Origin: Alitta virens
Lineage: Eukaryota; Annelida; Polychaeta; Phyllodocida; Nereididae
Direction of reading: 5' to 3'
Assembly: GCA_932294295.1 (NCBI GenBank)
Contig: OW028574.1
Coordinates: forward strand, 26,792,145-26,856,144
DNA: 64,000 nt
Shown here: positions 1 to 64,000 of the stretch, piece by piece
How the letters are laid out: each line of letters opens with the position of its first letter
How positions within the stretch are numbered: position 1 is the stretch's first letter
The notes under the pieces: generated by a model
Told to the model about the DNA's origin: nothing
Database searches by the model: none
Seen by the model: only the letters and a program-made list of their open reading frames with translations
Position numbers and translations under genes: made by a program

Positions 1-14
1 GACAGCTTAATGTT

Positions 15-3000
15 GACAACTTATTGTTGACAGCTTAATGTTGACAGCTTAATGTTGACAGCCTAATGTTGACAGGCTAATGTTGACAGCTTAATGTTGA
101 CAGCTTAATGTTGACAGCTTAATGTTGACAGCTTAATGTTGACAGCTTAATGTTGTTAACTGTTAATGTTGTTAACTGTTAATGTTGTAAACTGTTAATG
201 TTGCCAGCTTATTGTTGTTGACAGCTTAATGTTGTTGATAGCTTAATGTTGACAGCCTAATGTTGACAGGCTAATGTTGACAGCTTAATGTTGACAGCTT
301 AATGTTGACAGCTTAATGTTGACAGCTTAATGTTGACAGCTTAATGTTGACAGCTTAATGTTGACAGCTTAATGTTGACAGCTTAATGTTGACAGCTTAA
401 TGTTGACAGCTTAATGGTGACAGCTTAATGGTGACAGCTTAATGGTGACAGCTTAATGTTGTTGATAGCTTAATGTTGTTGATAGCTTAATGTTGACAGC
501 ATAATGTTGTTGACAGCTTAATGTTGTTGATAGCTTAATGTTGTTGATAGCTTAATGTTGACAGCTTAATGTTGACAGCTTAATGTTGTTGACAGCTTAA
601 TGTTGACAGCTTAATGTTGACAGCTTAATGTTGACAGCTTAATGTTGACAGCTTAATGTTGACAGCTTATTGTTGACAGCGTATTGTTGACAGCTTAATG
701 TTGACAGCTTAGTGTTGACAGCCTAATGTTGACAGCCTAATGTTGACAGCTTAATGTTGACAGCTTAATGTTGACAGCTTAATGTTGACAGCTTAATGCT
801 GACAGCTTAATGTTGACAGCCTATTGTTGACAGCTTAATGTTGTTGAGAGCTTAATGTTGACAGCTTAATGTTGACAGCTTAATGTTGACAGCTTAATGT
901 TGTTAACTGTTAATGTTGTTAACTGTTAATGTTGTTAACTGTTAATGTTGTTAACTGTTAATGTTGTTAACTGTTAATGTTGTTAACTGTTAATGTTGTA
1001 AACTGTTAATGTTGTAAACTGTTAATGTTGTTAACTGTTAATGTTGTTAACTGTTAATGTTGCCAGCTTAATGTTGTTGCCAGCTTAATGTTGTTGACAG
1101 CTTAATGTTGACAGCCTAATGTTGTTGACGGTTAATTTTGACAACTTAATTTTCACAACTTAATGTTGACAGCTCAATGTTGACAGCTTAATGTTGTTGA
1201 CAGCTTAATGTTGTTGATAGCTTAATGTTGTTGATAGCTTAATGTTGACAGCTTATTGTTGACAGCTTAATGTTGACAGCTTAATGTTGACAGCTTAATG
1301 TTGACAGCCTAATGTTGACAGCTTAAAGTTGACAGCTTAATGTTGACAGGCTAATGTTGACAGCTTAATGTTGACAGCTTAATGTTGACAGCTTAATGTT
1401 GACAGCTTAATGTTGACAGCTTAATGTTGACAGCTTAATGTTGACAGCTTAATGTTGTTAACTGTTAATGTTGTTAACTGTTAATGTTGTAAACTGTTAA
1501 TGTTGCCAGCTTATTGTTGTTGACAGCTTAATGTTGTTGATAGCTTAATGTTGACAGCTTAATGTTGACAGCTTAATGTTGTTGACAGCCTAATTTTGTT
1601 GACTGCTTAATGTTGACAGCTTAATGTTGACAGCTTAATGTTGACAGCTTAATGTTGACAGCTTAATGTTGACAGCTTAATGTTGTTAACTGTTAATGTT
1701 GACAGCTTAATGTTGACAGCTTAATGTTGACAGCTTAATGTTGTTAACTGTTAATGTTGTAAACTGCTAATGTTGCCAGCTTATTGTTGTTGACAGCTTA
1801 ATGTTGTTGATAGCTTAATGTTGACAGCTTAATGTTGTTGACAGCTTAATTTTGTTGACAGCTTAATGTTGACAGCTTAATGTTGACAGCTTAATGTTGA
1901 CAGCTTAATGTTGACAGCTTAATGTTGACAGCTTAATGTTGACAGCTTAATGTTGACAGCTTAATGTTGACAGCCTAATGTTGACAGCTAAATGTTGACA
2001 GCTAAATGTTGACAGCTTAATGTTGACAGCTTAATGTTGACAGCTTAATGTTAACAGCTTAATGTTGACAGCTTAATGTTGACAGCCTAATGTTGTTGAC
2101 GGTTAATTTTGACAACTTAATTTTCACAACTTAATGTTGACAGCTCAATGTTGACAGCTTAATGTTGTTGACAGCTTAATGTTGTTGATAGCTTAATGTT
2201 GTTGATAGCTTAATGTTGACAGCTTAATGTTGACAGCTTAATGTTGTTGACAGCTTAATGTTGACAGCTTAATGTTGACAGCTTAATGTTGACAGCTTAA
2301 TGTTGACAGCTTAATGTTGACAGCTTATTGTTGACAGCTTATTGTTGACAGCTTAATGTTGACAGCTTAATGTTGACAGCTTAATGTTGTTAACTGTTAA
2401 TGTTGTTAACTGTTAATGTTGTTAACTGTTAATGTTGTTAACTGTTAATGTTGTTAACTGTTAATGTTGTTAACTGTTAATGTTGTTAACTGTTAATATT
2501 GTAAACTGTTAATGTTGTTAACTGTTAATGTTGTTAACTGTTAATGTTGTTAACTGTTAATGTTGTTAACTGTTAATGTTGTTAACTGTTAATGTTGCCA
2601 GCTTAATGTTGTTGCCAGCTTAATGTTGTTGACAGCTCAATGTTGACAGCTTAATGTTGTTGACAGCTTAATGTTGTTGATAGCTTAATGTTGTTGATGG
2701 CTTAATGTTGACAGCTTAATGTTGTTAACTGTTAATGTTGTTAACTGTTAATGTTGTTAACTGTTAATATTGTAAACTGTTAATGTTGTTAACTGTTAAT
2801 GTTGTTAACTGTTAATGTTGTTAACTGTTAATGTTGTTAACTGTTAATGTTGCCAGCTTAATGTTGTTACCAGCTTAATGTTGTTGACAGCTTAATGTTG
2901 ACATCCTAATGTTGTTGACGGTTAATTTTGACAACTTAATTTTCACAACTTAATGTTGACAGCTTAATGTTGACAGCTTAATGTTGTTGACAGCTTAATG

Positions 3001-6000
3001 TTGTTGATAGCTTAATGTTGTTGATAGCTTAATGTTGACAGCTTAATGTTGACAGCTTAATGTTGACAGCTTAATGTTGTTGACAGCTTAATGTTGACAG
3101 CTTAATGTTGACAGCTTAATGTTGACAGCTTAATGTTGACAGCTTATTGTTGACAGCTTAATGTTGACAGCTTAATGTTGACAGCTTAATGTTGACAGCC
3201 TAATGTTGACAGCCTAAGGTTGACAGCTTAAGGTTGACAGCTTAATGTTGACAGCTTAATGTTGACAACTTATTGTTGACAGCTTAATGTTGACAGCTTA
3301 ATGTTGACAGCCTAATGTTGACAGGCTAATGTTGACAGCTTAATGTTGACAGCTTAATGTTGACAGCTTATTGTTGACAGCTTATTGTTGACAGCTTAAT
3401 GTTGACAGCTTAGTGTTGACAGCCTAATGTTGACAGCCTAATGTTGACAGCTTAATGTTGACAGCTTAATGTTGACAGCTTAATGTTGACAGCTTAATGT
3501 TGACAGCCTATTGTTGACAGCTTAATGTTGTTGAAAGCTTAATGTTGACAGCTTAATGTTGACAGCTTAATGTTGACAGCTTAATGTTGACAGCTTAATG
3601 TTGTTAACTGTTAATGTTGTTAACTGTTAATGTTGTTAACTGTTAATGTTGTTAACTGTTAATGTTGTTAACTGTTAATGTTGTAAACTGTTAATGTTGT
3701 TAACTGTTAATGTTGTTAACTGTTAATGTTGTTAACTGTTAATGTTGCCAGCTTAATGTTGTTGCCAGCTTAATGTTGTTGACAGCTTAATGTTGACAGC
3801 CTAATGTTGTTGACGGTTAATTTTGACAACTTAATTTTCACAACTTAATGTTGACAGCTCAATGTTGACAGCTTAATGTTGTTGACAGCTTAATGTTGTT
3901 GATAGCTTAATGTTGTTGACAGCTTAATGTTGACAGCTTAATGTTGACAGCTTAATGTTGTTGACAGCTTAATGTTGTTGACAGCTTAATGTTGACAGCT
4001 TAATGTTGACAGCTTAATGTTGACAGCTTAATGTTGACAGCTTAATGTTGACAGCTTAATGTTGACAGCTTAATGTTGACAACTTATTGTTGACAGCTTA
4101 ATGTTGACAGCTTATTGTTGACAGCTTAATGTTGACAGCTTAATGTTGACAGCTTAATGTTGACAGCCTAATGTTGACAGCCTAAAGTTGACAGCTTAAT
4201 GTTGACAGCTTAATGTTGACAGCTTAATGTTGACAACTTATTGTTGACAGCTTAATGTTGACAGCTTAATGTTGACAGCCTAATGTTGACAGGCTAATGT
4301 TGACAGCTTAATGTTGACAGCTCCATGTTGACAGCTTAATGTTGACAGCTTAATGTTGACAGCTTAATGTTGACAGCTTAATGTTGTTAACTGTTAATGT
4401 TGTTAACTGTTAATGTTGTAAACTGTTAATGTTGCCAGCTTATTGTTGTTGACAGCTTAATGTTGTTGATAGCTTAATGTTGACAGCCTAATGTTGACAG
4501 GCTAATGTTGACAGCTTAATGTTGACAGCTTAATGTTGACAGCTTAATGTTGACAGCTTAATGTTGACAGCTTAATGTTGACAGCTTAATGTTGACAGCT
4601 TAATGTTGACAGCTTAATGGTGACAGCTTAATGGTGACAGCTTAATGGTGACAGCTTAATGTTGTTGATAGCTTAATGTTGTTGATAGCTTAATGTTGAC
4701 AGCATAATGTTGTTGACAGCTTAATGTTGTTGATAGCTTAATGTTGTTGATAGCTTAATGTTGACAGCTTAATGTTGACAGCTTAATGTTGTTGACAGCT
4801 TAATGTTGACAGCTTAATGTTGACAGCTTAATGTTGACAGCTTATTGTTGACAGCGTATTGTTGACAGCTTAATGTTGACAGCTTAATGTTGACAGCTTA
4901 ATGTTGACAGCCTAATGTTGACAGCCTAAAGTTGACAGCTTAATGTTGACAGGCTAATGTTGACAGCTTAATGTTGACAGCTTAATGTTGACAGCTTAAT
5001 GTTGACAGCTTAATGTTGACAGCTTAATGTTGTTGATAGCTTAATGTTGACAGCTTAATGTTGACAGCTTAATGTTGTTGACAGCCTAATTTTGTTGACA
5101 GCTTAATGTTGACAGCTTAATGTTGACAGCTTAATGTTGACAGCTTAATGTTGACAGCTTAATGTTGACAGCTTAATGTTGACAGCTTAATGTTGACAGC
5201 TTAATGTTGACAGCTTAATGTTGTTAACTGTTAATGTTGTAAACTGCTAATGTTGCCAGCTTATTGTTGTTGACAGCTTAATGTTGTTGATAGCTTAATG
5301 TTGACAGCTTAATGTTGTTGACAGCTTAATTTTGTTGACAGCTTAATGTTGACAGCTTAATGTTGACAGCTTAATGTTGACAGCTTAATGTTGACAGCTT
5401 AATGTTGACAGCTTAATGTTGACAGCTTGATGTTGACAGCCTAATGTTGACAGCTAAATGTTGACAGCTAAATGTTGACAGCTTAATGTTGACAGCTTAA
5501 TGTTAACAGCTTAATGTTGACAGCTTAATGTTGACAGCTTTATGTTGACAGCTTAATGTTGACAGCTTAATGTTGACAGCTTAATGTTGACAGCCTAAAG
5601 TTGACAGCCTAATGTTGACAGCTTAATGTTGTTGACGGTTAATTTTGACAGCTTAATGTTGTTGACAGCTTAATGTTGTTGCCAGCTTAATGTTGTTGAC
5701 AGCTTAATGTTGACAGCCTAATATTGTTGACAGTTACTTTTGACAGCTTAATGTTGTTGACAGCTTAATGTTGTTGACAGCTTAATGTTGACAGCTTAAT
5801 GTTGACACCTTAATGTTGACAGCTTAATGTTGACAGCTTGATGTTGACAGCCTAAAGTTGACAGCCTAATGTTGACAGCTTAATGTTGTTGACGGTTAAT
5901 TTTGACAGCTTAATGTTGTTGACAGCTTAATGTTGTTGCCAGCTTAATGTTGTTGACAGCTTAATGTTGACAGCCTAATATTGTTGACAGTTAATTTTGA

Positions 6001-7680
6001 CAGCTTAATGTTGTTGATAGCTTAATGTTGTTGACAGCTTAATGTTGTTGACAGCTTAATGTTGTTGACAGCTTCATGTTGACAGCTTAATGTTGACAGC
6101 TTAATGTTGACAGCTTAATGTTGACAGCTTAATGTTGACAGCTTAATGTTGACATCTTAATGTTGACAGCTTAATGTTGACAGCTTAATGTTGACAGCTT
6201 AATGTTGACAGCTTAATGTTGACAGCTTAATGGTGACAGCTTAATGTTGTTGATAGCTTAATGTTGTTGATAGCTTAATGTTGACAGCATAATGTTGTTG
6301 ACAGCTTAATGTTGTTGATAGCTTAATGTTGTTGATAGCTTAATGTTGACAGCTTAATGTTGACAGCTTAATGTTGTTGACAGCTTAATGTTGACAGCTT
6401 AATGTTGACAGCTTAATGTTGACAGCTTAATGTTGACAGCTTAATGTTGACAGCTTAATGTTGACAGCTTAATGTTGACAGCTTACTGTTGACAGCTTAT
6501 TGTTGACAGCTTAATGTTGACAGCTTAGTGTTGACAGCCTAATGTTGACAGCCTAATGTTGACAGCTTAATGTTGACAGCTTAATGTTGACAGCTTAATG
6601 TTGACAGCTTAATGCTGACAGCTTAATGTTGACAGCCTATTGTTGACAGCTTAATGTTGTTGAAAGCTTAATGTTGACAGCTTAATGTTGACAGCTTAAT
6701 GTTGACAGCTTAATGTTGTTAACTGTTAATGTTGTTAACTGTTAATGTTGTTAACTGTTAATGTTGTTAACTGTTAATGTTGTAAACTGTTAATGTTGTT
6801 AACTGTTAATGTTGTTAACTGTTAATGCTGTTAACTGTTAATGCTGTTAACTGTTAATGTTGCCAGCTTAATGTTGTTGCCAGCTTAATGTTGTTGACAG
6901 CTTAATGTTGACAGCCTAATGTTGTTGACGGTTAATTTTGACAACTTAATTTTCACAACTTAATGTTGACAGCTCAATGTTGACAGCTTAATGTTGTTGA
7001 CAGCTTAATGTTGTTGATAGCTTAATGTTGTTGATAGCTTAATGTTGACAGCTTAATGTTGACAGCTTAATGTTGACAGCTTAATGTTGACAGCTTATTG
7101 TTGACAGCTTATTGTTGACAGCTTAATGTTGACAGCTTAATGTTGACAGCTTAATGTTGACAGCTTAATGTTGACAGCCTAAAGTTGACAGCCTAATGTT
7201 GACAGCTTAATGTTGTTGACGGTTAATTTTGACAGCTTAATGTTGTTGACAGCTTAATGTTGTTGCCAGCTTAATGTTGTTGACAGCTTAATGTTGACAG
7301 CCTAATATTGTTGACAGTTAATTTTGACAGCTTAATGTTGTTGACAGCTTAATGTTGTTGACAGCTTAATGTTGACAGCCTAAAGTTGACAGCCTAATGT
7401 TGACAGCTTAATGTTGTTGACGGTTAATTTTGACAGCTTAATGTTGTTGACAGCTTAATGTTGTTGCCAGCTTAATGTTGTTGACAGCTTAATGTTGACA
7501 GCCTAATATTGTTGACAGTTAATTTTGACAGCTTAATGTTGACAGCTTATTGTTGACAGCTTATTGTTGACAGCTTAATGTTGACAGCTTAGTGTTGACA
7601 GCCTAATGTTGACAGCCTAATGTTGACAGCCTAAAGTTGACAGCTTAATGTTGACAGCTTAATGTTGACAGCTTAATGTT
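15..7680 (+). repeat. Higher-order repeat copy 1 (about 7.67 kb)
   Basis: A phased block beginning at a GACAACTTATTG variant (15). The same variant in the same context restarts at 7,681 and 13,152. Ordered markers inside are: GTAAAC plus GCCAGCTTATTG (about 185), triple AATGGTGAC (about 415-450), GTTGAGAGC (about 843), a run of 16-bp units (about 900-1,060), the GACGGTTAATTTT/CACAAC module (1,127 and 2,098), GACATCC (about 2,899), AAGGTTGAC (about 3,216), GTTGAAAGC (about 3,530), GACAGCTCCATG (about 4,316), GACAGCTTTATG (about 5,533), CAGTTACTTTTGAC (about 5,728) and GACACCTT (5,804). These markers reappear in the same order in copy 3, so the unit order itself has been inherited. The offset drifts by whole 14- or 16-bp units, which is typical of slippage inside a copied block. 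Confidence 0.85.
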
Positions 7681-10600
7681 GACAACTTATTGTTGACAGC
7701 TTAATGTTGACAGCTTAATGTTGACAGCCTAATGTTGACAGGCTAATGTTGACAGCTTAATGTTGACAGCTTAATGTTGACAGCTTAATGTTGACAGCTT
7801 AATGTTGACAGCTTAATGTTGACAGCTTAATGTTGTTAACTGTTAATGTTGTTAACTGTTAATGTTGTAAACTGTTAATGTTGCCAGCTTATTGTTGTTG
7901 ACAGCTTAATGTTGTTGATAGCTTAATGTTGACAGCCTAATGTTGACAGGCTAATGTTGACAGCTTAATGTTGACAGCTTAATGTTGACAGCTTAATGTT
8001 GACAGCTTAATGTTGACAGCTTAATGTTGACAGCTTAATGTTGACAGCTTAATGTTGACAGCTTAATGTTGACAGCTTAATGTTGACAGCTTAATGGTGA
8101 CAGCTTAATGGTGACAGCTTAATGGTGACAGCTTAATGTTGTTGATAGCTTAATGTTGTTGATAGCTTAATGTTGACAGCATAATGTTGTTGACAGCTTA
8201 ATGTTGTTGATAGCTTAATGTTGTTGATAGCTTAATGTTGACAGCTTAATGTTGACAGCTTAATGTTGTTGACAGCTTAATGTTGACAGCTTAATGTTGA
8301 CAGCTTAATGTTGACAGCTTAATGTTGACAGCTTAATGTTGACAGCTTATTGTTGACAGCGTATTGTTGACAGCTTAATGTTGACAGCTTAGTGTTGACA
8401 GCCTAATGTTGACAGCCTAATGTTGACAGCTTAATGTTGACAGCTTAATGTTGACAGCTTAATGTTGACAGCTTAATGCTGACAGCTTAATGTTGACAGC
8501 CTATTGTTGACAGCTTAATGTTGTTGAGAGCTTAATGTTGACAGCTTAATGTTGACAGCTTAATGTTGACAGCTTAATGTTGTTAACTGTTAATGTTGTT
8601 AACTGTTAATGTTGTTAACTGTTAATGTTGTTAACTGTTAATGTTGTTAACTGTTAATGTTGTTAACTGTTAATGTTGTTAACTGTTAATGTTGTAAACT
8701 GTTAATGTTGTAAACTGTTAATGTTGTTAACTGTTAATGTTGTTAACTGTTAATGTTGCCAGCTTAATGTTGTTGCCAGCTTAATGTTGTTGACAGCTTA
8801 ATGTTGACAGCCTAATGTTGTTGACGGTTAATTTTGACAACTTAATTTTCACAACTTAATGTTGACAGCTCAATCTTGACAGCTTAATGTTGTTGACAGC
8901 TTAATGTTGTTGATAGCTTAATGTTGTTGATAGCTTAATGTTGACAGCTTATTGTTGACAGCTTAATGTTGACAGCTTAATGTTGACAGCTTAATGTTGA
9001 CAGCCTAATGTTGACAGCTTAAAGTTGACAGCTTAATGTTGACAGGCTAATGTTGACAGCTTAATGTTGACAGCTTAATGTTGACAGCTTAATGTTGACA
9101 GCTTAATGTTGACAGCTTAATGTTGACAGCTTAATGTTGACAGCTTAATGTTGTTAACTGTTAATGTTGTTAACTGTTAATGTTGTAAACTGTTAATGTT
9201 GCCAGCTTATTGTTGTTGACAGCTTAATGTTGTTGATAGCTTAATGTTGACAGCTTAATGTTGACAGCTTAATGTTGTTGACAGCCTAATTTTGTTGACT
9301 GCTTAATGTTGACAGCTTAATGTTGACAGCTTAATGTTGACAGCTTAATGTTGACAGCTTAATGTTGACAGCTTAATGTTGACAGCTTAATGTTGACAGC
9401 TTAATGTTGTTAACTGTTAATGTTGTAAACTGCTAATGTTGCCAGCTTATTGTTGTTGACAGCTTAATGTTGTTGATAGCTTAATGTTGACAGCTTAATG
9501 TTGTTGACAGCTTAATTTTGTTGACAGCTTAATGTTGACAGCTTAATGTTGACAGCTTAATGTTGACAGCTTAATGTTGACAGCTTAATGTTGACAGCTT
9601 AATGTTGACAGCTTAATGTTGACAGCCTAATGTTGACAGCTAAATGTTGACAGCTAAATGTTGACAGCTTAATGGTGACAGCTTAATGTTGTTGATAGCT
9701 TAATGTTGTTGATAGCTTAATGTTGACAGCATAATGTTGTTGACAGCTTAATGTTGTTGATAGCTTAATGTTGTTGATAGCTTAATGTTGACAGCTTAAT
9801 GTTGACAGCTTAATGTTGTTGACAGCTTAATGTTGACAGCTTAATGTTGACAGCTTAATGTTGACAGCTTATTGTTGACAGCGTATTGTTGACAGCTTAA
9901 TGTTGACAGCTTAATGTTGACAGCTTAATGTTGACAGCCTAATGTTGACAGCCTAAAGTTGACAGCTTAATGTTGACAGGCTAATGTTGACAGCTTAATG
10001 TTGACAGCTTAATGTTGACAGCTTAATGTTGACAGCTTAATGTTGACAGCTTAATGTTGTTGATAGCTTAATGTTGACAGCTTAATGTTGACAGCTTAAT
10101 GTTGTTGACAGCCTAATTTTGTTGACAGCTTAATGTTGACAGCTTAATGTTGACAGCTTAATGTTGACAGCTTAATGTTGACAGCTTAATGTTGACAGCT
10201 TAATGTTGACAGCTTAATGTTGACAGCTTAATGTTGACAGCTTAATGTTGTTAACTGTTAATGTTGTAAACTGCTAATGTTGCCAGCTTATTGTTGTTGA
10301 CAGCTTAATGTTGTTGATAGCTTAATGTTGACAGCTTAATGTTGTTGACAGCTTAATTTTGTTGACAGCTTAATGTTGACAGCTTAATGTTGACAGCTTA
10401 ATGTTGACAGCTTAATGTTGACAGCTTAATGTTGACAGCTTAATGTTGACAGCTTGATGTTGACAGCCTAATGTTGACAGCTAAATGTTGACAGCTAAAT
10501 GTTGACAGCTTAATGTTGACAGCTTAATGTTAACAGCTTAATGTTGACAGCTTAATGTTGACAGCTTTATGTTGACAGCTTAATGTTGACAGCTTAATGT

Positions 10601-13151
10601 TGACAGCTTAATGTTGACAGCCTAAAGTTGACAGCCTAATGTTGACAGCTTAATGTTGTTGACGGTTAATTTTGACAGCTTAATGTTGTTGACAGCTTAA
10701 TGTTGTTGCCAGCTTAATGTTGTTGACAGCTTAATGTTGACAGCCTAATATTGTTGACAGTTACTTTTGACAGCTTAATGTTGTTGACAGCTTAATGTTG
10801 TTGACAGCTTAATGTTGACAGCTTAATGTTGACACCTTAATGTTGACAGCTTAATGTTGACAGCTTGATGTTGACAGCCTAAAGTTGACAGCCTAATGTT
10901 GACAGCTTAATGTTGTTGACGGTTAATTTTGACAGCTTAATGTTGTTGACAGCTTAATGTTGTTGCCAGCTTAATGTTGTTGACAGCTTAATGTTGACAG
11001 CCTAATATTGTTGACAGTTAATTTTGACAGCTTAATGTTGTTGATAGCTTAATGTTGTTGACAGCTTAATGTTGTTGACAGCTTAATGTTGTTGACAGCT
11101 TCATGTTGACAGCTTAATGTTGACAGCTTAATGTTGACAGCTTAATGTTGACAGCTTAATGTTGACAGCTTAATGTTGACATCTTAATGTTGACAGCTTA
11201 ATGTTGACAGCTTAATGTTGACAGCTTAATGTTGACAGCTTAATGTTGACAGCTTAATGGTGACAGCTTAATGTTGTTGATAGCTTAATGTTGTTGATAG
11301 CTTAATGTTGACAGCATAATGTTGTTGACAGCTTAATGTTGTTGATAGCTTAATGTTGTTGATAGCTTAATGTTGACAGCTTAATGTTGACAGCTTAATG
11401 TTGTTGACAGCTTAATGTTGACAGCTTAATGTTGACAGCTTAATGTTGACAGCTTAATGTTGACAGCTTAATGTTGACAGCTTAATGTTGACAGCTTAAT
11501 GTTGACAGCTTACTGTTGACAGCTTATTGTTGACAGCTTAATGTTGACAGCTTAGTGTTGACAGCCTAATGTTGACAGCCTAATGTTGACAGCTTAATGT
11601 TGACAGCTTAATGTTGACAGCTTAATGTTGACAGCTTAATGCTGACAGCTTAATGTTGACAGCCTATTGTTGACAGCTTAATGTTGTTGAAAGCTTAATG
11701 TTGACAGCTTAATGTTGACAGCTTAATGTTGACAGCTTAATGTTGTTAACTGTTAATGTTGTTAACTGTTAATGTTGTTAACTGTTAATGTTGTTAACTG
11801 TTAATGTTGTAAACTGTTAATGTTGTTAACTGTTAATGTTGTTAACTGTTAATGCTGTTAACTGTTAATGCTGTTAACTGTTAATGTTGCCAGCTTAATG
11901 TTGTTGCCAGCTTAATGTTGTTGACAGCTTAATGTTGACAGCCTAATGTTGTTGACGGTTAATTTTGACAACTTAATTTTCACAACTTAATGTTGACAGC
12001 TCAATGTTGACAGCTTAATGTTGTTGACAGCTTAATGTTGTTGATAGCTTAATGTTGTTGATAGCTTAATGTTGACAGCTTAATGTTGACAGCTTAATGT
12101 TGACAGCTTAATGTTGACAGCTTATTGTTGACAGCTTATTGTTGACAGCTTAATGTTGACAGCTTAATGTTGACAGCTTAATGTTGTTAACTGTTAATGT
12201 TGTTAACTGTTAATGTTGTTAACTGTTAATGTTGTTAACTGTTAATATTGTAAACTGTTAATGTTGTTAACTGTTAATGTTGTTAACTGTTAATGTTGTT
12301 AACTGTTAATGTTGTTAACTGTTAATGTTGTTAACTGTTAATGTTGCCAGCTTAATGTTGTTGCCAGCTTAATGTTGTTGACAGCTCAATGTTGACAGCT
12401 TAATGTTGTTGACAGCTTAATGTTGTTGATAGCTTAATGTTGTTGATAGCTTAATGTTGACAGCTTAATGTTGACAGCTTAATGTTGTTGACAGCTTAAT
12501 GTTGACAGCTTAATGTTGACAGCTTAATGTTGACAGCTTAATGTTGACAGCTTATTGTTGACAGCTTAATGTTGACAGCTTAATGTTGACAGCTTAATGT
12601 TGACAGCTTAATGTTGACAGCTTAATGTTGACAGCTTAATGTTGACAGCCTAAAGTTGACAGCCTAATGTTGACAGCTTAATGTTGTTGACGGTTAATTT
12701 TGACAGCTTAATGTTGTTGACAGCTTAATGTTGTTGCCAGCTTAATGTTGTTGACAGCTTAATGTTGACAGCCTAATATTGTTGACAGTTAATTTTGACA
12801 GCTTAATGTTGTTGACAGCTTAATGTTGTTGACAGCTTAATGTTGACAGCCTAAAGTTGACAGCCTAATGTTGACAGCTTAATGTTGTTGACGGTTAATT
12901 TTGACAGCTTAATGTTGTTGACAGCTTAATGTTGTTGCCAGCTTAATGTTGTTGACAGCTTAATGTTGACAGCCTAATATTGTTGACAGTTAATTTTGAC
13001 AGCTTAATGTTGACAGCTTATTGTTGACAGCTTATTGTTGACAGCTTAATGTTGACAGCTTAGTGTTGACAGCCTAATGTTGACAGCCTAATGTTGACAG
13101 CCTAAAGTTGACAGCTTAATGTTGACAGCTTAATGTTGACAGCTTAATGTT
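7681..13151 (+). repeat. Higher-order repeat copy 2, internally deleted (5,471 bp)
   Basis: The first part (7,681 to about 9,660) matches copy 1 at an offset of 7,666-7,696. The second part (about 9,661-13,151) matches copy 1 from about 4,634 onward at an offset near 5,027, shown by GACAGCTTTATG (5,535 against 10,562), CAGTTACTTTTGAC (offset 5,027) and GACACCTT (5,804 against 10,831). About 2.6 kb equivalent to about 2.0-4.6 kb of copy 1 is missing, and the join lies near 9,660 where an AGCTAAATG pair runs straight into AATGGTGAC. A private CAATCTTGAC variant at 8,871 recurs at 14,342, exactly 5,471 bp on. That links the start of this copy to copy 3 more closely than to copy 1, which has CAATGTTGAC there. 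Confidence 0.82.
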
Positions 13152-16100
13152 GACAACTTATTGTTGACAGCTTAATGTTGACAGCTTAATGTTGACAGCC
13201 TAATGTTGACAGGCTAATGTTGACAGCTTAATGTTGACAGCTTAATGTTGACAGCTTAATGTTGACAGCTTAATGTTGACAGCTTAATGTTGACAGCTTA
13301 ATGTTGTTAACTGTTAATGTTGTTAACTGTTAATGTTGTAAACTGTTAATGTTGCCAGCTTATTGTTGTTGACAGCTTAATGTTGTTGATAGCTTAATGT
13401 TGACAGCCTAATGTTGACAGGCTAATGTTGACAGCTTAATGTTGACAGCTTAATGTTGACAGCTTAATGTTGACAGCTTAATGTTGACAGCTTAATGTTG
13501 ACAGCTTAATGTTGACAGCTTAATGTTGACAGCTTAATGTTGACAGCTTAATGTTGACAGCTTAATGGTGACAGCTTAATGGTGACAGCTTAATGGTGAC
13601 AGCTTAATGTTGTTGATAGCTTAATGTTGTTGATAGCTTAATGTTGACAGCATAATGTTGTTGACAGCTTAATGTTGTTGATAGCTTAATGTTGTTGATA
13701 GCTTAATGTTGACAGCTTAATGTTGACAGCTTAATGTTGTTGACAGCTTAATGTTGACAGCTTAATGTTGACAGCTTAATGTTGACAGCTTAATGTTGAC
13801 AGCTTAATGTTGACAGCTTATTGTTGACAGCGTATTGTTGACAGCTTAATGTTGACAGCTTAGTGTTGACAGCCTAATGTTGACAGCCTAATGTTGACAG
13901 CTTAATGTTGACAGCTTAATGTTGACAGCTTAATGTTGACAGCTTAATGCTGACAGCTTAATGTTGACAGCCTATTGTTGACAGCTTAATGTTGTTGAGA
14001 GCTTAATGTTGACAGCTTAATGTTGACAGCTTAATGTTGACAGCTTAATGTTGTTAACTGTTAATGTTGTTAACTGTTAATGTTGTTAACTGTTAATGTT
14101 GTTAACTGTTAATGTTGTTAACTGTTAATGTTGTTAACTGTTAATGTTGTTAACTGTTAATGTTGTAAACTGTTAATGTTGTAAACTGTTAATGTTGTTA
14201 ACTGTTAATGTTGTTAACTGTTAATGTTGCCAGCTTAATGTTGTTGCCAGCTTAATGTTGTTGACAGCTTAATGTTGACAGCCTAATGTTGTTGACGGTT
14301 AATTTTGACAACTTAATTTTCACAACTTAATGTTGACAGCTCAATCTTGACAGCTTAATGTTGTTGACAGCTTAATGTTGTTGATAGCTTAATGTTGTTG
14401 ATAGCTTAATGTTGACAGCTTATTGTTGACAGCTTAATGTTGACAGCTTAATGTTGACAGCTTAATGTTGACAGCCTAATGTTGACAGCTTAAAGTTGAC
14501 AGCTTAATGTTGACAGGCTAATGTTGACAGCTTAATGTTGACAGCTTAATGTTGACAGCTTAATGTTGACAGCTTAATGTTGACAGCTTAATGTTGACAG
14601 CTTAATGTTGACAGCTTAATGTTGTTAACTGTTAATGTTGTTAACTGTTAATGTTGTAAACTGTTAATGTTGCCAGCTTATTGTTGTTGACAGCTTAATG
14701 TTGTTGATAGCTTAATGTTGACAGCTTAATGTTGACAGCTTAATGTTGTTGACAGCCTAATTTTGTTGACTGCTTAATGTTGACAGCTTAATGTTGACAG
14801 CTTAATGTTGACAGCTTAATGTTGACAGCTTAATGTTGACAGCTTAATGTTGACAGCTTAATGTTGACAGCTTAATGTTGTTAACTGTTAATGTTGTAAA
14901 CTGCTAATGTTGCCAGCTTATTGTTGTTGACAGCTTAATGTTGTTGATAGCTTAATGTTGACAGCTTAATGTTGTTGACAGCTTAATTTTGTTGACAGCT
15001 TAATGTTGACAGCTTAATGTTGACAGCTTAATGTTGACAGCTTAATGTTGACAGCTTAATGTTGACAGCTTAATGTTGACAGCTTAATGTTGACAGCCTA
15101 ATGTTGACAGCTAAATGTTGACAGCTAAATGTTGACAGCTTAATGTTGACAGCTTAATGTTGACAGCTTAATGTTAACAGCTTAATGTTGACAGCTTAAT
15201 GTTGACAGCCTAATGTTGTTGACGGTTAATTTTGACAACTTAATTTTCACAACTTAATGTTGACAGCTCAATGTTGACAGCTTAATGTTGTTGACAGCTT
15301 AATGTTGTTGATAGCTTAATGTTGTTGATAGCTTAATGTTGACAGCTTAATGTTGACAGCTTAATGTTGTTGACAGCTTAATGTTGACAGCTTAATGTTG
15401 ACAGCTTAATGTTGACAGCTTAATGTTGACAGCTTAATGTTGACAGCTTAATGTTGACAGCTTATTGTTGACAGCTTATTGTTGACAGCTTAATGTTGAC
15501 AGCTTAATGTTGACAGCTTAATGTTGTTAACTGTTAATGTTGTTAACTGTTAATGTTGTTAACTGTTAATGTTGTTAACTGTTAATGTTGTTAACTGTTA
15601 ATATTGTAAACTGTTAATGTTGTTAACTGTTAATGTTGTTAACTGTTAATGTTGTTAACTGTTAATGTTGTTAACTGTTAATGTTGTTAACTGTTAATGT
15701 TGCCAGCTTAATGTTGTTGCCAGCTTAATGTTGTTGACAGCTCAATGTTGACAGCTTAATGTTGTTGACAGCTTAATGTTGTTGATAGCTTAATGTTGTT
15801 GATAGCTTAATGTTGACAGCTTAATGTTGTTAACTGTTAATGTTGTTAACTGTTAATGTTGTTAACTGTTAATATTGTAAACTGTTAATGTTGTTAACTG
15901 TTAATGTTGTTAACTGTTAATGTTGTTAACTGTTAATGTTGTTAACTGTTAATGTTGCCAGCTTAATGTTGTTACCAGCTTAATGTTGTTGACAGCTTAA
16001 TGTTGACATCCTAATGTTGTTGACGGTTAATTTTGACAACTTAATTTTCACAACTTAATGTTGACAGCTTAATGTTGACAGCTTAATGTTGTTGACAGCT

Positions 16101-19100
16101 TAATGTTGTTGATAGCTTAATGTTGTTGATAGCTTAATGTTGACAGCTTAATGTTGACAGCTTAATGTTGACAGCTTAATGTTGTTGACAGCTTAATGTT
16201 GACAGCTTAATGTTGACAGCTTAATGTTGACAGCTTAATGTTGACAGCTTATTGTTGACAGCTTAATGTTGACAGCTTAATGTTGACAGCTTAATGTTGA
16301 CAGCCTAATGTTGACAGCCTAAGGTTGACAGCTTAAGGTTGACAGCTTAATGTTGACAGCTTAATGTTGACAACTTATTGTTGACAGCTTAATGTTGACA
16401 GCTTAATGTTGACAGCCTAATGTTGACAGGCTAATGTTGACAGCTTAATGTTGACAGCTTAATGTTGACAGCTTATTGTTGACAGCTTATTGTTGACAGC
16501 TTAATGTTGACAGCTTAGTGTTGACAGCCTAATGTTGACAGCCTAATGTTGACAGCTTAATGTTGACAGCTTAATGTTGACAGCTTAATGTTGACAGCTT
16601 AATGTTGACAGCCTATTGTTGACAGCTTAATGTTGTTGAAAGCTTAATGTTGACAGCTTAATGTTGACAGCTTAATGTTGACAGCTTAATGTTGTTAACT
16701 GTTAATGTTGTTAACTGTTAATGTTGTTAACTGTTAATGTTGTTAACTGTTAATGTTGTTAACTGTTAATGTTGTAAACTGTTAATGTTGTTAACTGTTA
16801 ATGTTGTTAACTGTTAATGTTGTTAACTGTTAATGTTGCCAGCTTAATGTTGTTGCCAGCTTAATGTTGTTGACAGCTTAATGTTGACAGCCTAATGTTG
16901 TTGACGGTTAATTTTGACAACTTAATTTTCACAACTTAATGTTGACAGCTCAATGTTGACAGCTTAATGTTGTTGACAGCTTAATGTTGTTGATAGCTTA
17001 ATGTTGTTGACAGCTTAATGTTGACAGCTTAATGTTGACAGCTTAATGTTGTTGACAGCTTAATGTTGTTGACAGCTTAATGTTGACAGCTTAATGTTGA
17101 CAGCTTAATGTTGACAGCTTAATGTTGACAGCTTAATGTTGACAGCTTAATGTTGACAACTTATTGTTGACAGCTTAATGTTGACAGCTTATTGTTGACA
17201 GCTTAATGTTGACAGCTTAATGTTGACAGCTTAATGTTGACAGCCTAATGTTGACAGCCTAAAGTTGACAGCTTAATGTTGACAGCTTAATGTTGACAGC
17301 TTAATGTTGACATCTTATTGTTGACAGCTTAATGTTGACAGCTTAATGTTGACAGCCTAATGTTGACAGGCTAATGTTGACAGCTTAATGTTGACAGCTC
17401 CATGTTGACAGCTTAATGTTGACAGCTTAATGTTGACAGCTTAATGTTGACAGCTTAATGTTGTTAACTGTTAATGTTGTTAACTGTTAATGTTGTAAAC
17501 TGTTAATGTTGCCAGCTTATTGTTGTTGACAGCTTAATGTTGTTGATAGCTTAATGTTGACAGCCTAATGTTGACAGGCTAATGTTGACAGCTTAATGTT
17601 GACAGCTTAATGTTGACAGCTTAATGTTGACAGCTTAATGTTGACAGCTTAATGTTGACAGCTTAATGTTGACAGCTTAATGGTGACAGCTTAATGGTGA
17701 CAGCTTAATGGTGACAGCTTAATGTTGTTGATAGCTTAATGTTGTTGATAGCTTAATGTTGACAGCATAATGTTGTTGACAGCTTAATGTTGTTGATAGC
17801 TTAATGTTGTTGATAGCTTAATGTTGACAGCTTAATGTTGACAGCTTAATGTTGTTGACAGCTTAATGTTGACAGCTTAATGTTGACAGCTTAATGTTGA
17901 CAGCTTAATGTTGACAGCTTATTGTTGACAGCGTATTGTTGACAGCTTAATGTTGACAGCTTAATGTTGACAGCTTAATGTTGACAGCCTAATGTTGACA
18001 GCCTAAAGTTGACAGCTTAATGTTGACAGGCTAATGTTGACAGCTTAATGTTGACAGCTTAATGTTGACAGCTTAATGTTGACAGCTTAATGTTGACAGC
18101 TTAATGTTGTTGATAGCTTAATGTTGACAGCTTAATGTTGACAGCTTAATGTTGTTGACAGCCTAATTTTGTTGACAGCTTAATGTTGACAGCTTAATGT
18201 TGACAGCTTAATGTTGACAGCTTAATGTTGACAGCTTAATGTTGACAGCTTAATGTTGACAGCTTAATGTTGACAGCTTAATGTTGACAGCTTAATGTTG
18301 ACAGCCTAATGTTGACAGCTAAATGTTGACAGCTAAATGTTGACAGCTTAATGTTGACAGCTTAATGTTAACAGCTTAATGTTGACAGCTTAATGTTGAC
18401 AGCTTTATGTTGACAGCTTAATGTTGACAACTTAATGTTGACAGCTTAATGTTGACAGCCTAAAGTTGACAGCCTAATGTTGACAGCTTAATGTTGTTGA
18501 CGGTTAATTTTGACAGCTTAATGTTGTTGACAGCTTGATGTTGTTGCCAGCTTAATGTTGTTGACAGCTTAATGTTGACAGCCTAATATTGTTGACAGTT
18601 ACTTTTGACAGCTTAATGTTGTTGACAGCTTAATGTTGTTGACAGCTTAATGTTGACAGCTTAATGTTGACACCTTAATGTTGACAGCTTAATGTTGACA
18701 GCTTGATGTTGACAGCCTAAAGTTGACAGCCTAATGTTGACAGCTTAATGTTGTTGACGGTTAATTTTGACAGCTTAATGTTGTTGACAGCTTAATGTTG
18801 TTGCCAGCTTAATGTTGTTGACAGCTTAATGTTGACAGCCTAATATTGTTGACAGTTAATTTTGACAGCTTAATGTTGTTGATAGCTTAATGTTGTTGAC
18901 AGCTTAATGTTGTTGACAGCTTAATGTTGACAGCTTAATGTTGACAGCTTAATGTTGACAGCTTAATGTTGACAGCTTAATGTTGACAGCTTAATGTTGA
19001 CAGCTTAATGTTGACAGCTTAATGTTGACAGCTTAATGTTGACAGCTTAATGTTGACATCTTAATGTTGACAGCTTAATGTTGACAGCTTAATGTTGACA

Positions 19101-20945
19101 GCTTAATGTTGACAGCTTAATGGTGACAGCTTAATGTTGTTGATAGCTTAATGTTGTTGATAGCTTAATGTTGACAGCATAATGTTGTTGACAGCTTAAT
19201 GTTGTTGATAGCTTAATGTTGTTGATAGCTTAATGTTGACAGCTTAATGTTGACAGCTTAATGTTGTTGACAGCTTAATGTTGACAGCTTAATGTTGACA
19301 GCTTAATGTTGACAGCTTAATGTTGACAGCTTAATGTTGACAGCTTACTGTTGACAGCTTATTGTTGACAGCTTAATGTTGACAGCTTAGTGTTGACAGC
19401 CTAATGTTGACAGCCTAATGTTGACAGCTTAATGTTGACAGCTTAATGTTGACAGCTTAATGTTGACAGCTTAATGCTGACAGCTTAATGTTGACAGCCT
19501 ATTGTTGACAGCTTAATGTTGTTGAAAGCTTAATGTTGACAGCTTAATGTTGACAGCTTAATGTTGACAGCTTAATGTTGTTAACTGTTAATGTTGTTAA
19601 CTGTTAATGTTGTTAACTGTTAATGTTGTTAACTGTTAATGTTGTAAACTGTTAATGTTGTTAACTGTTAATGTTGTTAACTGTTAATGCTGTTAACTGT
19701 TAATGCTGTTAACTGTTAATGTTGCCAGCTTAATGTTGTTGCCAGCTTAATGTTGTTGACAGCTTAATGTTGACAGCCTAATGTTGTTGACGGTTAATTT
19801 TGACAACTTAATTTTCACAACTTAATGTTGACAGCTCAATGTTGACAGCTTAATGTTGTTGACAGCTTAATGTTGTTGATAGCTTAATGTTGTTGATAGC
19901 TTAATGTTGACAGCTTAATGTTGACAGCTTAATGTTGACAGCTTAATGTTGACAGCTTATTGTTGACAGCTTATTGTTGACAGCTTAATGTTGACAGCTT
20001 AATGTTGACAGCTTAATGTTGTTAACTGTTAATGTTGTTAACTGTTAATGTTGTTAACTGTTAATGTTGTTAACTGTTAATGTTGTTAACTGTTAATATT
20101 GTAAACTGTTAATGTTGTTAACTGTTAATGTTGTTAACTGTTAATGTTGTTAACTGTTAATGTTGTTAACTGTTAATGTTGTTAACTGTTAATGTTGCCA
20201 GCTTAATGTTGTTGCCAGCTTAATGTTGTTGACAGCTCAATGTTGACAGCTTAATGTTGTTGACAGCTTAATGTTGTTGATAGCTTAATGTTGTTGATAG
20301 CTTAATGTTGACAGCTTAATGTTGACAGCTTAATGTTGTTGACAGCTTAATGTTGACAGCTTAATGTTGACAGCTTAATGTTGACAGCTTAATGTTGACA
20401 GCTTATTGTTGACAGCTTAATGTTGACAGCTTAATGTTGACAGCTTAATGTTGACAGCTTAATGTTGACAGCTTAATGTTGACAGCTTAATGTTGACAGC
20501 CTAAAGTTGACAGCCTAATGTTGACAGCTTAATGTTGTTGACGGTTAATTTTGACAGCTTAATGTTGTTGACAGCTTAATGTTGTTGCCAGCTTAATGTT
20601 GTTGACAGCTTAATGTTGACAGCCTAATATTGTTGACAGTTAATTTTGACAGCTTAATGTTGTTGACAGCTTAATGTTGTTGACAGCTTAATGTTGACAG
20701 CCTAAAGTTGACAGCCTAATGTTGACAGCTTAATGTTGTTGACGGTTAATTTTGACAGCTTAATGTTGTTGACAGCTTAATGTTGTTGCCAGCTTAATGT
20801 TGTTGACAGCTTAATGTTGACAGCCTAATATTGTTGACAGTTAATTTTGACAGCTTAATGTTGACAGCTTATTGTTGACAGCTTATTGTTGACAGCTTAA
20901 TGTTGACAGCTTAGTGTTGACAGCCTAATGTTGACAGCCTAATGT
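13152..20945 (+). repeat. Higher-order repeat copy 3 (about 7.8 kb)
   Basis: A full-length version of the HOR, collinear with copy 1 at an offset that falls from 13,137 at the start to 12,865 around GACACCTT (18,669). It keeps the GACATCC block (16,006; offset 13,105), the double AAGGTTGAC (about 16,320), GTTGAAAGC (about 16,636) and the CTCCATG variant (about 17,398) that copy 2 lacks. Collinearity ends near 20,945: copy 1 continues into AGCCTAAAG and a new GACAACTTATTG restart, whereas here the array switches to a GTTGAAAGC plus 16-mer block. The edges are good to one or two units. Confidence 0.8.
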
Positions 20946-23900
20946 TGACAGCTTAATGTTGACAGCTTAATGTTGACAGCTTAATGTTGACAGCTTAATG
21001 TTGACAGCCTATTGTTGACAGCTTAATGTTGTTGAAAGCTTAATGTTGACAGCTTAATGTTGTTAACTGTTAATGTTGTTAACTGTTAATGTTGTTAACT
21101 GTTAATGTTGTTAACTGTTAATGTTGTAAACTGTTAATGTTGTTAACTGTTAATGTTGTTAACTGTTAATGTTGTTAACTGTTAATGTTGTTAACTGTTA
21201 ATGTTGTTAACTGTTAATGTTGTAAACTGTTAATGTTGTTAACTGTTAATGTTGTTAACTGTTAATGCTGTTAACTGTGAATGCTGTTAACTGTTAATGT
21301 TGCCAGCTTAATGTTGTTGCCAGCTTAATGTTGTTGACAGCTTAATGTTGACAGCCTAATGTTGTTGACGGTTAATTTTGACAACTTAATTTTCACAACT
21401 TAATGTTGACAGCTCAATGTTGACAGCTTAATGTTGTTGACAGCTTAATGTTGTTGATAGCTTAATGTTGTTGATAGCTTAATGTTGACAGCTTAATGTT
21501 GACAGCTTAATGTTGTTGACAGCTTAATGTTGACAGCTTAATGTTGACAGCTTAATGTTGACAGCTTAATGTTGACAGCTTATTGTTGACAGCTTATTGT
21601 TGACAGCTTAATGTTGACAGCCTAATGTTGACAGCTTAATGTTGTTAACTGTTAATGTTGTTAACTGTTAATGTTGTTAACTGTTAATGTTGTTAACTGT
21701 TAATGTTGTTAACTGTTAATGTTGTAAACTGTTAATGTTGTTAACTGTTAATGTTGTTAACTGTTAATGTTGTTAACTGTTAATGTTGTTAACTGTTAAT
21801 GTTGTTAACTGTTAATGTTGTTAACTGTTAATGTTGCCAGCTTAATGTTGTTGCCAGCTTAATGTTGTTGACAGCTCAATGTTGACAGCTTAATGTTGTT
21901 GACAGCTTAATGTTGTTGATAGCTTAATGTTGTTGATAGCTTAATGTTGACAGCTTAATGTTGTTAACTGTTAATGTTGTTAACTGTTAATGTTGTTAAC
22001 TGTTAATATTGTAAACTGTTAATGTTGTTAACTGTTAATGTTGTTAACTGTTAATGTTGTTAACTGTTAATGTTGCCAGCTTAATGTTGTTACCAGCTTA
22101 ATGTTGTTGACAGCTTAATGTTGACATCCTAATGTTGTTGACGGTTAATTTTGACAACTTAATTTTGACAACTTAATGTTGACAGCTTAATGTTGACAGC
22201 TTAATGTTGACAGCTTAATGTTGTTGACAGCTTAATGTTGACAGCTTAATGTTGACAGCTTAATGTTGACAGCTTAATGTTGACAGCTTATTGTTGACAG
22301 CTTAATGTTGACAGCTTAATGTTGACAGCTTAATGTTGACAGCCTAATGTTGACAGCCTAAGGTTGACAGCTTAATGTTGACAGCTTAATGTTGACAGCT
22401 TAATGTTGACAACTTATTGTTGACAGCTTAATGTTGACAGCTTAATGTTGACAGCCTAATGTTGACAGGCTAATGTTGACAGCTTAATGTTGACAGCTTA
22501 ATGTTGACAGCTTATTGTTGACAGCTTATTGTTGACAGCTTAATGTTGACAGCTTAGTGTTGACAGCCTAATGTTGACAGCCTAATGTTGACAGCTTAAT
22601 GTTGACAGCTTAATGTTGACAGCTTAATGTTGACAGCTTAATGTTGACAGCTTAATGTTGACAGCCTATTGTTGACAGCTTAATGTTGTTGAAAGCTTAA
22701 TGTTGACAGCTTAATGTTGTTAACTGTTAATGTTGTTAACTGTTAATGTTGTTAACTGTTAATGTTGTTAACTGTTAATGTTGTAAACTGTTAATGTTGT
22801 TAACTGTTAATGTTGTTAACTGTTAATGTTGTTAACTGTTAATGTTGTTAACTGTTAATGTTGTTAACTGTTAATGTTGTAAACTGTTAATGTTGTTAAC
22901 TGTTAATGTTGTTAACTGTTAATGCTGTTAACTGTTAATGCTGTTAACTGTTAATGTTGCCAGCTTAATGTTGTTGCCAGCTTAATGTTGTTGACAGCTT
23001 AATGTTGACAGCCTAATGTTGTTGACGGTTAATTTTGACAACTTAATTTTCACAACTTAATGTTGACAGCTCAATGTTGACAGCTTAATGTTGTTGACAG
23101 CTTAATGTTGTTGATAGCTTAATGTTGTTGATAGCTTAATGTTGACAGCTTAATGTTGACAGCTTAATGTTGTTGACAGCTTAATGTTGACAGCTTAATG
23201 TTGACAGCTTAATGTTGACAGCTTAATGTTGACAGCTTAATGTTGACAGCTTAATGTTGACAGCTTAATGTTGACAGCTTAATGTTGACAGCTTATTGTT
23301 GACAGCTTATTGTTGACAGCTTAATGTTGACAGCTTAGTGTTGACAGCCTAATGTTGACAGCCTAATGTTGACAGCTTAATGTTGACAGCTTAATGTTGA
23401 CAGCTTAATGTTGACAGCTTAATGTTGACAGCTTAATGTTGACAGCCTATTGTTGACAGCTTAATGTTGTTGAAAGCTTAATGTTGACAGCTTAATGTTG
23501 TTAACTGTTAATGTTGTTAACTGTTAATGTTGTTAACTGTTAATGTTGTTAACTGTTGATGTTGTTAACTGTTAATGTTGTAAACTGTTAATGTTGTTAA
23601 CTGTTAATGTTGTTAACTGTTAATGTTGTTAACTGTTAATGTTGTTAACTGTTAATGTTGTTAACTGTTAATGTTGCCAGCTTAATGTTGTTACCAGCTT
23701 AATGTTGTTGACAGCTTAATGTTGACATCCTAATGTTGTTGACGGTTAATTTTGACAACTTAATTTTCACAACTTAATGTTGACAGCTTAATGTTGACAG
23801 CTTAATGTTGACAGCTTAATGTTGTTGACAGCTTAATGTTGACAGCTTAATGTTGACAGCTTAATGTTGACAGCTTAATGTTGACAGCTTATTGTTGACA

Positions 23901-25640
23901 GCTTAATGTTGACAGCTTAATGTTGACAGCTTAATGTTGACAGCCTAATGTTGACAGCCTAAGGTTGACAGCTTAATGTTGACAGCTTAATGTTGACAGC
24001 TTAATGTTGACAACTTATTGTTGACAGCTTAATGTTGACAGCTTAATGTTGACAGCCTAATGTTGACAGGCTAATGTTGACAGCTAAATGTTGACAGCTT
24101 AATGTTGACAGCTTATTGTTGACAGCTTATTGTTGACAGCTTAATGTTGACAGCTTAGTGTTGACAGCCTAATGTTGACAGCCTAATGTTGACAGCTTAA
24201 TGTTGACAGCTTAATGTTGACAGCTCAATGTTGACAGCTTAATGTTGACAGCTTAATGTTGACAGCCTATTGTTGACAGCTTAATGTTGTTGAAAGCTTA
24301 ATGTTGACAGCTTAATGTTGTTAACTGTTAATGTTGTTTACTGTTAATGTTGTTAACTGTTAATGTTGTTAACTGTTAATGTTGTAAACTGTTAATGTTG
24401 TTAACTGTTAATGTTGTTAACTGTTAATGTTGTTAACTGTTAATGTTGTTAACTGTTAATGTTGTTAACTGTTAATGTTGTAAACTGTTAATGTTGTTAA
24501 CTGTTAATGTTGTTAACTGTTAATGCTGTTAACTGTTAATGCTGTTAACTGTTAATGTTGCCAGCTTAATGTTGTTGCCAGCTTAATGTTGTTGACAGCT
24601 TAATGTTGACAGCCTAATGTTGTTGACGGTTAATTTTGACAACTTAATTTTCACAACTTAATGTTGACAGCTCAATGTTGACAGCTTAATGTTGTTGACA
24701 GCTTAATGTTGTTGATAGCTTAATGTTGTTGATAGCTTAATGTTGACAGCTTAATGTTGACAGCTTAATGTTGTTGACAGCTTAATGTTGACAGCTTAAT
24801 GTTGACAGCTTAATGTTGACAGCTTAATGTTGACAGCTTAATGTTGACAGCTTAATGTTGACAGCTTAATGTTGACAGCTTAATGTTGACAGCTTATTGT
24901 TGACAGCTTATTGTTGACAGCTTAATGTTGACAGCTTAGTGTTGACAGCCTAATGTTGACAGCCTAATGTTGACAGCTTAATGTTGACAGCTTAATGTTG
25001 ACAGCTTAATGTTGACAGCTTAATGTTGACAGCTTAATGTTGACAGCCTATTGTTGACAGCTTAATGTTGTTGAAAGCTTAATGTTGACAGCTTAATGTT
25101 GTTAACTGTTAATGTTGTTAACTGTTAATGTTGTTAACTGTTAATGTTGTTAACTGTTAATGTTGTAAACTGTTAATGTTGTTAACTGTTAATGTTGTTA
25201 ACTGTTAATGTTGTTAACTGTTAATGTTGTTAACTGTTGATGTTGTTAACTGTTAATGTTGTAAACTGTTAATGTTGTAAACTGTTAATGTTGTTAACTG
25301 TTAATGTTGTTAACTGTTAATGCTGTTAACTGTTAATGCTGTTAACTGTTAATGTTGCCAGCTTAATGTTGTTGCCAGCTTAATGTTGTTGACAGCTTAA
25401 TGTTGACAGCCTAATGTTGTTGACGGTTAATTTTGACAACTTAATTTTCACAACTTAATGTTGACAGCTCAATGTTGACAGCTTAATGTTGTTGACAGCT
25501 TAATGTTGTTGATAGCTTAATGTTGTTGATAGCTTAATGTTGACAGCTTAATGTTGACAGCTTAATGTTGTTGACAGCTTAATGTTGACAGCTTAATGTT
25601 GACAGCTTAATGTTGACAGCTTAATGTTGACAGCTTAATG
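20946..25640 (+). repeat. Mosaic of about 0.8-kb blocks rich in 16-bp units
   Basis: The GTTGAAAGC marker recurs at 21,034, 22,691, 23,472, 24,292 and 25,073. The spacings are 1,657, then 781, 820 and 781, so a two-block period of 1,601 bp is visible. Each block runs GCCTATTG, GTTGAAAGC, a long run of GTTAAC units with one or two GTAAAC units, then either GCTGTTAAC doublets and GTTGCCAGC or the GTTACCAGC/GACATCC version, then the GACGGTTAATTTT module and a 14-mer run. The alternation of the two module types makes this a dimeric HOR. No gene or other element is seen. Confidence 0.75.
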
Positions 25641-25649
25641 TTGACAGCT

Positions 25650-28600
25650 TAATGTTGACAGCTTAATGTTGACAGCTTATTGTTGACAGCTTATTGTTGA
25701 CAGCTTAATGTTGACAGCTTAATGTTGTTAACTGTTAATGTTGTTAACTGTTAATGTTGTTAACTGTTAATGTTGTTAACTGTTAATATTGTAAACTGTT
25801 AATGTTGTTAACTGTTAATGTTGTTAACTGTTAATGTTGTTAACTGTTAATGTTGTTAACTGTTAATGTTGTTAACTGTTAATGTTGTTAACTGTTAATG
25901 TTGTTAACTGTTAATGTTGTTAACTGTTAATGTTGCCAGCTTAATGTTGTTGCCAGCTTAATGTTGTTGACAGCTCAATGTTGACAGCTTAATGTTGTTG
26001 ACAGCTTAATGTTGTTGATAGCTTAATGTTGTTGATAGCTTAATGTTGACAGCTTAATGTTGTTAACTGTTAATGTTGTTAACTGTTAATGTTGTTAACT
26101 GTTAATATTGTAAACTGTTAATGTTGTTAACTGTTAATGTTGTTAACTGTTAATGTTGTTAACTGTTAATGTTGTTAACTGTTAATGTTGCCAGCTTAAT
26201 GTTGTTACCAGCTTAATGTTGTTGACAGCTTAATGTTGACATTCTTATGTTGTTGACGGTTAATTTTGACAACTTAATTTTCACAACTTAATGTTGACAG
26301 CTTAATGTTGACAGCTTAATGTTGTTGACAGCTTAATGTTGTTGATAGCTTAATGTTGTTGATAGCTTAATGTTGACAGCTTAATGTTGACAGCTTAATG
26401 TTGTTGACAGCTTAATGTTGACAGCTTAATGTTGACAGCTTAATGTTGACAGCTTAATGTTGACAGCTTATTGTTGACAGCTTAATGTTGACAGCTTAAT
26501 GTTGACAGCTTAATGTTGACAGCCTAATGTTGACAGCCTAAGGTTGACAGCTTAATGTTGACAGCTTAATGTTGACAGCTTAATGTTGACAGCTTATTGT
26601 TGACAGCTTAATGTTGACAGCTTAATGTTGACAGCCTAATGTTGACAGGCTAATGTTGACAGCTTAATGTTGACAGCTTAATGTTGACAGCTTATTGTTG
26701 ACAGCTTATTGTTGACAGCTTAATGTTGACAGCTTAGTGTTGACAGCCTAATGTTGACAGCTTAATGTTGACAGCTTAATGTTGACAGCTTAATGTTGAC
26801 AGCTTAATGTTGACAGCTTAATATTGACAGCCTATTGTTGACAGCTTAATGTTGTTGAAAGCTTAATGTTGACAGCTTAATGTTGTTAACTGTTAATGTT
26901 GTTAACTGTTAATGTTGTTAACTGTTAATGTTGTTAACTGTTAATGTTGTAAACTGTTAATGTTGTTAACTGTTAATGTTGTAAACTGTTAATGTTGTTA
27001 ACTGTTAATGTTGTAAACTGTTAATGTTGTTAACTGTTAATGTTGTTAACTGTTAATGTTGTTAACTGTTAATGTTGTTAACTGTTAATGCTGTTAACTG
27101 TTAATGCTGTTAACTGTTAATGTTGCCAGCTTAATGTTGTTGCCAGCTTAATGTTGTTGACAGCTTAATGTTGACAGCCTAATGTTGTTGACGGTTAATT
27201 TTGACAACTTAATTTTCACAACTTAATGTTGACAGCTCAATGTTGACAGCTTAATGTTGTTGACAGCTTAATGTTGTTGATAGCTTAATGTTGTTGATAG
27301 CTTAATGTTGACAGCTTAATGTTGACAGCTTAATGTTGTTGACAGCTTAATGTTGACAGCTTAATGTTGACAGCTTAATGTTGACAGCTTAATGTTGACA
27401 GCTTAATGTTGACAGCTTATTGTTGACAGCTTATTGTTGACAGCTTAATGTTGCCAGCTTAATGTTGTTGACAGCTCAATGTTGACAGCTTAATGTTGTT
27501 GACAGCTTAATGTTGTTGATAGCTTAATGTTGTTGATAGCTTAATGTTGACAGCTTAATGTTGTTAACTGTTAATGTTTTTAACTGTTAATGTTGTTAAC
27601 TGTTAATATTGTAAACTGTTAATGTTGTTAACTGTTAATGTTGTTAACTGTTAATGTTGTTAACTGTTAATGTTGTTAACTGTTAATGTTGCCAGCTTAA
27701 TGTTGTTACCAGCTTAATGTTGTTGACAGCTTAATGTTGACATCCTAATGTTGTTGACGGTTAATTTTGACAACTTAATTTTGACAACTTAATGTTGACA
27801 GCTTAATGTTGACAGCTTAATGTTGTTGACAGCTTAATGTTGTTGATAGCTTAATGTTGTTGATAGCTTAATGTTGACAGCTTAATGTTGACAGCTTAAT
27901 GTTGACAGCTTAATGTTGTTGACAGCTTAATGTTGACAGCTTAATGTTGACAGCTTAATGTTGACAGCTTAATGTTGACAGCTTATTGGTGACAGCTTAA
28001 TGTTGACAGCTTAATGTTGACAGCTTAATGTTGACAGCCTAATGTTGACAGCCTAAGGTTGACAGCTTAAGGTTGACAGCTTAATGTTGACAGCTTAATG
28101 TTGACAACTTATTGTTGACAGCTTAATGTTGACAGCTTAATGTTGACAGCCTAATGTTGACAGGCTAATGTTGACAGCTTAATGTTGACAGCTTAATGTT
28201 GACAGCTTATTGTTGACAGCTTATTGTTGACAGCTTAATGTTGACAGCTTAGTGTTGACAGCCTAATGTTGACAGCCTAATGTTGACAGCTTAATGTTGA
28301 CAGCTTAATGTTGACAGCTTAATGTTGACAGCTTAATGTTGACAGCTTAATGTTGACAGCCTATTGTTGACAGCTTAATGTTGTTGAAAGCTTAATGTTG
28401 ACAGCTTAATGTTGACAGCTTAATGTTGACAGCTTAATGTTGTTAACTGTTAATGTTGTTAACTGTTAATGTTGTTAACTGTTAATGTTGTTAACTGTTA
28501 ATGTTGTTAACTGTTAATGTTGTAAACTGTTAATGTTGTTAACTGTTAATGTTGTTAACTGTTAATGTTGTTAACTGTTAATGTTGCCAGCTTAATGTTG

Positions 28601-30450
28601 TTGACAGCTTAATGTTGACAGCCTAATGTTGTTGACGGTTAATTTTGACAACTTAATTTTCACAACTTAATGTTGACAGCTCAATGTTGACAGCTTAATG
28701 TTGTTGACAGCTTAATGTTGTTGATAGCTTAATGTTGTTGACAGCTTAATGTTGACAGCTTAATGTTGACAGCTTAATGTTGACAGCTTAATGTTGACAG
28801 CTTAATGTTGACAGCTTAATGTTGACAGCCTAATGTTGACAGCCTAAAGTTGACAGCTTAATGTTGACAGCTTAATGTTGACAACTTATTGTTGACAGCC
28901 TAATGTTGACAGCTTATTGTTGACAGCTTAATGTTGACAGCTTAATGTTGACAGCTTAATGTTGACAGCCTAATGTTGACAGCCTAAAGTTGACAGCTTA
29001 ATGTTGACAGCTTAATGTTGACAGCTTAATGTTGACAACTTATTGTTGACAGCTTAATGTTGACAGCTTAATGTTGACAGCCTAATGTTGACAGGCTAAT
29101 GTTGACAGCTTAATGTTGACAGCTTAATGTTGACAGCTTAATGTTGACAGCTTAATGTTGACAGCTTAATGTTGACAGCTTAATGTTGTTAACTGTTAAT
29201 GTTGTTAACTGTTAATGTTGTAAACTGTTAATGTTGCCAGCTTATTGTTGTTGACAGCTTAATGTTGTTGATAGCTTAATGTTGACAGCCTAATATTGAC
29301 AGGCTAATGTTGACAGCTTAGTGTTGACAGCTTAATGTTGACAGCTTAATGTTGACAGCTTAATGTTGACAGCTTAATGTTGACAGCTTAATGTTGACAG
29401 CTTAATGTTGACAGCTTAATGTTGACAGCTTAATGGTGACAGCTTAATGGTGACAGCTTAATGGTGACAGCTTAATGTTGTTGATAGCTTAATGTTGTTG
29501 ATAGCTTAATGTTGACAGCATAATGTTGTTGACAGCTTAATGTTGTTGATAGCTTAATGTTGTTGATAGCCTAATGTTGACAGCTTAATGTTGACAGCTT
29601 AATGTTGTTGACAGCTTAATGTTTACAGCTTAATGTTGACAGCTTAATGTTGACAGCTTAATGTTGACAGCTTATTGTTGACAGCGTATTGTTGACAGCT
29701 TAATGTTGACAGCTTAGTGTTGACAGCCTAATGTTGACAGCCTAATGTTGACAGCTTAATGTTGACAGCTTAATGTTGACAGCTTAGTGTTGACAGCTTA
29801 ATGCTGACAGCTTAATGTTGACAGCCTATTGTTGACAGCTTAATGTTGTTGAGAGCTTAATGTTGACAGCTTAATGTTGACAGCTTAATGTTGACAGCTT
29901 AATGTTGTTAACTGTTAATGTTGTTAACTGTTAATGTTGTTAACTGTTAATGTTGTTAATTGTTAATGTTGTTAACTGTTAATGTTGTTAACTGTTAATG
30001 TTGTAAACTGTTAATGTTGTAAACTGTTAATGTTGTAAACTGTTAATGTTGTTAACTGTTAATGTTGTTAACTGTTAATGTTGCCAGCTTAATGTTGTTG
30101 CCAGCTTAATGTTGTTGACAGCTTAATGTTGACAGCCTAATGTTGTTGACGGTTAATTTTGACAACTTAATTTTCACAACTTAATGTTGACAGCTCAATG
30201 TTGACAGCTTAATGTTGTTGACAGCTTAATGTTGTTGATAGCTTAATGTTGTTGATAGCTTAATGTTGACAGCTTATTGTTGACAGCTTAATGTTGACAG
30301 CTTAAAGTTGACAGCTTAATGTTGACAGCCTAATGTTGACAGCCTAAAGTTGACAGCTTAATGTTGACAGGCTAATGTTGACAGCTTAATGTTGACAGCT
30401 TAATGTTGACAGCTTAATGTTGACAGCTTAATGTTGACAGCTTAATGTTG
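25650..30450 (+). repeat. Segmental copy A1 (partner at about 36.40-41.18 kb)
   Basis: This block is collinear with 36,400-41,175 at an offset of about 10.75 kb. Supporting rare variants are AATATTGACAGCC (26,821 against 37,581, offset 10,760), the GACAT(T/C)C site (26,238 against 36,998, offset 10,760), GCCAGC directly after a TTATTG pair (27,453 against 38,229), AATATTGACAGG (about 29,290 against 40,050), GTTTACAGC (29,621 against 40,367) and GTTAATTG (about 29,955 against 40,702). Offsets differ only by whole repeat units. The later part also belongs to the pair described at 44.0-48.5 kb. Confidence 0.78.
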
Positions 30451-31950
30451 ACAGCTTAATGTTGATAGCTTAATGTTGACAGCTTAATGTTGTTAACTGT
30501 TAATGTTGTTAACTGTTAATGTTGTAAACTGTTAATGTTGCCAGCTTATTGTTGTTGACAGCTTAATGTTGTTGATAGCTTAATGTTGACAGCTTAATGT
30601 TGACAGCTTAATGTTGTTGACAGCCTAATTTTGTTGACAGCTTAATGTTGACAGCTTAATGTTGACAGCTTAATGTTGACAGCTTAATGTTGACAGCTTA
30701 ATGTTGACAGCTTAATGTTGACAGCTTAATGTTGACAGCTTAATGTTGACAGCTTAATGTTGTTAACTGTTAATGTTGTAAACTGCTAATGTTGCCAGCT
30801 TATTGTTGTTGACAGCTTAATGTTGTTGATAGCTTAATGTTGACAGCTTAATGTTGTTGACAGCTTAATTTTGTTGACAGCTTAATGTTGACAGCTTAAT
30901 GTTGACAGCTTAATGTTGACAGCTTAATGTTGACAGCTTAATGTTGACAGCTTAATGTTGACAGCTTAATGTTAACAGCTTAATGTTGACAGCTTAATGT
31001 TGACAGCTTTATGTTGACAGCTTAATGTTGACAGCTTAATGTTGACAGCTTAATGTTGACAGCCTAAAGTTGACAGCCTAATGTTGACAGCTTAATGTTG
31101 TTGACGGTTAATTTTGACAGCTTAATGTTGTTGACAGCTTAATGTTGTTGCCAGCTTAATGTTGTTGACAGCTTAATGTTGACAGCCTAATATTGTTGAC
31201 AGTTAATTTTGACAGCTTAATGTTGTTGACAGCTTAATGTTGTTGACAGCTTAATGTTGACAGCCTAAAGTTGACAGCCTAATGTTGACAGCTTAATGTT
31301 GTTGACGGTTAATTTTGACAGCTTAATGTTGTTGACAGCTTAATGTTGTTGCCAGCTTAATGTTGTTGACAGCTTAATGTTGACAGCTTAATGTTGTTGA
31401 TAGCTTAATGTTGTTGATAGCTTAATGTTGACAGCTTAATGTTGACAGCTTAATGTTGTTGACAGCTTAATGTTGACAGCTTAATGTTGACAGCTTAATG
31501 TTGACAGCTTAATGGTGACAGCTTAATGTTGTTGATAGCTTAATGTTGTTGATAGCTTAATGTTGACAGCATAATGTTGTTGACAGCTTAATGTTGTTGA
31601 TAGCTTAATGTTGTTGATAGCTTAATGTTGACAGCTTAATGTTGACAGCTTAATGTTGTTGACAGCTTAATGTTGACAGCTTAATGTTGACAGCTTAATG
31701 TTGACAGCTTAATGTTGACAGCTTAATGTTGACAGCTTACTGTTGACAGCTTATTGTTGACAGCTTAATGTTGACAGCTTAGTGTTGACAGCCTAATGTT
31801 GACAGCCTAATGTTGACAGCTTAATGTTGACAGCTTAATGTTGACAGCTTAATGTTGACAGCTTAATGCTGACAGCTTAATGTTGACAGCCTATTGTTGA
31901 CAGCTTAATGTTGTTGAAAGCTTAATGTTGACAGCTTAATGTTGTTAACT
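27440..31950 (+). repeat. Segmental copy B1 (partner at about 44.00-48.52 kb)
   Basis: This block is collinear with 44,000-48,520 at an offset of about 16.56 kb. GCCAGC lies at 27,453 and 44,013 (16,560), GTTTACAGC at 29,621 and 46,195, and GTTGAAAGC at 31,916 and 48,488 (16,572). GACAGCTTTATG and the GACAGCCTAATATTG module are also shared in order. Differences include AATATTGACAGG followed by slightly different run lengths, and a doubled GCCTATTG near 44,925 that the first copy lacks. Confidence 0.77.
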
Positions 31951-33548
31951 GTTAATGTTGTTAACTGTTAATGTTGTTAACTGTTAATGTTGTTAACTGT
32001 TAATGTTGTTAACTGTTAATGTTGTAAACTGTTAATGTTGTTAACTGTTAATGTTGTTAACTGTTAATGTTGTTAACTGTTAATGTTGTTAACTGTTAAT
32101 GTTGTTAACTGTTAATGTTGTTAACTGTTAATGTTGCCAGCTTAATGTTGTTACCAGCTTAATGTTGTTGACAGCTTAATGTTGACATCCTAATGTTGTT
32201 GACGGTTAATTTTGACAACTTAATTTTCACAACTTAATGTTGACAGCTTAATGTTGACAGCTTAATGTTGACAGCTTAATGTTGTTGACAGCTTAATGTT
32301 GACAGCTTAATGTTGACAGCTTAATGTTGACAGCTTAATGTTGACAGCTTATTGTTGACAGCTTAATGTTGACAGCTTAATGTTGACAGCTTAATGTTGA
32401 CAGCCTAATGTTGACAGCCTAAGGTTGACAGCTTAATGTTGACAGCTTAATGTTGACAACTTATTGTTGACAGCTTAATGTTGACAGCTTAATGTTGACA
32501 GCCTAATGTTGACAGGCTAATGTTGACAGCTAAATGTTGACAGCTTAATGTTGACAGCTTATTGTTGACAGCTTATTGTTGACAGCTTAATGTTGACAGC
32601 CTAATGTTGTTGACGGTTAATTTTGACAGCTTAGTGTTGACAGCCTAATGTTGACAGCCTAATGTTGACAGCTTAATGTTGACAGCTTAATGTTGACAGC
32701 TCAATGTTGACAGCTTAATGTTGACAGCTTAATGTTGACAGCCTATTGTTGACAGCTTAATGTTGTTGAAAGCTTAATGTTGACAGCTTAATGTTGTTAA
32801 CTGTTAATGTTGTTTACTGTTAATGTTGTTAACTGTTAATGTTGTTAACTGTTAATGTTGTAAACTGTTAATGTTGTTAACTGTTAATGTTGTTAACTGT
32901 TAATGTTGTTAACTGTTAATGTTGTTAACTGTTAATGTTGTTAACTGTTAATGTTGTAAACTGTTAATGTTGTTAACTGTTAATGTTGTTAACTGTTAAT
33001 GCTGTTAACTGTTAATGCTGTTAACTGTTAATGTTGCCAGCTTAATGTTGTTGCCAGCTTAATGTTGTTGACAGCTTAATGTTGACAGCCTAATGTTGTT
33101 GACGGTTAATTTTGACAACTTAATTTTCACAACTTAATGTTGACAGCTCAATGTTGACAGCTTAATGTTGTTGACAGCTTAATGTTGTTGATAGCTTAAT
33201 GTTGTTGATAGCTTAATGTTGACAGCTTAATGTTGACAGCTTAATGTTGTTGACAGCTTAATGTTGACAGCTTAATGTTGACAGCTTAATGTTGACAGCT
33301 TAATGTTGACAGCTTAATGTTGACAGCTTAATGTTGACAGCTTAATGTTGACAGCTTATTGTTGACAGCTTATTGTTGACAGCTTAATGTTGACAGCTTA
33401 GTGTTGACAGCCTAATGTTGACAGCCTAATGTTGACAGCTTAATGTTGACAGCTTAATGTTGACAGCTTAATGTTGACAGCTTAATGTTGACAGCCTATT
33501 GTTGACAGCTTAATGTTGTTGAAAGCTTAATGTTGACAGCTTAATGTT
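31951..33548 (+). repeat. 14-bp-family mosaic, GTTGAAAGC blocks
   Basis: Two further blocks of the type seen at 21-25.6 kb, with GTTGAAAGC near 32,768 and 33,521. A GTTTACTG variant of the 16-mer near 32,813 also occurs near 24,337 and suggests copying from that block. A GACGGTTAATTTTGACAGC module near 32,610 breaks into a 14-mer run where the related block at about 24.1 kb has none, a local rearrangement. Nothing other than satellite is present. Confidence 0.7.
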
Positions 33549-36250
33549 GTTAACTGTTAATGTTGTTAACTGTTAATGTTGTTAACTGTTAATGTTGTTA
33601 ACTGTTAATGTTGTAAACTGTTAATGTTGTTAACTGTTAATGTTGTTAACTGTTAATGTTGTTAACTGTTAATGTTGTTAACTGTTAATGTTGTTAACTG
33701 TTAATGTTGTTAACTGTTAATGTTGTAAACTGTTAATGTTGTAAACTGTTAATGTTGTTAACTGTTAATGTTGTTAACTGTTAATGCTGTTAACTGTTAA
33801 TGCTGTTAACTGTTAATGTTGCCAGCTTAATGTTGTTGCCAGCTTAATGTTGTTGACAGCTTAATGTTGACAGCCTAATGTTGTTGACGGTTAATTTTGA
33901 CAACTTAATTTTCACAACTTAATGTTGACAGCACAATGTTGACAGCTTAATGTTGTTGACAGCTTAATGTTGTTGATAGCTTAATGTTGTTGATAGCTTA
34001 ATGTTGACAGCTTAATGTTGACAGCTTAATGTTGTTGACAGCTTAATGTTGACAGCTTAATGTTGACAGCTTAATGTTGACAGCTTAATGTTGACAGCTT
34101 AATGTTGACAGCTTAATGTTGACAGCTTATTGTTGACAGCTTATTGTTGACAGCTTAATGTTGACAGCTTAATGTTGTTAACTGTTAATGTTGTTAACTG
34201 TTAATGTTGTTAACTGTTAATGTTGTTAACTGTTAATGTTGTTAACTGTTAATATTGTAAACTGTTAATGTTGTTAACTGTTAATGTTGTTAACTGTTAA
34301 TGTTGTTAACTGTTAATGTTGTTAACTGTTAATGTTGTTAACTGTTAATGTTGTTAACTGTTAATGTTGTTAACTGTTAATGTTGCCAGCTTAATGTTGT
34401 TGCCAGCTTAATGTTGTTGACAGCTCAATGTTGACAGCTTAATGTTGTTGACAGCTTAATGTTGTTGATAGCTTAATGTTGTTGATAGCTTAATGTTGAC
34501 AGCTTAATGTTGTTAACTGTTAATGTTGTTAACTGTTAATGTTGTTAACTGTTAATATTGTAAACTGTTAATGTTGTTAACTGTTAATGTTGTTAACTGT
34601 TAATGTTGTTAACTGTTAATGTTGTTAACTGTTAATGTTGCCAGCTTAATGTTGTTACCAGCTTAATGTTGTTGACAGCTTAATGTTGACATCCTAATGT
34701 TGTTGACGGTTAATTTTGACAACTTAATTTTCACAACTTAATGTTGACAGCTTAATGTTGACAGCTTAATGTTGTTGACAGCTTAATGTTGTTGATAGCT
34801 TAATGTTGTTGATAGCTTAATGTTGACAGCTTAATGTTGACAGCTTAATGTTGTTGACAGCTTAATGTTGACAGCTTAATGTTGACAGCTTAATGTTGTT
34901 AACTGTTAATGTTGTTAACTGTTAATGTTGTTAACTGTTAATGTTGTTAACTGTTAATGTTGTAAACTGTTAATGTTGTTAACTGTTAATGTTGTTAACT
35001 GTTAATGTTGTTAACTGTTAATGTTGTTAACTGTTAATGTTGTTAACTGTTAATGTTGTAAACTGTTAATGTTGTAAACTGTTAATGTTGTTAACTGTTA
35101 ATGTTGTTAACTGTTAATGCTGTTAACTGTTAATGCTGTTAACTGTTAATGTTGCCAGCTTAATGTTGTTGCCAGCTTAATGTTGTTGACAGCTTAATGT
35201 TGACAGCCTAATGTTGTTGACGGTTAATTTTGACAACTTAATTTTCACAACTTAATGTTGACAGCACAATGTTGACAGCTTAATGTTGTTGACAGCTTAA
35301 TGTTGTTGATAGCTTAATGTTGTTGATAGCTTAATGTTGACAGCTTAATGTTGACAGCTTAATGTTGTTGACAGCTTAATGTTGACAGCTTAATGTTGAC
35401 AGCTTAATGTTGACAGCTTAATGTTGACAGCTTAATGTTGACAGCTTAATGTTGACAGCTTAATGTTGACAGCTTATTGTTGACAGCTTATTGTTGACAG
35501 CTTAATGTTGACAGCTTAATGTTGTTAACTGTTAATGTTGTTAACTGTTAATGTTGTTAACTGTTAATGTTGTTAACTGTTAATGTTGTTAACTGTTAAT
35601 GTTGTTAACTGTTAATATTGTAAACTGTTAATGTTGTTAACTGTTAATGTTGTTAACTGTTAATGTTGTTAACTGTTAATGTTGTTAACTGTTAATGTTG
35701 TTAACTGTTAATGTTGTTAACTGTTAATGTTGTTAACTGTTAATGTTGCCAGCTTAATGTTGTTGCCAGCTTAATGTTGTTGACAGCTCAATGTTGACAG
35801 CTTAATGTTGTTGACAGCTTAATGTTGTTGATAGCTTAATGTTGTTGATACCTTAATGTTGACAGCTTAATGTTGTTAACTGTTAATGTTGTTAACTGTT
35901 AATGTTGTTAACTGTTAATATTGTAAACTGTTAATGTTGTTAACTGTTAATGTTGTTAACTGTTAATGTTGTTAACTGTTAATGTTGTTAACTGTTAATG
36001 TTGCCAGCTTAATGTTGTTACCAGCTTAATGTTGTTGACAGCTTAATGTTGACATCCTAATGTTGTTGACGGTTAATTTTGACAACTTAATTTTCACAAC
36101 TTAATGTTGACAGCTTAATGTTGACAGCTTAATGTTGTTGACAGCTTAATGTTGTTGATAGCTTAATGTTGTTGATAGCTTAATGTTGACAGCTTAATGT
36201 TGACAGCTTAATGTTGTTGACAGCTTAATGTTGACAGCTTAATGTTGACA
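33549..36250 (+). repeat. Tandem duplication, about 1.35-kb unit
   Basis: Two adjacent copies, about 33,549-34,897 and 34,898-36,250. Both start in a 16-mer run after GTTGACAGC, and both carry the private GACAGCACAATG variant (33,931 and 35,264, 1,333 bp apart) where other copies have GACAGCTCAATG. Later markers are spaced 1,353 bp (GACAGCTCAATG) and 1,363 bp (GACATCC), so the copies differ in 16-mer number. The private variant shows the duplication is recent compared with most of the array. Confidence 0.8.
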
Positions 36251-37300
36251 GCTTAATGTTGACAGCTTAATGTTGACAGCTTATTGTTGACAGCTTAATG
36301 TTGACAGCTTAATGTTGACAGCTTAATGTTGACAGCCTAATGTTGACAGCCTAAGGTTGACAGCTTAATGTTGACAGCTTAATGTTGACAGCTTAATGTT
36401 GACAGCTTAATGTTGACAGCTTATTGTTGACAGCTTATTGTTGACAGCTTAATGTTGACAGCTTAATGTTGTTAACTGTTAATGTTGTTAACTGTTAATG
36501 TTGTTAACTGTTAATGTTGTTAACTGTTAATGTTGTTAACTGTTAATGTTGTTAACTGTTAATATTGTAAACTGTTAATGTTGTTAACTGTTAATGTTGT
36601 TAACTGTTAATGTTGTTAACTGTTAATGTTGTTAACTGTTAATGTTGTTAACTGTTAATGTTGTTAACTGTTAATGTTGTTAACTGTTAATGTTGCCAGC
36701 TTAATGTTGTTGCCAGCTTAATGTTGTTGACAGCTCAATGTTGACAGCTTAATGTTGTTGACAGCTTAATGTTGTTGATAGCTTAATGTTGTTGATACCT
36801 TAATGTTGACAGCTTAATGTTGTTAACTGTTAATGTTGTTAACTGTTAATGTTGTTAACTGTTAATATTGTAAACTGTTAATGTTGTTAACTGTTAATGT
36901 TGTTAACTGTTAATGTTGTTAACTGTTAATGTTGTTAACTGTTAATGTTGCCAGCTTAATGTTGTTACCAGCTTAATGTTGTTGACAGCTTAATGTTGAC
37001 ATCCTAATGTTGTTGACGGTTAATTTTGACAACTTAATTTTCACAACTTAATGTTGACAGCTTAATGTTGACAGCTTAATGTTGTTGACAGCTTAATGTT
37101 GTTGATAGCTTAATGTTGTTGATAGCTTAATGTTGACAGCTTAATGTTGACAGCTTAATGTTGTTGACAGCTTAATGTTGACAGCTTAATGTTGACAGCT
37201 TAATGTTGACAGCTTAATGTTGACAGCTTATTGTTGACAGCTTAATGTTGACAGCTTAATGTTGACAGCTTAATGTTGACAGCCTAATGTTGACAGCCTA
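35524..37300 (+). repeat. Further tandem duplication, 947-bp offset
   Basis: The 16-mer run, the GTTGCCAGC module, the GTTGATACC unit, the second 16-mer run, GACATCC and the GACGGTTAATTTT module occur twice. The rare GATACC variant at 35,847 is repeated at 36,794, and GACATCC at 36,051 is repeated at 36,998; both spacings are exactly 947 bp. I saw GATACC nowhere else, so this duplication arose after the 1.35-kb one, whose first copy has GATAGC at this place. Confidence 0.82.
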
Positions 37301-40300
37301 AGGTTGACAGCTTAATGTTGACAGCTTAATGTTGACAGCTTAATGTTGACAACTTATTGTTGACAGCTTAATGTTGACAGCTTAATGTTGACAGCCTAAT
37401 GTTGACAGGCTAATGTTGACAGCTTAATGTTGACAGCTTAATGTTGACAGCTTATTGTTGACAGCTTATTGTTGACAGCTTAATGTTGACAGCTTAGTGT
37501 TGACAGCCTAATGTTGACAGCTTAATGTTGACAGCTTAATGTTGACAGCTTAATGTTGACAGCTTAATGTTGACAGCTTAATATTGACAGCCTATTGTTG
37601 ACAGCTTAATGTTGTTGAAAGCTTAATGTTGACAGCTTAATGTTGTTAACTGTTAATGTTGTTAACTGTTAATGTTGTTAACTGTTAATGTTGTTAACTG
37701 TTAATGTTGTTAACTGTTAATGTTGTAAACTGTTAATGTTGTTAACTGTTAATGTTGTAAACTGTTAATGTTGTTAACTGTTAATGTTGTAAACTGTTAA
37801 TGTTGTTAACTGTTAATGTTGTTAACTGTTAATGTTGTTAACTGTTAATGTTGTTAACTGTTAATGCTGTTAACTGTTAATGCTGTTAACTGTTAATGTT
37901 GCCAGCTTAATGTTGTTGCCAGCTTAATGTTGTTGACAGCTTAATGTTGACAGCCTAATGTTGTTGACGGTTAATTTTGACAACTTAATTTTCACAACTT
38001 AATGTTGACAGCTCAATGTTGACAGCTTAATGTTGTTGACAGCTTAATGTTGTTGATAGCTTAATGTTGTTGATAGCTTAATGTTGACAGCTTAATGTTG
38101 ACAGCTTAATGTTGTTGACAGCTTAATGTTGACAGCTTAATGTTGACAGCTTAATGTTGACAGCTTAATGTTGACAGCTTAATGTTGACAGCTTATTGTT
38201 GACAGCTTATTGTTGACAGCTTAATGTTGCCAGCTTAATGTTGTTGACAGCTCAATGTTGACAGCTTAATGTTGTTGACAGCTTAATGTTGTTGATAGCT
38301 TAATGTTGTTGATAGCTTAATGTTGACAGCTTAATGTTGTTAACTGTTAATGTTGTTAACTGTTAATGTTGTTAACTGTTAATATTGTAAACTGTTAATG
38401 TTGTTAACTGTTAATGTTGTTAACTGTTAATATTGTTAACTGTTAATGTTGTTAACTGTTAATGTTGCCAGCTTAATGTTGTTACCAGCTTAATGTTGTT
38501 GACAGCTTAATGTTGACATCCTAATGTTGTTGACGGTTAATTTTGACAACTTAATTTTCACAACTTAATGTTGACAGCTTAATGTTGACAGCTTAATGTT
38601 GTTGACAGCTTAATGTTGTTGATAGCTTAATGTTGTTGATAGCTTAATGTTGACAGCTTAATGTTGACAGCTTAATGTTGACAGCTTAATGTTGTTGACA
38701 GCTTAATGTTGACAGCTTAATGTTGACAGCTTAATGTTGACAGCTTAATGTTGACAGCTTATTGTTGACAGCTTAATGTTGACAGCTTAATGTTGACAGC
38801 TTAATGTTGACAGCCTAATGTTGACAGCCTAAGGTTGACAGCTTAAGGTTGACAGCTTAATGTTGACAGCTTAATGTTGACAACTTATTGTTGACAGCTT
38901 AATGTTGACAGCTTAATGTTGACAGCCTAATGTTGACAGGCTAATGTTGACAGCTTAATGTTGACAGCTTAATGTTGACAGCTTGTTGTTGACAGCTTAT
39001 TGTTGACAGCTTAATGTTGACAGCTTAGTGTTGACAGCCTAATGTTGACAGCCTAATGTTGACAGCTTAATGTTGACAGCTTAATGTTGACAGCTTAATG
39101 TTGACAGCTTAATGTTGACAGCTTAATGTTGACAGCCTATTGTTGACAGCTTAATGTTGTTGAAAGCTTAATGTTGACAGCTTAATGTTGACAGCTTAAT
39201 GTTGACAGCTTAATGTTGTTAACTGTTAATGTTGTTAACTGTTAATGTTGTTAACTGTTAATGTTGTTAACTGTTAATGTTGTAAACTGTTAATGTTGTT
39301 AACTGTTAATGTTGTTAACTGTTAATGTTGTTAACTGTTAATGTTGCCAGCTTAATGTTGTTGACAGCTTAATGTTGACAGCCTAACGTTGTTGACGGTT
39401 AATTTTGACAACTTAATTTTCACAACTTAATGTTGACAGCTCAATGTTGACAGCTTAATGTTGTTGACAGCTTAATGTTGTTGATAGCTTAATGTTGTTG
39501 ACAGCTTAATGTTGACAGCTTAATGTTGACAGCTTAATGTTGACAGCTTAATGTTGACAGCTTAATGTTGACAGCCTAATGTTGACAGCCTAAAGTTGAC
39601 AGCTTAATGTTGACAGCTTAATGTTGACAGCTTAATGTTGACAACTTATTGTTGACAGCTTAATGTTGACAGCTTATTGTTGACAGCTTAATGTTGACAG
39701 CTTAATGTTGACAGCTTAATGTTGACAGCCTAATGTTGACAGCCTAAAGTTGACAGCTTAATGTTGACAGCTTAATGTTGACAGCTTAATGTTGACAACT
39801 TATTGTTGACAGCTTAATGTTGACAGCTTAATGTTGACAGCCTAATGTTGACAGGCTAATGTTGACAGCTTAATGTTGACAGCTTAATGTTGACAGCTTA
39901 ATGTTGACAGCTTAATGTTGACAGCTTAATGTTGACAGCTTAATGTTGTTAACTGTTAATGTTGTTAACTGTTAATGTTGTAAACTGTTAATGTTGCCAG
40001 CTTATTGTTGTTGACAGCTTAATGTTGTTGATAGCTTAATGTTGACAGCCTAATATTGACAGGCTAATGTTGACAGCTTAGTGTTGACAGCTTAATGTTG
40101 ACAGCTTAATGTTGACAGCTTAATGTTGACAGCTTAATGTTGACAGCTTAATGTTGACAGCTTAATGTTGACAGCTTAATGGTGACAGCTTAATGGTGAC
40201 AGCTTAATGGTGACAGCTTAATGTTGTTGATAGCTTAATGTTGTTGATAGCTTAATGTTGACAGCATAATGTTGTTGACAGCTTAATGTTGTTGATAGCT

Positions 40301-41175
40301 TAATGTTGTTGATAGCTTAATGTTGACAGCTTAATGTTGACAGCTTAATGTTGTTGACAGCTTAATGTTTACAGCTTAATGTTGACAGCTTAATGTTGAC
40401 AGCTTAATGTTGACAGCTTATTGTTGACAGCGTATTGTTGACAGCTTAATGTTGACAGCTTAGTGTTGACAGCCTAATGTTGACAGCCTAATGTTGACAG
40501 CTTAATGTTGACAGCTTAATGTTGACAGCTTAATGTTGACAGCTTAATGCTGACAGCTTAATGTTGACAGCCTATTGTTGACAGCTTAATGTTGTTGAGA
40601 GCTTAATGTTGACAGCTTAATGTTGACAGCTTAATGTTGACAGCTTAATGTTGTTAACTGTTAATGTTGTTAACTGTTAATGTTGTTAACTGTTAATGTT
40701 GTTAATTGTTAATGTTGTTAACTGTTAATGTTGTTAACTGTTAATGTTGTAAACTGTTAATGTTGTAAACTGTTAATGTTGTTAACTGTTAATGTTGTTA
40801 ACTGTTAATGTTGCCAGCTTAATGTTGTTGCCAGCTTAATGTTGTTGACAGCTTAATGTTGACAGCCTAATGTTGTTGACGGTTAATTTTGACAACTTAA
40901 TTTTCACAACTTAATGTTGACAGCTCAATGTTGACAGCTTAATGTTGTTGACAGCTTAATGTTGTTGATAGCTTAATGTTGTTGATAGCTTAATGTTGAC
41001 AGCTTATTGTTGACAGCTTAATGTTGACAGCTTAATGTTGACAGCTTAATGTTGACAGCCTAATGTTGACAGCCTAAAGTTGACAGCTTAATGTTGACAG
41101 GCTAATGTTGACAGCTTAATGTTGACAGCTTAATGTTGACAGCTTAATGTTGACAGCTTAATGTTGACAGCTTAA
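36400..41175 (+). repeat. Segmental copy A2
   Basis: The partner of 25,650-30,450 (offset about 10.75 kb). It carries AGCTTGTTG near 38,981 and CCTAACGTTG at 39,382, both missing from copy A1. The left part overlaps the 947-bp duplication. The right edge is near 41,175, where the sequence returns to the 16-mer run equivalent to about 39.2 kb and begins a tandem copy. Confidence 0.76.
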
Positions 41176-43140
41176 TGTTGTTAACTGTTAATGTTGTTAA
41201 CTGTTAATGTTGTTAACTGTTAATGTTGTTAACTGTTAATGTTGTAAACTGTTAATGTTGTTAACTGTTAATGTTGTTAACTGTTAATGTTGTTAACTGT
41301 TAATGTTGCCAGCTTAATGTTGTTGACAGCTTAATGTTGACAGCCTAACGTTGTTGACGGTTAATTTTGACAACTTAATTTTCACAACTTAATGTTGACA
41401 GCTCAATGTTGACAGCTTAATGTTGTTGACAGCTTAATGTTGTTGATAGCTTAATGTTGTTGACAGCTTAATGTTGACAGCTTAATGTTGACAGCTTAAT
41501 GTTGACAGCTTAATGTTGACAGCTTAATGTTGACAGCCTAATGTTGACAGCCTAAAGTTGACAGCTTAATGTTGACAGCTTAATGTTGACAGCTTAATGT
41601 TGACAACTTATTGTTGACAGCTTAATGTTGACAGCTTATTGTTGACAGCTTAATGTTGACAGCTTAATGTTGACAGCTTAATGTTGACAGCCTAATGTTG
41701 ACAGCCTAAAGTTGACAGCTTAATGTTGACAGCTTAATGTTGACAGCTTAATGTTGACAACTTATTGTTGACAGCTTAATGTTGACAGCTTAATGTTGAC
41801 AGCCTAATGTTGACAGGCTAATGTTGACAGCTTAATGTTGACAGCTTAATGTTGACAGCTTAATGTTGACAGCTTAATGTTGACAGCTTAATGTTGACAG
41901 CTTAATGTTGTTAACTGTTAATGTTGTTAACTGTTAATGTTGTAAACTGTTAATGTTGCCAGCTTATTGTTGTTGACAGCTTAATGTTGTTGATAGCTTA
42001 ATGTTGACAGCCTAATATTGACAGGCTAATGTTGACAGCTTAGTGTTGACAGCTTAATGTTGACAGCTTAATGTTGACAGCTTAATGTTGACAGCTTAAT
42101 GTTGACAGCTTAATGTTGACAGCTTAATGTTGACAGCTTAATGTTGACAGCTTAATGTTGACAGCTTAATGTTGACAGCTTAATGGTGACAGCTTAATGG
42201 TGACAGCTTAATGGTGACAGCTTAATGTTGTTGATAGCTTAATGTTGTTGATAGCTTAATGTTGACAGCATAATGTTGTTGACAGCTTAATGTTGTTGAT
42301 AGCTTAATGTTGTTGATAGCTTAATGTTGACAGCTTAATGTTGACAGCTTAATGTTGTTGACAGCTTAATGTTTACAGCTTAATGTTGACAGCTTAATGT
42401 TGACAGCTTAATGTTGACAGCTTATTGTTGACAGCGTATTGTTGACAGCTTAATGTTGACAGCTTAGTGTTGACAGCCTAATGTTGACAGCCTAATGTTG
42501 ACAGCTTAATGTTGACAGCTTAATGTTGACAGCTTAATGTTGACAGCTTAATGCTGACAGCTTAATGTTGACAGCCTATTGTTGACAGCTTAATGTTGTT
42601 GAGAGCTTAATGTTGACAGCTTAATGTTGACAGCTTAATGTTGACAGCTTAATGTTGTTAACTGTTAATGTTGTTAACTGTTAATGTTGTTAACTGTTAA
42701 TGTTGTTAATTGTTAATGTTGTTAACTGTTAATGTTGTTAACTGTTAATGTTGTAAACTGTTAATGTTGTAAACTGTTAATGTTGTTAACTGTTAATGTT
42801 GTTAACTGTTAATGTTGCCAGCTTAATGTTGTTGCCAGCTTAATGTTGTTGACAGCTTAATGTTGACAGCCTAATGTTGTTGACGGTTAATTTTGACAAC
42901 TTAATTTTCACAACTTAATGTTGACAGCTCAATGTTGACAGCTTAATGTTGTTGACAGCTTAATGTTGTTGATAGCTTAATGTTGTTGATAGCTTAATGT
43001 TGACAGCTTATTGTTGACAGCTTAATGTTGACAGCTTAATGTTGACAGCTTAATGTTGACAGCCTAATGTTGACAGCCTAAAGTTGACAGCTTAATGTTG
43101 ACAGGCTAATGTTGACAGCTTAATGTTGACAGCTTAATGT
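39210..43140 (+). repeat. Tandem duplication, about 2.0-kb unit
   Basis: The segments at about 39,210-41,175 and 41,176-43,140 are adjacent copies. CCTAACGTTG occurs at 39,382 and 41,344 (1,962 bp) and GTTTACAGC at 40,367 and 42,371 (2,004 bp). The 42-bp growth equals three 14-bp units. A third relative lies at about 45.0-47.0 kb, with CCTAACGTTG at 45,196 and GTTTACAGC at 46,195. CCTAACG is confined to these three copies, so they share an ancestor not shared with 28.6 kb. Confidence 0.8.
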
Positions 43141-43999
43141 TGACAGCTTAATGTTGACAGCTTAATGTTGACAGCTTAATGTTGACAGCTTAATGTTGAC
43201 AGCTTAATGTTGACAGCTTAATGTTGTTAACTGTTAATGTTGTTAACTGTTAATGTTGTAAACTGTTAATGTTGCCAGCTTATTGTTGTTGACAGCTTAA
43301 TGTTGTTGATAGCTTAATGTTGACAGCTTAATGTTGACAGCTTAATGTTGTTGACAGCCTAATTTTGTTGACAGCTTAATGTTGACAGCTTAATGTTGAC
43401 AGCTTAATGTTGACAGCTTAATGTTGACAGCTTAATGTTGACAGCTTAATGTTGACAGCTTAATGTTGACAGCTTAATGTTGACAGCTTAATGTTGTTAA
43501 CTGTTAATGTTGTAAACTGCTAATGTTGCCAGCTTATTGTTGTTGACAGCTTAATGTTGTTGATAGCTTAATGTTGACAGCTTAATGTTGTTGACAGCTT
43601 AATTTTGTTGACAGCTTAATGTTGACAGCTTAATGTTGACAGCTTAATGTTGACAGCTTAATGTTGACAGCTTAATGTTGACAGCTTAATGTTGACAGCT
43701 TAATGTTAACAGCTTAATGTTGACAGCTTAATGTTGACAGCTTTATGTTGACAGCTTAATGTTGACAGCTTAATGTTGACAGCTTAATGTTGACAGCCTA
43801 AAGTTGACAGCCTAATGTTGACAGCTTAATGTTGTTGACGGTTAATTTTGACAGCTTAATGTTGTTGACAGCTTAATGTTGTTGCCAGCTTAATGTTGTT
43901 GACAGCTTAATGTTGACAGCTTAATGTTGACAGCTTAATGTTGACAGCTTAATGTTGACAGCTTAATGTTGACAGCTTATTGTTGACAGCTTATTGTTG

Positions 44000-46900
44000 A
44001 CAGCTTAATGTTGCCAGCTTAATGTTGTTGACAGCTCAATGTTGACAGCTTAATGTTGTTGACAGCTTAATGTTGTTGATAGCTTAATGTTGTTGATAGC
44101 TTAATGTTGACAGCTTAATGTTGTTAACTGTTAATGTTGTTAACTGTTAATGTTGTTAACTGTTAATATTGTAAACTGTTAATGTTGTTAACTGTTAATG
44201 TTGTTAACTGTTAATGTTGTTAACTGTTAATGTTGTTAACTGTTAATGTTGCCAGCTTAATGTTGTTACCAGCTTAATGTTGTTGACAGCTTAATGTTGA
44301 CATCCTAATGTTGTTGACGGTTAATTTTGACAACTTAATTTTCACAACTTAATGTTGACAGCTTAATGTTGACAGCTTAATGTTGTTGACAGCTTAATGT
44401 TGTTGATAGCTTAATGTTGTTGATAGCTTAATGTTGACAGCTTAATGTTGACAGCTTAATGTTGACAGCTTAATGTTGTTGACAGCTTAATGTTGACAGC
44501 TTAATGTTGACAGCTTAATGTTGACAGCTTAATGTTGACAGCTTATTGTTGACAGCTTAATGTTGACAGCTTAATGTTGACAGCTTAATGTTGACAGCCT
44601 AATGTTGACAGCCTAAGGTTGACAGCTTAAGGTTGACAGCTTAATGTTGACAGCTTAATGTTGACAACTTATTGTTGACAGCTTAATGTTGACAGCTTAA
44701 TGTTGACAGCCTAATGTTGACAGGCTAATGTTGACAGCTTAATGTTGACAGCTTAATGTTGACAGCTTATTGTTGACAGCTTATTGTTGACAGCTTAATG
44801 TTGACAGCTTAGTGTTGACAGCCTAATGTTGACAGCCTAATGTTGACAGCTTAATGTTGACAGCTTAATGTTGACAGCTTAATGTTGACAGCTTAATGTT
44901 GACAGCTTAATGTTGACAGCCTATTGTTGACAGCCTATTGTTGACAGCTTAATGTTGTTGAAAGCTTAATGTTGACAGCTTAATGTTGACAGCTTAATGT
45001 TGACAGCTTAATGTTGTTAACTGTTAATGTTGTTAACTGTTAATGTTGTTAACTGTTAATGTTGTTAACTGTTAATGTTGTAAACTGTTAATGTTGTTAA
45101 CTGTTAATGTTGTTAACTGTTAATGTTGTTAACTGTTAATGTTGTTAACTGTTAATGTTGCCAGCTTAATGTTGTTGACAGCTTAATGTTGACAGCCTAA
45201 CGTTGTTGACGGTTAATTTTGACAACTTAATTTTCACAACTTAATGTTGACAGCTCAATGTTGACAGCTTAATGTTGTTGACAGCTTAATGTTGTTGATA
45301 GCTTAATGTTGTTGACAGCTTAATGTTGACAGCTTAATGTTGACAGCTTAATGTTGACAGCTTAATGTTGACAGCTTAATGTTGACAGCCTAATGTTGAC
45401 AGCCTAAAGTTGACAGCTTAATGTTGACAGCTTAATGTTGACAGCTTAATGTTGACAACTTATTGTTGACAGCTTAATGTTGACAGCTTATTGTTGACAG
45501 CTTAATGTTGACAGCTTAATGTTGACAGCTTAATGTTGACAGCCTAATGTTGACAGCCTAAAGTTGACAGCTTAATGTTGACAGCTTAATGTTGACAGCT
45601 TAATGTTGACAACTTATTGTTGACAGCTTAATGTTGACAGCTTAATGTTGACAGCCTAATGTTGACAGGCTAATGTTGACAGCTTAATGTTGACAGCTTA
45701 ATGTTGACAGCTTAATGTTGACAGCTTAATGTTGACAGCTTAATGTTGACAGCTTAATGTTGTTAACTGTTAATGTTGTTAACTGTTAATGTTGTAAACT
45801 GTTAATGTTGCCAGCTTATTGTTGTTGACAGCTTAATGTTGTTGATAGCTTAATGTTGACAGCCTAATATTGACAGGCTAATGTTGACAGCTTAGTGTTG
45901 ACAGCTTAATGTTGACAGCTTAATGTTGACAGCTTAATGTTGACAGCTTAATGTTGACAGCTTAATGTTGACAGCTTAATGTTGACAGCTTAATGTTGAC
46001 AGCTTAATGGTGACAGCTTAATGGTGACAGCTTAATGGTGACAGCTTAATGTTGTTGATAGCTTAATGTTGTTGATAGCTTAATGTTGACAGCATAATGT
46101 TGTTGACAGCTTAATGTTGTTGATAGCTTAATGTTGTTGATAGCTTAATGTTGACAGCTTAATGTTGACAGCTTAATGTTGTTGACAGCTTAATGTTTAC
46201 AGCTTAATGTTGACAGCTTAATGTTGACAGCTTAATGTTGACAGCTTATTGTTGACAGCGTATTGTTGACAGCTTAATGTTGACAGCTTAGTGTTGACAG
46301 CCTAATGTTGACAGCCTAATGTTGACAGCTTAATGTTGACAGCTTAATGTTGACAGCTTAATGTTGACAGCTTAATGCTGACAGCTTAATGTTGACAGCC
46401 TATTGTTGACAGCTTAATGTTGTTGAGAGCTTAATGTTGACAGCTTAATGTTGACAGCTTAATGTTGACAGCTTAATGTTGTTAACTGTTAATGTTGTTA
46501 ACTGTTAATGTTGTTAACTGTTAATGTTGTTAATTGTTAATGTTGTTAACTGTTAATGTTGTTAACTGTTAATGTTGTAAACTGTTAATGTTGTAAACTG
46601 TTAATGTTGTTAACTGTTAATGTTGTTAACTGTTAATGTTGCCAGCTTAATGTTGTTGCCAGCTTAATGTTGTTGACAGCTTAATGTTGACAGCCTAATG
46701 TTGTTGACGGTTAATTTTGACAACTTAATTTTCACAACTTAATGTTGACAGCTCAATGTTGACAGCTTAATGTTGTTGACAGCTTAATGTTGTTGATAGC
46801 TTAATGTTGTTGATAGCTTAATGTTGACAGCTTATTGTTGACAGCTTAATGTTGACAGCTTAATGTTGACAGCTTAATGTTGACAGCCTAATGTTGACAG

Positions 46901-48520
46901 CCTAAAGTTGACAGCTTAATGTTGACAGGCTAATGTTGACAGCTTAATGTTGACAGCTTAATGTTGACAGCTTAATGTTGACAGCTTAATGTTGACAGCT
47001 TAATGTTGACAGCTTAATGTTGACAGCTTAATGTTGACAGCTTAATGTTGTTAACTGTTAATGTTGTTAACTGTTAATGTTGTAAACTGTTAATGTTGCC
47101 AGCTTATTGTTGTTGACAGCTTAATGTTGTTGATAGCTTAATGTTGACAGCTTAATGTTGACAGCTTAATGTTGTTGACAGCCTAATTTTGTTGACAGCT
47201 TAATGTTGACAGCTTAATGTTGACAGCTTAATGTTGACAGCTTAATGTTGACAGCTTAATGTTGACAGCTTAATGTTGACAGCTTAATGTTGACAGCTTA
47301 ATGTTGACAGCTTAATGTTGTTAACTGTTAATGTTGTAAACTGCTAATGTTGCCAGCTTATTGTTGTTGACAGCTTAATGTTGTTGATAGCTTAATGTTG
47401 ACAGCTTAATGTTGTTGACAGCTTAATTTTGTTGACAGCTTAATGTTGACAGCTTAATGTTGACAGCTTAATGTTGACAGCTTAATGTTGACAGCTTAAT
47501 GTTGACAGCTTAATGTTGACAGCTTAATGTTGACAGCTTAATGTTAACAGCTTAATGTTGACAGCTTAATGTTGACAGCTTTATGTTGACAGCTTAATGT
47601 TGACAGCTTAATGTTGACAGCTTAATGTTGACAGCCTAAAGTTGACAGCCTAATGTTGACAGCTTAATGTTGTTGACGGTTAATTTTGACAGCTTAATGT
47701 TGTTGACAGCTTAATGTTGTTGCCAGCTTAATGTTGTTGACAGCTTAATGTTGACAGCCTAATATTGTTGACAGTTAATTTTGACAGCTTAATGTTGTTG
47801 ACAGCTTAATGTTGTTGACAGCTTAATGTTGACAGCCTAAAGTTGACAGCCTAATGTTGACAGCTTAATGTTGTTGACGGTTAATTTTGACAGCTTAATG
47901 TTGTTGACAGCTTAATGTTGTTGCCAGCTTAATGTTGTTGACAGCTTAATGTTGACAGCTTAATGTTGTTGATAGCTTAATGTTGTTGATAGCTTAATGT
48001 TGACAGCTTAATGTTGACAGCTTAATGTTGTTGACAGCTTAATGTTGACAGCTTAATGTTGACAGCTTAATGTTGACAGCTTAATGGTGACAGCTTAATG
48101 TTGTTGATAGCTTAATGTTGTTGATAGCTTAATGTTGACAGCATAATGTTGTTGACAGCTTAATGTTGTTGATAGCTTAATGTTGTTGATAGCTTAATGT
48201 TGACAGCTTAATGTTGACAGCTTAATGTTGTTGACAGCTTAATGTTGACAGCTTAATGTTGACAGCTTAATGTTGACAGCTTAATGTTGACAGCTTAATG
48301 TTGACAGCTTACTGTTGACAGCTTATTGTTGACAGCTTAATGTTGACAGCTTAGTGTTGACAGCCTAATGTTGACAGCCTAATGTTGACAGCTTAATGTT
48401 GACAGCTTAATGTTGACAGCTTAATGTTGACAGCTTAATGCTGACAGCTTAATGTTGACAGCCTATTGTTGACAGCTTAATGTTGTTGAAAGCTTAATGT
48501 TGACAGCTTAATGTTGACAG
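44000..48520 (+). repeat. Segmental copy B2
   Basis: The partner of 27,440-31,950 (offset about 16.56 kb) and partly of 38.2-41.1 kb. It carries CCTAACGTTG (45,196), which links it to 39.4 and 41.3 kb, but it continues through GACAGCTTTATG (about 47,575) and the GACGGTTAATTTT pairs (about 47,670 and 47,880) as 30.9-31.4 kb does. It therefore looks chimeric. A private doubling of GCCTATTGTTGACA lies near 44,925-44,945. Confidence 0.75.
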
Positions 48521-49980
48521 CTTAATGTTGACAGCTTAATGTTGTTAACTGTTAATGTTGTTAACTGTTAATGTTGTTTACTGTTAATGTTGTTAACTGT
48601 TAATGTTGTAAACTGTTAATGTTGTTAACTGTTAATGTTGTTAACTGTTAATGCTGTTAACTGGTAATGCTGTTAACTGTTAATGTTGCCAGCTTAATGT
48701 TGTTGCCAGCTTAATGTTGTTGACAGCTTAATGTTGACAGCCTAATGTTGTTGACGGTTAATTTTGACAACTTAATTTTCACAACTTAATGTTGACAGCT
48801 CAATGTTGACAGCTTAATGTTGTTGACAGCTTAATGTTGTTGATAGCTTATTGTTGTTGATAGCTTAATGTTGACAGCTTAATGTTGACAGCTTAATGTT
48901 GACAGCTTAATGTTGACAGCTTATTGTTGACAGCTTATTGTTGACAGCTTAATGTTGACAGCTTAATGTTGACAGCTTAATGTTGTTAACTGTTAATGTT
49001 GTTAACTGTTAATGTTGTTAACTGTTAATGTTGTTAACTGTTAATGTTGTTAACTGTTAATATTGTAAACTGTTAATGTTGTTAACTGTTAATGTTGTTA
49101 ACTGTTAATGTTGTTAACTGTTAATGTTGTTAACTGTTAATGTTGTTAACTGTTAATGTTGTTAACTGTTAATGTTGTTAACTGTTAATGTTGTTAACTG
49201 TTAATGTTGTTAACTGTTAATGTTGTTAACTGTTAATGTTGTTAACTGTTAATGTTGCCAGCTTAATGTTGTTGCCAGCTTAATGTTGTTGACAGCTCAA
49301 TGTTGACAGCTTAATGTTGTTGACAGCTTAATGTTGTTGATAGCTTAATGTTGTTGATAGCTTAATGTTGACAGCTTAATGTTGACAGCTTAATGTTGTT
49401 GACAGCTTAATGTTGACAGCTTAATGTTGACAGCTTAATGTTGACAGCTTAATGTTGACAGCTTATTGTTGACAGCTTAATGTTGACAGCTTAATGTTGA
49501 CAGCTTAATGTTGACAGCTTAATGTTGACAGCTTAATGTTGACAGCTTAATGTTGACAGCTTAATGTTGACAGCTTAATGTTGACAGCCTAAAGTTGACA
49601 GCCTAATGTTGACAGCTTAATGTTGTTGACGGTTAATTTTGACAGCTTAATGTTGTTGACAGCTTAATGTTGTTGCCAGCTTAATGTTGTTGACAGCTTA
49701 ATGTTGACAGCCTAATATTGTTGACAGTTAATTTTGACAGCTTAATGTTGTTGACAGCTTAATGTTGTTGACAGCTTAATGTTGACAGCCTAAAGTTGAC
49801 AGCCTAATGTTGACAGCTTAATGTTGTTGACGGTTAATTTTGACAGCTTAATGTTGTTGACAGCTTAATGTTGTTGCCAGCTTAATGTTGTTGACAGCTT
49901 AATGTTGACAGCCTAATATTGTTGACAGTTAATTTTGACAGCTTAATGTTGTTGACAGCATAATGTTGTTGACAGCTTAA
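47600..49980 (+). repeat. Terminal block like 18.4-20.9 kb
   Basis: The last ordered block before the array edge follows the marker order of the end of HOR copy 3: AGCTTTATG, AGCCTAAAG, GACGGTTAATTTT, single AATGGTGAC, AGCTTACTG, GTTGAAAGC, GCTGTTAAC doublet, GTTGCCAGC, the CACAAC module, an expanded 16-mer run, then two AGCCTAAAG/GACGGTTAATTTT modules (about 49,588 and 49,793). AGCCTAAAG at 20,500 and 49,588 are 29,088 bp apart. It carries private changes (GTTTACTG near 48,577, CTGGTAATG near 48,661). Confidence 0.7.
48985..49256 (+). repeat. Longest run of 16-bp GTTAAC units (17 units)
   Basis: An uninterrupted run of exactly 272 bp, or 17 units of GTTAACTGTTAATGTT, with one GTAAACTG unit in sixth place preceded by AATATT. 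Equivalent runs elsewhere have about 11-14 units with the GTAAAC unit at about the same place (for example 35,524-35,747 with 14). The extra units lie after the GTAAAC unit, so growth was one-sided. Each unit contains the palindrome GTTAAC. Confidence 0.88.
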
Positions 49981-50068
49981 TGTTGACAGCTTAATGTTGA
50001 CAGCTTAATGTTGACAGCTTAATGTTGACAGCTTAATGTTGACAGCTTAATGTTGACAGCTTAATGTT

Positions 50069-50153
50069 GTCGATAGCTTAATGTTGTCGATTGCTTAATG
50101 TTGTCGACTGCTTAATGTTGTCGACTGCTTAATGTTGTCGACTGCTTAATGTT
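50069..50153 (+). repeat. Edge-specific GTCGA units of the 14-bp family
   Basis: The final five units before the boundary are 17 bp each: GTCGATAGCTTAATGTT (50,069), GTCGATTGCTTAATGTT (50,086), then GTCGACTGCTTAATGTT three times (50,103, 50,120, 50,137). I saw the GTCGA start nowhere else in the array, where the equivalent unit starts GTTGA. They form a stepwise series GATAGC, GATTGC, GACTGC. Array-end units often diverge because they escape homogenisation. Confidence 0.93.
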
Positions 50154-50265
50154 AAATTTACAAGGGTACACAGCCATGTAGGAAGCGCATTTAGCAGTGA
50201 AATGCCATGGACAGTGCCGCTTAAGTAGGGAAGTTAGTCTGGATGTGCAGCGATAGCTTTGCTCG
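50154..50265 (+). repeat. Diverged first partial unit of the 278-bp array
   Basis: Starts at AAATTTACAAGGGTACACAGCC, against the usual AAATTATCAAGAGTACACAGCC, and spans 112 bp to the next unit start where normal units span 89. It has many private changes (AAGCGCATTTAGC for AAGTGCACTTAGC, CCATGGACAGTGCC for the usual CCAGACTCACAG) and about 23 extra bases around 50,240-50,264. Those extra bases include CGATAGCTT, which also occurs in the neighbouring GTCGATAGCTTAATG unit. It is an old edge unit or the scar of the junction event. Confidence 0.85.
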
Positions 50266-51377
50266 GTCCACTTAGCACAGCCAATGAGAGGAAGAGGACC
50301 AAGCGTGCATTATGATAGCCACGTGGGGCACTCGTGCGTAGCGGGGTCAAGGCCGTTGCAGAGAGCCAGGATGCTGACAAGAAAACAAACGACAACAACG
50401 CAACACAAAAGTGAAATACTCTCGTCAGGGAACGACGTGGCACAGTTAAATTATCAAGAGTACACAAAAATGTAGGAAGTGCACTTAGCAGTGAGATGCC
50501 AGACTCACAGGCCGCGCCGATGAAGTAGTAAGTTAGGTCCACTTAGCACAGCCAATGAGAGGCAGAGGACGAAGCGTGCAATATGATAGCCACGTGGGGC
50601 ACTCGTGCGTAGCGGTATCAAGGCCATTGTAGAGGGCCAGGATGCTGACAAGAAAACTAACGACAACAACGCGACACCAAAGTGAAACACTCTATAGTAG
50701 CGTCAGGGAACGACTTGACACAGTTAAATTATCAAGAGTTCACAGCCATGTAGGAAGTGCACTGAGCAGTGAGATGCAAGACTCACAGACCGCGCCGATG
50801 AAGTAGTAAGTTAGGTCCACTTAGCACAGCCAATGAGAGACAGAGGACGAAGCGTGCAGTATGATAGCTACGTGGGGCACTCGTGCGTTGCGGGGTCAAG
50901 GCCGATGTAGAGGGCCAGGATGCTGACAAGAAAACCAACGACAACAACGCAACACTAAAGTGAAATACTCTATAATAGCCTTATAGAATGACGTGGCACA
51001 GTTAAATTATCAAGAGTACACAGCCATGTAAGAAGTGCACTAAGCAGTGAGATGCCAGACTCACAGACCGCGCCGATTAAGTAGTAAGGTAGGTCCACTT
51101 GGCACAGCCAATGAGAGGCAGAGGACGAAGCGTGCATTATGATAGCCACGTGGGGCACTCGTGCGTAGCGGGGTCAAGGCCGTTGCAGAGAGCCAGGATG
51201 CTGACAAGAAAACAAACGACAACAACGCAACACCGAAGTGAAATACTCTATAGTAGCGTCAGGGAACGACGTGGCACAGTTAAATTATCAAGAGTACACA
51301 AAAATGTAGGAAGTGCACTTAGCAGTGAGATGCCAGACTCACAGGCCGCGCCAATGAAGTAGTAAGTAAGGTCCACT

Positions 51378-51541
51378 TAGCACAGCCAATGAGAGGCAGA
51401 GGGCGAAGCGTGCATTATGATAGCTACGTGCGGCACTCGTGCGTTGCGGGGTCAAGGCCGTTGTAGAGGGCCAGGATGCTGACAAGAAAACTAACGACAA
51501 CAACGCAACACCGAAGTTAAATACTCTATAATAGCCTTTTG
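51378..51541 (+). promoter_or_regulatory. Possible degenerate Pol III A/B boxes in the 278-bp monomer
   Basis: TAGCACAGCCA (51,378-51,388) matches 10 of 11 positions of the A-box pattern TRGYNNARNNG. GGGTCAAGGCC (51,449-51,459) matches 9 of 11 positions of the B box GGTTCRANTCC. They are about 71 bp apart in the right order, and TTTT, a Pol III stop, follows at 51,537-51,540. The same pieces are present in most monomers, but TTTT is found only in the GCCTTTT subtypes. The satellite could descend from a tRNA-derived SINE, or this could be chance. No transcript is shown by the sequence. Confidence 0.2.
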
Positions 51542-51549
51542 GAACGAAG
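51533..51549 (-). other. CENP-B-box-like 17-mer in one monomer subtype
   Basis: On the minus strand this reads CTTCGTTCCAAAAGGCT. Against the canonical mammalian CENP-B box (CTTCGTTGGAAACGGGA) 12 of 17 bases agree. Of the nine bases needed for binding (TTCG, A, CGGG) seven agree; two of CGGG are changed. Exact copies lie at 54,280, 55,669, 56,778, 58,009, 60,078 and 62,280, with a one-base variant at 53,324. Only the GCCTTTTGGAACGAAG subtype has it. The resemblance may be chance, and the two core mismatches argue against binding by a mammalian-type CENP-B. Confidence 0.3.
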
Positions 51550-51814
51550 TGGCACAGTTAAATTATCAAGAGTACACAGCCATGTAGGAAGTGCACTTAG
51601 CAGTGAGATGCCAGACTCACACACCGCGCCGATTAAGCAGCAAGTTATGTCCACTTGGCACAGCCAATGAGAGGCAGAGGACGAAGCGTGCATTATGATA
51701 GCCACGTGGGGCACTCGTGCGTAGCGGGGTCAAGGCCGTTGCAGAGAGCCAGGATGCTGACAAGAAAACTAACGACAACAACGCGACACCAAAGTGAAAC
51801 ACTCTATAATAGCC

Positions 51815-51936
51815 TTATGTTAGTCACGTGGGGCACTCGTGCGTAGCGGGGTCAAGGCCGTTGTAGAGGGCCAGGATGCTGACAAGAAAACCAACGACAA
51901 CAACGCAACACTAAAGTGAAATACTCTATAATAGCC
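51815..51936 (+). repeat. 122-bp partial monomer joined at TTATG
   Basis: A partial unit inserted in a monomer, producing 400- and 404-bp spacings. It begins at TTATG in GCCTTATGTTAGTCACG and ends where GCCTTATGGAATG resumes; 51,937 minus 51,815 is exactly 122. It contains the CACGTG-to-CTATAATAGCC part of a monomer. The join looks like recombination between TTATG in ...GCCTTATG... and TTATG in ...CATTATGATAGCC.... Similar units start at 53,606, 54,709, 57,049, 58,280, 58,962, 60,360, 61,042, 61,602, 62,551 and 63,233. All share the private TTAGT change, so one event was amplified. Confidence 0.9.
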
Positions 51937-54306
51937 TTATGGAATGACGTGGCACAGTTAAATCATCAAGAGTACACACACAGCCATGTAGGAAGTGCAC
52001 TTAGCAGTGAGATGCCAGACTCACAGGCCGCGCCGATGAAGTAGTAAGGTAGGTGCACTTAGCACAGCCAATGAGAGGAAGAGGACGAAGCATGCATTAT
52101 GATAACCGCGTGGGGCACTCGTGCGTAGCGGGGTCAAGGCCGTTGCAGAGAGCCAGGATGCTGACAAGAAAACAAACGACAACAACGCAACACCGAAGTG
52201 AAATACTCTATAATAGCCTTTTGCAACGACGTGGCACAGTTAAATTATCAAAAGTACACACACAGCCATGTAGGAAGTGCACTAAGCAGTGAGATGCCAG
52301 ACTTGCAGACCGCGCCGATTAAGTAGTAAGGTAGGTCCACTTGGCACAGCCAATGAGAGGCAGAGGACGAAGCGTGCATTATGATAGCCACGTGGGGCAC
52401 TCGTGCGTAGCGGGGTCAAGGCCGTTGCAGAGAGCCAGGATGCTGACAAGAAAACAAACGACAACAACGCAACACCGAAGTGAAATACTCTATAGTAGCG
52501 TCAGGGAACGACGTGGCACACTTAAATTATCAAGAGTACACAAAAATGTAGGAAGTGCACTTAGCAGTGAGATGCCAGACTCACAGGCCGCGCCGATGAA
52601 GTAGTAAGTAAGGTCCACTTAGCACAGCCAATGAGAGGAAGAGGACCAAGCGTGCATTATGATAGCCACGTGGGGCACTCGTGCGTAGCGGGGTCAAGGC
52701 CGTTGCAGAGAGCCAGGATGTTGACAAGAAAACAAACGACAACAACGCAACACTAAAGTGAAATACTCTCGTCAGGGAACGACGTGGCACAGTTAAATTA
52801 TCAAGAGTACACAGCCATGTAGGAAGTGCACTTAGCAGTGAGATGCCAGACTCACAGGCCGCGCCGATGAAGTAGTAAGTTAGGTCCACTTAGCACAGCC
52901 AATGAGAGGCAGAGGACGAAGCGTGCAATATGATAGCCACGTGGGGCACTCGTGCGTAGCGGTATCAAGGCCATTGTAGAGGGCCAGGATGCTGACAAGA
53001 AAACTAACGACAACAACGCGACACCGAAGTTAAACACTCTATAGTAGCGTCAGGGAACGACTTGACACAGTTAAATTATCAAGAGTTCACAGCCATGTAG
53101 GAAGTGCACTGAGCAGTGAGATGCCAGACTCACAGACCGCGCCGATGAAGTAGTAAGTTAGGTCCACTTAGCACAGCCAATGAGAGACAGAGGACGAAGC
53201 GTGCAGTATGATAGCTATGTGGGGCACTCGTGCGTTGCGGGGTCAAGGCCGATGTAGAGGGCCAGGATGCTGACAAGAAAACTAACGACAACAACGCAAC
53301 ACCGAAGTTAAATACTCTATAATAGCCTTTTAGAACGAAGTGGCCCAGTTAAATTATCAAGAGTACACAGTCATGTTGGAAGTGCACTTAGCAGTGAGAT
53401 GCCAGACTCACAGACCGCGCCGATTAAGCAGCAAGTTATGTCCACTTAGCACAGCCAATGAGAGGAAGAGGACGAAGCGTGCAATATGATAGCCACGAGG
53501 GGCACTCGTGCGTAGCGGTGTCAAGGCCGTTGTAGAGGGCCAGGATGCTGACAAGAAAACTAACGACAACAACGCGACACTAAAGTGAAACTCTCTATAA
53601 TAGCCTTATGTTAGTCATGTGGGGCACTCGTGCGTAGCGGGGTCAAGGCCGTTGTAGAGGGCCAGGATGCTGACAAGAAAACCAACGACGACAACGCAAC
53701 ACTAAAGTGAAATACTCTATAATAGCCTTATAGAATGACGTGGCACAGTTAAATTATCAAGAGTACACAGCCATGTAGGAAGTGCACTAAGCAGTGAGAT
53801 GCCAGACTCACAGACCGCGCCGATTAAGTAGTAAGGTAGGTCCACTTGGCACAGCCAATGAGATGCAGAGGACGAAGCGTGCATTATGATAGCCATGTGG
53901 GGCACTCGTGCGTAGCGGGGTCAAGGCCGTTGCAGAGAGCCAGGATGCTGACAAGAAAACAAACGACAACAACGCAACACCGAAGTGAAATACTCTATAG
54001 TAGCGTCAGGGAACGACGTGGCACAGTTAAATTATCAAGAGTACACAAAAATGTAGGAAGTGCACTTAGCAGTGAGATGCCAGACTCACAGGCCGCGCCA
54101 ATGAAGTAGTAAGTAAGGTCCACTTAGCACAGCCAATGAGAGGCAGAGGACGAAGCGTGCATTATGATAGCTACGTGCGGCACTCGTGCGTTGCGGGGTC
54201 AAGGCCGTTGTAGAGGGCCAGGATGCTGACAAGAAAACTAACGACAACAACGCAACACCGAAGTTAAATACTCTATAATAGCCTTTTGGAACGAAGTGGC
54301 ACAGTT

Positions 54307-54453
54307 AAGCAGGGAATAACGAAGCTAATGTTGACAGCTTAATGTTGACAGCTTAATGTTGACAGCTTAATGTTGACAGCCTAAAGTTGACAGCCTAATG
54401 TTGACAGCTTAATGTTGTTGACGGTTAATTTTGACAGCTTAATGTTGACAGCT
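54307..54453 (+). repeat. 147-bp island of 14-bp-family satellite inside the 278-bp array
   Basis: The host monomer reads GGCACAGTTAA up to 54,308 and resumes with AAATTATCAAG at 54,454. Between them lie 16 bp of unexplained sequence (GCAGGGAATAACGAAG, 54,309-54,324) and about 129 bp of 14-bp-family units. The unit order is CTAATGTT, three plain units, AGCCTAAAG, AGCCTAATG, a plain unit, the GTTGACGGTTAATTTT unit, a plain unit and GACAGCT. The AGCCTAAAG to GACGGTTAATTTT order is the same as at 49,588 and several other places in region 1. The matching empty site is 51,554-51,570, exactly 2,747 bp upstream. The filler partly resembles CAGGGAACGACG in the monomer. Confidence 0.95.
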
Positions 54454-54946
54454 AAATTATCAAGAGTACACAGCCATGTAGGAAGTGCACTTAGCAGTGA
54501 GATGCCAGACTCACACACCGCGCCGATTAAGCAGCAAGTTATGTCCACTTGGCACAGCCAATGAGAGGCAGAGGACGAAGCGTGCATTATGATAGCCACG
54601 TGGGGCACTCGTGCGTAGCGGGGTCAAGGCCGTTGCAGAGAGCCAGGATGCTGACAAGAAAACTAACGACAACAACGCGACACCAAAGTGAAACACTCTA
54701 TAATAGCCTTATGTTAGTCACGTGGGGCACTCGTGCGTAGCGGGGTCAAGGCCGTTGTAGAGGGCCAGGATGCTGACAAGAAAACCAACGACAACAACGC
54801 AACACTAAAGTGAAATACTCTATAATAGCCTTATGGAATGACGTGGCACAGTTAAATCATCAAGAGTACACACACAGCCATGTAGGAAGTGCACTTAGCA
54901 GTGAGATGCCAGACTCACAGGCCGCGCCGATGAAGTAGTAAGGTAG

Positions 54947-57900
54947 GTGCACTTAGCACAGCCAATGAGAGGAAGAGGACGAAGCATGCATTATGATAAC
55001 CACGTGGGGCACTCGTGCGTAGCGGGGTCAAGGCCGTTGCAGAGAGCCAGGATGCTGACAAGAAAACAAACGACAACAACGCAACACCGAAGTGAAATAC
55101 TCTATAATAGCCTTTTGCAACGACGTGGCACAGTTAAATTATCAAAAGTACACACACAGCCATGTAGGAAGTGCACTAAGCAGTGAGATGCCAGACTTGC
55201 AGACCGCGCCGATTAAGTAGTAAGGTAGGTCCACTTGGCACAGCCAATGAGAGGCAGAGGACGAAGCGTGCATTATGATAGCCACGTGGGGCACTCGTGC
55301 GTAGCGGGGTCAAGGCCGTTGCAGAGAGCCAGGATGCTGACAAGAAAACAAAGGACAACAACGCAACACCGAAGTGAAATACTCTATAGTAGCGTCAGGG
55401 AACGACGTGGCACAGTTAAATTATCAAGAGTACACAAAAATGTAGGAAGTGCACTTAGCAGTGAGATGCCAGACTCACAGGCCGCGCCGATGAAGTAGTA
55501 AGTAAGGTCCACTTAGCACAGCCAATGAGAGGCAGAGGACGAAGCGTGCATTATGATAGCCACGTGGGGCACTCGTGCGTAGCGGGGTCAAGGCCGTTGG
55601 AGAGGGCCAGGATGCTGACAAGAAAACTAACGACAACAACGCAACACCGAAGTTAAATACTCTATAATAGCCTTTTGGAACGAAGTGGCACAGTTAAATT
55701 ATCAAGAGTACACAGCCATGTAGGAAGTGCACTTAGCAGACTCACACACCGCGCCGATTAAGCAGCAAGTTATGTCCACTTAGCACAGCCAATGAGAGGA
55801 AGAGGACGAAGCGTGCAATATGATAGCCACGTGGGGCAATCGTGCGTAGCGGTGTCAAGGCCGTTGTAGAGGGCCAGGATGCTGACAAGAAAACTAACGA
55901 CAACAACGCGACACCAAAGTGAAATACTCTATAATAGCCTTATGGAATGACGTGGCACAGTTAAATCATCAAGAGTACACACACAGCCATGTAGGAAGTG
56001 CACTTAGCAGTGAGATGCCAGACTCACAGGCCGCGCCGATGAAGTAGTAAGGTAGGTGCACTTAGCACAGCCAATGAGAGGAAGAGGACGAGGCATGCAT
56101 TATGATAACCACGTGGGGCACTCGTGCGTAGCGGGGTCAAGGCTGTTGCAGAGAGCCAGGATGCTGACAAGAAAACAAACGACAACAACGCAACACCGAA
56201 GTGAAATACTCTATAATAGCCTTTTGCAACGACGTGGCACAGTTAAATTATCAAAAGTACACACACAGCCATGTAGGAAGTGCACTAAGCAGTGACATGC
56301 CAGACTTGCAGACCGCGCCGATTAAGTAGTAAGGTAGGTCCACTTGGCACAGCCAATGAGAGGAAGAGGACGAAGCGTGCATTATGATAGCCACGTGGGG
56401 CACTCATGCGTAGCGGGGTCAAGGCCGTTGCAGAGAGCCAGGATGCTGACAAGAAAACAAACGACAACAACGCAACACCGAAGTGAAATACTCTATAGTA
56501 GCGTCAGGGAACGACGTGGCACAGTTAAATTATCAAGAGTACACAAAAATGTAGGAAGTGCACTTAGCAGTGAGATGCCAGACTCACAGGCCGCGCCGAT
56601 GAAGTAGTAAGTAAGGTCCACTTAGCACAGCCAATGAGAGGCAGAGGACGAAGCGTGCATTATGATAGCCACGTGGGGCACTCGTGCGTAGCGGGGTCAA
56701 GGCCGTTGGAGAGGGCCAGGATGCTGACAAGAAAACTAACGACAACAACGCAACACCGAAGTTAAATACTCTATAATAGCCTTTTGGAACGAAGTGGCAC
56801 AGTTAAATTATCAAGAGTACACAGCCATGTAGGAAGTGCACTTAGCAGACTCACACACCGCGCCGATTAAGCAGCAAGTTATGTCCACTTAGCACAGCCA
56901 ATGAGAGGAAGAGGACGAAGCGTGCAATATGATAGCCACGTGGGGCAATCGTGCGTAGCGGTGTCAAGGCCGTTGTAGAGGGCCAGGATGCTGACAAGAA
57001 AACTAACGACAACAACGCGACACCAAAGTGAAACACTCTATAATAGCCTTATGTTAGTCACGTGGGGCACTCGTGCGTAGCGGGGTCAAGGCCGTTGTAG
57101 AGGGCCAGGATGCTGACAAGAAAACCAACGACAACAACGCAACACTAAAGTGAAATACTCTATAATAGCCTTATGGAATGACGTGGCACAGTTAAATCAT
57201 CAAGAGTACACACACAGCCATGTAGGAAGTGCACTTAGCAGTGAGATGCCAGACTCACAGGCCGCGCCGATGAAGTAGTAAGGTAGGTGCACTTAGCACA
57301 GCCAATGAGAGGAAGAGGACGAAGCATGCATTATGATAACCACGTGGGGCACTCGTGCGTAGCGGGGTCAAGGCCGTTGCAGAGAGCCAGGATGCTGACA
57401 AGAAAACAAACGACAACAACGCAACACCGAAGTGAAATACTCTATAATAGCCTTTTGCAACGACGTGGCACAGTTAAATTATCAAAAGTACACACACAGC
57501 CATGTAGGAAGTGCACTAAGCAGTGAGATGCCAGACTTGCAGACCGCGCCGATTAAGTAGTAAGGTAGGTCCACTTGGCACAGCCAATGAGAGGAAGAGG
57601 ACGAAGCGTGCATTATGATAGCCACGTGGGGCACTCATGCGTAGCGGGGTCAAGGCCGTTGCAGAGAGCCAGGATGCTGACAAGAAAACAAACGACAACA
57701 ACGCAACACCGAAGTGAAATACTCTATAGTAGCGTCAGGGAACGACGTGGCACAGTTAAATTATCAAGAGTACACAAAAATGTAGGAAGTGCACTTAGCA
57801 GTGAGATGCCAGACTCACAGGCCGCGCCGATGAAGTAGTAAGTAAGGTCCACTTAGCACAGCCAATGAGAGGCAGAGGACGAAGCGTGCATTATGATAGC

Positions 57901-58517
57901 CACGTGGGGCACTCGTGCGTAGCGGGGTCAAGGCCGTTGGAGAGGGCCAGGATGCTGACAAGAAAACTAACGACAACAACGCAACACCGAAGTTAAATAC
58001 TCTATAATAGCCTTTTGGAACGAAGTGGCACAGTTAAATTATCAAGAGTACACAGCCATGTAGGAAGTGCACTTAGCAGACTCACACACCGCGCCGATTA
58101 AGCAGCAAGTTATGTCCACTTAGCACAGCCAATGAGAGGAAGAGGACGAAGCGTGCAATATGATAGCCACGTGGGGCAATCGTGCGTAGCGGTGTCAAGG
58201 CCGTTGTAGAGGGCCAGGATGCTGACAAGAAAACTAACGACAACAACGCGACACCAAAGTGAAACACTCTATAATAGCCTTATGTTAGTCACGTGGGGCA
58301 CTCGTGCGTAGCGGGGTCAAGGCCGTTGTAGAGGGCCAGGATGCTGACAAGAAAACCAACGACAACAACGCAACACTAAAGTGAAATACTCTATAATAGC
58401 CTTATGGAATGACGTGGCACAGTTAAATCATCAAGAGTACACACACAGCCATGTAGGAAGTGCACTTAGCAGTGAAATGCCAGACTCACAGGCCGCGCCG
58501 ATGAAGTAGTAAGGTAG
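54947..58517 (+). repeat. 1,231-bp higher-order repeat of the 278-bp family
   Basis: Units start at 56,056, 56,338, 56,616, 56,883, 57,287, 57,569, 57,847, 58,114 and 58,518. The spacing pattern 282-278-267-404 totals 1,231 bp and closes twice (56,056-57,286 and 57,287-58,517; the opening 282 of the second copy follows its 404). The preceding stretch 54,947-56,055 is the same four-monomer unit without the 122-bp partial piece (1,109 bp). The two full copies differ at only a few bases, for example CGAGGCATGC at about 56,088 against CGAAGCATGC. Confidence 0.88.
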
Positions 58518-61500
58518 GTGCACTTAGCACAGCCAATGAGAGGAAGAGGACGAAGCATGCATTATGATAACCACGTGGGGCACTCGTGCGTAGCGGGGTC
58601 AAGGCCGTTGCAGAGAGCCAGGATGCTGACAAGAAAACAAACGACAACAACGCAACACCGAAGTGAAATACTCTATAGTAGCGTCAGGGAACGACGTGAC
58701 ACAGTTAAATTATCAAGAGTACACAGCCATGTAGGAAGTGCACTTAGCAGTGAGATGCCAGACTCACAGACCGCGCCGATTAAGCAGCATGTTATGTCCA
58801 CTTAGCACAGCCAATGAGAGGAAGAGGACGAAGCGTGCAATATGATAGCCACGAGGGGCACTCGTGCGTAGCGGTGTCAAGGCCGTTGTAGAGGGCCAGG
58901 ATGCTGACAAGAAAACTAACGACAACAACGCGACACTAAAGTGAAACACTCTATAATAGCCTTATGTTAGTCACGTGGGGCACTCGTGCGTAGCAGGGTC
59001 AAGGCCGTTGTAGAGGGCCAGGATGCTGACAAGAAAACCAACGACAACAACGCAACACTAAAGTGAAATACTCTATAATAGCCTTATAGAATGACGTGGC
59101 ACAGTTAAATTATCAAGAGTACACAGCCATGTAGGAAGTGCACTAAGCAGTGAGATGCCAGACTCACAGACCGCGCCGATTAAGTAGTAAGGTAGGTCCA
59201 CTTGGCACAGCCAATCAGAGGCAGAGGACGAAGCGTGCATTATGATAGCCACGTGGGGCACTCGTGCGTAGCGGGGTCAAGGCCGTTGCAGAGGGAAGTG
59301 CACTTAGCAGTGAGATGCCAGACTCACAGGCCGCGCCGATGAAGTAGTAAGTTAGGTCCGCTTAACACAGCCAATGAGAGGCAGAGGACGAAGCGTGCAA
59401 TATGATAGCCACGTGGGGCACTCATGCGTAGCGGGGTCAAGGCCATTGTAGAGGGCCAGGATGCTGAAAAGAAAACTAACGACAACAACGCAACACCGAA
59501 GTTAAATACTCTATAATAGCCTTTTGCAACGACGTGGCACAGTTAAATTATCAAAAGTACACACACAGCCATGTAGGAAGTGCACTAAGCAGTGAGATGC
59601 CAGACTCGCAGACCGCGCCGATTAAGTAGTAAGGTAGGTGCACTTGGCACAGCCAATGAGAGGCAGAGGACGAAGCGTGCATTATGATAGCCACGTGGGG
59701 CACTCGTGCGTAGCGGGGTCAAGGCCGTTGCAGAGAGCCAGGATGCTGACAAGAAAACAAACGACAACAACGCAACACCGAAGTGAAATACTCTATAGTA
59801 GCGTCAGGGAACGACGTGGCACAGTTAAATTATCAAGAGTACACAAAAATGTAGGAAGTGCACTTAGCAGTGAGATGCCAGACTCACAGGCCGCGCCGAT
59901 GAAGTAGTAAGTAAGGTCCACTTAGCACAGCCAATGAGAGGCAGAGGACGAAGCGTGCATTATGATAGCCACGTGGGGCACTCTTGCTTAGCGGGGTCAA
60001 GGCCGTTGGAGAGGGCCAGGATGCTGACAAGAAAACTAACGACAACAACGCAACACCGAAGTTAAATACTCTATAATAGCCTTTTGGAACGAAGTGGCAC
60101 AGTTAAATTATCAAGAGCACACAGCCATGTAGGAAGTGCACTAAGCAGTGAGATGCCAGACTCACACACCGCGCCGATTAAGCAGCAAGTTATGTCCACT
60201 TAGCACAGCCAATGAGAGGAAGAGGACGAAGCGTGCAATATGATAGCCACGTGGGGCAATCGTGCGTAGCGGTGTCAAGGCCGTTGTAGAGGGCCAGGAT
60301 GCTGACAAGAAAACTAACGACAACAACGCGACACCAAAGTGAAACACTCTATAATAGCCTTATGTTAGTCACGTGGGGCACTCGTGCGTAGCGGGGTCAA
60401 GGCCGTTGTAGAGGGCCAGGATGCTGACAAGAAAACCAACGACAACAACGCAACACTAAAGTGAAATACTCTATAATAGCCTTATGGAATGACGTGGCAC
60501 AGTTAAATCATCAAGAGTACACACACAGCCATGTAGGAAGTGCACTTAGCAGTGAGATGCCAGACTCACAGTCCGCGCCGATGAAGTAGTAAGGTAGGTG
60601 CACTTAGCACAGCCAATGAGAGGAAGAGGACGAAGCATGCATTATGATAACCACGTGGGGCACTCGTGCGTAGCGGGGTCAAGGCCGTTGCAGAGAGCCA
60701 GGATGCTGACAAGAAAACAAACGACAACAACGCAACACCGAAGTGAAATACTCTATAGTAGCGTCAGGGAACGACGTGACACAGTTAAATTATCAAGAGT
60801 ACACAGCCATGTAGGAAGTGCACTTAGCAGTGAGATGCCAGACTCACAGACCGCGCCGATTAAGCAGCATGTTATGTCCACTTAGCACAGCCAATGAGAG
60901 GAAGAGGACGAAGCGTGCAATATGATAGCCACGAGGGGCACTCGTGCGTAGCGGTGTCAAGGCCGTTGTAGAGGGCCAGGATGCTGACAAGAAAACTAAC
61001 GACAACAACGCGACACTAAAGTGAAACACTCTATAATAGCCTTATGTTAGTTACGTGGGGCACTCGTGCGTAGCAGGGTCAAGGCCGTTTTAGAGGGCCA
61101 GGATGCTGACAAGAAAACCAACGACAACAACGCAACACTAAAGTGAAATACTCTATAATAGCCTTATAGAATGACGTGGCACAGTTAAATTATCAAGAGT
61201 ACACAGCCATGTAGGAAGTGCACTAAGCAGTGAGATGCCAGACTCACAGACCGCGCCGATTAAGTAGTAAGGTAGGTCCACTTGGCACAGCCAATCAGAG
61301 GCAGAGGACGAAGCGTGCATTATGATAGCCACATGGGGCACTCGTGCGTAGCGGGGTCAAGGCCGTTGCAGAGGGAAGTGCACTTAGCAGTGAGATGCCA
61401 GACTCACACACCGCGCCGATTAAGCAGCAAGTTATGTCCAATTAGCACAGCCAATGAGAGGAAGAGGACGAAGCGTGCAATATGATAGCCACGTGGGGCA

Positions 61501-64000
61501 ATCGTGCGTAGCGGTGTCAAGGCCGTTTTAGAGGGCCAGGATGCCGACAAGAAAACTAACGACAACAACGCGACACCAAAGTGAAACACTCTATAATAGC
61601 CTTATGTTAGTCACGTGGGGCACTCGTGCGTAGCGGGGTCAAGGCCGTTGTAGAGGGCCAGGATGCTGACAAGAAAACAAACGACAACAACGCAACACCG
61701 AAGTGAAATACTCTATAATAGCCTTTTGCAACGACGTGGCACAGTTAAATTATCAAAAGTACACACACAGCCATGTAGGAAGTGCACTAAGCAGTGAGAT
61801 GCCAGACTTGCAGACCGCGCCGATTAAGTAGTAAGGTAGGTCCACTTGGCACAGCCAATGAGAGGAAGAGGACGAAGCGTGCATTATGATAGCCACGTGG
61901 GGCACTCATGCGTAGCGGGGTCAAGGCCGTTGCAGAGAGCCAGGATGCTGACAAGAAAACAAACGACAACAACGCAACACCGAAGTGAAATACTCTATAG
62001 TAGCGTCAGGGAACGACGTGGCACAGTTAAATTATCAAGAGTACACAAAAATGTAGGAAGTGCACTTAGCAGTGAGATGCCAGACTCACAGGCCGCGCCG
62101 ATGAAGTAGTAAGTAAGGTCCACTTAGCACAGCCAATGAGAGGCAGAGGACGAAGCGTGCATTATGATAGCCACGTGGGGCACTCGGGCGTAGCGGGGTC
62201 AAGGCCGTTGGAGAGGGCCAGGATGCTGACAAGAAAACTAACGACAACAACGCAACACCGAAGTTAAATACTCTATAATAGCCTTTTGGAACGAAGTGGC
62301 ACAGTTAAATTATCAAGAGTACACAGCCATGTAGGAAGTGCACTTAGCAGACTCACACACCGCGCCGATTAAGCAGCAAGTTATGTCCACTTAGCACAGC
62401 CAATGAGAGGAAGAGGACGAAGCGTGCAATATGATAGCCACGTGGGGCAATCGTGCGTAGCGGTGTCAAGGCCGTTGTAGAGGGCCAGGATGCTGACAAG
62501 AAAACTAACGACAACAACGCGACACCAAAGTGAAACACTCTATAATAGCCTTATGTTAGTCACGTGGGGCACTCGTGCGTAGCGGGGTCAAGGCCGTTGT
62601 AGAGGGCCAGGATGCTGACAAGAAAACCAACGACAACAACGCAACACTAAAGTGAAATACTCTATAATAGCCTTATGGAATGACGTGGCACAGTTAAATC
62701 ATCAAGAGTACACACACAGCCATGTAGGAAGTGCACTTAGCAGTGAAATGCCAGACTCACAGGCCGCGCCGATGAAGTAGTAAGGTAGGTGCACTTAGCA
62801 CAGCCAATGAGAGGAAGAGGACGAAGCATGCATTATGATAACCACGTGGGGCACTCGTGCGTAGCGGGGTCAAGGCCGTTGCAGAGAGCCAGGATGCTGA
62901 CAAGAAAACAAACGACAACAACGCAACACCGAAGTGAAATACTCTATAGTAGCGTCAGGGAACGACGTGACACAGTTAAATTATCAAGAGTACACAGCCA
63001 TGTAGGAAGTGCACTTAGCAGTGAGATGCCAGACTCACAGACCGCGCCGATTAAGCAGCATGTTATGTCCACTTAGCACAGCCAATGAGAGGAAGAGGAC
63101 GAAGCGTGCAATATGATAGCCACGAGGGGCACTCGTGCGTAGCGGTGTCAAGGCCGTTGTAGAGGGCCAGGATGCTGACAAGAAAACTAACGACAACAAC
63201 GCGACACTAAAGTGAAACACTCTATAATAGCCTTATGTTAGTCACGTGGGGCACTCGTGCGTAGCAGGGTCAAGGCCGTTGTAGAGGGCCAGGATGCTGA
63301 CAAGAAAACCAACGACAACAACGCAACACTAAAGTGAAATACTCTATAATAGCCTTATAGAATGACGTGGCACAGTTAAATTATCAAGAGTACACAGCCA
63401 TGTAGGAAGTGCACTAAGCAGTGAGATGCCAGACTCACAGACCGCGCCGATTAAGTAGTAAGGTAGGTCCACTTGGCACAGCCAATCAGAGGCAGAGGAC
63501 GAAGCGTGCATTATGATAGCCACGTGGGGCACTCGTGCGTAGCGGGGTCAAGGCCGTTGCAGAGGGAAGTGCACTTAGCAGTGAGATGCCAGACTCACAG
63601 GCCGCGCCGATGAAGTAGTAAGTTAGGTCCGCTTAACACAGCCAATGAGAGGCAGAGGACGAAGCGTGCAATATGATAGCCACGTGGGGCACTCATGCGT
63701 AGCGGGGTCAAGGCCATTGTAGAGGGCCAGGATGCTGAAAAGAAAACTAACGACAACAACGCAACACCGAAGTTAAATACTCTATAATAGCCTTTTGCAA
63801 CGACGTGGCACAGTTAAATTATCAAAAGTACACACACAGCCATGTAGGAAGTGCACTAAGCAGTGAGATGCCAGACTCGCAGACCGCGCCGATTAAGTAG
63901 TAAGGTAGGTGCACTTGGCACAGCCAATGAGAGGCAGAGGACGAAGCGTGCATTATGATAGCCACGTGGGGCACTCGTGCGTAGCGGGGTCAAGGCCGTT
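57390..64000 (+). repeat. 4,271-bp segmental duplication reaching the window edge
   Basis: The segment from about 57,390 to 59,729 recurs at about 61,661-64,000. Unit starts 57,569/61,840, 57,847/62,118, 58,114/62,385, 58,518/62,789 and 59,638/63,909 all differ by 4,271, and the private GTGAAATGCC change is at 58,472 and 62,743. A middle relative starts at 60,598 (2,080 after 58,518 and 2,191 before 62,789) but switches type near 61,400. The left junction lies between 61,645 and 61,672, where a GTAGAGGGCCAGG subtype joins an AAAACAAACG subtype. Confidence 0.87.
59196..59355 (+). repeat. 160-bp deleted monomer
   Basis: This unit goes from GGCCGTTGCAGAGG directly to GAAGTGCACTTAGC, missing 118 bp between the GAGGG after the GGTCAAGGCC stretch and the GTAGGAAGTGC segment. 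AGG is shared at the breakpoint. The same junction recurs in the 160-bp units starting at 61,276 and 63,467. The copy at 61,276 is followed by a different downstream subtype (CACACACCGCGCC, then GTTATGTCCAATTAGC), so the deletion has been spread by exchange between non-identical units. Confidence 0.88.

What the first reader, a model, noticed from the sequence alone, without database searches (positions are those of the whole stretch)
54307..54453. Island of the 14-bp satellite inserted in the 278-bp array, with a dated empty site
Seen directly: 147 bp of foreign satellite plus filler interrupt one monomer, while the otherwise matching copy exactly 2,747 bp upstream (51,554-51,570) is uninterrupted. 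The island keeps the AGCCTAAAG, AGCCTAATG, GACGGTTAATTTT order of region 1, so it was captured from that array. It could be a seed from which a new 14-bp array grows, or a scar of repair or extrachromosomal-circle re-integration. The other possibility, precise loss from the upstream copy, is less simple.
Basis: partly seen in the sequence, partly recalled or inferred. Interest (0 to 1): 0.75.

Follow-up and report, generated by a model that had tools for sequence, protein, structure and literature searches.

The report
Short satellite inserted in another satellite
A scrap of one tandem repeat was inserted once into a neighbouring tandem repeat, probably as a DNA-repair patch, and the array's own reshuffling then copied it to six places while its number of units changed; a clear example of how mixed satellites begin, but of an already known kind.

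Summary
A 147-bp island (16-17 nt filler, then a piece of the 14-bp satellite) interrupts one 278-bp monomer at CACAGT-TAA-[island]-TAA-ATTATC, while the matching monomer at 51559 is uninterrupted. 122 bp match the neighbouring 14-bp array exactly. Of 611 monomer sites in 214 kb read in full, 5 carry it; the sixth lies 248 kb further on. So there was one insertion, then spread by duplication and unequal exchange. Island length is 147, 161 or 189 bp; 147 is probably ancestral, so two lineages gained one and three units. A flank tree puts the 51559 copy beside, not inside, the island copies (weak split), which favours gain over loss. The window copy joins the left context of copy 2 to the right context of copy 3, so an exchange took place in or near the island. 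The insertion step itself (repair patch, template switch or circle re-integration) is inferred. Known in principle: Rsp-like within 1.688 arrays in Drosophila.

The parts
54306..54308 (+). TAA at the left edge of the island, last bases of CACAGTTAA of the host monomer
   Evidence: alignment to the empty copy
54309..54325 (+). Filler GCAGGGAATAACGAAG plus C; not in the 14-bp array
   Evidence: six exact copies of the 16-mer in the genome, each in an island
54326..54447 (+). 122 bp identical to the 14-bp array
   Evidence: exact match at window 7124, 12595, 20446, 49534
54448..54452 (+). ACAGC, end of the island; the source copies read TTGACAGC here
54453..54455 (+). TAA at the right edge, start of TAAATTATC of the host monomer
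   Evidence: junction word found six times in the genome
51559..51561 (+). Empty site (TAA) in the most similar uninterrupted copy
49534..49655 (+). Nearest of the four window stretches that match the island exactly over 122 bp (donor family; donor itself not identified)
50149..50158 (+). Boundary of the 14-bp and 278-bp arrays, at the same monomer phase as the island's right junction
1..50153 (+). 14-bp satellite array (continues upstream of the window)
50154..64000 (+). 278-bp satellite array (continues downstream of the window)

Best explanation
A single insertion of about 125-130 bp of the 14-bp satellite, with a 16-17 nt filler at its left end, happened at a TTAA-bearing site of one 278-bp monomer. 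It was most likely made while a break there was repaired: end joining with a captured or copied patch and a short filler, no host bases lost, TAA left on both sides (inferred). The patch belongs to the 14-bp family next door (shown); the exact donor is not known. The host monomer was then multiplied with its surroundings to six copies over 310 kb by tandem duplication and unequal exchange (shown by shared flanks). Meanwhile the number of 14-bp units inside changed to give 147, 161 and 189 bp (shown), most simply by gain from 147 (inferred). It has no evident function: it is a passenger and a marker of how the array turns over.
For: 122-bp exact match to the 14-bp array. Filler and right junction each six times in the genome, at the same six islands, all in one 278-bp array. 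606 of 611 monomer sites in 214 kb uninterrupted, 5 with island. Shared flanks and a 12,497-bp tandem duplication exact over 12,673 bp; window copy = left context of L002 (2,550 bp exact) + right context of L003 (5,892 bp exact). Three lengths with near-identical flanks. Empty copy 51559 shares no derived state with a subset of island copies and falls beside them in the tree. Short filler and patch are as in class 2 templated insertions (PMC5110952, passages) and polymerase-theta joining (PMC4912351, passages).
Against: No break or repair enzyme is seen; a static sequence cannot tell a repair patch from a template switch or a circle. The origin of the filler is unresolved: 7-mer cover is suggestive with three upstream monomers (26 of 5000 shuffles as good) but weaker with 4.1 kb (101 of 5000) or the own monomer (397 of 5000, 8 bases covered), and gapped alignment is not significant (66 to 137 of 500). 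The last island unit has no exact source in the genome. The split that sets 51559 outside the islands has support 70 and near-zero length.
Confidence: 0.65

Rival explanations
1. Replication template switching: the growing strand left the 278-bp monomer at ACAGTTAA, copied a stretch of the 14-bp array and returned to the same spot at TAA.
For: ACAGTTAA at the junction is one of few 8-bp words shared by the two satellites; return to the point of departure without loss.
Against: The filler is not explained by a simple switch between the two satellites.
Confidence: 0.15
2. Re-integration of a small extrachromosomal circle of 14-bp satellite.
For: Proposed for satellites in general (PMC10264360, passages).
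Against: No circle data; nothing in the island requires a circle, and its unit order is collinear with the linear array.
Confidence: 0.1
3. Exchange with a boundary of the two arrays: the island's right junction was inherited from a 14-bp/278-bp border and not made anew.
For: The boundary at 50154 enters the monomer at the same phase as the island's right junction.
Against: The last units and first monomer at that boundary are of other, divergent types; the right-hand boundary of the 278-bp array has another phase.
Confidence: 0.05
4. The island is ancestral and 51559 lost it precisely.
For: Gene conversion between -98 and +99 would leave no marker.
Against: Needs gain plus loss; 51559 shares no derived state with a subset of island copies; 17 further empties of the haplotype read at the junction lie outside the island copies.
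Confidence: 0.04
5. Assembly artefact.
For: Near-identical repeats are hard to assemble; the 12,497-bp duplication is exact.
Against: Six copies in four flank contexts, three lengths, same two junctions.
Confidence: 0.03
6. A mobile element that duplicates its target (TAA).
For: 3-bp TAA on both sides of the insert.
Against: No terminal inverted repeats seen by eye; one target site only in the genome; the interior is array sequence.
Confidence: 0.02

Closest known systems
Rsp-like satellite inserted within 1.688 satellite arrays, Drosophila simulans clade (Sproul et al. 2020, seen only through passages of PMC7919458; the paper itself is not held)
   Same: One satellite enters existing arrays of another.
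   Different: Here one site, six copies of one insertion and a sister empty copy; the fragment has only about 9 to 12 units. Family and organism differ.
Class 2 templated sequence insertions (PMC5110952, abstract and passages)
   Same: A patch from elsewhere at a presumed break, no target duplication of 5 bp or more, no poly(A).
   Different: Donor and target are both satellites; repair is inferred from an old event, not observed. The paper favours an RNA-derived patch in humans; not tested here.
Seeding and stepwise expansion of satellite arrays by circles or microhomology (PMC10264360, passages)
   Same: Idea of a short seed followed by gain of units.
   Different: Only gains of one and three units are seen here, and their direction is by parsimony.

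Membership tests
Templated/captured insertion (class 2 TSI-like) | Insert matches another genomic sequence | tested here: met
   122-bp exact match to the 14-bp array
Templated/captured insertion (class 2 TSI-like) | No target duplication of 5 bp or more and no poly(A) tract | tested here: met
   3-bp TAA only, no poly(A) in the island. If the final ACAGCTAA is read as host ACAGTTAA with one change, the duplication would be 8 bp with a mismatch; not excluded
Templated/captured insertion (class 2 TSI-like) | Repair marks at the junctions (microhomology, added bases, small deletion) | tested here: inconclusive
   Filler present; its origin unresolved; no host deletion
Templated/captured insertion (class 2 TSI-like) | Arises at a double-strand break | not testable with these tools
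   Needs experiment
Seed of a new satellite array | Unit number grows in place | tested here: inconclusive
   147, 161, 189 bp with near-identical flanks; direction by parsimony only; exchange with the main array not excluded
DNA transposon | Terminal inverted repeats and several target sites | tested here: not met
   Target sites: one only. Inverted repeats: looked for by eye only

The most novel reading that the evidence does not exclude
The TTAA phase of the 278-bp monomer is a recurrent exchange site between the two satellites: the island's right junction and the array boundary at 50154 fall at the same monomer position. Once seated, the 14-bp island also acts as a preferred place for unequal exchange (the window copy is a hybrid whose crossover interval holds the island), so that a foreign repeat scrap would steer how its host array is reshuffled.
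Probability: 0.12. Interest if true: 0.6.

Novelty: new member of a known kind. Interest (0 to 1): 0.4.

Why it matters
How a new satellite starts inside another is seldom seen with its empty state, donor family, several descendants and several lengths together. This locus gives all of these in one assembled array, so the order of events (insertion, duplication, unit gain, exchange) can be tested with reads from other individuals. The mechanism itself is ordinary for satellite DNA.

Tried and rejected
Uniqueness of the island: rejected, six copies. The 189-bp form as a direct copy of the similar unit order at C2:24.77-24.79 Mb: not supported; the longest exact match in the two stretches fetched there is 89 bp, and the GACGG unit does not follow. 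Precise loss from 51559: less simple. Fragments of the 278-bp family in the 14-bp array: 0 shared 11-mers in 60 kb, tested against a 4-kb sample of the 278-bp array. Other 14-bp fragments in the 214 kb of 278-bp array: none; the 5 clusters of 14-bp 12-mers are the known islands. The 14-bp satellite elsewhere: 0 exact matches of a 34-mer in genome contigs and viral contigs. Same junction phase at the far end of the 278-bp array: not met. Filler from the 14-bp array: no support (421 and 422 of 500 shuffles as good). Paper searches that listed no paper. Never answered: genome count of a 67-base donor word and the whole-monomer DNA search. No call was made to identify the organism.

Full report
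Observation. The window holds a 14-bp satellite (1 to about 50153) and a 278-bp satellite from there on. At 54306-54452, 147 bp interrupt a 278-bp monomer. Against the copy 2,747 bp upstream, an alignment of about 1,000 bp shows 2 substitutions and this one gap. The junctions read CACAGT-TAA-[GCAGGG...GACAGC]-TAA-ATTATC. The insert begins with a 16-nt filler plus C, then 122 bp identical to the 14-bp array at four places of the window (nearest 49534-49655), then ACAGC. In the source copies TTG stands before that ACAGC. A genome search for the island's last units followed by one more array unit gave 0, so the last five bases are either part of the junction or carry a small change.

Not unique. 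The genome has 671 Mb in 23 contigs; the window is C2:26,792,145-26,856,144. The filler occurs six times, all on C2: 26,846,453 (the window), 26,892,298, 26,896,358, 26,904,795, 26,908,855 and 27,156,951 (L001-L006). The right junction word also occurs six times, at the same six islands. For a 16-base word about 0.3 chance hits on both strands would be expected (my arithmetic, even base use). All six share near flanks, filler and end. In 264 contiguous kb, 611 sites of the form TAAAT.ATCAA(G/A) lie in the 278-bp array; 606 are uninterrupted and 5 carry the island; no other cluster of 14-bp 12-mers lies in those 214 kb. Monomers that do not fit the site pattern are not counted.

One origin, then spread. 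Island lengths are 147 (L001, L006), 161 (L003, L005) and 189 bp (L002, L004). L002/L003 and L004/L005 are the two copies of a 12,497-bp tandem duplication, exact over 12,673 bp. L001, the window copy, matches L002 exactly for 2,550 bp on the left and L003 exactly for 5,892 bp on the right; it matches L003 exactly for only 543 bp on the left and L002 for only 900 bp on the right. So L001 is a hybrid of the two, or they derive from an L001-like copy by duplication; in either case the exchange lies within -543 to +900 of the island. L001 and L002/L004 have 1,400 bp of left flank without a mismatch (right: 1 mismatch and 22 gap columns in 1,300) and 42 bp difference inside the island, so unit number changes faster than the flanks. 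L006, on the outer branch, and L001 both have the same 147-bp sequence; parsimony makes 147 ancestral and the others gains of one and three units. The 161-bp form matches the window array exactly over 136 bp at three places, the 189-bp form over 111 bp at one. The unit order special to the 189-bp form also occurs four times at C2:24.77-24.79 Mb in the 14-bp array, but exact agreement there ends after 89 bp; exchange with the main array is possible and not shown.

Polarity. Of 606 empty sites, the 60 nearest by a 300-bp prefilter were aligned over 1,000 bp: 51559 differs at 3 bases, the next at 20. For those 12, absence of the island rests on the exact words only. Of the 20, 17 are uninterrupted at the junction; 3 (L094, L095, L112) continue into a different unit and were left out of the tree. 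The tree of 27 sequences (6 island copies with the island removed, 51559, these 17, and 3 generic empties) puts 51559 outside the island copies (split 70, near-zero length) and sets island copies plus 51559 apart from all others (99). Five states at +96 to +186 are shared by all six island copies and, of the 18 empties of the haplotype, by 51559 alone. 51559 shares no derived state with a subset of island copies. Gain once is the simplest reading. Exchange within the array breaks the assumptions of a tree, and a conversion tract between the nearest common markers, -98 and +99, would be invisible. Dating is relative: 51559 differs from L006 and L001 at 4 and 6 of 1,263 bases; from L003 at 20, because the left flank of L003/L005 beyond -543 has another origin.

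Setting. Probes of 200-400 bp show the 14-bp array from between 24.2 and 24.5 Mb up to the window, and the 278-bp array from 26.842 to 28.116 Mb, with a reversed stretch near 27.25-27.26 Mb (DNA between probes not read). Then follow the 14-bp array in reverse orientation and a satellite of about 24 bp at the 28.20-28.48 Mb probes; the probes outside show neither satellite. In one search the 278-bp word set included the islands, which inflates that column for 14-bp probes; the assignment rests on the reads themselves. The left boundary of the 278-bp array enters the monomer at the same phase as the island's right junction; the right boundary does not. ACAGTTAA at that phase is one of few 8-bp words shared by the two satellites, which may explain the coincidence.

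Mechanism. Shown: family of the donor, one origin, spread, change of unit number, hybrid copy. Inferred: a break or a switch at the TTAA-bearing site, patched with 14-bp sequence and a short filler. The filler could be a mosaic of flanking 7-mers: 15 of 17 bases are covered by words of three upstream monomers (26 of 5000 shuffles as good) or of 4.1 kb (101 of 5000), but only 8 by the own monomer (397 of 5000), and gapped alignment to four 278-bp stretches gives 66 to 137 of 500. I leave its origin open. Circle re-integration and template switching would look much the same in a static sequence.

Compared with what is known. A passage of PMC7919458 reports Rsp-like inserted within 1.688 arrays; PMC5110952 (abstract and passages) describes class 2 templated insertions; PMC4912351 (abstract and passages) describes random and templated fillers made by polymerase theta; PMC10264360 (passages) proposes seeding by circles or microhomology. 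Passages of PMC7004042 and PMC10697818 were seen and add nothing decisive. That one satellite can enter another is therefore in print. In the listings of my searches I saw no case with six copies, three lengths and a sister empty site, but these searches are narrow and the library is partial.

Verdict. A real, well-preserved event of a known kind; ordinary in mechanism, useful as a dissected example.

Noticed in passing
C2:24.2-28.5 Mb, loci L029-L089: The 278-bp array is flanked on both sides by the 14-bp satellite in opposite orientations, with a satellite of about 24 bp (AACAACAAACCAAAAAAAGGTGTG) beyond the right arm; a mirror-like megabase block on a 69-Mb chromosome.
   Followed up: partly
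C2:27.250-27.260 Mb (L033; minus-strand words): A stretch of the 278-bp array lies in reverse orientation.
   Followed up: no
window 50154-50263 and L089:97-206: Both outer monomers of the 278-bp array carry the same longer, divergent variant (with GCGATAGCTTTGCT), as expected if array edges keep old monomers.
   Followed up: partly
window 50065-50150: The last 14-bp units before the boundary are of a special form (TTGTCGACTGCTTAATG), unlike the body of the array.
   Followed up: no
C2:26,889,902-26,902,574 and its copy 12,497 bp on: A tandem duplication exact over 12,673 bp, holding two islands: a very recent unequal exchange, or an assembly duplication.
   Followed up: partly
278-bp array, window 50265-64000: Many 278-bp units carry an internal 122-bp partial duplication (spacing 400), giving higher-order units of mixed spacing.
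   Followed up: no
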